From Ceratodon purpureus (taxonomy: Eukaryota > Streptophyta > Bryopsida > Pseudoditrichales > Ditrichaceae), in contig CM026433.1 of the NCBI GenBank assembly GCA_014871385.1, positions 15,069,985 through 15,133,984 of the forward strand: 64,000 bases of DNA. The letters are read 5' to 3'. The notes below the pieces were generated by a model. That model was not told where the DNA came from. It ran no database searches and saw only the letters and a program-made list of their open reading frames with translations. Shown piece by piece: positions 1-64,000 of the stretch (positions are counted from its first letter, which is position 1; every line of letters begins with the position of its first letter). A program made the position numbers and the translations under genes.

Positions 1-2226
1 ACGCTAGCAGCTTCGGTTATTGCTGGTTCGATGGTTATGGAAGGTGTGTCTTCGATCTTTCATCTAGTTTTCAGGATGCTAATTTGGAGTGTCCTTTTTT
101 TTAAAGAATTGGTCCTATCACATGATTATGCTAATAGCTGTTCGATCATAAAGTCTGTGACACAATCATCGACGATCTATAGTGCATTAATGGATTTTCT
201 TTTCGTTTTTTGTACAGGAGCATCATTGATTGTTGCGTATGGCGCTGTGAAGAAGGGGGCAGCTGCCGAAGGCATGTCTCTTCGAGAATATCTTTGGCGT
301 GGTCATGACCCAACTTCGGTTGCTGTTTTGATGGAGGTTTTCCGCGTTTCAACATTTTAAACCAACTTGTGATGAGATGTTTTGTAGACCTTTCTATCAT
401 TTGACCTGATTATGCGATGGTTCCTGCTATATTGAATAAGAATAAGGAGGGCATCTTTGTACGTGGAGTCTTCCTTGCTCCTATGATTGGTTTTGAGATA
501 GGTTTGTCTCGATGTATCAACAGGATGGAGCTGCATGTGCGGGATTGGTTATCGCTGGTATGGCTCTTGCGACTGCTGAGTTCACTGGAAATCCAATGTG
601 GGATCCAATTGGCTCGATTCTTGTGGGAAATTTGCTCGGTGTGGTAAGTATTCTCTTACAGCCTTATTACCTTCTTCTCCATGTGGAAGCCGTTTCATAT
701 CAAGCCAATGCTCCACATTCTCCTCGCATAGGATCGGTCCCATGAAATTCTGTTTCTTCTAGTTCTACATTGCATCTTATATTCGTTACCTTGTGTGTAC
801 AGGTTGCAATTTTTTTGATCCAGCGAAATAGACAAGCATTGCTTGGACGGTCCATTGATGATGTTGATATGCGGCGCATAATCAATCTTCTGATTGCTGA
901 TCCGGTACGCCCACTCGTCTTCCTCTTGCGATCGCATTGAGTTTTTAGTAACAAATTCTACAAAGAAGTTCATGGACTCTGTTGAATTTGTCATGTATTT
1001 TCCAATTTGTCGATCATTTATTTTAACACGGGCACCTCATCTTTTATCTTCGCTCTTTCTTATGATTTCTGTAATATTTAATCTAGGGGTACTTCAATTG
1101 TTATCAACGGGATGATTGACTCTAGATTGGTCTTCCTAAGAGCCCGTATAACCTTTTTTTACAGGTTGTTGAAGGATTGTATGATTGTAAAAGCGAAGTG
1201 ATTGGACCTGGAGAGTACAGATTTAAGGCTGAAATTGGTATGTACCATCTCCTAGACATTTTCTTGTATTATGATTTTAATTTGAGTATTATTATTCTCT
1301 ATTTTCTTTAAATTCTAGCATTTCACTCCAGTGCATGTTCTGCCGCCTATACCCCAAGTACTGTCACTTCAGGTATCTTACAGTGTGCGTATGCTTCTTA
1401 TCAAAGTTCCGGAGGACTGCAGCTGTTAATTCTTGTGCTGCAATTTGTGTACAGATTTTAATGGTGTGGTAATTGTACAAAACTACTTACAACGTGCGGG
1501 TCGCGATAACTGGATGGAAGAGGTAAGTTCGACGCCATCTCTTTTAAAGTCAACCACAATGATAGAGATGACATCATGTTATACATAGCTACTAATTTTC
1601 TTGAATTTTTCCTGTAGTTGAGCTTCTAGCAATAATATTCAGGCGTCTTGTTCTCTGCAGTTTCGGAAGGCTGTGAATAATCCCGATGGTAGTGTTCTTG
1701 ACCGAGTGCTAGCTGAATATGGTAAGCACACAATCAAAGAATTGCTTCACAAGTGAATATTCTCTTTGGACCTTCTGTAGACTTTCTTAAGAAACGTGTG
1801 TTTTGGTGAAGAGGGTGCTAACTTATTTCCAATTTGATGATGTAGAAAGCCACCAGTAACCTGGGCCAGCTTCTGTTTTGAGATGATTCCTTATGTCTAG
1901 GATATTCCTCAGCGGAAGCCTGGGCAATGTTTTTACTCTCCAGTGGTGTAGATATTGCTCCAGAGAGTGTCAGAGAGTGGGAATGTATTTTTCTGGTACC
2001 AGCTTGTTGAGAGGATTTCACTTATATCACCTATGAATCTTTCGGCATGGTTCTTATCCATGATGCCCATCTTCATGCAGGTGAGGAAGTGGTGTCGGCA
2101 GTTGGCTGCGAAGTAGATCGACTCGAGAAGGACATTCAGAAACTTGTGCCAGGCATTCGCCATGTTGATATTGAAGCTCACAACCCCAATGGCCCAGCCC
2201 CTCGAGAGAAATTCTACTTGTACTGA
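1..2226 (+). CDS. MTPC4: ZnT9/MTPC4-type zinc transporter (cation diffusion facilitator), 5' truncated by window edge
   Basis: This is the C-terminal 243 residues of a cation diffusion facilitator of the SLC30A9 (ZnT9) / plant MTPC4 branch, a proton-coupled zinc exporter; the animal protein is mitochondrial. Exons read as 1-43, 218-336, 524-643, 803-904, 1165-1237, 1455-1522, 1661-1721 and 2081-2226, all with GT-AG borders and continuous phase. The joined reading gives HDPTSVAVLMEDGAA, then a membrane segment (AGLVIAGMALATAEFTGNP), GSILVGNLLGVVAIFLIQ, and the hallmark ALLGRSIDDVDM. The cytosolic tail reads EYRFKAEIDFNGVVIVQNYL and later EVDRLEKDIQKLVPGIRHVD, which tracks human ZnT9 closely to the end. 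It stops at TGA 2224-2226. The first half, with the initial membrane segments, lies outside the window. Family call firm; subcellular site inferred from the family. Confidence 0.93.
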
Positions 2227-4200
2227 GATCCTTACTTTCTTCCCTTTGTAGGTCCTTCACTTGAATTAGGGGAGAGCGGCTTTAGTTTCACATTCGCAGT
2301 TCTTTTACCGCATTGTAAATTGCTGGGAGTCAAATGCATTCTGACCACATTAAACACTTGCTTCATAATGGACGGAATAAGAGTGTTATTAGAAGGGTGT
2401 CAAAAGTTGTGGCACACTACCCCTATGCATATAAAATTGCCATCGTGTATTGAATATTGGAATTATGGGTGCAAAGTTTGGACATGCTATGGTACACAAG
2501 GGTGCACTATACCATAATATGCAAAATAGAAATTCCACTCCAGTTGTATTTTAAACAGATTTAAATGTGATTTTCATTATGAAAGACGCATTAAACATCA
2601 GATTAAAATTTTAATAGAACTGTGTTAAAAAATGATCATGAAGTTTGAGGTTTTATCCATTAAATAGTGTCACCTCCTGTTTCTTTTTGAAGTGTACATA
2701 GTAAGTTAAATATAAAGTGTCATTTTCAGTTCTTTTTTGGTTGAAATTTATTTCAATTTCAGGCAAAGTATATGAATGAAATGATGAAATCAAAGTAATA
2801 TTTTGATATTTTAAATGTTTTTTTTTCACCTGGTATTTGTAATATGAAGGAGGATGTCTAAATGTTTAATAGATGAATAATATGTAATACTGGAAACTGA
2901 CAACATTTATTTTGATCATTTTTACAGATCCGAGAATATAGGCCTCAAGTCAGACAAGTAATTGGCCAAATGTGTTTTTGAGTTGTAATGGTTTTGTAGT
3001 TGTATCAACAATATCATTGAACAATACAAGATATTAATTACATTGTTTGGGATTGATATCATTTGTGTTTATGTGCTATATGCATTTACATTACAAGTTG
3101 ATGTTATAATTAGCAAAATCCTTGAAAGGTTGATTAGGTTATTTTCAACATTTTGGTACTGTTCCTTTCATATGATTTTGTAAGAATGAAGCTTCTGTTG
3201 TTGTTGAGTTTTTAATTAGAATTAAAATTAGAATTTTTTGTGGTTGGTTACAAACAGGGTTATAAAATCAAATTGTTAAATGTTAGATTTTTTCATTTTT
3301 TTTGGAATGTCACGTTTTCAAGTAATGTGGCTTTTTTAGTGACATAATTCTTTGAAATTTTAAAAACTAAAAGTACCAAATTTTTGGTAATGATAGTGGG
3401 TATCATCATCAAAAAATACAAATGCATTCAATCAATTATCATATTCATTAAAATGTTATTTTTATAGTTTTCTAAATACAATAATTTTTATTTTAAATAG
3501 ATATGATGAACCTATGGTGTATTATAATGATAATCGTATGTAATCGTATCCATTTGAAACTTCCATCATAACGTGCGGTGATTTTCATTTTAAAATTCTT
3601 TCAACAAAGGCTATCAAAATATTTGTAACAAACCACTATCGTGTATAAGATGAACATTATATTGGGTTGTACCTACGAAATGTATAATCAATATAAGTAG
3701 ATTAACTTTTGAATGCAGTGATAATATTTAGGTGCATTTCTAGATTATCCATCAAGCTCTTGATCTCAAAAATTAAAAATTAAAAAATAAATAAGATACA
3801 ACTATTTCAACAAATGATAAAATTAAGGTTTCAAACCCATAGAGGACTAAAACATTTTAATATTCATATTTATTATATTCATTACAAATACAATATTTAC
3901 CTGAATTATACATGCATCAACTTTTGAAGCAAAACACCAACAAATCTATAAACCGACTACATATTATATACAATCCAAGTAGACGCTAAGAAAACATGAT
4001 TATCTGTAGATCCCAAAATGCGTACATTCACGCTCATAAACTCTACAAGAGGCATAGATATCTCGGCTTTTCTATTAGGATGACGATTTTGGATGTTGCC
4101 CTGGGCGAAACTTTTGACTTTTTGGTTCCTCTGGGGTTCCTTTTGGGTTACTTTTTGGGCTCCTTTTTGGTTTGGGCGAGAGCAAGAGTCCGTTTGTTGT
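2227..4200. other. AT-rich intergenic stretch
   Basis: About 2 kb of AT-rich DNA follows the transporter stop. The first few hundred bases must hold its 3' UTR. I see no convincing ORF, RNA gene or repeat structure in the rest. Confidence 0.6.
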
Positions 4201-4764
4201 GTTGGAAGAGTTTTCTCCTGGTTTAGGGTTTTAGCAATGGCCATGTTGCGCTCGCGCTCTCCCTCACTCGCCATCGCCATCGCCATGGCTCCCCCTCGCT
4301 CCTCTTGACTCCCCCCCCTCCCCTGCTCTCCCCTCTACCTCCCTCTCCCCTCGCTCTCGCCGCTCTCTTTTTCCGCTCCCGTTTTGGCGCTCTCTCGACT
4401 GAGTTTCATCCCTTTGAGTTGTCGCTCTTCTTCCGCAACCGTGCTGCTTCGTTGCGGGCGGTCGGCGTGCCGGCACGGCGCTTTGTAGAGGAGTCCTGGA
4501 CTGTGGATTCTTGTATTATTGTATTTTGCATTGGTTTTGTTGGAGACAAGTTGAGGTTAGAGTTGGAGCTGAAGTTGGAGTTGGAGAACAGTGAACGGCT
4601 ACCGCGGAGTGAAGTTTGGGACCAGTGCAGGGCGAATTGGCGCGGGGGTTATATATGTTTATGAGTTTTTAAGGTTTGAGGGAGAAGTAGGTTTGGCGCT
4701 GGAAGGCTGTGTGTTTGAGGTGGATCGAATATTAGGGTTTTCCCTTCTTTCTGGTTGAAGCGAG
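4201..4764 (+). promoter_or_regulatory. GC-rich upstream/leader region of the U2A' gene
   Basis: Base composition changes sharply from AT-rich to GC-rich about 560 bp before the U2A' start codon. At 4305-4372 there is a long pyrimidine (C/T) run, which is common in plant core promoters and 5' leaders of housekeeping genes. Open frames here exist on both strands and look like by-products of GC content. The transcription start cannot be fixed from sequence. Confidence 0.45.
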
Positions 4765-7460
4765 ATGGTGAGATTGACAGCAGATTTGATTCTGCGCTCG
4801 CCTCAGTACTTCAATGCGGTTCGCGAGAGGGAGCTTGATCTTCGAGGTGAGTTCAATATTTTTGCTGTCTTGTAGTTTTAATTCTTTTCCCGCCATTGCT
4901 ATTAAGAGCTTAGCTTTCATGAGCACCTAGTCCAAATGTGATGTGTTACGGTTTTCGTAACTTTTGTATTTGGGAATGATGCCATTTTAAAATCTTATGA
5001 AGGAGGTGGAAAGCTGTTGTCCAATTCTTGGGATTGAATTAACAGTACGAGTCAAGAAATTTCTCTGTGAGTTTAGTCGTTGGTGTTCAGAAGGTCTCAC
5101 GGATGTAGTATATGTGCACATTGTCTTTGTCACGACGGTAGTTCTATCCTTGTAGCTCCTTTCTCTACTATATACGTTATTACTATCTGCATTTTTCCTC
5201 ACTGTACATAGTTCAAAAATTTCTTAGCTCTCAATGACAGTGTGTGTTGGCTTGGATTGTTTAGGCAATAAAATCGGAGTTATCGAAAATCTTGGAGCCA
5301 CTGAGGTTTGCTTCTTGACTTCTGTGTCATTGAACTAGGCATATTAAGATTTGTGGTGTATTTGTTTAGGTTTGTTTGATATTTGAATGCCTAATGATGT
5401 TCCTGATCAATTGCCTTCTCCTGTATTTAGATGACTTCTATGTATCTAAAAAACCGGTTTGCGGATTGTGAACTCATCGTCTAATTGTAATTTCAGGACC
5501 AATATGCAAGCATTGACTTATCAGACAATGAAATAGTGAAGCTTGAAGGCTTCCCACACCTGAAGCGTCTTACTACTCTGCTTGTGAACAACAATAGAAT
5601 AGCACGCATCAACCCTAATCTTGGAGGTATTTCCCAGAACCCATGAAGTTATTCCTGACGAGTAAACTACTAGGAAGATCTAGTTTTGGCAAGTATGTTG
5701 CAGACTTGTCTCGAGATATGGGAGACGCGTGTTAATGACGTGTTTGGCCTGTCAAGTGGCCCTTTTATAGTTACGTAAGCTAACCATAAGTGGGCCTCTC
5801 AGTTGCAAGGTCTTTTAGGACAATCTGAGTTGCGGGTGTACGTGCGGGAGATTTATTTTATTTTATTTTATTTTTTTAATGCATGGATTTTTTTGATAAA
5901 TTATGTGGAAGTTGTGGTTGTGCAGCGGCTTTGCCAAAGCTGGAGACATTGGTGCTCACAAACAATCGGCTTTCAAATCTGGTGGACGTTGACCATCTTG
6001 CGACACTTGTGAATCTGCAGAATTTGTGCCTGCTGGATAATGCTGTTACGAAGAGGCCAAACTACCGGTTGCATCTGATTCACAAGCTCCCCAAGCTCCG
6101 ACTTCTTGACTTCAAGAAAGTGAAGCTAAAGGTACATCCGAAGCATCAGTTTTCATCTGCTGCTTGGTGCGGTTGCTTTAGTATAACAGTTCATGGAGAC
6201 GTTGGCCTTGTACCTGTCAAGTCACTTGGTTGAAGGGAATGGAAAGGTAAGTTAATTTGATTGGAGACACTTATTGTGTGTAATGCAGGGATCTCTTTTC
6301 GTGGAATAAAGTTTCTCAACTTGAAGGTGATGGAGCTTGTTTTGTAATCAGCACACTGAGGATTTTGTATTTTTCTTTAAATGAATATTTTACAATATCC
6401 AGTGACCATCTCTTACCTGAAACACTCGAAATCCACTTTTATTCTACTGTCAGTATTGTGCTCATTGTTTAACGCGTTTCGTTTCTTTGCTGCAGGAACG
6501 GCAAGAAGCTAAGAAGCTATTTGCAACTGAGAATGGCCAACCAGCTAAAGATACTCCTGCCCCAGCGAAAACTTTTGTCCCTGGAGAGATCCCCAGCGAT
6601 GATCTTCCTGAGACTGAGGAGACTGAGGAGGTCCCTGCTCAAGTGGAAGAACCTTCTCGAAAAGGGCCAACTCCAGAGCAGATTATAGCTATTAAGGTAA
6701 TGCTTCAATTCGAAACCTTTCTTTTTCTTCTTTTTTTCTTTTTTTTTTTTAGTTTTCCGGTTTTCTCATTTAGGATGTCTTGAATTATCTTGATTTGAAC
6801 TTCATCGTCTTGCTCTGTCAGAATGGTGGCCAATATCGACGTGCTGTGTAATTTGCGCTTCTTGTAGCCTGATTAGTACTTGATTCGTACACCGTCTTAG
6901 ATGGTGGTTACAAAATTCGAGGCTTGTTGAAGAAATCCTCATGAAACCCTTGCGAGACCTTTTTTTACTGATAACCTTTTCTTTTGTTGTGATCCAGACT
7001 GCCATTGCAAATTCTCAGACACTTGAGGAGGTTGCGAGGCTTGAAAAGGTATCATCTTGTACATCTGTCCTTATGTATCGAGGGTTTCTTTATTCTAACT
7101 GCAGTGTATATGAATATGTGCAACCATTCAGTTTCACTGGATATTACTTCGAATTTTGTGCATCCATTAAATTTAATTGTTTTTCTACAGGCTCTTAAAC
7201 TAGGACAGCTACCCTCAGACATTGTTCTGCCTGGAGATGATGCCTTGAAAAAGCCCACAACAGATACCAATGCTAGTATTCCACCAAGTGCTCAGCAACC
7301 AGAAGAGACCACCGCAATGGAAGAGGTAAGGTCCCCCTCATCTTGCCCTGAACCATTCATTATGAAAGCTCATGAAACAAATGATGCTGATAAAGTTTCG
7401 GTCAAGGATATTACTTTTTTCTCTGACACGTATTTTCTGTCTCTTCTAAACAGGGTTAAG
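4765..7460 (+). CDS. U2A': U2 small nuclear ribonucleoprotein A' (leucine-rich repeat spliceosome protein)
   Basis: U2A' pairs with U2B'' and binds stem-loop IV of U2 snRNA in the spliceosome. Eight exons join in phase to 283 residues: 4765-4846, 5265-5305, 5497-5626, 5926-6131, 6496-6696, 6998-7048, 7191-7325 and 7455-7460; the last adds one Gly and TAA. The start MVRLTADLILRSPQYFNAV matches the conserved family N-terminus. Leucine-rich repeats follow (IDLSDNEIVKLEGFPHLKRL, LLVNNNRIARINPNLG, LVLTNNRLSNLVDVDHLATL), then the LRR cap YRLHLIHKLPKLRLLDFKKV. The C-terminal third is Glu/Pro-rich and probably disordered, with the short conserved QTLEEVARLEKALKLGQLP. Length is close to the plant norm of about 250-280. 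The gene looks intact; the six-base last exon is the least certain join. Confidence 0.95.
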
Positions 7461-8167
7461 CGCGATGGAGATTCTCATAGGTGTCCTTAGTGTATCTGCA
7501 AAGGATCTTCACCTTGAGCAATTTTTGTGGGTAACTGGGTCCATTCCATTTTGTAGAAGGTGAAGTCAGTACTCCAGTTTGCCGTAGAGTGCAGCATGAT
7601 TAAGTGTTTTATTGCCATGTAAACGCAAAAATTCGTTCACTGAAGGCTAGCTTCTTTGAAACCTTTGAAACTAGAAAGTTGTGGAGAGATCTTTAAAATG
7701 GAAGGCATTAGGGTAACTCGGGTTCACATGGCATCTGCTTGTTCCTGTTACTAGAGTTTTTTTTTTTGTACATCCTAAAAGCGTTATCAAAGCAACCAGA
7801 GAAACCTTTGGAAAAAGGTCCTACGTTGAACTTCTGTCTCTTCAACATGTATATTTGAATTTTGCTCATGCTCGTGTGATTTACATTAGATTCCCAATAG
7901 AGTGACATATTACAAGCTTATCAACCAAGTTACTACTAACAACTTCCTGAGCCTTCTAATAAGGTTATCCCGTCCGTACCCGACATCGTCATCACGGACA
8001 TGCACATCGAGGCGCTACCTATACAGATGGATGGTAGCACAATGACAGCATGGCACAGGTAGTACAAGCGACCCCAATACCTACCCACTCGCTGCCCTTG
8101 TGACATAGATCATATCCTCCTCTTAGAACTAAAGTCTTCACCTCCCTACTGCTTCCATCTCCACACC
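7461..8167. other. Intergenic: U2A' 3' UTR and S1-gene upstream region
   Basis: About 700 bp without a supported gene. The first part should be the U2A' 3' UTR. The last 150 bp before the S1-like start is C-rich, as expected for a promoter or leader. Confidence 0.5.
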
Positions 8168-8662
8168 ATGATGCTCCGCACTCACCTCAAACCTGATCTC
8201 TCATCTCCACTGCTAGTTGCAACATTCCTTGGCTTGATAGCAGTGTTGGCAAGGGCAGCCCACAACCCAACAGCGGGCTCCGTGAACCTGATCAACGCAA
8301 TCAATGACTCGGTGGTGGTGCACTGCTGGTCTCGGGAGTCGGACTTGGGGCAGTCGAATGTGTTCCCGGGCATGAACTATTACTGGAGCTTCCACCCCAA
8401 CCTCTTCGGCCGCACCGTGTTCAAGTGCAACTTTCTGTGGATGCAGGTGGAGCAGGAGTTCGCTGTGTGGCAGGGCACCTACCACCCCAACCGCCCGCCC
8501 TGCTGCGACAGGGGCCCCTGCAGCTACAAGATCTGCCCTGATGGGTTCTATAATGCGTTCATTGTGGACACTGACTACGGCGTCGCCGAGAGCTGGGAGT
8601 TTTATGTGGGCTGGTTGCCCAGGTTTTCCGCCCAAGGGAAAATTGATGAGGAAGGGTCGTGA
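8168..8662 (+). CDS. Secreted S1-type self-incompatibility-family protein
   Basis: A 164-residue single-exon ORF with an N-terminal hydrophobic signal (about residues 14-31, LLVATFLGLIAVLARA, cleavage likely near AHN). The mature part matches the plant S1 family: SVNLINAINDSVVVHCWSRE, then SDLG, a GMNYYWSFHPN strand, FGRTVFKCNFLW, and a Cys-rich segment PPCCDRGPCSYKICPDGFY. Six or more cysteines suggest a disulfide-bonded beta sandwich acting outside the cell. In poppy a member (PrsS) is the stigma self-incompatibility ligand; in other plants the family is large and mostly uncharacterised, so no self-incompatibility role is implied here. The first of the two adjacent Met codons is taken as start. 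Isolated GC-rich gene beside AT-rich DNA. Confidence 0.85.
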   Translation: MMLRTHLKPDLSSPLLVATFLGLIAVLARAAHNPTAGSVNLINAINDSVVVHCWSRESDLGQSNVFPGMNYYWSFHPNLFGRTVFKCNFLWMQVEQEFAVWQGTYHPNRPPCCDRGPCSYKICPDGFYNAFIVDTDYGVAESWEFYVGWLPRFSAQGKIDEEGS

Positions 8663-9519
8663 ATGAAGGTGCCTAGGTGCCTAATTTTTTGCAGGAATCA
8701 CTTAGAATAAATGTAGTTGCAATTTTTTGAGAGTGGCCCGATAGGTTTAAGTTATGGATTCTCTAGTTGGAAAATTCAATGGCATGACTCTCCCAATGTA
8801 GTTATCCATGCTTTATTTGATCATTGTATGTAGTAGTTACATGTAGAAGTTACATGGTTTAAAAGTTGAGTTAGTAGTGTTTCTAATTTAGATGCTAAGT
8901 TTATCATAGAAGGGACATATGATTTCCACATTCATCATTTGAATTTAATTAATGGGCAAAATTATGTTGGTTGTTATATTGAACTTTCATAAGAATTGAC
9001 TTAAGGTGGTGTACAATATTCAATCTATAGTTATTGTTCTAAGCTTTCAAAAATCAAACCACATCATTGTTTTTAAAAATGCAATAGGGGTGAATGGAAA
9101 TGAGATCTAAAGAATCTACCAATACATTTTTGAGGTAGACTTGTCAAAAATGATTTAGACTAAATTTGGATTCTTGAAGTCTTTGACAATTTTGTAGTAT
9201 TCAACATGAACCAAAACTTTACAAGTAAGAAGAGTCTAAAATTAAAGTTTTTTAGTATTGAAATCTAAGTAGACTTATAAAATGTGTGTTGTATTAAAAA
9301 ATACAAAGAGAAGATCAATTTTAATTGAATGATACATAAACAAACTTTTAAATGATAAAAAAATATATAATAAAAAGAAACCTAAATTAGAATTCAACAA
9401 GGATTATATGTAAGATTGGCTTGTCACTAACAAACAAATAGATAGACAAAATAATTTATTTTTTTAAATATAGATTATAAATTCATGTGGTTTTTCTAAA
9501 AACGTTATCCTAGTTTCAT
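8663..9519. other. AT-rich intergenic stretch
   Basis: About 850 bp between the S1-like gene and the 3' end of the orphan gene on the other strand. It should contain the 3' UTRs of both; nothing else recognised. Confidence 0.5.
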
Positions 9520-11815
9520 CTATTTATTTTTATTGTTCTCATCATGAGTGTCTATAACTATCTCAACTTCTTTGATGTTCTTCCCTATTTCACTATCTGA
9601 AAACAAGATCACTGTAGTATTTTGATGTTTTTCATCATTTTTAATAGAAACATTCAATGTTTCATGCAAAGATTTTTTGTTATTACTTTCATCATAGAAG
9701 GCATTTTCATTGGGTTCAACTTGATTTTTAGTCTCGATATTATTATTCATCGGTTCAATGCTTATGTGGTTAGTTTTATTTATATAAGATTTTTGTGATT
9801 TAATATTTTCTTCCACAATTTCAAAATCATGTGAACTTTTTTCACTGTTAGATTGATCATTATCAAGTGGGTTCCTAATTTCTACAACAATTTCTTCACC
9901 TACTTTTCTATTTGATACATTTTCATTGTTTATAGGTGATTCTATAATGTCTTTGTATTCAACATCACTGTATTTTTCATTTGCAATATTATTTGACATA
10001 TCAATAATATTAAGGTGGTTATCTAATTTATTTTCAATGACATCATATATTTTTTCTTTTGCACCTATTAAATTGTCAAAAAATCCATGTAATATTGAAT
10101 TCCTTTCATAAATTTCATGATGAGTAGTATTATCATGTATTTCACAAGCATGATCTACACGAAAGGTGTAGTTCGGATGTGCACCCATTGTGATTGTGTT
10201 TAATTCTGATGCTTTATCATCTATTTTTTGAAAATCATTGTTGTATTTTTTGGATGAGGTATTTACATTGAAATTAGTATGCTCTTGGCTTTCTTCTTTT
10301 TTATGGTTATTGATATCACTAATTCCTACATGGTCATCAGATTCTAAATTGCCAAATAAATCTGTGTCATTGTTATTACCTTGAGGTGTTTCAAGATCAT
10401 TTACAAGTTTCTCGGTGGATTTATTATTTCTACTTGTATTATCAACATTCACTAATTCATTTGAATCGTTTGGTTTATCTGATCCAAAGTATATAGAGTC
10501 ATTTGATCCATTGTTGTTTAAATTTATATGTTCACTAAAAGATAATTTTGTGTCATTGTTCTCCTCCAAATGTTTATTAGCAACATCAATTGAATCATCA
10601 TTAACATTGTAATCTACATCTTTACTGTGATCTTTATGTAATTCTTTACCAATAATGTAATTTATGCCTTTGTGAATATTGTAATTTGAATCTTCATTAA
10701 AAATTTGATCTAATTTTACATTAATTTTGTTCCTTGGACCTTCTAAATCATTTTCATTTACTACTTTGTTGTAAGATTTATATATGTTTTCATTTTGTTC
10801 ACTTGAATTTTCAAATATTTCTTTACCATCATCCACTTCATTATCTATCACCTTTATTATGGTTACTATAATACCTACATTATTTGAATTAATGTTATCT
10901 ACATCAACTTTGGAATTTTGAATAAAATGATGGTTTTTGTCAAGTTCTTCATGGTTTTTGTGAGACAAGTTGATTTTATGTGGATCAAAATCCTTCATTT
11001 CTGCATCTTTAACCAATTTTATGCCATCATTAAGTTTAGTAATACTTTCATCATCATCATGCCAATCAAGTATAAATTTTTGGTATATTATTTGTACAAA
11101 TATAAAATTTCAAATTAAACACATATTTTGAATATATGATATACTTTCACTACAATATTATTGATTTCAAAACTATATAATAGTGATGAACATGTAGACA
11201 AGTTATATTTGCAGTTTATACATGTGAATATTTTTGTTTCAATTTTTATATAAAAGAACATGTACCTTCATGTTTATTCAAAGAATCTGATATTTTAACA
11301 ATAGATGTTTTTCCTTCTTCTCCATCTTTATATAACCAACCTCGCACATGGTGGAATTTATTACTCATTTGTTTCTTTATTTCAACGAAACTTATTTTAA
11401 ATGATGAACGAATTGTTGCAAGTGGATTTATGTGAACTTTGTTAACATCCTCGTTCAAATTATAATTATTTTTCTGAAAAATATCGTTGGACGTTTGGAT
11501 TGTTGATTTCATTGTCATATATAGGCATAAACAAAACAAAGTAATTACTACAATGCGAACACTTTTCCTTGTTGCTAACCATGTTGAGGAGTTCCTTGCA
11601 CCAATTAAACTTGATTTTTTAGGTTGATATTTAACAACATAATTACAAGAATTTTCTGCTTCTTCCTTATTTTCAATCTTCTTTACGTTTTTTTTGACAT
11701 CTTTGTCATCCTTCATATTATCAATGTTTTGAAAATTCTTATCTTGAATTTTTTCCTCAATCTTATTTTGATTCTTATTACAAATATTTTCTACATATAA
11801 TACCTCCGCAGCCAT
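9520..11815 (-). CDS. Orphan single-pass membrane protein with a long Asn/Asp/Lys-rich tail
   Basis: I do not recognise a family. Two exons can be joined in phase: 11815-11266 (ATG, donor GTACAT) and 11000-9520 (acceptor GATGCAG), giving 676 residues. Exon 1 encodes a charged N-terminus rich in Lys, Asn and Glu, then one hydrophobic segment at about residues 83-102 (VRIVVITLFCLCLYM) flanked by Arg/Lys, so a type II-like single-pass topology is plausible. Exon 2 adds 493 residues of low-complexity Asn, Asp, Lys, Glu and Ile with few hydrophobic runs; a more ordered patch lies near ILHGFFDNLIGAKEKIYDVI. In DNA this AT-rich, where TAA and TGA are dense, nearly 1.5 kb free of stops argues strongly for coding selection. 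The intron join is my inference; the two ORFs could also be separate genes. Confidence 0.6.
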
Positions 11816-14800
11816 TGTAATCAAATAATTACTAAGGTCATTTTAAACAAAATTAACCAATTAACTCTCTAACTCAATTTTTAAGTATTATAAATGAAAT
11901 GTTTTCAGAAAATTATATTTAACAAGACTTATCACAATTTACCATCAATAATCTATGTTCTATAAAATATCAAAGTCTTTGATTAAAAATATATATTTCT
12001 TTATAATTGAAATTAATTTTAAAATTCTATATTTCAAGAAACAAAATTCTTAAAATTTTAAAATCCTTATACAAAATTAGAGGGAAAAAAACTAGAGATT
12101 CAAGAAAGAAAAAAAGAAAAAAAAAGAAAAAAAAGAAAAAAGAAAATCAAAGAAACTAACGACTACAACTTTTGTTTCCTTTCTAAAGATTTTATATTCT
12201 ATACCAAATTTTATTAAAAAAACAGATTAAAAAATTACGATACCACAATCTAGAAACAAAAAGTTACACCTACAATAACTGAAGTAACAACAATAATATA
12301 TAGATGAGTTTTCATTCTTTTGTGCCTCTTTGTAAAGGTTGTGACTTTTGGAGCAATAAATTATTTTTAATAATTTTAAGATAAATATATTTTAAAATTA
12401 AAAATATATAAATTAATAGCTTATTTCCACTTATTGACTATACTTTATTTTAGGTTATTTCTTATTTGTTAGATTTTTTTAGTTGACTTGAATAATGTTT
12501 CTGAAGCCAACATTAAAAGAAATCATACATAAATCGTAATTATTCCTACGACCTAATTTTAGATGAGAATATAAGGTATTTTGATTAGAAAAAGAAATAT
12601 TTTTTTTACTGAACTTATTATGAGATATTTATCTAATTTTCTTTTAATTAATATGATGCATAATCCAAATGACATGCCGTTGAGATTACTTTCTATGATG
12701 CTTTTTAAAAAATTATATATTATTTTATTTTATAATTACATACTGATTCATATATTTCTTTTTGAAAGTAAATAAACAAAGTACCATTCTTTTAGATGTT
12801 TTTGTTAATATTCGAAAAAATCATTTTTTGTAACTTAACATTATTTAAATTTTCCATTTCTAATAAGACCATATATTCTAAAACCATATATTCTAGTTAG
12901 GTCAAATCTAAATATTATAAAATAATAAATTCAAATAATACGTAAGAAGCACGGTCGTGTGATTTTGATTGAATAGTTATAAATGAACATCTTAACTGAT
13001 TGCTTGTACATTTTTGATTAATCTCAAAGTGTGAAATTCTTACATTGCAAAAGGATGAATCAATTTCAATTGTTGAATTCAACTGATGGAGTGATTATAA
13101 TATTTAAATTACATGTTTAAACCTTAATAAATTCATTTTAGGACATCAAATGCTTTAAAACGGAAATCAACCAATAAAAGTTAATTTTTTTGGAGCAAAG
13201 GTGTGAATGGATTTAAGGGATTTTCAAACATATTTTGAATTCTTAAAAAATAAATTAACAATTGACTATGAATTTAATAAAAATGAAAAAAATGTTCAAT
13301 TTTGTAGAAACTCAATTATTTTGTATCCATTTTTATTAAGATGTATTTTTTAAGAATTAAACTAAGTTTTAGAATAAATTAATTAAGACTTTTTAGATCT
13401 TTTTGCATAAAAGTCTAAGCAATCACGTCTTATTTAATTTTTTATGCAAAATTTAGTTTTTTAGAAAACATTCTCATATTATCCAACTTCATTCAATGTT
13501 TAAAAGCAATTCTTATACATGTTCATCAATTGATTTTAAATTAAAATTTGATATTTGATGCAATTAAATATTAATTTCATTTGATAATAAGTTATCAATT
13601 TATACATCTCATAAATCAATAGAACATCTTGCCTCTTACATCATTTTTTATAAAACAAGTCACATCAACGTGACTTGCATTATCAACCTAATGTCATCCT
13701 AATCCTTTTCAAAAGGTGCTACAGTGATCCATTTCAACATGTTTGAAAACTTCTAGCCATCATAAATGACATCCATTTCAATTTTTCTACTTTGATATAA
13801 TCTTTGTACCTGTATAAATTTTCTATTATTAATAGTCCCCCAAATGTAACTGACATCCATATCAAAGGTTTACATTTAAAAAAAAAAAATTACTTGAACC
13901 AATATAATAAGTATACACACATAGAACATATAATTAGTGTATCATTTTGTACATATCATAACTCATTAGACCAATGTTTTTATTCAAAATTTTCATTTTT
14001 CATTTTTTAAGAATTAAAACGGGGTCCTTATATTCACATTTAAAAATGTCTATCATGAATAAAGGATATTGGGCTTATTTTAAATCAACCATGCTACAGA
14101 CATTTGATTCTATATTTTAAATCAATTTCATTTACCATTAATTATGTTTATAGGCTAATTATTGAATGCCTAGATAATCCAAAATTAATTTTTTGATTTT
14201 TGATTGTTGATTTTGGTTTGTTATGCACCATTTCAATTATGTTTTATTTATGCATTACAAGGTTTCTAGTTTACTTTAATGTGATCAATTTAGTTCTTAA
14301 AAGTCCCATATTCTTTTCAATTAAAACACAACATTGCTTTAAAGTGCCATACATGCAATTAGGAGTGAATTTTGGAAATCTCAAATGCACAATTTTGTAG
14401 TAAACTTGTAGTAAATGAAGTGGATCAAGTTTGGACTCATGAAGCTTCATAGTATGAAAAATCATTATGTTTAAAAATATAAAAAAATTTAAAATTTGAT
14501 TGTAGGCACTTTGGAGTTGAATTTCTATTTCTAAAATTTTTGTAATTAAAAAATCTCAATAACTTTATATGTTATTGATTGAATCTGAGTCATTTTAAAT
14601 TTTGTACATCCTCATTTTGTCTCAACAATGAATTTATTCTGTGATTGCTATTATCATGTAAACTAGCTATTCATTATAGCTACATCCAAAAAAATGATAT
14701 TGTTGATTGGATTTTTTTAAATTGATGTCATCTATGTTGTGAACGTATAGAAGACCATTTAGAATTTGCAATACTTTAGTTTATCAATTATTATTAAATG

Positions 14801-15534
14801 AGAAATACCAATCAATAGATTTTAAGAATACAAAAATTATTCTAGTTTAAGTCAAATAATAGCATATCATATTTAAACCTACAACTTCAATGATTTATTA
14901 CAATTTTAGAATTCATAAAATAAATCACCTTCAAGCATATCATATAAAATGATTGTAATTGAAGCTTCAACTATTAAATAATCAAGAGAAGCTAACAACT
15001 ATGCGGATGTCCTTACAATGACATGATGGGTTCTAACTTATGATAATTTTCAATAACCACTTTTTCAGTTATGATATGAAACAAAATATCTCAAATTCAA
15101 AATCAAATATTAAATATAAAATATAAAATTGATGTAATTGTATACCTCATTTATACAACTCAATTGCTTTGCGCTAAGCATGATTCCTTTTAAGCAAAAA
15201 TTATATCCTCATGCTTTTATATATATCCATTGATCAAAACGAATATTCTGTATCCACATACTTATGTGAACCCAAGCATGAAGGATGCCTTGTACTTCGG
15301 CTACACGCTTGAATCGCTTTGTCAACTTGGATGCATTTCCGCAAATGCCTAGGTAAAAATAGACCTACAACGGGCCAACTCGACGAGCTAGCAACAAAAC
15401 TTTGATAATAAGGAGTGAGGTTGAGAATCATCTTTTGCAATTTTCTTATACACCACCTTGTTAATATCTTCAATTCTCTACACAAATGCTTTCCTTTGCT
15501 ACAACACCAATGATATAGTTTGATGGCCAACACC
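11816..15534. other. AT-rich gene-free stretch
   Basis: About 3.7 kb, strongly AT-rich, with A-rich purine runs near 12090-12150 and many homopolymer tracts. I see no supported gene, RNA or transposon structure. The part nearest 11815 should include the orphan gene's promoter, and the part nearest 15534 the 3' UTR of the DRE2-like gene. Confidence 0.55.
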
Positions 15535-17890
15535 CTACATAGCTTGTATTGGTATTTTGCAATCCAATGTAATGCCTGGCTGGCCCACACACTCGGTTCC
15601 ATATAAGTCATTTGTGATTTCGAACTTACACATTTTTATATATCTAATTAAAAAAGCATTACATAAAATATGATATAAATGTTTTTTTTATAAAGTTAAC
15701 AAGTTAATTTTTTAAAATAAAAATATTCATTAAACTCATAGACCCATCACAACCCAAAGTGTTTTCTATATGAATATTGGTCAAACTACAATTCTATAAA
15801 ATATAACAAAGTATGGGATTTTGTTCAACATTATATTTCAACTTACCTTGCCACTTTCCAAAGATGAGAATTGATCACTTTCTTGTGGCCTTGCTTGTAG
15901 TTCATAAGGCTCACTTAGACAATATCTACAAGGTGGCTTTGAAGCACAGCAATTACTGTATTCTAGGGTCCAAAAAGAATTTACACAAAATTATAAAAAA
16001 TCCAATAATTAAAGCAATAAATGTATTACAATTTAAAGATACACATCATTAAATATTCCTCATTCCATATTATATTGACTGTGAATTTATTTTTCATAGA
16101 TTGAAGCATTTACCGTGGTACAATGAACAATTGTTATCCTCTTCACTAAAGGCTTCATCATCATCAAAACTATCCTCCTCTGCGCATAAACTAGAAAGAT
16201 CCAACTTGAAAACTCGTTTACTAGGCATTGGTTGGGAGTAATCTTCATCCTTTTGGTGGAATCGAGTCGGAGAAGGGCCCCTCTGTACACCCCTACTTGT
16301 ATACAATGGAGTATCGCCTCCGCTTAGTGTATCTTTAGGATAAGTGTATTCTATTTGTTGACCATAATCTTCATGATAAGGATCCAAATATCTATCGCTT
16401 CTATCATGGATTATTTGTGCTGATACATTGACATCTTTATAGTATTTGACGTCTGTTTGTGTTGTTGCTTCTATGTGCTGGTTTTTCTCGCGATCATATG
16501 GATACTGCTCGCCTAATTGTTGTCATATTGAGACATGTGCCAAACTACAATATAATAAGACTTTTTGAACTATTCAATAAATTGATATAAATTATAGATT
16601 TTGTTAGTATACATATAACTATTTTATTGGGATTTTTTTCAACCATCTAAGATTAATTTGTTATAGTTTTTTTTGCGTTAAAAAACAATGGAAAATTTCA
16701 AAGCTACAAACTGACCTGAATGGCCATAATGAATTTTTTTCTTAATAGCAAAAGTAGATCCTGAGTCCCATGTAGGCTTGTTAGCTTTCATCTGGAAATT
16801 GTTATCATAATAAATCAGAAAGTTAAATATACATCATGATTCATGAATTTCAATCTTCAGCAAATGAAAAATAAAAGTAAAAAATAAAAAAAATAAAATT
16901 TCAAGAGCTACTTACTCCAAAAGGCTTCAAAAGTGGTCCATTGATGGAAGAAATGTTAGTTGGAGTAATGAATTTGTATTCGTTGGAGAGGCCTATACCA
17001 TCTATAGACTCATCCATTTCTACATTAACAAATCCGGCTAATAGTAGGCTCCTTTCCAAATTTACTTTATCTTGTGCTGGTGTAGATGCCAATCTCTGCA
17101 AATATTTAATATCTTTTTGAATGATTAAAAAATAAAAATTATTGTAAATATTTTATTTCTCTTATATGGATGTAAACACTATCTATTACATTTAAGATGA
17201 AACTCTAAACCTCTCCTAAACCTCATCTTTTCTTCTACATCAAAAACCAATTATTTTATCCTTTGTAGCTTTTGTGCTTTTTAATATTCAAGAATGATTT
17301 TTCTACTTCATCATCTACCTTTAAATGAATATTTATAGTAAGAGTAGTTTAGTGCTCCAAAGTTTTCAAAAGCTTAAAATTTAAGAAGTATCAGAATTTA
17401 AAAGTTTTTTTTTATCTTTGTACAAGATTTTCTAACAATGTGGAAAAACTTTAATACTTTAAAAAGAACCTACAATGTTTCAAACTTGCTTGAAATATAA
17501 ACCCATGTTTTCTTAATTCTTACATATTGATTTTTAGAACCTTAAAATTTTATTAGAAAGATTGAATGCTACCGTTCGTTCTTCATCTGTAGGCCTTCTA
17601 CTCACAAGTGGTTCTTGAATTCGAAAATTGCCGCCCGTTTTAAGAACACGACTCACCTCCAATAGCCAAGCCCAATTGTGAAACCCTGGTGTTTCAGCTA
17701 ATGATATTACAACGTCTACAGATGATGTCTCAATGTCCAACTTGTCTCCTCTTTGAAGGAAATTAGTGAGCACGGTCAAAGCAATGTTTTCTCGAACTCT
17801 TTCTTTGTATGTTCTTGTAGCCCACATGATTATTGAAGATGGCATGTTTGAAACGTCGGTCACTAATAAAACCTCAGACTTGGAGCCCAT
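15535..17890 (-). CDS. Divergent DRE2/anamorsin (CIAPIN1)-like protein with eroded Fe-S motifs
   Basis: DRE2 carries electrons from TAH18/ATR3 to the cytosolic Fe-S assembly machinery. Six exons join in phase to 392 residues: 17890-17573, 17095-16916, 16791-16716, 16512-16114, 15962-15847 and 15624-15535. The methyltransferase-like N-domain is clear: EVLLVTDVSNMPSS, LDIETSSVDVVISLAETPGF, LEVSRVLKTGGNFRI, then ERSLLLAGFVNVEM. The linker signature KANKPTWDSGSTFAIKKK matches the plant KAKKPSWKIGSSFALKK, and KRVFKLDLSSL with an acidic FDDDEAFSEEDN follows. Between them sits an extra stretch of about 85 residues not usual in DRE2 (plant norm about 270). Fe-S motif A (C-x6-C-x2-C-x-C) survives only as C-x6-C-x2-C-x-S, and the twin CX2C motif B is reduced to two lone cysteines near YGTECVGQPGITLDC. 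The frame is open, so it may be a changed paralogue or a late-stage decayed gene. The last splice acceptor is weak. Confidence 0.7.
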
Positions 17891-20800
17891 TGTCAACAAG
17901 CCAATATGGTTGCAAGATAGTATATAATACCACTACTAGAACTATAATTTCAGCAAATTATGAAGGAAATTTGATGTTATGGCTTCCATATTGCAAGCCA
18001 TGATTCTTGAATCTTATAGCATTGCATACCAACATTCTATACTATCACATTTTTTCCTATTTGAAAATTAAATGTTGTTGCAACATGAAATTGCAAAATC
18101 CAAATTTCAAATTCATTGAAGTCCAAAAAGAACATTCCAACCATGTGGACCTTCTTTAGATAGGGTAAAACTTATTGTTGTTATAAAATGTCATGCTAAT
18201 AGCTACATTATAAGAACTTATTTATTGCAATTTCAATATAGTTAACCATTTTGAAAAGTCATAAAAACATTCTACTTCATTGAAAGAACAATTGTTATTA
18301 AATATAACAAGCATTGTCATTCAAATTTTTTAAGCTTTGATTTCTTTTAATTAAATGCGTAAAAGCCCTAAATTATAATTGAAAAATGTGAATTTGACAT
18401 TCTATGTCAATTTGCAGTGTATAATAAACCAACTTGGTTCTTCCATTTCTATTAAAGCATATTGCAAGTAAACCTAAATTTATGTTTTTAACTGTGTGAA
18501 AAATGGACAATGCATGTCAGAGCCATTTGTCATGAATCAACTACTTAAATAGAATTGGCTGGATCTTAATCGTCATGTGATGGAACAACCGGGAAATATC
18601 AAGCCAAAAAGACATGAAAAAAATTTGATGAGAAGGAGTAAGGAGGAGAAGAGGTACGTCTGTTTAAAGGACTGGATGAGATAAGACTTAACAAAATAAG
18701 TATTTGGGGTGTGGATAGGCATCTCATTATATCAAACCTAAAAGAAACACAATGATTTATTATTGTGCAAATAAAAGCTCTTTCCATTATAATTTTCAAA
18801 TAATACTAATATATTGATATTGTAATTAGTACATTTTTGTGAATATGTTCTATTTTAATCATGTATTTTTCATCTAATAGATGAAAATAACATCATCTAT
18901 TATTTCTAAAATTTTGTAAAGCTTATGAATTTACTATCCTTCATCACTTCAAAGATGAACTGAACTTTAATTTGCCTGTAGATGTTGTTTTCTATAAAAT
19001 TAAAAAATCAAATAATTTTTATCCAACAACTATGCTCTAAAATTTCAATTAATTAATTAATATAGAAGACGAATGGTTGAAGCATTGATGTGTTTGGCCA
19101 TAAGCAAAGAATGGTCTTAAATGTTATTTAATGTTGTTTGTTCTAAAACTTTTAGTGGATAAACTACGTAATGTTGTCTGACAACTTATGTATTATGATG
19201 AAGGTATCATTGGGTTTTTCCAAAGATTGAGAAGTATACATTAAATGTATAAGTGGTTTATTCAATGTGATACTTTATAATGTCAAATTCAAGAACTATT
19301 GCATGAAACTTAATTTTTTCTTATAATTTTTTCAAGCAAAATTACTAAGATTTAAGATGGTATTAAGTTTATGCAAGATTTTACCAGAATTGATCTTTAA
19401 AGAACTGAGAATGTTTTTAGTCTAAATACATCAATGCTTCTTAAGTATTATAAATGAAAGTAAAAGGGATATATTGAAATTTCAATTGGACATTGTAATT
19501 GTAGATTTATTATAAAAATGCATACAAAATATTTACAACATTTTAGATTGATCTAAACAATTTTAGAAGAAATTAGACTTGCCAATTGGAATCCAATCCA
19601 ACAAACTTCATTGAATGAAAAAAGTATGGCTTGTCAACGTTTCCATTACTGGAGGTTACAAATCTTGTAAATTTGGATTTAAACACAATAGAAAGAAATA
19701 GAGCACAAGGTACTTGCACCCATATTGACAAATATAATGATTCTATCATACTTCTTGGATTGCTTGGATGAAATCATTATACAATGATGTAAGGGAAAAA
19801 AAAAAAAAAAAAATTAAAAATACTTAAATCGTTTATTGTAAATCTTGGATGCAAAATGAACCCTCAATCATAGAGGTGACAAGGCATCATTGACTCTTGA
19901 CAAAAACTCTCATAAGTGTGCATGTTATTAGCTATATTTGCCGTATTGTACATCTCAAACTGAGAAAATAGCACATGAACATTGAGTCTAATTGATTTGA
20001 GTTGTCATTTTGACATGTATCCAATTCTACCTTAAGGTGCATTAGAATGTGATTATGAAAACCACCGTTTATTTGTGTATCTTTGACTATAACAAGCAAT
20101 TGTAGTAATACTAAAAATTAACTTGAATGTCAAAAGATTTTTTATCAACTTACACATGATGTTGTTATCTAATGGACCTATATATTTCTTTACATGTGAT
20201 GCATTAATACTTAGACTTATCAACTTCGTTACAACGTTTGGATCATCAAGATCAAGCCTTTATTAATCCATGTAAGTCTAATTGAACAAGCTCATGTTCA
20301 AAATTCATTTACAATCATGGAGGCCCTTCGAAATGGAGCAAATCAGCAAAACTCCATTCAATTCAACGGTGCTAAATTTGCTACTCAAAACACTAGCAAT
20401 GGGCAAAGTCAGCTCTTGCCTATACCATTGAATGTAGAGGCAAAATGTGCTTGTTTTCCTGCTACTTCTTCTTTGCACAAAAGAACAAAATTGCCAACCA
20501 CTAATTTGCTTTGCACACAACATGAGGAAATCCAAGGTATTGAGCGCCAAATGAGCCGAGAGGCAAAGATGGAAAGAGAAGGCCATCCATGTCATTAAGC
20601 TAGGTGCCTAAGTATATAATGCAGAGATAATTTATTTTCATTTAAAATCCGCGCAATACCAAAAACCACACTCAAGACCTATCCAAGCAGGCGGCACATT
20701 ATAGCTTCCAACTTCAAATTTCTATGTCATGGTGTACATTTTAGGCTGAGCAGTTTTTGAGCCACCTACAAGTTCCCCTTCTAAACATTCATAACTAATT

Positions 20801-20939
20801 TAATATTAATCCAAAATTAATTATTCCAATTGGTCTAATTTTCTAAATGCTTGCGGCACTTCTTCAGAAATTTGATTCCCTTGCTAGTTCCCCACCGAGC
20901 CTACCAAGCTGAAATCTGAGCGGTTTCTGAGCCACTGAC
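17891..20939. other. AT-rich intergenic stretch
   Basis: About 3 kb of AT-rich DNA upstream of the DRE2-like gene, with a poly-A run at about 19796-19813. A 93-codon ORF at 20317-20598 has no recognisable family. Short direct similarities (GAGCAGTTTTTGAGCCACC and a variant) near 20745 and 20917 border the MITE-like element that follows. Confidence 0.5.
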
Positions 20940-21364
20940 TAAGGTGGAGGCACCCATAGCCGACCAGGTACCCATAACTAATCAGTAGACTTCTCCATTT
21001 CGGACCTCCATTTCCAACCACTTACTGTTCAAAATCTTGGGAGATCTAGAAGAAAGTATCAAGCATGATTGGTAGAAAGGGAATCAAAGGGAATAATACA
21101 GGAATATCTTGGTAGGAGCACAGTGATCAAGTTTTGGTGTCATGGTGGTCGGTTTTAGGTGGGCCTACATATCGGCTATATGTATTACAAAAAAAATATC
21201 TTTCAAAATTCATAGTAAATTAAATATTGAAGTAAACATGACATTTAAAGTTGTATTCCTCCTTAAACCTATTTCCCCTTCAAGGAAAAATCTCCCTCAA
21301 CTTATACACCTCCAATCTTAGTGGCAAATCTCTTAACTGGTCGGTTATAGGTGCCTCCACCTTA
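20940..21364. mobile_element. MITE-like element, TA-flanked, copy A
   Basis: A 425-bp segment bounded by inverted repeats of about 26 bp: AGGTGGAGGCACCCATAGCC at the left and its diverged complement (GGTTATAGGTGCCTCCACCT) at the right, each flanked by TA. No coding capacity. TA flanks and short terminal inverted repeats fit a non-autonomous Tc1/mariner-type element. A related pair of ends occurs at 47484-47771. Confidence 0.6.
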
Positions 21365-22758
21365 TACCATCTCATGCCGGAAAACAAGTGCAGTGATATT
21401 GCTTCCTGAAACCCAGAATCAACGTGTCTGTGACCGTGCCCTTGAGGCACTGAACTAGCTGCTTCCCGGGCTGACCCAACTTAACAGTTCTCCGGAAACC
21501 TTCTCCGGAAACAGCTTCAAAGAAGAAGGCAGACGTGACAGACAATCAATCAATCAATGGGAGCTGCATCATGGACATGAACTACTTGCACTCAGTTAAT
21601 TAGTTAGACTGATATGATCGAAGCTTCACTTCGACAAACTTGTCCACATGAAGAGTAGACAAGGCTAGCTCAATCGATCATGTGACTGTGTATGAATCTA
21701 GATTCTAGTGGTCTTGCTCGAGCCCTGTGAATCTGATTTTAAGGTACTGGATTTGAGGTCCAATATCTGGGAGGAGCATCTAGTAGTAAATTGTTTGCAA
21801 GGAATCACCAGTTCCGCTCTGCTGTACATGTCCAGGTCAGTGTATATTATTGATTCATCTCTCTCTCCGGTGTCTTTCAGACGTATATATTTTGGTTTGT
21901 TTTTTCTTTAGCTCGGGGTGGATTTTGCGTGAGTTTGATGTGTGGCTGCACGTGCAGTTTGCACCCCGTTTGCACTCCATGGGGAACTACGTGTACTTAA
22001 TTGTGGCATGTGGGATAGATAGGTTACATGACAGTACGTGGTCATTTTTCCTGCGCATATTTATGATCAATCCAACATATATGTGAATCGGTTTTCAGCG
22101 TGATCATTTCAACGCTTGTTATGGTGCAGTAGTTGATGTAGTTCCTAATTAACGTGAGGCTTAGAGATGAAGGTCCCGTTGTTGCCAACCTCTATTCAAG
22201 TTTGGTATTGTCTGAAGCACGATGGATGTCCTTGAAATTCTCAGGGATTCGTTCGTGAATTGGTTCACACGATAACGTCATCATTTGACAAGTTCTTATA
22301 CAAAATGGAAGGGAGGTTATGGTTGGAATCAGGTTCTTTTAACTGATATTTGTAGCTGACGAGATAATCCAGCACCAGAAGTGCATACTAGGCTTGCCAA
22401 ATTTTTTGGTCAGGGTTTATCTAGGGTTTATTGTATGATCGCTCCATCCTGCAATTTCGTATTTGGGTATCAAGTGCTTGAGATCACTCAGATTATTCTA
22501 TAGCCGTGTGAGGGGCAGAATGATGGTCAGCTTGTAGCATGGGTTTCAAACCGCTTATTATTTTCTTAGACTTGTAAAAAAATTAACACTACAACAAGAT
22601 TCTGTAATGCTCAGGTGATCACTGAATTTTGATTTTTGCATTCTTTTGTCAATATCAGGTTGTCATCTCTTCCTCTTCTACTTGGATAATCGCAAGTTTC
22701 ACTTATCTTACATCTTGCAAAGGAGCCAGATAGCGTTTCTCTTAGAGGTGGGCTTACA
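21365..22758 (+). other. Kinase upstream region, possible 5' UTR intron
   Basis: Moderately GC-rich sequence before the kinase start codon. A good donor context (TGTCCAG then GTCAGTG near 21835) and a good acceptor (TTTTGTCAATATCAG near 22659) would fit a leader intron, but transcript data are needed. A short CAAT repeat lies near 21544. Confidence 0.35.
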
Positions 22759-24132
22759 ATGGCCATGATGAATCAAAGTGGAAGAGAGACCTGTCAGGAT
22801 CAAGTAAGAGCAGAAGCAGAGGCTTCAACTACAGCTAGAATGTCAGAGTACTTCGACACACCTCATTCTTCCACTGTAGTGCAAAATGAAGCCGGTTCCC
22901 AGGATTCCACAACAAACTCCAAATCGGATTCATTTCCATCTGTATACTACTCAACACGGATTGAGAGCATGATGGAGAGTAGGAGCAAACTGGGCAGCGG
23001 TTTGGAATTTGAGATTGAGGCTTCAAAGGAGCACTGGACTGAAGTGGATCATTCCACAAGTGACATGGGATCTTCTTCATCTGATTTTTCAGAGAGCTCG
23101 GTAACTGAAACTGACCGCGAATACTTTGAGATGCTGAAGCAACATCCCCAGTGGGAAAACTTTTTCACAGAGTTTCCAGATCTAGTGATTGGTGAGAAAA
23201 TTGCTGAGGGAGGGCAGGCTGAGATTTATGCTGCTAGCTTTAAAAACAAGCGACGGTATCAAAATAGATGCAAGAGCATGGAGGGTGGATGTGATGACTA
23301 CCTGGAGGTGCATAATGTGGAGAAGCTCAAGGATGGCAGAAGATTTCTCTATGTTGTGAAGGTGTTCAAAGGAGCAAATATTCCCCTTCGATTCCTTCAA
23401 TCACAATGGCCGAGAGGGATGCTGTCTGCAGGCCATTCTCGTGATGGACCTTTGGTGTCTATCATCGGTGGAACATTGTTGAAGGACAAGAGGTTGGAGA
23501 ACAAGTTTGCTTTTGTGATGTCAAGACGAAAGGGTGATCTGCGCAGATTGATAGATGCAAGAATGGTGGAGAATGGCAACAAGAGTGCACCTTTCAGTGA
23601 AGTGCAGACCAAGTGGTTGATGTATAAAATTGCAAAGGATATGAGTCAGTTGCATGAGGAGTATGGCATCTTGCACAAGGATCTTAAAGCTGCAAATGTG
23701 TTGCTTTCTTTGTTGGAGGATGACAAAGATTTGGGTATTGGTGATGAGGTGTGTGTAGTTGTTGCAGATTTTGAGTGTTCCATGGGTGTGGTGGGCACGG
23801 GATTTTGGAGGGCACCGGAGATATTACGACAATTGAAAAATAGAGGTTTGAGTTCTAAAGTAGAATTTACACCTCAAGCAGATGTATATTGTTACGGAAT
23901 GACATGTTATGAAATTGTAACAGGGTGCATTCCATTTGGTGATCAGTCTTTTAATAAGTATGATCTTGTGCTTAGTGGAAGGCGACCAGAATTACCAAGT
24001 GGTTTAGATCCGTTCATTAAAGAGATCATTGTTAGTTGTTGGAAAGATGATCCATTACTAAGGCCTAGTTTTCAAGAGATAGTGAAGAAACTTCATTCTA
24101 GGTTGTATGAAAGTGAAGATGTATATCCATAA
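22759..24132 (+). CDS. Protein kinase (TKL-like) with DFE instead of DFG
   Basis: A 457-residue single-exon ORF. Residues 1-140 are Ser/Thr/Glu-rich and look disordered. The kinase domain starts near residue 143 with the glycine loop GEKIAEGGQAEIY, ATP-anchoring Lys at about 201 (VVKVF), catalytic loop HKDLKAANVL (Asp about 308, Asn about 313), then ADFECSMGVVGTGFWRAPEI. The metal-binding motif is D-F-E at about 337-339 rather than DFG, and only 12 residues separate it from APE, so the activation segment is very short. The C-lobe is normal (QADVYCYGMTCYEIVTG; SCWKDDPLLRPSFQEIVKKL). Catalytic Lys, Asp and Asn are present, so activity is possible; substrate unknown. The last third is more AT-rich than the first. 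A truncated inverted copy lies at 33355-33970. Confidence 0.88.
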   Translation: MAMMNQSGRETCQDQVRAEAEASTTARMSEYFDTPHSSTVVQNEAGSQDSTTNSKSDSFPSVYYSTRIESMMESRSKLGSGLEFEIEASKEHWTEVDHSTSDMGSSSSDFSESSVTETDREYFEMLKQHPQWENFFTEFPDLVIGEKIAEGGQAEIYAASFKNKRRYQNRCKSMEGGCDDYLEVHNVEKLKDGRRFLYVVKVFKGANIPLRFLQSQWPRGMLSAGHSRDGPLVSIIGGTLLKDKRLENKFAFVMSRRKGDLRRLIDARMVENGNKSAPFSEVQTKWLMYKIAKDMSQLHEEYGILHKDLKAANVLLSLLEDDKDLGIGDEVCVVVADFECSMGVVGTGFWRAPEILRQLKNRGLSSKVEFTPQADVYCYGMTCYEIVTGCIPFGDQSFNKYDLVLSGRRPELPSGLDPFIKEIIVSCWKDDPLLRPSFQEIVKKLHSRLYESEDVYP

Positions 24133-25874
24133 TTGAAATGTTGATGTGCTATCAAAGATGAATATTGAAATGATGAATAACAAAAATACTTTTTAGTTCA
24201 ATATTCAAACTGGTTTCTTTGAAGAGAATTATCATATTGTTATAAACTTGGTTTTATGTATTCTATAATGTTAACTGCAATAGCTAAACACCATTAAGTA
24301 TTTTAAAATTCCAATGATGACTTAATGTTTAAAATTTTGTTTTAGTGTCTTATCTTGGTTTGGGGATTATGTAGAGATTCTTCTGGGTCAATTGGACAGC
24401 ACGCACTTCAAAAATTCATATTTTGTTTAAAAAATAAAATTTCATTTCCACTCTCCAATTTTAACATTTGTCTATATGTGGAAATTCAGAAAATATTCAA
24501 CAATGGCAACAAGGCACACCAATCATTATGCCTAACATAGATTGTTTTATCTTGTGCGGATATGTAATTTTTAGATACAGTATTGGAGTCTAGAGAGAAC
24601 TTCCCGTTCAGAAGCCAAAAATGCTGAGACATATAAAATCATTATCATTTTGGGAGAGTACCTTGATGCAATTCTCTTGTGCGAGGTTGTAGAACATTGA
24701 GATTGAAAATACCAAATCTATTCAAAGATACGAAGAAAGTATTCATTAAACATATATCTTGATAATGCATCAGATATACTACTTGAGAAATTCAATTGAG
24801 TGTACAACTAGTTAAGTTGTTTTTCATTGCAATACATAACTTTTTAGTTCATAAAATCAATTGTTTATTATTGTAGTTGACGCAAATAATTGATAAAATT
24901 TGTACAAGTTTTGAAAGATTAGTTAAGGTAAATGCATGAAAAAAAAAATAGTGCATTTAAATGATTTTCTTTCAATTTCAATTTAAATTTGGGACTTGGA
25001 GCATCTTTATTTATAATATACAAGGTAATCACAAATTGCAGTTCATATGATACGAAGTTCAACATCAATTTCAACTTTTATATTGTGAATTTGTAAACTA
25101 CAATAAAAGAAGCAAAAGTAGTATATCGATAGCTTTGAGTCATCAACATATTACATGAATATTTATCTTCACAAACTTATTAATAAAATTTACAATTGAA
25201 CATATTATATTGGTAAGGTATCACGACACACATTGATGATGAAACCTATATTTATATTGCAAAATTGTCACAAAATTTTGGGACCATGAATCCCTAGAAA
25301 TGCAAAGACATAAGTTGTTGGCTTAATGCATTTTTTTCCTACTTGTATATGCTCATACTCATACCTTGAACCCTGAACTTTAGTTCTGACATTTTCCAAC
25401 TTTTCCATTTGTAGGTGAACATTGAGGTCCCACACGCCTTGTTTGGCCCACCCTCACTCCTTATTTCTAAACTCTACATTCTCCATGGTAAGGGCTTGCA
25501 TGCCTAGATTTAAAGTAACTTATAATTAGTTATAGGGATCTCACTTCTCAAAACAACACCCACCCTACAAACGCTTGATGGCCACTCTACTGTCTCTCCT
25601 TTAGAAAATCATCGGAAATTAAAAGCATGTTGGAAATTTGATTTCCTTCCGGGAAGGCCTTCCTCTAACTTTGCAAAGCAATTCAAATCTCTAAAGTTCT
25701 TGTCCCACTCCTAACTGACCACATCTGATATTCAGTCGGGTAAACGACTCACACCCTTACAAGATGTGATGGCGAAGCAGGAATTAAGAGATCTTGTCTT
25801 CGTCTTAATTTGGGGATCCATACAAGCTTCATCAACTGTTATGTTAGACGATGCTCAAGGAGAAGTGGAGGTCG
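24133..25874. other. AT-rich intergenic stretch; first 200 bp duplicated elsewhere
   Basis: Kinase 3' flank and AT-rich DNA up to the left arm of the large inverted repeat. Bases to about 24330 recur almost unchanged, inverted, near 33355-33556. No gene recognised beyond that. Confidence 0.5.
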
Positions 25875-26577
25875 GCTAAGAATCCAACATTCCAATTCAT
25901 CAGCTATCGAGGGGACAGGTTTAAATTGCAGATACATAACTCGTGGGCCTTCCCCAGAGAACCCCATAGCCAGGAAATCAAACGACAAGGAGAAGATGTC
26001 TAACTCCACGGAGCAGCAACTTCGTACACGACTCGCGCTACCTTGGCCATGGCAGGGGCGTATCTTAGACGTACCACATTACGAAAACTACCAGGAGAAG
26101 TCTCACACTCATGGTGCTACTAAGGCATCAGGGAACAAGCATGATCACATCAACAGAAACAAATGCCAACTAGTTGAAAAAAAAACTTTCTGATAAATTA
26201 TGTAAATAAATCAACATCCTACAAGCTGTTTATCGCCCCTCAAACCTGCTTCGTGTTTGCTACCACTGACTACTTATACCTCCTACTGCCAACCTACTGT
26301 ATCTACGAGGCGCTCCGAAGGCGGTAACGAGGTGGCATCACAAAGCCTTAGCAATGCAGTCATCCGGCGCTGCCTACAACCACACTCTAGCACTGAAGTG
26401 GCACTGCTTACTCTAGCACTAAAATTCTGCCAAGAGATCAGCACGTGCCTTGTCAATTGTGTGTACTTGTGGCCAGGACAGCAATAGATTCTGTGACGGA
26501 GTCCAAGGAGATGCGGGTATACAAAGACCAATCCAGTCCAAGCCGGGATGTTGATTCGGCAAAAATAAGCCTCGCAT

Positions 26578-29500
26578 TTAATCGCATTTGATGTTCCTGT
26601 ATATCCGGCGCACGAACAAGGATGAACCTAGGTACCCAACAGCACCTGCAAACACCACAGTCACACCAGTCAGACACTCCACTTCACGGTATGCACGTTC
26701 GCCGGTACCATCAGCATGACCCAGACCGGCCACCAGCCACACGCAGTTCAGTGTAGCCAAATTGATTATGTGCTTGCACTAACTACATAAGTCACCACTT
26801 TGAACGGTGACACACCCAGTGCCTACACGAAACATGTGACTCAATGATGCCTAACGAACGAGCAGAATCAACAAACATCCAAAACAGAATATTTCTACGT
26901 CATGGAGGACTTCCCGAGTTTCACTGCCACACGTCAACTCACCGCAGAAAATTCCAAGACCGATGCAGAACATCAGAGTGTAACCGAAGTAGAAACTGAT
27001 CTGGAAAAACCCCGACATCTTCGTCTTCATGTGATAGTAGTAAATGGAGTACAGGTACACATACAAGGCCGTAGAAGCTGCCGACCAAAACGAAGTCCAT
27101 TGCCAGTGATAGTTCTCCGCATTCAGCAAGAAGTACGTTGCAACGATCGTCACACACACTGTCACGATGGTCAAAATGATGAATACCAGCAGCATGAACC
27201 CATACACGTAGTACACCTGAAACAAAACCCCCACCCAAACTCGTCAGAACCGACAACTTGTATACCTGATGCACGAAACAAAATGAAAACTTAAAAACGA
27301 TGGATGCAGTATAACACACGACATGATTCCGCAGAAAAAGGTGATTGTCATTTTCGCTTTTATCCCAAGTATAAAGGGTAATCAAACACCCACCTTGTAC
27401 TGCCAGAACGACGTGAACACGAAGTACATCTCGATGAAGATACTACCGAACGGCAACAACCCACCCAGTAGTGCAACCACCGACGGTTTCAAGTACCACT
27501 TCTTGTCCGGAATAGGGCGAGGGATGGTCTTCACTCTGCACGGGTTGTCCGGCTGCCCGCTCCAGTTCCGCCCCACCACTGTCCCGAACAAAGCCAGGGG
27601 GAATGAGATGAAAGCCCAAATCACCAACACCACCACCATCGTGCCGAACGGAATAGCCGCCAGAGAATGGTAGTAGATGGCTACAAAGTTCAACATGAAC
27701 CCGATGCCGAAGCACAAGAATGGGAACAACGATGCAGTCAGCAGCATCGACTTCATCCAGTGCTTTCCTGCACAACAATCACAAACCAACAATGAGTATC
27801 ACCTCAAAAACTAAGCGAACGGGAGACTCGACATCAGGTATCCTCCACTTCCAGTTCCTCAGAAGTACAGATGGATACCATCGTGGCGCGAGTAGAACCC
27901 TCCGCTCACGTATCCTGCTATGAAAGATGTCAGCGCGTAGCATACGATGAATGCCGTCACGATAGCTCCACGCCTGCAACCATGCATTCAAGCCTCCATT
28001 AAACAGCCTCGTACTACCACATCTCACAACTGCAATGATGTAGCACACCAGGGCGAGAACCCTACTTCGCACGGCCTCTACTCTTCATTTTCCACGGAAC
28101 TCTTATAAACACCCGCTTCACTAAGACACCCCCCAAAAAGGTCAACAGCTCAGTGCACGTACCCGACGTAGAGCATTCCTACGATAGACAACAGGATCAC
28201 CAACAACACCAGCATCGCCAGCTGGGCACCGGTCCCAATCAATGCAGATAAAAGTACCAGCTGCCGAGGTGCTCGAAACACATCTCCATGGACCAACTTC
28301 CATCCCGACTCTTCACTCACATCCCTCTCCTGCACCACCACACCCACAAATCAGGTCATTCCCGTCACCGACGATCTCAACTTCGACATCGCGCTTCCAA
28401 AGGCCTTTCCGTTTCAGACATAACTGTGAATCTGCACTCACCAAGGATTCCAGATCATCATCCTCGCGTGCGTACTTTGCGTAGTCGTTGCGGAGCGTAC
28501 GCATCAAAATCATCGAAACCAGCCCCGTCAGGAATATCACCATCATGAACGAGTTGAAGATGGAGAACCAGTGAATCTGTCATCACAACGCCCATCCGAA
28601 CCAAACCAACCACAATAGTCAATATTCCAAAACGCCCCCCTCTACAGTAACAATAATGCTTTACAAGACGATTCATATATCCTGTCGAGCCCCCACCAAC
28701 ACCAAGCCAAACCTCATGGCAAAGAACATCAGGCTTGCGTGCTACCCAGCAGTCAAAAGGCCCACGTAAACATCCATTGTCAATGCCAGCCTGCGCATCA
28801 GACTGGCCATACTGGTTCTCATACGCACCTGATGCTCGAAGAATGGGTAGTCCAGATACGCATCAAATCGTCGAATGTACGATGTGTTCGTTTCTTCCCA
28901 GTGTACTGCGTACGTCAGATCGATCTTCTTTCCAGGAGTCAAGGGCTGGAGGTTGTCTTGAGTCAGGTTCACTTGGATGATCTGTCCATACCAACACAAC
29001 CATGCAATCTTAGTCACGCCAACCTATATGCAACCATAAGCATCCCATCAACGGCCTCCAAATTCACAGAACCCTACAGAAGACCGTTCATTCAGCTCAC
29101 AAAACAGTACCTGATCGTTGTTGTACTTGATCACCAAGTCCTTGTGTGTGTATATCATGAACTTAGCATCATCTTCCTTGTCTGAGTGTTGCTCTCCGAC
29201 GAAGCCTATACATATTCATCAGTACGTAAGGCACCATCATTGCTGTTTGCGCCAAGTAATGAGGACCAACAAATGTCAAATAGCTACCATGGAGCAATAC
29301 AAGGGAGAATGCGGACATGACAGTGTGTACTAAGATGTCCGCATGTCTGGCATTCGAAATCGACACTCGTAGACTTTGACACAACATTATCACCGGACCC
29401 CTAGAACGTGTGCCAGAAGGATCAGCAGTTACATACCCCACAGTGGAAGATCGTCTGCAACGGACAGGGGCAAATGCACCAACACACGACACGAATTCCA

Positions 29501-30991
29501 TCGTCAGAAACGTATTCAACGCCATATTTGAAAGACAGCATTCAATCACAGATTCCTCCTATAATTCAGCTCTAAAAAATTGCTCCTATCACCACGTCCC
29601 AAAGCTTCCATCCAACCAACCAAGTTGCTCCTGAACTCACCCATGAAAAACTCAAACCAGTAGATGTTCTTGACAGCGTCTTTGAAAGTTCCAGCTGAAA
29701 TCGCATCCATGTCGAAACTGCAGATCGTTTTCTTCTCCACAGGTGCTGTGTCATACACAAGACGAGTCAGCGACCTCTGGGGAGACGATTTATAAAAGCA
29801 CATGATGACACCCAAGATTCAACTTCCGCTTCCTGAAACTGGACTCCGTGACTCAGAGCGCCCAAGGAAAAACTTAATTGCACGTTCTCAACCATGAAAA
29901 CGGCGACACTTCTTCTATCAAACCTCACTCCATCGACAGTATCTGCGACCACTTACTCTTGAACTTGATCTCAATCTCACTGTCAATCAGCTCATTCCCT
30001 TCCAGAACTTCGCCAAGTCCTCCCCATTTGTGTCGAGCCTTTGAGCCAGCGCCCGGACTGCAGAACGGCAGGCTATAGTAGTTGTACGTCTCTTGAGGAT
30101 TGTTGTAGGGCCCCACCTTGTTTACCCACAGCACCACCTGGTCTCCATTACCATACTGCACATTCCACAGAACAGAGAGTATGCAGTCAGCATTACACCA
30201 CTTCAGTAACGACACAGACCTCAAGCCATCTTTCCAGATGGAACTTAGGAGAACTTGGTGCCACAACTTCAGTCGATTTATTACAACGGAGATACCTCAT
30301 AGTTCTTTTCTCATGCTGACCATGAGCACTCCATCACAAGAAATGTCTGAACTACACCGAAATCAAACCAGGACAAACACCCTTGGGTTTCTACACCCTG
30401 TCTCCAACGAAGCAGTAGCGACAAGAAACAAGATACCAGCTGCAGAAAACAGCTCTGCTAATTTGAAAACACTAAACACCATCAACTAAACCCCGCATTT
30501 CTGAACCCACTATCCCTCCAAGTCATAATGAATTAGGTCACGGCATCACCATCAAATCCAAACAATAAAATGCTCACAAACATCACCACGCTGTTGATTA
30601 CAGCACAACCAACATCAACAACATCAGCTTATCCCAATCATCATTTTCTTTGGATTTATTGCTGACTTAGTTGGTACGACAAGAACATCTTCACTTCACC
30701 CGGAAACTCATCAAAATTACACAGAGTTAACCACAGGCGAGCGATGACTCCATGCCCATGTCTAGAATAAGCTCCAAAACCCCAACCATCACAGAAACCC
30801 TGAAACCCTCCCCCATCAATTACAATCCCAAAGACGAAAAACCAGAGCCATGAGAAACCAAGACCAAGGAGATGAAAATCCGCATGGAGACACGGAAACC
30901 CAAAACGTACCCGGTGGTTATACTCGTCGGCATTACAGAGCTGCAGCAGAACGAGCAGACACGCCACCCCCACCAACCCAACCCTACCCAT
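26578..30991 (-). CDS. TM9SF3: Nonaspanin, TM9SF3-like (left palindrome copy)
   Basis: Transmembrane-9 superfamily proteins reside in Golgi/endosomal membranes and take part in membrane-protein sorting and cell adhesion. Twelve exons (30991-30911, 30155-29957, 29745-29641, 29454-29437, 29205-29111, 28981-28829, 28576-28442, 28329-28163, 27973-27879, 27767-27394, 27216-26943, 26645-26578) join in phase to 587 residues, close to human TM9SF3 (589). A signal peptide ([18 protein letters not shown]) is followed by the lumenal domain ([30 protein letters not shown]), [60 protein letters not shown], and nine membrane spans. It ends [12 protein letters not shown], whose K-x-D is the COPI-binding Golgi-retention motif known from plant EMP12. 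Exon 4 is an 18-nt microexon. Intact; every exon length equals that of the right copy. Confidence 0.94.
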
Positions 30992-31306
30992 CTTCGCCAC
31001 TCTCGAGCTCGATCTCCTCCAAACCAAACTTCGTGAAACGAATCTCCTCCGAACCCACTCTCCTCGCCAGAAACTCCCTCCAACTGCCGCAATCCGCACC
31101 TGCCCTTCCGCAATCCCGATCTCGCAACCCCACAGAAACCAAGCTCCCTCTCTCTCGTTCCAGCTGCGTAGCTCTTCACCCACAGTTCACCGACCCCACT
31201 GCCCTCCACAGCAGATCATCGGCGAAGCGTCGAGCCGCTCATCGCGTGAAAAACTCTCGCAAATCGCAGCTCCGGACTCAGATCTGGAACCCGAAATGCT
31301 CAACCC

Positions 31307-31756
31307 GAACAAACTATTGCCATAGCTTCGCCGGTCACCCGGTTGCCTTTTACGTCGATTTATTTATATTTGACAAGATAGCCGCGGTCGCATAGTGATG
31401 TTGACTCCCGCTCCGGGTGGATATGTTTACAATGGGGCGCAATAGCGTTGGGTTTGCCGGTCGCCGTCTGGTGTAGCTCCTTGTCATTACCGGTGATAGG
31501 CCTTAGTGAAGGTACAGTGACTGTCTGTGGTGGGTGATTTGGTAGGTGACCCGGCGCTGTGTAAATAATTCGTTTTCGAGGCGGACGTGCGTGACCAGAG
31601 TTCGTGGTGCCATAGCCTTGCCGGTCGCCCCGTCGCCGGGGAGGTGGTTTGTGGGTCGGCGTGGGCTATGGCCGGTCGGAATGAGGCGGTGACCTCTTTT
31701 CCCGGTTTTAGTAGTGAAATGTTTTTGTTTTGCGGTTCTACTGAGGGAGTGGGTTT
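31307..31756. repeat. GC-rich block unique to the left arm, with internal direct repeats
   Basis: About 450 bp with no counterpart in the right arm, lying between two matched blocks. It is GC-rich in AT-rich surroundings. GCCATAGCTTCGCCGGTCAC near 31320 recurs in a diverged form (GCCATAGCCTTGCCGGTCGC) near 31611, and inverted fragments (CTATGGCCGGTCGG) occur near 31665. Either an insertion in the left arm or a deletion from the right; being upstream of the gene, it makes the two promoters differ. Confidence 0.6.
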
Positions 31757-31806
31757 GGATTTTCCTTTTTCACCCTCCGTTGGTTTGCAACATAAGTATA
31801 AATATT

Positions 31807-33354
31807 AGTGTTCTATTATGACTAGTAAAAAATTTAGTATATATAGTTAGTTTTAAGATCTTACGACTAATTAATTAAAGAATGCTAAGGTTGAGATTTA
31901 TTAAGCCTAAAGTAGAAAGGGTGAGCTTTAGCAATATGAATCAAAGATGTATAGAAGTCATGGATGATCAATGGCATTGAAGAATAATGTGTGATTTTCA
32001 AAGTACGTATATATATGGTAATAAAATGGATATAATCATGATGTGAAGAATTTATTTTTTATTTTTTATTTCTTTTGGACATCTTTATTTACAAGATTTT
32101 ACCTTTAACTTTATAATCTACTATTTACTATTTTCTTGATGGATACAGAATAAATAAATTTACATTTGATGCAATAAATATATTCCATAGAAAGATTGAA
32201 TGTGTTCTAGAGGGTGTTTACCTTTAAAATTCCTTCACTATGTTTCACCAAAAAAACACTCCAAAAATGATGAATAACTAAAAAATAATTATTTTTTTAA
32301 TTCTAACCATGAGATCTCCAACTATGTTATTGTGTTACATATCTTGATAAAGTTTATCATAATTGACCATAGAGATTAGAATATCATAGCAATTGAAATC
32401 TGAAAACAAACTTTTTTGACATGATTTTTGACTTGGTTAACACACTCTAATTTTGTTTTTCATAGATTTTTTGCATCATGGATTTTGGAGGTTTTAGAGC
32501 ATGACAAAGACAACTAAGTTAGCTAATTGTACAAAAAATTTACACACAAAAGACAAGTGTAGCGTATTGAAAACAATATTTTTATTAAGCTGAATACATA
32601 AGAGTGCTAATTCATATTTCTTCCCTAGAAATTCCATTATTTCATAAAGTTCCAATCCAAACAGTCAAAGTAAAGATTGATGTCCATCCTTTAAATGAAA
32701 AAAGGAAAAAACCCAAAAAAAATTCTAACCTTTATAAAAGAAAGACAAAGTTTTTTCACTACACTATCCAAAACGATGAGTAAACTTTGAACTTTTATAG
32801 AGTGAACATTTTGTACTGAAAGAAGTTTCTTTTCGAAAGATCTTAAAGATGACAACATTAAGTATTTATAGAAATAATCTAAAAGGTGAGATATGTAGTT
32901 GGCATGGCTGCCCAAATTGCCCACTAGATAGAGTATTTCAATTCGAGTACCATAACTATTTATTAAAATATGCAATTGAAAAAAAAAATAGATTCCCTCA
33001 AAGTTCTTGTTAAGGCTTACATATTACACAAAAGAATCTTAAAATAAATATCTAAAATTGACATCACAGGTACTTGCCCAAAATTTTAAGAAATCCATTC
33101 TAGGACAATTGTTCTTTACGAGTTAATGGAGGAAGTAAATCTTTACTGCCATATCTTTGTCATGTGGGCATTAGACTGGGGGTGGATTGAACAGACACTT
33201 AATTCACGTCAGTCTCATCGAAAGACAAAATTTTCTCTTTCCCTTTCTTAATAGAGAAGAGATGTATTATAATGCAAATATTTTAAAACTCATACCTCCT
33301 TGTAGAAGATGATAGAAATATAAATTAAAGTGTGATAAGTCAGTAGAATAAATT
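31807..33354. other. AT-rich spacer DNA, outer part weakly paired with the right arm
   Basis: To about 32225 this is weakly similar, inverted, to 41245-41535; for instance AGATTGAATGTGTTCTAGAG near 32195 pairs with a close copy near 41260. The remainder is AT-rich with no recognised gene. Confidence 0.45.
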
Positions 33355-33970
33355 TTTAAAACATAAAGTCATCATTGGAATTTTAAAATACTTAATGGTG
33401 TTTACCTTTTGCAGTTAACATTATAGAATACATAAATCCAAGTTTATAACAATATGATAATTCTCTTCAAAGAAACCAATTTGAATATTGAACCAAAAAG
33501 TATTTTTGTTATTCATCATTTCAATATTCATCTTTGATAGCACATCAACATTTCAATTATGGATATACATCTTCACTTTCATACAACCTAGAATGAAGTT
33601 TCTTCACTATCTCTTGAAAACTAGGCCTTAGTAATGGATCATCTTTCCAACAACTAACAATGATCTCTTTAATGAACGGATCTAAACCACTTGGTAATTC
33701 TGGTCGCCTTCCACTAAGCACAAGATCATACTTATTAAAAGACTGATCACCAAATGGAATGCACCCTGTTACAATTTCATAAGATGTCATTCCGTAACAA
33801 TATACATCTGCTTGAGGTGTAAATTCTACCCAACTCTCTTTCATCTTCCAACAAAGAAAGCAACACATTTGGAGCTTTGAGATCCTTGTGCAAGATGCCA
33901 TACTCCTCTTGCAACTGACCCATATCTTATGCAATTTATGCATCAACCACTTAGTCTGCACTGCATTGAA
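33355..33970 (-). pseudogene. Truncated inverted copy of the DFE kinase
   Basis: This copies 23600-24330 in inverted orientation: the last half of the kinase ORF and about 200 bp of its 3' flank. The N-terminal half, glycine loop and ATP Lys are absent. The catalytic loop region is frameshifted, and about 125 bp covering the DFE and APE motifs are deleted at a three-base GTA microhomology (counterpart of 23738-23862). The C-lobe reading (ADVYCYGM to the end) and the 3' flank are nearly identical to the source, so the duplication is recent. Its mirror axis with the parent gene is near 28.8 kb, different from the axis of the nonaspanin palindrome (about 36.4 kb), so it arose by a separate event. 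Confidence 0.9.
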
Positions 33971-35220
33971 ACACTACAAGGAAAACAAGGGTAGAACCAA
34001 GAGATAATCAACTGAATTATGTGTAGCAAAAGAGGGGAATAGTTTTTGAGATGTCGCGTCCTGTAAGCAAGAGACACCGCAAGAGAATTGACTAACACTT
34101 CTTGTTTATTAGAGGATCTCGAAGTGTAGGACGTTAATGTGTGTGGACTGAACGTGAGATGTCAAGGATCCAGTCGTTTGTGGATGGAGAGTGTGCAAAC
34201 AACCTCGATTTTGCCACATGGTGACCGACATTAGAATTTAGACTTGCGGTCAATACCCAGTTGATGAACAGAGAGCCAAACTCGTAATGGTGTGAAAAAT
34301 GATGACATTCATACACTTGAAATAAGTCCATTATGGAGTCCGTGACATGCACGTGGACAAGGATTGTCGGAACTTAGCATTTCAAAAGGAAGTAATACAA
34401 AATGCCGAGTATATTAAAAATAGTGTTACAGTAGAAAACAATGTAAAGGACCCCTGTACACGCTTTGACCTAAAGGTCATCAACACTTCTTAACTTGTCT
34501 ACAAGCCTCCTGGAATAAAATCGACATACACAAACTGTACACCCTGGTTTGATCTGCTTTGTAGTCTTCGGTAAAGCAGCATAGAGGATGCAGCTGGACT
34601 ATATAGCATATATGGACTAATTGTCACGTTACAATAAATACCGAGGTAGAGATTAAGGATACTGTCACTACGTGCATACCCAATATGATTGAAAATGTAA
34701 CGGTATACCTCTAGATGTTCCAAAAAAAACAAAGAAAAACATAAGGAAATCTAGAGGATTCTAGTTACCATATAGGTAACTTCGGTGAGTCTTCATCGGA
34801 ACATTCAAGTTGTGCAACCTAAGATTTGTGGATTCCACTAACAGAGAACTTCATGCCTGCTCGTATTGAGACACTCATACAAAGCAATCGAACGTGTACA
34901 TTCCATTGAGAGCACACACACGAAATGACACCAATCCCGGAGCTGGAAAAAAAAAATGATGACAAACGTCAGTGCTTGTGACCAAACAAAACTTCCAGAA
35001 ATGGAAGTTCACAATATGCATTGCAGAACTTATTACCTATGTGAAATTCAAGTCCGGTATTTAGAACCACTTCTTTGCTTGAAATCAAACTAGTCAACAT
35101 GCATCATTGTAGGAGGACATAATCACAGCGTGAAAAGATTACTCAAATGTAAATTCAGAATGCAGTGTTGAGATGGCAAATGCATATAAAATACTTAAGA
35201 GCTGGGGAATTGTGTGCAAA
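33971..35220. other. Spacer DNA without recognised gene
   Basis: About 1.2 kb of mixed composition. Short ORFs on both strands have no recognisable family features. Confidence 0.45.
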
Positions 35221-35950
35221 TTAATCAGATTCTGATGACTCCTCAAGTGCTTTGTCAAAGACCTCTGGTATTTCTGGTTCTATATTAGCAAACATGTTAT
35301 CTACCTGGAGAACCCTTCCTCCTGCCGATGGAGGCGCCGGTTCCTCAAATATATTGTCCAGTGCCCTTAAGCCTTCATACTCTTCATCTCATCTCGTCTG
35401 GAAAAAGGACCTTCTTCTTTCTCTACACTTGAAGCGGCTACTCTTTTCTTGCGAGGTTTCGTCCTGATAACAACTTTTCAACCAGGAGCTTCTGGACAGT
35501 CAGAGAAAAGTACTTGTTCAATGTGCAACGAGAGAGCAAACGAATCTGCTCCAAACTCTATCATCCTGGTGAAGTTGGCAACAGTGAAACCCCATCTATC
35601 TTTTTTTACTGTAGCATTTGCTCCTCTATAATTAGCCTTCATCCATGATGCCACTAGAATAATTTGTTTAAAAATTCAATAATCAAGGTCAATTATTTCA
35701 TCTAAGGTGCCAACGTACTCCACTAGTATCATCACTACATTTCTGTCTCCCATTCCTGATTGACATGCTCGTATAAACATTCCAGCAATACCAGAGTCAC
35801 ATGACGTCCACTTGCCTCTGCACTTTTCACGCGAAGATGGTAGCCATAGGCAGACATGCTTTGGTTTTTCTTGGAGGGAAATTTCGAAATCGCTTCAAGC
35901 ATATCCTCAACTTCTGTCCCAGAACAAACCTCCTCTTTTACAGTCACTCA
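35221..35950 (-). mobile_element. CACTA (En/Spm) transposon remnant, DUF4216 coding region
   Basis: Reading the minus strand in pieces gives AYGYHLRVKSAEASGRHV, DSGIAGMFIRACQSGM, VEYVGTLDEIIDLDY, KDRWGFTVANFTRMIEFGAD, SFALSLHIEQVLFSDCPEAP and VVIRTKPRKKR. This order and content match the DUF4216 domain found at the end of the CACTA transposase-associated protein. A Glu/Asp-rich tail follows, ending in EVFDKALEESSESD and TAA at 35221. At least two in-frame stops and two or more frameshifts interrupt it, so it is dead. No terminal CACTA repeats were found nearby. It lies in the palindrome spacer. Confidence 0.75.
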
Positions 35951-36309
35951 AAGCCAATCCAAGAAAGGCGGGTGCTCCGCAACTGCAGTTGGAAAATTAA
36001 GAGCTTTTGATCCTCTTCGGCCAGCATGGCGCGACCTCCACTGTTCACGCTGAAGAGTACGACTCTCAACAAGAGCACTATAAGGTGTGCATTCAAAGAA
36101 ATAGTGTAGGCCGAGCTAAGCAAAAGTGACTTTATAATGTTTCTCTGATAACCATATTTAGGCGATATAACATAATTAATATAACGCAATTTATATACAT
36201 GACATGAGCCCTGTAATGAAGTCTGCCAATCTAAGCTTCTAGAACTCAGAAGAGAGCTGAATTAGCAAGCATTCATAATTCTAAATTATTAATTATCAAT
36301 AGTAGAGTC

Positions 36310-37260
36310 AATAATAACTAAGTACTTTGTTGAATCACTCACAGACCATAAGTTTTGGCAATTTTTACTGTTTTGGCAATTTTTTACTGTTTTTGCATTG
36401 TTTTACTTTAGAGGCACTGTTTTTATTGTTTAGGCACTATTTTAATTGTTTAGACACTGTTCTTCTGTCTAATGTGATACAGTATCACCACTGCTCTTGC
36501 TATTGCTACTTAATTTTGTTTATTTGCTCACTGTGATTTGGTTTGCTCCAAGTCACTAATCTGTTTTATTTTTAATCTCATTTTTTATTTATTCGCTCAC
36601 TGTGATTTGGTTTGCTGACTAGTTCTGCTATGAATTATTTGTTCTCAGTTTCAAGTTTTAGTTTATTTGTTTACTTTGAATTATTTGTTTTCAATTTTGG
36701 TTTATTTGTTTGTTTCAAGTTTGCAGATTTTTCAAACAGTCTATTTGCTCTACTGATTTGTTTCAAGTTTATATTCTGAAGTATTTTTATTTATTTATCT
36801 GCTCTAAAGTTTTTCCAAGATTGTTCGTTGATTTACTAGCTTTGGTTTTTCCATCAGCTTTGGTTTTACCATGGGGTGATACCAAGATTCTGTTTTGGCA
36901 TTTGGCATTTGGCATTTTACTGTTTTGGTCGTGTTTTTACAGTTTAAGTGTTTTAGTAGTTTAAGTGCGCTGTATTTACTATTTTTTATTATTTGAATTT
37001 TTATTACTTTTTTGTAATGATTTATTTCTTGTTTGTTTAATTATATTTTTTCATATTTTGCATAAGTATTTTAATCATTGGCTAAAATGTTCAATCTAAT
37101 TTTATTTTCTTTCTAGTGTAATTGTTTTAATTGTTTTTGATGTTTAGGTTATTTTCATATGCTTTGTTATTTGAGTGTTTTTGAATAATGGATTGAATTT
37201 AGTTTAAGTGCATTGATTTTGTTGCTTACATATATATTTCATGGTTTTTATATATTTTTT
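36310..37260. repeat. T-rich low-complexity region with short direct repeats
   Basis: Nearly 1 kb in which the plus strand is dominated by T with scattered GTTT and CACTG motifs. A 27-bp unit containing CTCACTGTGATTTGGTTTGC occurs at 36521-36547 and again, with one mismatch, at 36590-36616. Near 36356-36450 short units of the type TTTTGGCAATTTTTACTG and TTTAGGCACTGTT are repeated imperfectly. No gene. Confidence 0.55.
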
Positions 37261-40200
37261 TATTGGTGGAACAGAGTGCACAGAAAGTGAACTTTACATG
37301 CGGCCTTTATAGTGTCGCTTGAATTCTGTGAAGCAAGTTGAAGCCCACAATTTGGGAAAGTTACATTTAGGAGTTCTTGCCGCAATGAGTCTACCTTTGG
37401 TCCACCTAACTTTGGCATATGTACGAGGAAACTGCAATGTGGAAGAGTAGGATGTGAAATCCTCACCCTTAGAAATTTTGATGAGAGAAAAAAATAGTCA
37501 TAGTTATTAATAGATATCCTAAAGAGGGAGCAAATATGCCTAACTGTACCAAATGTGTAGTAAAGGTTTCCAAAATCTTTGACTGTAAAGAAATGTCAAA
37601 AGAGTTTAATTTTGAAGAAGCTTTGACTAATTCTGTGGAATTAGCAACTTCTTGTCTTATTTTAGATAGAGAGGTAATTATGGGAGTTGTAGTTTTGAGT
37701 GGACTTTCAGAAGATGAAGCTACATTGTTAGAAAGAAGGGCATTAAGATTATGGGGAAGTGGGCTTATGTCGAAAAATCTCCAGATAAACTATCTAGGTT
37801 GATAGCAATGTTCGAATGCCGCTTTGCAAGGAAATTTGGAAGGTATTTTTTTTTTCCTTCAATTTTTATGCTATGGTGGTTTTGTTTTGAATGTATTGTT
37901 TTCACCATGTTGTTTTAATCTTTGTGATTTTATTATGTATTAATTTTTGTATTTGTTTTTAGGGTATGTACATCCGAAGGTGAAGCGACAGAAAATTGTA
38001 GAATACAAAGAGGAGTTGAAGATTACAGATGATTATGAGTTAGATCTTGCAGCTGATGGTTTCGTCAAGGATCTCTGAAAGCATTTTTTGAAGTATTTTT
38101 CAAATACTTACAAAGGCCTATGCGACTTATATAAGAATCTCACTGGACTTAGTAAGATGAGTGATAGCACGTTTTCAGATATAAAAATTACTGAAAACTT
38201 TGCTAGTTTGCTACATAATGACAAAGATTACGGATTTGATTTTATTGGGAGGTTTCTTCGCAAAATCCAATATAGAAGTCTTGATCTTGATCTATATACT
38301 TGAGTAGAATTCTTGATGTAGATTTTTCTAGGATGTTGTGTATGGTCTGATGAACAATTTGGTATATGTTTTGGTATATGGTTTGATATACAATTCTATA
38401 TGCATTTGAAATCAACTTCAGATCTATTGAAAACAATATGTAACATGTTATATTATAATATGTACAAAGTTGATATACTCCATATCCATATTGATACATA
38501 TAATGTATATTATTACTGATATATGCCTATTGTATAAATATACTTAAATAAAATAGTATTGTAGTAATTTTATTTTTCTTTTGCAGGTTTTATTAATCAC
38601 ATTTGACTAATTTTTTAACAAAAAATGTGGACTTACAAAGCCAATAATTTGTTGTATTCCGGTAAGTGCCAAAGTGAAAGTTGATTGGATATCCAACATT
38701 TGCTTATTGAATTTCTAATTGATGTCATTGGCATAGTAATGAGTTTCTTTTACCATATCAAGTATTTTTTCGTCACTACACAACTCTACAAGGCTTTTTT
38801 CTTCAATTAAATTCTCTATAGTGTCAAAGCCTAGCCTAAAATTGTGCCAAGGGTATTGTTTGGATTCTACTAAGTATATCAATAACAATGAAATGGCTAA
38901 GGGCTGAATTATCTAGTGTCAAAATTTTGTCCCTTGACCTTTTATTGCTGTTTCTTCTCTATACCACAAAATTTTCTTTAGCTTTGTTCGCGAGAAGATG
39001 TTTCAGGCTTTGCGTGAGGGAGTCTACCTCCATGGTATCTTCTTCATGCACAAAGTAGGCCAAAAAGGCGACGAAGGTGGCCATCCGTGCTTTTCTTTGC
39101 AATAGGTGTTGGTGATATTGACGATTTCATTATTAATATAGTATTGGACACCACCTCTTCTCTAGTCTTCTCCTTCCAACACAACGAAAGGTTCATATTG
39201 CTATAGTGTAACATAGACACAATTAAGTGCTCAGCTTGCTCATTGTATAATTTGGGCACTTCAAGAATCCTTATTTTTTTATCTGCGTTTTTAAGTAAGG
39301 ACCAGGTACAATTTTTCTTGGATTTTAATTTCATACTACTATGTTGTAATATTTTGGTTTTGTTTGAATTTGTATTTAGTTTTCTTGTAAAGAAAGTTGC
39401 ATAGTAGTAAAAGATTTTACAAAAACGATTTGGTATAGTTACTTTTTGAGATTTTATGTTGGTATTGTTTTTACATACAGTTCTATCGCAAATATAATTG
39501 TGTTGGGGGTTTGTCAGATACTTAGCTCAGAGGTGAGGTTTGGGTGTGGCCTTGAGCAGAGTTTAGTCTCTGTTCTAAATTTTGCCATCCTCCAGCTTAC
39601 AGTCCTCACTTTCTACCTTGGATTTTGCTTCGCTAGGTATATTTCTACACGCAAGGACAGAATGCTTGCATAGATTGTTGGGTTGCTTCTACCTTGGACA
39701 GATAGACGGTACCACATTTTGTTGTTAAGAGACTTCAATGATGCAAAAACTTCTTCTCAAAATAAGTGAATGAAGGATTTGTTGCTTTCAGATTGAATAG
39801 TAGGCTATTGTTTGCATTGAGCTTGCCATTCTTGTTGCATCAAAGCAACATTTGCTAGGGAAGTAGGATGTTGTGTTGGAGTTTGAGGGTATAGGTTTTA
39901 GTAAACTTACCATAGGCTGTGCATAGTTGACATTCTTTGATGCACATTTTGCAACAACATTTTTACTTGGTTGTTGTAGGCCTAGATGCGAGCTCAAACA
40001 ACAACAAAAATAACGGGTTTTTCTCATAGTTTGATAACAATTTGAATACAGTGTTGGGCTTGCACTTTGCGGTTGGAGGATGTAGTAGGATGTCTAAGGC
40101 TTGAATTTAAGGGGCAGTTTGAAGCTAAGTTACATCCTAAAGATGAGATCTACAGCCTCTATAAGGATTTACTTTTGTTGATGGTGTGGTGTAGTGACAT

Positions 40201-41244
40201 TGTCGTTGATTTTGTTGACTTGGCTGTTATTTTGTGTTATCTTCTTTGAGTTTGCATTAAAGTAGCTACCGCTCGACTTGGCTACTATAGGGCTAAATAC
40301 ATGTTTGAGCAACAACAACGATAGCCAAACCTTCGTGTAGTCTAATGATAGCTTTAATTTGAAGTAGGACTGAAGCTTTCCATAAGGAGTTGTCAAAGGA
40401 CGTCTAAGGCGGGTGCGGCTAGAGGTTGGAGCGTTGTTGAAAATAGGTGGTGAATTCTCCAGCTTCTGTTTGCTACCCAAATGACAGTGTTGTGGTGTTG
40501 ATGGCAAATATTAATACTAAGGATAGTAATTTTGGCTTAAAAGTAAGATCCAAAAAATTTGGATTTAGGCCTATAACTTTGAGTGTCGAGAGATAGTTGC
40601 TATTGGGTTCAATGTCTAGCGAGGTCCTTTAATTTGTGGTTTTGTAAGTCCTTTGATTTGAGGCTGTAGATTGGCTTCGTGTATCGCAACGTTCTATAGG
40701 TGTATTCCACCTTAGTAGAATGGTAGCTTCCTAAATCTACTAATTAAAAGAAGTGTTCTACAAAGGCTAGAAATGTTAAGAATGGACATGGTTATGAGCC
40801 CGGAGGCTTTGTTTTTTTCATGTACTGTATCGTGCAACATAGTGCAGGTTGTTAGTTTGAGACTTCACAAGTGTTGTGTGAGAATGTTACATTCTCTACC
40901 AAGCGGCTTCTAACAACTATATCCAGGATCCACGGCATGGAGGAAATAGAGTAGAGAACTCAAACACATGCTTTGCTCTTCAAAAGACACTTTTCAATCT
41001 TTATTCCTTCACACACATGAATTGTGCCTCAATAGATCCTATTACTACGCTACAACATTCTTCCTCAAAAAAAACAGTTCTTTCCACACATTCACTCTAC
41101 CATGAGGGATAAGGTATGGAAGAGACCACAGAATCCAACATACACTCTTCCTATTCACCTATCTTTTTAACAACTAACACCTTCGCTAGTCCCTCATCAC
41201 AATTTTGCAGTGCTCATCTACTCAACATGACATCCAGAAGAGCT
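37261..41244. other. Spacer DNA, probably old repeat debris, no gene supported
   Basis: Several ORFs of 60-96 codons occur (for example 37536-37802 plus, 39044-39334 minus), none with a family signature I recognise. The composition is mixed and the region reads like decayed transposon sequence, but no diagnostic domain is visible. Confidence 0.4.
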
Positions 41245-44200
41245 TAACACCCTCTAAAACACATTCAATCTCTCTATAAATTACATTCATTGCATCAAAT
41301 GTATCTTAACTATATTCTAAATCCATAACAAAAATAGTTAAAAATAGATTTAAAATTTCAAGAAACTAATCATACTTGAAAAGCCAAAAACAACAATCCT
41401 TACATCAAGGCTCAAAGTAAGACCATCCCCATTCTCTCACCATAAAAAAACAAACTTAAAAATTGACATCAACTCCTAAGTGCCATTGATAATCCATAAT
41501 TTGTACATCTTCCCATTTTAGTACACACACATGCGAAACTATTTATATTTTATATTGCAAACTAACGGAGGGTGAAAAAGGAAGTGCTCGTGCAAGACCA
41601 TCTGGTTTCTGGGTTGAGCATTTCGGGTTCCAGATCTGAGTCCGGAGCTGCGATTTGCGAGAGTTTTTCACGCGATGAGCGGCTCGACGCTTCGCCGATG
41701 ATCTGCTGTGGAGGGCAGTGGGGTCGGTGAACTGTGGGTGAAGAGCTACGCAGCTGGAACGAGAGAGAGGGAGCTTGGTTTCTGTGGGGTTGCGAGATCG
41801 GGATTGCGGAAGGGCAGGTGCGGATTGCGGCAGTTGGAGGGAGTTTCTGGCGAGGAGAGTGGGTTCGGAGGAGATTCGTTTCACGAAGTTTGGTTTGGAG
41901 GAGATCGAGCTCGAGAGTGGCGAAGATGGGTAGGGTTGGGTTGGTGGGGGTGGCGTGTCTGCTCGTTCTGCTGCAGCTCTGTAATGCCGACGAGTATAAC
42001 CACCGGGTACGTTTTGGGTTTCCGTGTCTCCATGCGGATTTTCATCTCCTTGGTCTTGGTTTCTCATGGCTCTGGTTTTTCGTCTTTGGGATTGTAATTG
42101 ATGGGGGAGGGTTTCAGGGTTTCTGTGATGGTTGGGGTTTTGGAGCTTATTCTAGACATGGGCATGGAGTCATCGCTCGCCTGTGGTTAACTCTGTGTAA
42201 TTTTGATGAGTTTCCGGGTGAAGTGAAGATGTTCTTGTCGTACCAACTAAGTCAGCAATAAATCCAAAGAAAATGATGATTGGGATAAGCTGATGTTGTT
42301 GATGTTGGTTGTGCTGTAATCAACAGCGTGGTGATGTTTGTGAGCATTTTATTGTTTGGATTTGATGGTGATGCCGTGACCTAATTCATTATGACTTCAC
42401 TTAAGGGAAAGTGGGTTCAGAAATGCGGGGTTTAGTTGATGGTGTTTAGTGTTTTCAAATTAGCAGAGCTGTTTTCTGCAGCTGGTCTCTTGTTTCTTGT
42501 CGCAACGGCTTTGTTGGAAAGACAGTGTAGAAACCCAAGGGTGTTTGTCCTGGTTTGATTTTATGCGTTTTTTGTGTAGTTGAAACATTTCTTGAGATGG
42601 ATTGTTCATGGTCAGCACGGGAAAAGAATTTTGCGGTCTTTCCGTTGTAGTTAATCGACTCAAGCTGTGGGACCAAGTTCTCCTAAGTTCCATCTGGAAA
42701 GATGACTTGAGGTCTGTGTCGTTACTGAAGTGGTGTAATGCTGACTGCATACTCTCTGTTCTGTGGAATGTGCAGTATGGTAATGGAGACCAGGTGGTGC
42801 TGTGGGTAAACAAGGTGGGGCCCTACAACAATCCTCAAGAGACGTACAACTACTATAGCCTGCCGTTCTGCAGTCCGGGCGCTGGCTCAAAGGCTCGACA
42901 CAAATGGGGAGGACTTGGCGAAGTTCTGGAAGGGAATGAGCTGATTGACAGTGAGATTGAGATCAAGTTCAAGAGTAAGTGGTCGCAGATATTGTCGATG
43001 GAGTGAGGTTTGATTGTGGAAGTATCGTCGTTTGCTGGTTGATAACGTGCAATTAAGTTTTTCCTTGTGCGCTCTGAGTCACGAAGTCCAGTGTCAGGAA
43101 GCGGAAGTTGAATCTTGGGTGTCATCATGTGCTTTTATAATTTGTCTCCCCAGAGGTCGCTGACCCGTCTTGTGTATGACACAGCGCCTGTGGAGAAGAA
43201 AACGATCTGCAGTTTCGACATGGATGCGATTTCAGCTGGAACTTTCAAAGACGCTGTCAAGAACATTTACTGGTTTGAGTTTTTCATGGGTGAGTTCAGG
43301 AGCAACTTGGTTGGTTGGATGGAAGCTTTGGGACGTGGTGATAGGAGCAATTTTTTAGAGCTGAATTATAGGACGAATTTGTGATTGAATGCTGTCTTTG
43401 AAAGATGGGGTTGACTAAGTTTCTGACGATTGAATATGTGTTGTGTGTTGGTGCATTTGCCCCTGTCCGTTGCAGACGATCTTCCACTGTGGGGTATGTA
43501 ACTGCTGATCCTTTTGGCACACGTTCTAGGGGTCCGGTGATAATGTTGTGTCAAAGTCTACGAGTGTCGATTTCGAATGCCAGACATGCGGACATCTTAG
43601 TACACACTGTCATGTCCGCATTGTCCTGTGTATTGCTCCATGGTAGCTATTTGACATTTTTGGTCCTTATTACTTGGCGTAAACAGCAATGATGGTGCCT
43701 TACGTACTGATGAATATGTATAGGCTTCGTCGGAGAGCAACACTCAGACAAGGAAGATGATGCTAAGTTCATGATATACACACACAAGGACTTGGTGATC
43801 AAGTACAACAACGATCAGGTACTGTTTTGTGAGCTGAATGAACGGTCTTCTGTAGGGTTCTGTGAATTTGGAGGCCGTTGATGGGATGCTTATGGTTGCA
43901 TATAGGTTGGCGTGACTAAGATTGCATGGTTGTGTTGGTATGGACAGATCATCCAAGTGAACCTGACTCAAGACAACCTCCAGCCCTTGACTCCTGGAAA
44001 GAAGATCGATCTGACGTACGCAGTACACTGGGAAGAAACGAACACATCGTACATTCGACGATTTGATGCGTATCTGGACTACCCATTCTTCGAGCATCAG
44101 GTGCGTATGAGAACCAGTATGGCCAGTCTGATGCGCAGGCTGGCATTGACAATGGATGTTTACGTGGGCCTTTTGACTGCTGGGTAGCACGCAAGCCTGA

Positions 44201-47053
44201 TGTTCTTTGCCATGAGGTTTGGCTTGGTGTTGGTGGGGGCTCGACAGGATATATGAATCGTCTTGTAAAGCATTATTGTTACTGTAGAGGGGGGCGTTTT
44301 GGAATATTGACTATTGTGGTTGGTTTGGTTCGGATGGGCGTTGTGATGACAGATTCACTGGTTCTCCATCTTCAACTCGTTCATGATGGTGATATTCCTG
44401 ACGGGGCTGGTTTCGATGATTTTGATGCGTACGCTCCGCAACGACTACGCAAAGTACGCACGCGAGGATGATGATCTGGAATCCTTGGTGAGTGCAGATT
44501 CACAGTTATGTCTGAAACGGAAAGGCCTTTGGAAGCGCGATGTCGAAGTTGAGATCGTCGGTGACGGGAATGACCTGATTTGTGGGTGTGGTGGTGCAGG
44601 AGAGGGATGTGAGTGAAGAGTCGGGATGGAAGTTGGTCCATGGAGATGTGTTTCGAGCACCTCGGCAGCTGGTACTTTTATCTGCATTGATTGGGACCGG
44701 TGCCCAGCTGGCGATGCTGGTGTTGTTGGTGATCCTGTTGTCTATCGTAGGAATGCTCTACGTCGGGTACGTGCACTGAGCTGTTGACCTTTTTGGGGGG
44801 TGTCTTAGTGAAGCGGGTGTTTATAAGAGTTCCGTGGAAAATGAAGAGTAGAGGCCGTGCGAAGTAGGGTTCTCGCCCTGGTGTGCTACATCATTGCAGT
44901 TGTGAGATGTGGTAGTACGAGGCTGTTTAATGGAGGCTTGAATGCATGGTTGCAGGCGTGGAGCTATCGTGACGGCATTCATCGTATGCTACGCGCTGAC
45001 ATCTTTCATAGCAGGATACGTGAGCGGAGGGTTCTACTCGCGCCACGATGGTATCCATCTGTACTTCTGAGGAACTGGAAGTGGAGGATACCTGATGTCG
45101 AGTCTCCCGTTCGCTTAGTTTTTGAGGTGATACTCATTGTTGGTTTGTGATTGTTGTGCAGGAAAGCACTGGATGAAGTCGATGCTGCTGACTGCATCGT
45201 TGTTCCCATTCTTGTGCTTCGGCATCGGGTTCATGTTGAACTTTGTAGCCATCTACTACCATTCTCTGGCGGCTATTCCGTTCGGCACGATGGTGGTGGT
45301 GTTGGTGATTTGGGCTTTCATCTCATTCCCCCTGGCTTTGTTCGGGACAGTGGTGGGGCGGAACTGGAGCGGGCAGCCCGACAACCCGTGCAGAGTGAAG
45401 ACCATCCCTCGCCCTATTCCGGACAAGAAGTGGTACTTGAAACCGTCGGTGGTTGCACTACTGGGTGGGTTGTTGCCGTTCGGTAGTATCTTCATCGAGA
45501 TGTACTTCGTGTTCACGTCGTTCTGGCAGTACAAGGTGGGTGGTTCAGGACCCTTTATACTCGGGAAAGGAGCGATAGTGAGAATCACCTTTTCTCTGTG
45601 GAATCGTGGCGTGTATTTTACTGCAATCGTCGGTTTGGTTTTTATTTTCGTGTTGCGATCCAGGTATACAAGTTGTCTGTTCTGACGAGTTTGGGTGGGG
45701 GTTTTGTTGCAGGTGTACTACGTGTATGGGTTCATGCTGCTGGTATTCATCATTTTGACCATCGTGACAGTGTGTGTGACGATCGTTGCAACGTACTTCT
45801 TGCTGAATGCGGAGAACTATCACTGGCAATGGACTTCGTTTTGGTCGGCAGCTTCTACGGCCTTGTATGTGTACCTGTACTCCATTTACTACTATCACAT
45901 GAAGACGAAGATGTCGGGGTTTTTCCAGATCAGTTTCTACTTCGGTTACACTCTGATGTTCTGCATCGGTCTTGGAATTTTCTGCGGTGAGTCGACTTGT
46001 GGCTGGTTGAAACTCGGGAAGTCCTCCTTGACGTAGAAATATTCTGTTTTGGATGTGTGTTGATTCTGCTCGTTTGTTGGGCATCATTGGGTCACATGTT
46101 TCTTGTAGGGTCACTGTTTGTCACCGTTCAATGTGGTGACTTATGTAAGTAGTGCACAGAACCAATCTGGCTACACTGAACTGCGTGTGGGTGGCGACCG
46201 GCGTGGGTCATGGTAATGGTACGGGCGATTGTGCATACCGTGAAGTGGAGTGTCTGACTGGTGTGACTGTGGTGTTTGCAGGTGCTGTTGGGTACCTAGG
46301 TTCATCCTTGTTCGTGCGCCGGATATACAGGAACATCAAATGCGATTAAATGCGAGGCTTATTTTTGCCGAATCAACATCCCGGCTTGGACTGGATTGGT
46401 CTTTGTATACCCGCATCTCCTTGGACTCCGTCACAGAATCTATTGCTGTCCTGGCCACAAGTACACACAATTGACAAGGCACGTGCTGATCTCTTGGCAG
46501 AATTTTAGTGCTAGAGTAAGCAGTGCCACTTCAGTGCTAGAGTGTGGTTGTAGGCAGCGCCGGATGACTGCATTGCTAAGGCTTTGTGATGCCACCTCGT
46601 TACCGCCTTCGGAGCGCCTCGTAGATACAGTAGGTTGGCAGTAGGAGGTATAAGTAGTCAGTGGTAGCAAACACCAAGCAGGTTTGAGGAGCGATAAACA
46701 GCTTGTAGGATGTTGATTTATTTACATAATTTATCAGAAAGTTTTTTTTTCATCTAGATGGCATTTGTTTCTGTTGATGTGATCATGCTTGTTCCCTGAT
46801 GCTTTAGTAGCACCATGAGTGCGAGACTTCTCCTGGTAGTTTTCGTAATGTGGTACGTCCAAGACACGCCATTTCCATGGCAAAGGTAGCGCGAGTAGTG
46901 TACGAAGTTGCTGCTCCGTGGAGTTAGACATCTTCTCCTTGCCGTTTGACTTCCTGGCTATGGGGTTCTCTGGGGAAGTCCCACGAATGAATATCTGCAA
47001 TTTAAACCTGTCCCCTTAATAGCTGATGAATTGGAATGTTGGATTCTCGGCCG
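41245..47053. repeat. Right arm of large inverted repeat (palindrome)
   Basis: Reverse complement of 25875-32225 (see left arm). The core 41611-47053 is close to collinear with 31306-25875. Stretches showing no difference include 41708-42261 (with 31209-30656), about 43744-45209 (with 29185-27720) and 46250-46644 (with 26677-26283). Intron 10 (45536-45712) and parts of introns 1 and 4 differ clearly. Confidence 0.9.
41926..46349 (+). CDS. TM9SF3: Nonaspanin, TM9SF3-like (right palindrome copy)
   Basis: Mirror copy of the gene at 26578-30991. Exons: 41926-42006, 42776-42974, 43185-43289, 43476-43493, 43724-43818, 43948-44100, 44353-44487, 44600-44766, 44956-45050, 45162-45535, 45713-45986 and 46282-46349; total 1764 nt, 587 residues. 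All splice borders are GT-AG and all phases fit. I found no amino-acid difference from the left copy; the few exon differences noticed are silent. For exon 3, the strong acceptor CTCCCCAG (ending 43153) would throw the frame and hit a stop after eight codons. The acceptor GACACAG ending 43184 restores [12 protein letters not shown], which matches the family in length, so I chose it. Signal peptide, nine spans and C-terminal K-x-D as in the left copy. Upstream sequence differs because the block at 31307-31756 has no counterpart here. Confidence 0.94.
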
Positions 47054-47483
47054 ATTGTTGAAATTCAGCGAAGCATGATTGTGCTATGTATTTGAATTAT
47101 TTTATAAAGTTTTGCATGTGTAGATAAACAAAGCGAGCTTCAAAGCGAATGAAATTAAGAGTATAGAAATAGAATATACAGATTATAAGATGGAATATAA
47201 AGGTGAAGAAATCAAGTGAAAATGGAAAGAAATTATTGTAAATGATTATAACATTTATAAATTGAATAATAAGTGCCTTGATTTCATATGAATGGAGTAA
47301 CAACCAAATAAATTGCATACATCATTTGTTATCAGTGGATATCATGTAAATTTTTTTAGTTTATTTCCATTCTCATTTCATTTTATGTATATTGTGAGCC
47401 ACCTCCGGGAGGGGCTCACGCGATGTGAGGCATCCCGCCGGTATGGGGTAGGACGTAGCCCGACCCGTCTGTAAGGGGTGCCT
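47054..47483. other. AT-rich flank, then short GC-rich stem sequence
   Basis: AT-rich DNA to about 47395, then a GC-rich segment at 47400-47480 including the foldback GAGCCACCTCCGGGAGGGGCTC. GGGGCTCACGCGATGTGAGG here is matched in inverted, diverged form by CTTACATCGCCTGAGCCCC at 47769-47788, so the element that follows may have longer, interrupted ends. Confidence 0.45.
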
Positions 47484-47771
47484 TAAGGTAGAAACACCTA
47501 TAACCGACAACTTAAAGCAGTTTAGCATATCAAAGCTTGGGTTATCGACAAGGAGATATTTTTGGTTCATAGGAAAATAAGGTTCATGAAGAATGAGCAT
47601 TTTTCCATGAATTATCTCCCAATATTGAAATTTGTACAATTTTTCAAAGTGAAAAGTACTTCCGAACCAATAGCCGATATATACAAATGAGGTACATCTG
47701 TTCTTTCATAATCTAGGAATTAGAAGATATCGGCTATTGGTCATCTGTCGACTATGGGTGTCTCAACCTTA
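47484..47771. mobile_element. MITE-like element, TA-flanked, copy B
   Basis: Bounded by AGGTAGAAACACCTATAACC and, inverted, GACTATGGGTGTCTCAACCT, each flanked by TA. These ends resemble those of copy A at 20940-21364 (consensus AGGTnGAnnCACCnATAnCCGAC). An internal inverted pair ACCAATAGCCGATAT / ATATCGGCTATTGGT lies near 47668 and 47728. No coding capacity. Confidence 0.55.
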
Positions 47772-50700
47772 CATCGCCTGAGCCCCGACGGGACGGGGTC
47801 ACCCGGTCGTAAACCCCAAGTTTGCAAACTCCACCTTCCTTTGAAGAGGGGCTGTTTTGAGGCAGTTTTGATGAAAAATACCCTAAGAACTTTAGGGGTT
47901 AAGTGACTTGAGGTGATAGGAGAACCAGGGTATGACGTATATTTACACTATCTTAATCCCCTTAGTCAAGTTTTCCTTTACGAAATGAACATACCTCCGT
48001 CGTGGAACCTCTCCGACACAGAGCCTCCCGCGTTTTTGGGCGGAATTCCCGCCTTGTCACAAAACTTGCCACGCCTCAAAAACCCAGGCAAGCTTTTCTG
48101 TAAGGTCAGCTTCTCGTGGAAAATGTCGAATGGTTGTAGCCTAGAGAACTCGAGTCCGATTCCCTCCAGCAACTTACGAGGACCAAGGATATGTCTTCTA
48201 CGAGATGGAGAACTTTGGGAATTTGAGCAGGTTTGGGCAGTTTTGGGCAGAATTTGCTGCATTCACAGTGGATGCGAGCTTGCCCAAAGTTTGGCTGAAA
48301 TCTTTAAAACGCTCCAAGTCATGAATCGTGAGTCCAAATGTTGATTTTTTTGGCTCTATGGAAAGCTACCGTCCACATCTACCACCAAAAAAAGTCTCAT
48401 AAAAAACTTAAAAATATAACGCACCCACAGTGGCCTGACTAGAATTGTAAAGAGCCATTTTGGCTCTCTTAGAACTTTAGGGGTTAAAGAACCTTCACTT
48501 AAAAAACCTTCACTTAAAAAACCTTCATTCAACCGCTTTATAATTATTAGTAAATGAACCAAATCCCACATGTGATAGTGGATCTCTTACGTAATGATTT
48601 GTTTCTTAGTCACTTCCCTATTGAGTAAACATGCACTTTAAAGTTGGTGGTTTGAGTTTACTCATGAAGAAAAACTAGGAACATCAAAGTTTGTACATAG
48701 AGGATCAGAGGACTAAGAACGGAGTTCATATTACTTTTCATTACGAAATTGTTTATAAAATTGATAAATATAATTTACGTTTTTTCAAAAAAATACAATT
48801 TCCATAAAAATCTATTTTTGAGTGTAATAAAATATTGTTTTAAGTTCAAAACTATCAAAAATCGATCAAATACTTTATTTAATAGTTTGAACTTCAAAGA
48901 AAATTATTTTTGATGACCAAAAAACAAAACCTATACTCATTGAGAGTCAAATTTCCCTTTTTTTCCAATCTATTAGCTACTCTCTCAACATTGCACACTT
49001 CTTAAAGTTTGAAATTCACATTTCAACACTTCTAAAACATTGAACCATACAATTTATTTTTTCAAACAATGGATTGTTCTTGTCTTATAAAGATCTAAAT
49101 GTCCGTTACACATCTATATATCAATACTGCAATTTCTCCAACTCTAATTCTGTAGTGGAATGAGTGGCTTGCAACATGGTTGCAACAAAGTGGCCATCCT
49201 CACAAGAATACTCTAGGTCCTAGTCATTCATATCTTGTTATAGATACTCTTTAGAGTTGATCCACAGTTGAAATGTGAGGGTGATGTAAGATTGAGATTA
49301 TGTTGTTTGAATATATTTCCTTGTGGCAAGCACTTGAACAAATTCGGTTTAGTATAAATTTGAAACATTTGTCAAGAAGCGATAATAGACAATTTGAATT
49401 ATCAATTGTTGAATGGAATTATTCATTCTTGTTCCGTAACAAGTCTACTTGTTTGATACTAAATTAAAATGGACATTAAGAAGAACCCAGTAGTGCGAGA
49501 ATATCATAAAACTATAAAGGCCCATAAGCCGTGTAGTAAACTACCATTGAAAATATTCAAAATGTGACCAAAATCCAATTTTAGAAGATTAGTGTTTGTC
49601 AATCAGTGTCTTGCGTATTCTTTATTTTGGAATAGAAAGGTGGCTTAACCTAAAATGAACCTATGTAACCTTTGCCGGGTTTGAAAGATTCCCCACTTTG
49701 AAAATTTGTAGAATAATATCTCTGTAGGATAAAGTACAAAATCATTTTCCCTCTTCATGATTTCTGTTTTCCTTGATTGAAAAAATAAGTCCAAAAATAT
49801 ACTTCTATTTGTAATATGCAAATTTCCTTCTAGTCATTGTTTTTGGTATTTATATGCTAGTTTCTAAGGTTACTCCTTGTCCAAGTAGTTCCTCTTGCAA
49901 GGCTTAGTCAACATTAGTGTTTTTGTAGGTCGCAAAATTTAGCCAAAAGGAAAAATAAAAATAGTAATTGATTACATCTGGCTCCAAAGTCCTAAAATCA
50001 CTAATTGGTCAAAGCCAGAAGTTACCCATGGGTGGAGCCATCATTCCTACAATAAGCTGGCCTTGTCACCCACTTTTAAGGCATCCACTTACATAATACT
50101 ACATAATGCCCGAAATTGGTGAAAAAGAAAACAAAGATCACCAAAGGACTTCTCCAGAATTTTTTTTAATGAAGCCAAAAATTCTCTCCCAATGTATTCT
50201 TTGTGGCTACCCTAGCACCAAACCTAAAATCCTAGGATTTACACTGGTTAGCATTGTGTTTGGAATATTACTTGCTACCGGTGCTGACAACGGTGGGTAA
50301 TCTAAGAATAAATTATTCCCCAAACAGCTGGGCATGGATTGCTTTGTCTTACATGCAAATCAACCACACTCCAAAGCAATTATGGTAGTAGCAACTATTT
50401 TCGGACACTTAAGGAATTCACTATACTTGTGGAGGTGGAATGAGTGGCTTCCTATTTTACAGTGATTAACAATAAGAAAAAACAAAGTTTCCCCATTTTT
50501 AGGATATTTATAAGCACTTACAATAATAACTACTAATTTTAGAAGTGACCAATATAGGTTGACCTGTATCCAGACACCCTTTTGCATGTACGCATAAGAA
50601 ACATTATAGGTAATTATAGGGTGATCAAATCTCCATTGCAGCAAGAATCTGGGGTGTCTGCCTTTAGGGGGGGGTCCGCCTTTAGGTGCTTACACCATAC

Positions 50701-51054
50701 TCCTAGTTGCCATGGAACCCCCTCAGTTAACTGATCACCAGGACCACGGGCAATTAAATATCAGACCAATTCCACACCACAGTGAGCACAAATTCCTCAT
50801 CAATAAACTTATGTTCTGTTTCCATGGTCCAGCACTGATTACAAAAAATTCTGTAGAAATCCAATTTTGGTTCCAGAATAAGTTTTAGTTTTCATTCTGA
50901 GTTTGATTCAATTCCTAAAAGTTCCTCGATGGAGGCATAAATTGTAATATTATGTGCATGGCAAATGAGTTGGAAATTGTCTTGTTCGTCTCGAGTTCTG
51001 TGTACATTCCTTTGTTGGCTTCGCTGATGCCAGATCAGGCTTAGCAGCGTCCTT
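47772..51054. other. Gene-poor AT-rich DNA with a small tandem repeat
   Basis: No supported gene in about 3.3 kb. Three 15-bp units of the type AACCTTCACTTAAAA stand in tandem at 48490-48534. The 143-codon ORF at 47913-48344 has no family features and lacks the GC skew of the coding exons in this window. Confidence 0.45.
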
Positions 51055-51203
51055 ACTAGTGTTGGACTGTTATGGCATCTTCTACAGTGAAATCTTGGAC
51101 AGTGGTTCATTCTAGATACCCGTGGACCTCAAACGGGTATTTAGAAAGAACCACTGTCCAAGATTTCACTGTAGAAAGATGCCATAACAGTCCAACACTG
51201 GTA
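51055..51203. repeat. Near-perfect long hairpin (about 68-bp arms, about 11-nt loop)
   Basis: The left arm begins TACTAGTGTTGGACTGTTAT and ends ATACCCGT at 51123; the right arm begins ACGGGTAT and ends CCAACACTGGTA at 51203. I count about four mismatches and one single-base bulge. The transcript of either strand would fold into a stem longer and more perfect than most conserved plant miRNA precursors. It may be a young miRNA or siRNA locus or a small foldback element. No ORF. Confidence 0.75.
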
Positions 51204-51897
51204 CTTACCGAGTGACCGATTCTCTTTCCGGTTTTTTTACTCTTTACTTTTTATATACTTTTTGAAGAAAAATACTTTATGAATAAGGGGAAAGGCAATC
51301 CAACCACACATGGATTTTCACATAGAAATATTTTTTTTAATTTTTAATTTCTCAAAAGCTTAGTCGAAGGAAATGATTTGACTTTGATTTTAACCCCTAA
51401 ATTTCCTTGTGTTTTTGAGAGCTTGAATCCTCAAAACTGCGATTTTTTACCACTATGCCCTCCCGAGGATATGAATCAAATTTTTAAACTGTTTTTGGAA
51501 TTCCAACCGTAAGATCTTGTACCCAACCCTACTTGGAAGAACTGATCCAAATTTCAACCGTTGGATGTTTTTCATTAGTGAGATCGTAGTGTTCAAAGTT
51601 TCAGCAGATTTTTTTTGGGCCTTGGCCGAGAGGCATGGTGCAAATGGGCCAAAGGGAGACTTGATGATTATTACTTCAAACATTTTGGTTACATTTTTTT
51701 CCATGTAGCTAACTAGGTTAGGTATGCTCATGCAAAATTTTAGGCAAAAAAAATGCTTTTTAGACCTTCATAAAAATTATATTCTATAAGTAGGTATAAA
51801 ATTGACATAATAGTAAAACATGCATTACAAAAACAATTTGTGAGCTTAAGAAAAAGTGAATGGTGAGTAGGTACCTTTATAAATTTGTGATTTTTGG

Positions 51898-51944
<47 letters not shown>

Positions 51945-52799
51945 AAAATTAAAAAATCTCAAATTTTGACAAATTTTTAAAGGAAAAATTCAAAAATTAC
52001 TAAAAACTGTGAAGGTTGTCTTTGTAAGTTTTGGAGGCTGCCCTTTTAAAATTAGTAAACTTTTTGACTTGGGTCACTATGGAATTTGAGTAGTGATTTG
52101 GTTATGAACATATTTCAATTTTTGTTTTTTTAAAAAGACCTAATTTTAGACTGCCTGTTTTGGACTTGAAACCTAAAATTTATAAATGAAGGTTCTAAAA
52201 TTAAAATTTGGCTTCAAAACTTTTACTACATAGACCTTATCATAAAGGGAGCATCCAGCAAAAATCTTGAAAAAAAATATTACTTTTAACCTCCCCATCT
52301 AGGCTGCCCGAATTTGCAAAAACCCATTTTGGGTTTTAAGGATAGTTAGGGGTTAAAAGGGGTTAAGAAAACATAAGCCGAGAGTGGAACTTGGAGGGAC
52401 TCCGCAAGTGTGTACGTTTTGAGGATGGAATGCTTTTGATTGATTCCCTCTTTGATGAATGCCCTGCCAAGTTCTGCTTCAACTTGTACAGTTGAGACGC
52501 TGATTGTGAGTTTGCTCAACAATCGAGGAAATTAAAAAGGGTCAGGTGGATCCTAATTGCTTTCGGGGAGGTGCGATTTGTCTTTACTTTCCCTCGAGAC
52601 TTCTTCTCCCTTCCAGAATCCAACTTACATGACCTCATTCCATTCTTTTCTTCCTTTTCTTTATCCAAGTGTTATAGTACTTCTTTGGCATTGGTTCCAT
52701 GTTCCAATCAGCTGAGGTGGAGCATACCGTCCCCGTCGTCGTGAATGCACTTGTCTCAAACTCGCTAATTATAATTTTAGTTACATTAGTACTTCCTTG
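51204..52799. other. Gene-poor DNA containing a 45-base poly-A tract
   Basis: A run of 45 A residues stands at 51898-51942. No LINE, SINE or processed-gene sequence is recognisable to its left on the plus strand, so it is best called a homopolymer. No gene seen. Confidence 0.5.
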
Positions 52800-53339
52800 T
52801 TAACCCTTTAACGTCCCGACTCATCACTGTTTTCAAAGATTTGTTATAAAATGGTTGATGAAAATAGAAAATGGATTTGATGTACAAAACAAAGTTGTAG
52901 ATGTCAATGTGAAGATAACATCTGTACAGTTGGATTCATCATATTTATTGATAATATTTTTAAAGTGATTTTGTAAGGTTTTCTTTTGTAATTCAATTAA
53001 AAATCCAAAATCAACACTAAAATTTTAAAAATATTGTAATGAGATTGGAATAACATGCATTACAAGATGGTATAGTTTCCATTATTTGATTCTACTTATT
53101 ATGAAAAATTAAGTAGTGTCTCTCTTTTTGAACTAAGATTGAAACTTGACATAAATCACTTTTGTAATCTTTCAAAAATTCACATTATCTTATTCTGAAA
53201 ATCCAAACCATACAAATGGTATAAAACTAGCACAAGAATTGGACAAAAAATAGAAATGGATGAAAAAACATCTGGCATGACAGAAAACGATCTGCTGAAA
53301 TTCATCCGGAATCTGGACGCCGGCGCGCTAAAGGGTTAA
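52800..53339. mobile_element. TTAA-flanked MITE with CCCTTT ends (piggyBac-like)
   Basis: A 540-bp segment that starts TTAACCCTTTAACGTCCCGA and ends, read inverted, TTAACCCTTTAGCGCGCCGG. TTAA stands at both ends as the expected target duplication, with 17-bp inverted repeats matching at about 13 positions. TTAA target sites with CCC-starting ends are the mark of piggyBac-type elements. There is no coding capacity, so it is non-autonomous. The family assignment rests on ends only. Confidence 0.55.
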
Positions 53340-54928
53340 GTGGAATATTATCAATATGTTGGTAGGTGATTGGTGGATGTGAATGTGTAAAATTGAGTTA
53401 ATATACTAAAAATATATAGAGGATCTACTAAGATGTATTTCACTCATTAATACATCATTATTAAAATGATTAAAAATTAAAATTAAAGACTCTAAAAGGT
53501 TTCACAAATAAGATTTATAAAGGTATGAAATACTAGTTTTACTTTTAATTCCATCCTTGGGAATAAATTTTTTAGAATGAGTTTCAAATCATCATAAACT
53601 GATTATTTTAATTTTCCTAATCAAAGTCAAAGAAAATAGGTCAATCCCAACTAATTCCAAATTACATGAAAAAGCACCTTGCCAAACATCCTCCGGAGCA
53701 GACTGTTGAAATGTAGGAAAGGACGGAACCTGGGAGCGGACATAACAAGAGCGAGGGATATTGGGAGCTGGGATGCCTATTGACTCACTCCAGTACAGCC
53801 CCGGCACAGCTCCCGAAGCGGCCAGGATGCCCTTTTGCCGATCTGCTTTGCGGGATGTTGTCCTGGCGCTCCGTCGCCCTCGTCGCCATGCCAATGCGAC
53901 GCCCCCAGTCAATCCTGCAGGAATCTGGTCGTCAACTCGCATGCGACCCGGCATTCTGAGATACTGTCAAACTGACTGCCACTAGTAACTACTACTCACA
54001 TGATATCGATCCATCCGCAATCAGCAGATGCTCTGCAGCTCATCGTGACCACCCCTTTCTCGAATACGGGACGAAATCGCCTTTGCAAATTATGTCATCC
54101 ATGATTCCTGCCGCTTCCGGGACGGGAAGGACCAGCCTGGTGGTTCTTTCCTGAGCATCTGACTTAATGAACTGTACGTGGCACTGGACTTGTTCATTGT
54201 CATGGAGAATTAGTCCATGTTCAGATGCTCAATAGAGCTTATTTATGTGCGTATCTCGCATCATTCTTTGTTCGGTTGTCTAGCACTGGAACCCCTCTCG
54301 AGGTACTTGACGTTCGGATAGTTGAGCTGGTGCAGCAGTCTGTCCTGCCAAGGTAAGACAACCGAGAGAGAGGGTGTTGTTAGAGACTCCCGGATGCAGG
54401 ATGCAGTTCAGAGTTTGGTTAATTGCAGCACTCATTAAGTCGTTGATGTTTGTACTGGCGTATGTACTTTGAGGTATAATCATCAGAGAGGTCAAATAGT
54501 ATGCTTGTACCTCGACGCTGGCTGTTTACGTTATTTATATTGCTATTCCGCTTTCTGCCAGGAGTCTCCTCTTGAGCTCCGCTTAGATAGCACTGCAATG
54601 TTTTTTAGAAAGCTAATTTATGTAATCTTGAAGTAGGTCCAGGATGTTTGCATCCCAGGGCGTCTGAGAATTCTTAAACGTTCATGCTACGTACACTTGC
54701 AAGTCTTCGTGTAAAAGTTGTGTGACCGATAAAACTTGTTTCCAGTTCCAAATTGCAGGTTTCAGTGTTGTACCTTTTTCATTCTGCTATCCTCCCTGTG
54801 CGAAAAAAACGCAAGTAATTAGTACTGACAAGCATGCAATGGAATGTGGTTATGCAGGAATGAATCTCGTCTGAGAATTTCGGAACTTGGTATCTAAATT
54901 GAGGTGGGAGGGACCAAGGTGGGCAGCC
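53340..54928. other. Upstream region of ent-kaurene oxidase, GC-richer from 53690
   Basis: AT-rich to about 53680, then mixed to GC-rich up to the oxidase start codon. It probably contains the promoter and a leader. A 120-codon minus-strand ORF at 53592-53954 is Arg- and Ala-rich and looks like a by-product of GC content. Confidence 0.4.
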
Positions 54929-57498
54929 ATGGCAAAACTGCTGGCAACACAATTGCTCCAGCAATGGAAGGAGGCCTTGAAGACTATGCCCCCAGGGCTA
55001 ACGCAAGCGGCAAAGATACTGGTGGGGGAGGAGATTACCTCCAACAAAGTGCTCATCACCATCACCCTTGCTTGGGTGCTCTTCCTCGTCGCCCGAGTTT
55101 GCTTCGGAACCAGGAAAAATCTCCCCCCAGGTACTCACAGGTTTCGTGACGAAATGATCTCGACCACCCCTGTTGCATCATATTCGATTCTAAAACAGCT
55201 AGCTAGAGCCACAACCTGGGAAAATTGAAATCAATATCCTTGTGATTCTTCTCCTGTGCAGCTATTCCTGGGGGACTGCCTGTGCTTGGCAACCTGTTGC
55301 AACTGACTGAGAAGAAGCCGCACCGCACATTCACAGCATGGGCTCAGAAACACGGACCTATTTTCACCATTAAAGTTGGTGCCATCACTCAAGTTGTTAT
55401 CAACAACTCCGAAATCGCCAAGGAGGTACTGCTCAACCTGGACTTTCAAACCATATGATAGACGATGACAGAAAAATACCGAATCTTTGTGAATATAATT
55501 GTTACCACCATCTCCGAAATCGCCAATGCAGGTTGCCGAAAATTGGTTAACGCATTGTGTCTCTGGTTGAATTGTGTTCCATCAACATTGAGCTTGTGAT
55601 TGCTGTGAATAGGCAATGGTGACGAAATATGCATCCATATCGCAGCGGAAGATGCCCATGGCATTGCAAGTCTTGACCAGGGACAAAACCATGGTGGCCA
55701 TGTCCGATTACGGGGACGAGCATCGCATGCTCAAGAAACTCGTGATGACGAACCTCCTAGGACTCAACACGCAGGTATCGTCAATTATACAATCTTCACC
55801 AATGCCTACAATTCTACTTAACGTTCCTTAGCATTTGTAGCAAAATGCAATGACGACCGCTATTCAACGCATTAAGAAGGCATGACCATCGTCTGCAGAA
55901 CAAGAACCGATCCTTGCGTGAGGAAGCACTAGTTGGCATGGTGGATGGAGTGCTCACGGAATTGAAGGGCTATCCCGAGTCGACTGGAGTGGTGAATGTT
56001 CGTGATTACATCCAGCGAGCACTCTTCCCCTTCGCAATGATCCAGGTAATCGATCAAAAGCCCTGCAGACATACTTCTGCATCTCGTGGAAAAAACAATT
56101 GTACCAATATGCACAAGAATGCTCACAGGCTCTGATACTAACACGAAGAATCTGTGCAGGTGTGGGGCTATGTGCCTGACCAGCTCGACGTGCCTGAGCT
56201 GGGCACGAGATTGTCGACATGGGACATGTTCGACGCCCTCGTGGTCGCGCCACTACGCGCAGTCATCAACGTCGATTGGCGTGACTTCTTCCCCGCACTC
56301 AAGTGGATCCCCAACCCAAGCGTCGAGGGCGAGGTCCGGGGCGTGGATTTCACGCGCAATGCCATCATGAGCGCGCTCATTCGAGAGCAGCGGAAGCGGC
56401 TCGCAAACCTCGAGGTCACACACAACCTAATTCTCCCCTGCTTGCAATTTTGGGTCCGAATGCAAATCTAAGGCTGCACTTCCGGGTACGAATGCAAACG
56501 AGAGCGATTCTCTCGCAATGTGAGGGTGATCTCTGACATCTAGTTGGAAACGATGACCACTGCAGGGGCCGCCAAGGTTCTACGCAGACATCCTGTTGAC
56601 GGAAGCAACGCACCTGACGGAGAAGCAGCTGGTGATGTCGCTGTGGGAGCCCATCATCGAATCCAGCGACACCACACTCGTGACCTCAGAATGGGCGATG
56701 TACGAGCTCGCTAAGAACCCCGAATGCCAGGATCGCCTCTACAAGGAGATCGTGAGCGTCGTCGGAACAGATCGCATGGTGACGGAAGACGACCTGCCGA
56801 ACATGCCCTACTTGAAAGCTGTGATCAAGGAGACGTTGCGGCAGTACCCACCGGTGCCTCTGGTGCCTTCTCGCTTGGTTGAGGAAGACATCACCCTCGG
56901 CGGCTACGACATCCCTAAGGGCTACGAGGTTTGCAACTCGACCACCCTCTTCTGGAAAAATGTTGGATAGTCGATGAAGCTTCTGGATCAGAGCTTGATG
57001 AAAATTGATGTGATGCTCGTGGGATTTGGTTTCAGATCCTCGTAAACCTGTTCGCCATAGCTAAGGACCCCGCTGTGTGGAGCAACCCAGACAAATGGGA
57101 CCCGGAGCGCGTCCTGGGCGACAACACCTTGGACATGGGGTTCAAGAACTTCAACCTCATGCCCTTCGGGGCCGGGAAGAGAATGTGCGCCGGCATCAGC
57201 CAGGTACCTAATCCATATCACCTGTACCAACTCTTAATCTCACAGCAACGCTTCAAAAATGAAATTTGACGGCGTGATGGTATTCGAAAAGACACTTATG
57301 TGAATTGGTTGCCTGCAGGCGATGTTCATCATCCCCATGAACCTGGCGGCGTTGGTGCAACACTGCGAGTGGCGCCTGTCGCCCCAGGAGATCGACAACA
57401 TGAACAAGAAGATCGAGGACGTCATCTACTTGACCACACACAAGCTCAAGGCGCTCACCTGCGTCGCCACTCCCAGAGTTGCCCACAGATTGCCCTGA
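54929..57498 (+). CDS. KO: ent-Kaurene oxidase, cytochrome P450 family CYP701
   Basis: This enzyme oxidises ent-kaurene in three steps to ent-kaurenoic acid, the gateway to gibberellin-type diterpenes. Eight exons join in phase to 546 residues: 54929-55130, 55262-55425, 55613-55774, 55899-56045, 56160-56414, 56566-56928, 57036-57203 and 57319-57498. A hydrophobic anchor (VLITITLAWVLFLVARVCF, about residues 37-55) precedes the hinge NLPPAIPGGLPVLGNL. MVAMSDYGDEHRMLKKLV, VDWRDFFPALKWIPN, the I-helix WEPIIESSDTTLVTSEW, the ExxR helix KETLRQYPPVPLVPSRL, the PERF region WDPERVL and the heme loop FGAGKRMCAG are all present and match plant CYP701A sequences. The VDWRDFFPALKWIPN match is specific for kaurene oxidase rather than generic P450. 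Intact; ER membrane (or plastid envelope, as for the Arabidopsis enzyme) by family. Confidence 0.95.
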
Positions 57499-58011
57499 AC
57501 GCTCTTCAATGCATTAATTCTAGTGCCAACCCATTGTATGTATCTCAGATTCCAGAACGTAGTTGGTCTAGTAGGGGCAAGTAAGTTAGGCAGTCGATTC
57601 AACGTGAGGCCAATCAAGTTAGTGTAGCATAATCGAGCTCTGGAAACATCCGCACATATCCAATATTGTATGTAGCGAATGTGTCTGTACAGGCAGCAAC
57701 ATCCTTCTTCAAGCATAATTTTGATTCTACCATCAATCGTACTTTCAGTATGTTTCGACAATTTAAGAGGTTGTGAAGATGTGGCACATGAATTTTCTGA
57801 CTTGTAGCGGTGAATTTTGGAAGTGGAGATTTTATTTGTATCAAATGTTTAGATCATATTTCAGAACCAAATACATAGTCAGTTCATTTACAGCTACTTC
57901 AAGTGTGCTTTGAACAGAGTTTCTACTTCAGGAGAGTAACACAACTTGGTACCTCTTCCATACTGATTGTGAATATCAATCAATGCTATCTATTGCAAAT
58001 GGAATTCGCAT
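57499..58011. other. Convergent intergenic region
   Basis: About 510 bp between the convergent ends of the oxidase and beta-glucosidase genes. It should hold both 3' UTRs; no other feature seen. Confidence 0.5.
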
Positions 58012-60524
<2,513 letters not shown>

Positions 60525-61581
60525 TTCTACTGAAACACACAATATATCTTTGAAATATATATCACTCTCAGACATATATAAGACTTAAAAAGCACACTTC
60601 AAAATATAACCAGGGTCTACACACTGCTTCCTTATGTAAGTGATACAAAATTAAAAGTCATTCCAAAAAGCCTTATACTTAAAAATAAAAATAAACTTTT
60701 ACATGAAACTACAGTTCCTTCTATATGAAAGTGTTGATATCCTTCTCATCATGATCGTGGATAATCTTTCAGGAGTCGAAATGCCTGTTAGTGTGTTCGG
60801 AGGCTGGACCTGCGAAGGTTGTGATAATGAACATTGCAATCAAAAGAACAGTACATCGTTCAAGGTTTCAGAACGCCAGTGAGACAAGAACCTGAAATGT
60901 GGACACTGCCACTCTCCTTTCATTTGCTTTAATATGTTTCTTGTTACCGAAGAAAAATTTAAGTAGTACTCCTTGATAGATACAGACGCCTTCCGGTCGA
61001 TATTTCATGACTTATTACAGGAATTCACGATATCCATTCGTTGGAAAACAGATTGTGTAAGAGCGAGAAAGGACTGTTGCACTCAATAAAAAAAAGCAGA
61101 CACTCCAAGATTACAGGGTGGCAAGAGGGATGCTCTTGCCCTCTAGCTAAGAATTAATTAGCTGACAGATCAACAATTAACAGAGCAACGGCAGCTTAAA
61201 CGGTCATAAATTTCTAATTAGTAATCCAGTTGCATCAGTGTATGCGGCACACATGTAGGGAGTGGGAGAGGCTCAAAACAAAGGTTATACCAAGGCAATT
61301 CTTCATTCTCAAGTTGATGTACAAGAGCTTGGTTCAGCTGCGGAATTACAGTAACTCCTACTCCTAAGCAAGATATGGAACCAAAATTGATGATCCCATC
61401 TGGATTGCGAAGCATTGACTTCTGAGAGCGAGCAGCTCTTACTGGTCGTTGAGACCAGCCCCAAAATTAACGTACCCTAACTACGGAATTCTGAGAGAAA
61501 GTCCAAACGCAAAAATTTCCTAGACTAACTTCTTACCATCCTCAAACTTCAATGTACAGACAAATATGCGCATGATCAGGA
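60525..61581. other. Intergenic: beta-glucosidase upstream and ASF1 3' region
   Basis: About 1 kb. A 33-codon Cys-containing ORF (60781-60882, plus) is too short to support. Nothing else recognised. Confidence 0.45.
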
Positions 61582-62531
61582 CTAACAGACTTCTTGCAAC
61601 GGTCGGGCGTTCTCGATGCTCATGAAGTCCATTGCGGGTAGACGGGGAACACGAATCTCTGGCTCAGCCTCGTGTTCAGATTCTGACATCATCTCAGCCT
61701 CGGGAATCAACTCGGGCTCAATGTGCTTCGGTGCGGGTGCAGGGGATGTGAACACAATTGGAAACTTAGTCACACGGGGCTTCTCGGCCAGGATGTTCCT
61801 CTGCACCTTGTCGATGACAACCCTGGCAGGGGGCTCATCACGCATAGCCTCCTCCACATACTCGTTGCTCACATAGTAGCCGACCCTGAGGAACTCCTGA
61901 GCTTGGTAAGAGCAGGTCAGCAGGAGAACTGTCACCCCAATGATATCGTCTTCAGGGATCTGCGATAGTTGCGGAGGATCCGCCTGCAACGACATAACAG
62001 TGCGTTTCAGAAAAAGGATCACAACATCGAACATCAAAGCTTTTCCATATTTAGATCCATTCCTCATAAGGACTGATACACCGTATGCCAATGAATTAAG
62101 TTCCAATATCCCTAAACTGCTCATTTAATATCCCAACGGCTCTCCTGCAAAGGTACCCGTAAGCGATTCAAACCCAAAACGAAACGTACCTGAAAGACAA
62201 ATCTGTAGTTCCCGACATTGACAGGACCAACAAGCACACTCTCCAATATCTGGTCATACTTCTCGTCCTCCGCTGATCCAACATAGATCAGCTTCCACTC
62301 CAGATCTGCAACAAACGGAACGGACATATTAGCCTCAACCCAAAAATACCGCCCTAAACTTCACCCTAACCAAAATCAGCACACAATCACCACCAAAACA
62401 GAGCCTATCCTGACCAACTCACCGTGCTCAAGCGGAACAAGGCACTCGTACGAAATCTCGAACTGGAAAGGGTTCTTGAACATGGACGGGTTGTCGAGCA
62501 CCGCAACATTGGTCACATTCACAGCCGACAT
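61582..62531 (-). CDS. ASF1: Histone chaperone ASF1
   Basis: ASF1 binds histone H3-H4 dimers and hands them to CAF-1 or HIRA for nucleosome assembly in replication and transcription. Three exons join in phase to 208 residues: 62531-62423, 62305-62190 and 61983-61582. The conserved core reads [98 protein letters not shown] and VGYYVSNEY, virtually the family consensus over about 155 residues. The last 50 residues are Pro/Glu-rich, as usual for plant ASF1 tails, ending at TAG 61582. Intact. Confidence 0.96.
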
Positions 62532-63060
62532 GGTGATAAAGCAGAAACTCCAACAAAAAACTACGTCTCACTCTATAACCTCCCAGAGACTGAATACTGA
62601 ACGGGAGAAGCCGAGTGAGTGCTCAACGCGCAGCTACAAAGGTAACCTATCCAACAAAACCGATCACGAAGCTAGAGCTCAATCGACGATACCAGAATTC
62701 TATGCAGAGTGCGCGGAGGTGAGAGAGAGAGAGCGAACTGAAGCTTGAATTGCGAGTGTGAGATCGTTCGCGCCATTGCTCCCTTTTGAAGGCGACTTCA
62801 GACCGCGGGAAACGGATCCATTCGGTTACCCGGTGAGTCCCCGTTGGCAGAGGGGAGTGCTGACATGGACTGTGATGTGGAGGCGGGTATGTCAGTGGTA
62901 TTGGAGGTGTTTTGGACGGTATCTGACGGGTATTAGAGGGGTAGGGGGAGGGAGGCGCGGGAGCGAGGTCGCGGGAAGGGAAGTGATTTGAACGGAAGGG
63001 GGTGGGGAACGCAGCGAGGAGCGCGGGAAGGGGCTGACGTGGCTGGAACGGGCAAGATTG
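62532..63060 (-). promoter_or_regulatory. ASF1 upstream region, purine-rich
   Basis: GC-rich DNA directly upstream of the ASF1 start, with a GAGAGAGAGAGAG run near 62720 on the plus strand (CT repeats on the gene strand), a common plant core-promoter or leader feature. Composition falls back to AT-rich after about 63070. Confidence 0.4.
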
Positions 63061-64000
63061 GCCAGGGTGTGTTAATTTATTTCTTTTTTGGAGTGTGGCA
63101 ACGGCTTGCTGCTTATATTGCTTGTAGCTATGGGTAGGTGTTTGCTTCCAACGGCCATTGCTGTGAATATGATTTTGTCCTATCAGTCATTAAAGGCTGA
63201 GTTGATACTAATACGTGGGATTAATATCTACATGAGAACGTTTGATTTTTGGATTTCGGAGTTGATTGTCACTAATAACAGTGAGGTGAATATTTTATCA
63301 GAGTCTACCCTCTCCAGATTTTATCACTTTCAAGTCAAAAGATAACGCTAAAGAAAAGAAAAGGCAAAACATTTGTTTTCAAAAAGCTCCATTGACTCTT
63401 CCATGTTCATACATCCATTCCCTTACGTACATTTCCAATGGGCATTTTTGAAGCATAGGACCACAGCTTATCTAGTTATAATAGATCTTGCCCTTATCTT
63501 AATGACAACATCAAATCTCTTTGAACTGTATGGGCCCTTCTCCCACTTATTTTTTGATTAAGGAGGCTTGTAGTACTAATTTAGGAATTCTCAAAAATTA
63601 GAAATTGATGAGGTTCACCAATGTTTTGTGTCAACACTTCACTATTGCAATCATCCATGTCAAAAACAAATTCATACATATTATTGTGATTCTTATAAAT
63701 GATAAAGACTTATCATCAATACATAAAAAATTCAAGTTAAAAAGTATAATGAGTTGGTACATAAAAATGCATAAGCTTTTGTTACACAAACAAATAAATA
63801 CAATCCCAAAAATATATAAGAAGATAACAAACTTCCAAACATAAGAATTACTATATAGTGCATGTGTTATATTTATAAGTATTTTTTTATTTTCAAATAT
63901 ATTTGTATTTTTATCATAGATGTGTTAATAGTTACACAATTTCAAGATGAAGAATTATTCTTATTAATTAGTATGAACAGTTATTATTATTATTCTTTCT
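63061..64000. other. AT-rich DNA to window end
   Basis: About 940 bp with several short ORFs but no recognised gene, RNA or transposon. Confidence 0.5.

What the first reader, a model, noticed from the sequence alone, without database searches (positions are those of the whole stretch)
25875..47053. Large palindrome with two complete, head-to-head nonaspanin genes
Two inverted arms of about 5.4 kb (weak pairing extends this to about 6 kb), separated by roughly 10 kb, each carry a full 12-exon TM9SF3-like gene with identical exon lengths and, as far as I can read, identical proteins. The layout resembles the ampliconic palindromes of sex chromosomes and other low-recombination regions, where paired copies preserve each other. 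In a haploid-dominant plant this would be notable. A misassembly would rarely give arms that differ in scattered places, so a real structure is favoured.
Basis: partly seen in the sequence, partly recalled or inferred. Interest (0 to 1): 0.75.

Follow-up and report, generated by a model that had tools for sequence, protein, structure and literature searches.

The report
Mirror-image duplicated moss housekeeping gene
On an ordinary (non-sex) moss chromosome, a gene for a Golgi-type membrane protein is duplicated as a mirror-image pair whose copies look as if they have been partly copied over each other; this is real, but mirror-image gene pairs are common in this genome and it is not a sex-chromosome structure.

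Summary
The palindrome is real. Arms 25872-31309 and 41607-47054 are 96.8% identical over 5.46 kb, with a 10.3-kb spacer. Each carries an intact 12-exon nonaspanin (EMP70/TM9SF3-type) gene; the CDSs differ at 3 synonymous sites and the 587-aa proteins are identical. The protein is Ceratodon purpureus M758_12G182400, and its longest listed contig has exactly the length of the window's contig (16,459,275 bp). The window is therefore, by inference, on chromosome 12, an autosome; the sex-chromosome-sized contig is another one (110.5 Mb). The sex-chromosome reading fails.

The arms are a mosaic. A 1,698-bp stretch with five whole introns has no difference, while introns outside it differ by 7.3%. 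Beyond the identical inner edge, residual homology falls to 69-91%. [quoted passage not shown]

It is not unusual here. Within 344 kb there are at least five more inverted gene pairs. In four gene families sampled genome-wide, 18 of 38 neighbouring same-family pairs (<=30 kb) are inverted; a coarse same-score proxy gave no sign that inverted pairs are more homogenised than direct ones. No reads and no second strain could be examined.

The parts
25872..31309 (-). left arm of the palindrome; gene transcribed right to left
   Evidence: self-BLAST 96.8% to 47054-41607
41607..47054 (+). right arm of the palindrome
26578..30991 (-). nonaspanin (EMP70) gene copy A, 12 exons, start codon to stop codon
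   Evidence: spliced model, ends carried over from copy B through difference-free stretches of the arm alignment; EMP70 Pfam match 592.5 bits for the shared protein
41926..46349 (+). nonaspanin (EMP70) gene copy B, 12 exons, start codon to stop codon; translation identical to P0001
31310..41606 (.). spacer, AT-rich for most of its length; longest stop-to-stop frame 160 aa (frames not searched for domains)
43681..45378 (+). 1,698-bp stretch without a difference from the left arm (27551-29248), spanning exons 5-9 and introns 5-9 plus parts of intron 4 and exon 10
41611..42397 (+). 787-bp inner stretch without a difference (left arm 30520-31306): 5' flank, exon 1, part of intron 1
45543..45709 (+). 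span of the differences in intron 10, the most diverged intron (34 substitutions in 178 columns)
31762..32223 (.). decayed inward extension of the palindrome, pairs with 41241-41583 at 69-91%
41241..41583 (.). partner of the decayed inward extension
33334..33971 (-). inverted partial copy, with an internal deletion, of the kinase gene end at 23592-24354; judged a separate event from the palindrome
22690..24132 (+). protein-kinase reading frame left of the palindrome, related to the fragment in the spacer

Best explanation
An inverted duplication copied a complete nonaspanin gene with its proximal flanks on an autosome of Ceratodon purpureus, leaving two divergently transcribed copies whose start codons are about 11 kb apart. 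The event is old: two introns and the ends of the palindrome inside the spacer have diverged by 10-30%. [quoted passage not shown] Shown here: the structure, intact genes, mosaic identity, contig. Inferred: the chromosome's autosomal status, that conversion (not assembly) made the mosaic, that both copies are expressed, and that the pair is kept for gene dosage.
For: Two intact genes for the same protein. Mosaic: 726 trimmed intron sites in a row without difference against 124 differing of 1,697 intron sites outside; so long a run in 0 of 2,000 permutations of the differences. Abrupt step from 100% identity to 69-91% residual homology at the inner edge. A similar mosaic in a neighbouring inverted pair, the QWRF gene: 2,575 bp with 1 difference, then homologous pieces at 72-84% on the 3' side; patchy also in a CCR4-type pair, where patches at 97-99% sit among sequence near 40%. 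Contig length and locus tag point to chromosome 12. Literature passage: tandemly arrayed Physcomitrella genes are highly similar, which suggests gene conversion (PMC3045890).
Against: No outgroup or second strain was available, so direction and timing of conversion are unproven. No reads were examined. A same-score proxy in four families gave no sign that inverted pairs are more homogenised than direct ones (9 of 18 against 9 of 20). The identical stretch was picked out after seeing the data.
Confidence: 0.78

Rival explanations
1. Recent inverted duplication with uneven mutation and purifying selection only, no gene conversion.
For: All three exonic differences are silent and exons differ far less than introns.
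Against: Five complete introns and 315 bp of 5' flank carry no difference while two introns of the same gene reach 10 and 19%; selection on the protein does not explain that. Residual homology at 69-91% next to a 100% identical edge.
Confidence: 0.12
2. Assembly artefact: one copy placed twice, or reads from two similar loci merged.
For: No reads or second assembly were inspected; near-identical stretches are where assemblers and polishing can merge copies.
Against: 127 intron substitutions and 24 gapped intron columns between the arms, unrelated outer flanks and decayed homology beyond the arms are not what a duplicated contig gives; similar pairs recur.
Confidence: 0.05
3. Sex-chromosome type ampliconic palindrome maintained because recombination with a partner is absent.
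For: Inverted arms with a conversion-like mosaic, as in the willow W palindromes (PMC7023750; abstract and sections 13 and 27 read).
Against: Contig C13, 16.46 Mb, matched to a chromosome-12 style locus tag; the 110.5-Mb contig is C6. Inverted pairs also occur on several other contigs of autosome size.
Confidence: 0.02
4. Exons are homogenised by an RNA or cDNA template in addition to DNA-level conversion.
For: Outside the identical stretch silent exon sites differ at 3 of about 196 against 124 of 1,697 intron sites (Fisher p 0.0008); exon 11 is free of differences between introns at 19% and 10%; in the CCR4-type pair an open-reading-frame patch is 97-99% identical while the sequence next to it hardly aligns (exons not modelled there). 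A passage on Physcomitrella discusses cDNA replacement of genomic copies as a route of intron loss (PMC3729371).
Against: The largest identical stretch includes introns, so DNA-level conversion suffices for it; heterology in introns would itself confine conversion to exons; silent sites may be constrained; the stretch was chosen post hoc.
Confidence: 0.06

Closest known systems
Tandemly arrayed gene pairs of mosses kept similar by gene conversion (Physcomitrella)
   Same: Neighbouring copies of one gene, unusually similar, in a haploid-dominant moss; conversion suggested as cause (passage in PMC3045890, citing Lang 2008, which I did not read)
   Different: Here the copies are inverted and about 10 kb apart, and the mosaic of identical and diverged introns is laid out in one pair; whether the Physcomitrella pairs are inverted I did not find stated
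Palindromes of the willow W chromosome (PMC7023750; abstract and sections 13 and 27 read)
   Same: Inverted arms with stretches free of arm-to-arm differences
   Different: Two palindromes spanning 200 kb in a sex-determination region, several genes, four arms with 20-kb conserved stretches; here one gene, 5.4-kb arms, autosome-sized contig
Mammalian Y and X palindromes (search listing with starts of abstracts only)
   Same: Inverted arms, gene conversion
   Different: Arm identity greater than 99% there; 96.8% here, and not on a sex chromosome
Nonaspanin / TM9SF (EMP70) family, PF02990
   Same: Full-length EMP70 match; identical to an annotated Ceratodon protein and mostly 75-83% identical to the land-plant relatives listed
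   Different: Nothing seen in the protein; only its duplicated, inverted arrangement

Membership tests
Nonaspanin / EMP70 (PF02990) | match to the EMP70 profile above cut-off over its full length | tested here: met
   592.5 bits (cut-off 27), profile 1-517 of 517
Nonaspanin / EMP70 (PF02990) | Golgi/endosomal location and trafficking role | not testable with these tools
   recalled for the family, no expression or localisation data here
Sex-chromosome ampliconic palindrome | lies in a sex-linked, non-recombining region | tested here: not met
   contig length equals that listed for the contig of M758_12G182400; the sex-chromosome-sized contig is another one; linkage and recombination themselves were not measured
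Sex-chromosome ampliconic palindrome | arm identity greater than 99% (as for mammalian sex-chromosome palindromes, PMC8981503, abstract start in the listing) | tested here: not met
   96.8% over 5.46 kb
Sex-chromosome ampliconic palindrome | arm-to-arm gene conversion | tested here: inconclusive
   mosaic identity strongly suggests it but no outgroup or second strain
Inverted local gene duplicate under concerted evolution | two intact inverted neighbouring copies | tested here: met
Inverted local gene duplicate under concerted evolution | paralogues more similar to each other within a species than to orthologues in another | not tested
   no second Ceratodon or close moss genome was available for DNA comparison

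The most novel reading that the evidence does not exclude
Autosomes of this moss hold a genome-wide population of palindromic gene pairs, old duplications whose gene bodies are repeatedly overwritten by conversion, often confined to exons, so that a mainly haploid plant keeps a built-in repair template for housekeeping genes (nonaspanin, ribosomal L14, ASF1, CCR4-type, QWRF, light-harvesting and HSP70 genes).
Probability: 0.2. Interest if true: 0.65.

Novelty: new member of a known kind. Interest (0 to 1): 0.35.

Why it matters
It moves the finding from sex-chromosome biology to duplicate-gene evolution in a haploid-dominant plant. The recurrence of inverted pairs, one nearby with 2.6 kb almost free of differences beside homologous pieces at 72-84%, means that gene conversion in moss autosomes could be measured directly by comparing the two sequenced strains.

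Tried and rejected
Sex-chromosome reading: rejected by contig assignment. Origin of the kinase fragment in the spacer as part of the same duplication: rejected, because in an inverted duplication of the kinase-plus-nonaspanin block the kinase copy would lie outside the right arm, not in the spacer. Multi-copy mobile element as carrier of the arms: no sign, on limited evidence; a 1-kb query from the 3' part of the left arm found only the two arms. The EMP70 family search lists nine other loci (C1, C4 three times, C8 twice, C9, C11, C13 at 10.16 Mb), whose DNA similarity to the arms was not measured; a search with the whole arm did not complete. A dispersed repeat at 32224-33126 lies in the spacer. 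Non-coding RNA in the window: none at Rfam gathering cut-off. Inverted pairs more homogenised than direct ones: not seen with a coarse proxy (same rounded bit score: inverted 9 of 18, direct 9 of 20). Excess of inverted over direct pairs: not seen (18 inverted, 20 direct). For that tally I gave the script 85 of 85 light-harvesting rows, all the HSP70 and actin rows I had, but only 11 of the 40 EMP70 rows (one per locus). Of six control families chosen beforehand (note), three were answered (PF00504, PF00012, PF00022); PF00067 and PF00118 were asked and not answered, PF00227 was never sent; EMP70 was added as the family of the finding and includes the window's own pair. Papers: the Ceratodon genome paper and the Physcomitrella chromosome-scale paper were not held; two searches on inverted or head-to-head duplicates returned nothing; passages of the Sphagnum genome paper (PMC9946827) hold neither 'palindrom' nor 'gene conversion'.

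Full report
What is there. The window contains one long palindrome. Arms 25872-31309 and 41607-47054 align in inverted orientation at 96.8% over about 5.46 kb with a 10.3-kb spacer. Each arm holds a 12-exon gene with identical exon lengths, read outwards from the spacer (head to head). Arm B's spliced CDS is 1,764 bp including the stop and translates exactly into P0001, 587 aa, annotated in Ceratodon purpureus as M758_12G182400, an EMP70 (PF02990) protein. The arms differ at 3 of 1,764 CDS positions, all third positions without amino-acid change, so both proteins are the same.

Where it is. The window is C13:15069985-15133984 of a 362.5-Mb assembly. C13 is 16,459,275 bp long, exactly the longest contig listed for P0001, whose locus tag contains 12G. 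Contig C6 is 110.5 Mb; the other eleven of C1-C12 are 16.7-29.0 Mb. I infer that C13 is chromosome 12, an autosome, and C6 the sex chromosome; the expected size of the latter is recalled, since the genome paper was not held. [quoted passage not shown] which of them this is was not determined.

How the arms differ. Introns total 2,667 columns with 127 substitutions and 24 gapped columns; exons 1,764 with 3 substitutions. The differences are not spread evenly. From 43681 to 45378 (arm B) there are none, across exons 5-9 and introns 5-9; 41611-42397, including 315 bp of 5' flank, has none either. Introns 10 and 11 differ by 19% and 10%. Leaving 10 bases at each splice end aside, introns outside the long identical stretch differ at 124 of 1,697 sites and inside it at 0 of 726; 0 of 2,000 permutations gave as long a run. 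Beyond the inner ends, 31762-32223 still pairs with 41583-41241 at 69-91%, the longer piece with 131 bits against a maximum of 36.8 in 100 shuffles of two-base blocks. So an older, larger palindrome steps abruptly from about 70-90% to 100% identity. That is what patchy gene conversion on an old duplication gives; uniform ageing or selection on the protein alone does not. Silent exon sites outside the stretch differ at 3 of about 196 (Fisher p = 0.0008 against introns), which may reflect conversion confined by intron divergence, constraint, or something odder; the stretch was chosen after seeing the data.

Neighbourhood. In 344 kb around the window further inverted pairs of genes lie to the right, in window coordinates: ASF1 (from 61.7 and to 71.2 kb, about 80%), ribosomal L14 (74.1-74.6 and 78.8-79.4 kb; 529 of 540 positions equal), an MLKL-N-like kinase gene (108.0-109.6 and 139.6-141.3 kb, 86-92%), a CCR4-type gene (146-151 and 166-172 kb, pieces at 70-94%) and a QWRF gene (181-186 and 193-199 kb). 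In the QWRF pair 2,575 bp differ at one position; homologous pieces on its 3' side are at 72-84%, and on the other side similarity fades within a few hundred bases. The 140 kb left of the window show only direct local pairs (<=30 kb apart, >=150 bp, E <= 1e-20). Names rest on Pfam matches for ASF1, L14e and QWRF; the MLKL_N match is below its curated cut-off; 'CCR4-type' is my reading of a MYND-like zinc finger plus an endonuclease/exonuclease/phosphatase domain. None of these neighbours was given a full gene model.

Genome-wide sample. Neighbouring same-family loci within 30 kb, counted from hit tables: EMP70 2 inverted, 1 direct; light-harvesting 12 and 15; HSP70 4 and 3; actin 0 and 1. In all, 18 of 38 are inverted (17 of 37 without the window's own pair). 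Weak partial hits are included, hits of one gene were merged by distance, and the tool calls its counts for large families lower bounds. Two light-harvesting cases on C4 are exact mirrors by coordinates: a two-genes-per-arm palindrome at 2.597-2.631 Mb, and a pair 78 kb apart at 5.11 and 5.19 Mb that lies outside the 30-kb rule. By the same-bit-score proxy 9 of 18 inverted and 9 of 20 direct pairs agree, so nothing here says that inversion itself promotes homogenisation. On C6, the presumed sex chromosome, the light-harvesting search gave 3 hits, far apart, and the comparison of a C6 region was not possible.

The spacer. Its longest stop-to-stop frame is 160 aa (not searched for domains). It holds a dispersed repeat (32224-33126, also elsewhere in the 344 kb) and a deleted inverted fragment of the kinase gene that stands left of the palindrome; the other relatives of that kinase end are mostly at 67-75% identity, short hits up to 88%. 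The fragment's position in the spacer suggests a separate event.

Mechanism. Most likely: inverted duplication of the whole gene, long divergence, then repeated ectopic conversion between the arms, with both copies under selection. Structure, intact frames, contig and mosaic are shown. Conversion is strongly inferred. Expression, dosage and the repair pathway are assumed. A published passage reports that tandemly arrayed Physcomitrella genes are highly similar and may undergo conversion (PMC3045890), so the kind is known; the willow W palindromes (PMC7023750, abstract and two sections read) are the closest plant palindromes I found but are larger and sex-linked. The listings of searches showed no paper on inverted gene pairs in moss autosomes; they cover open-licence papers only.

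Noticed in passing
window 33334-33971 and 23592-24354: Inverted, internally deleted copy of a kinase gene's 3' part sits in the spacer; identical over a few hundred bases in the middle.
   Followed up: partly
C13, window coordinates about 181000-199000 (outside the window): QWRF-family gene pair, inverted: 2,575 bp with one difference, with homologous pieces at 72-84% on one side; a sharper conversion-like mosaic than the finding itself.
   Followed up: partly
G000:C4:2597460-2630518: Two light-harvesting genes per arm in an exact coordinate mirror, spacer 26 kb; same family also an exact mirror at 5.11/5.19 Mb on C4.
   Followed up: partly
G000:C3:23533004-23556596 and G000:C1:15988592-16031778: HSP70 genes as inverted pairs with the same domain score, 20 and 40 kb apart.
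   Followed up: no
G000:C4:6101647-6115534: A second head-to-head inverted EMP70 pair (each matched in one open frame) with a third copy 17 kb further.
   Followed up: no
window 51054-51203: Short 150-bp self-complementary stretch (91%), possibly a small inverted-repeat element.
   Followed up: no
window 9520-11842: Two neighbouring minus-strand reading frames (529 and 198 aa), rich in N, D and K; nature unknown.
   Followed up: no
window 32224-33126 and 47484-47771: Dispersed repeats, one inside the spacer and one just outside the right arm, with other copies within 344 kb.
   Followed up: no
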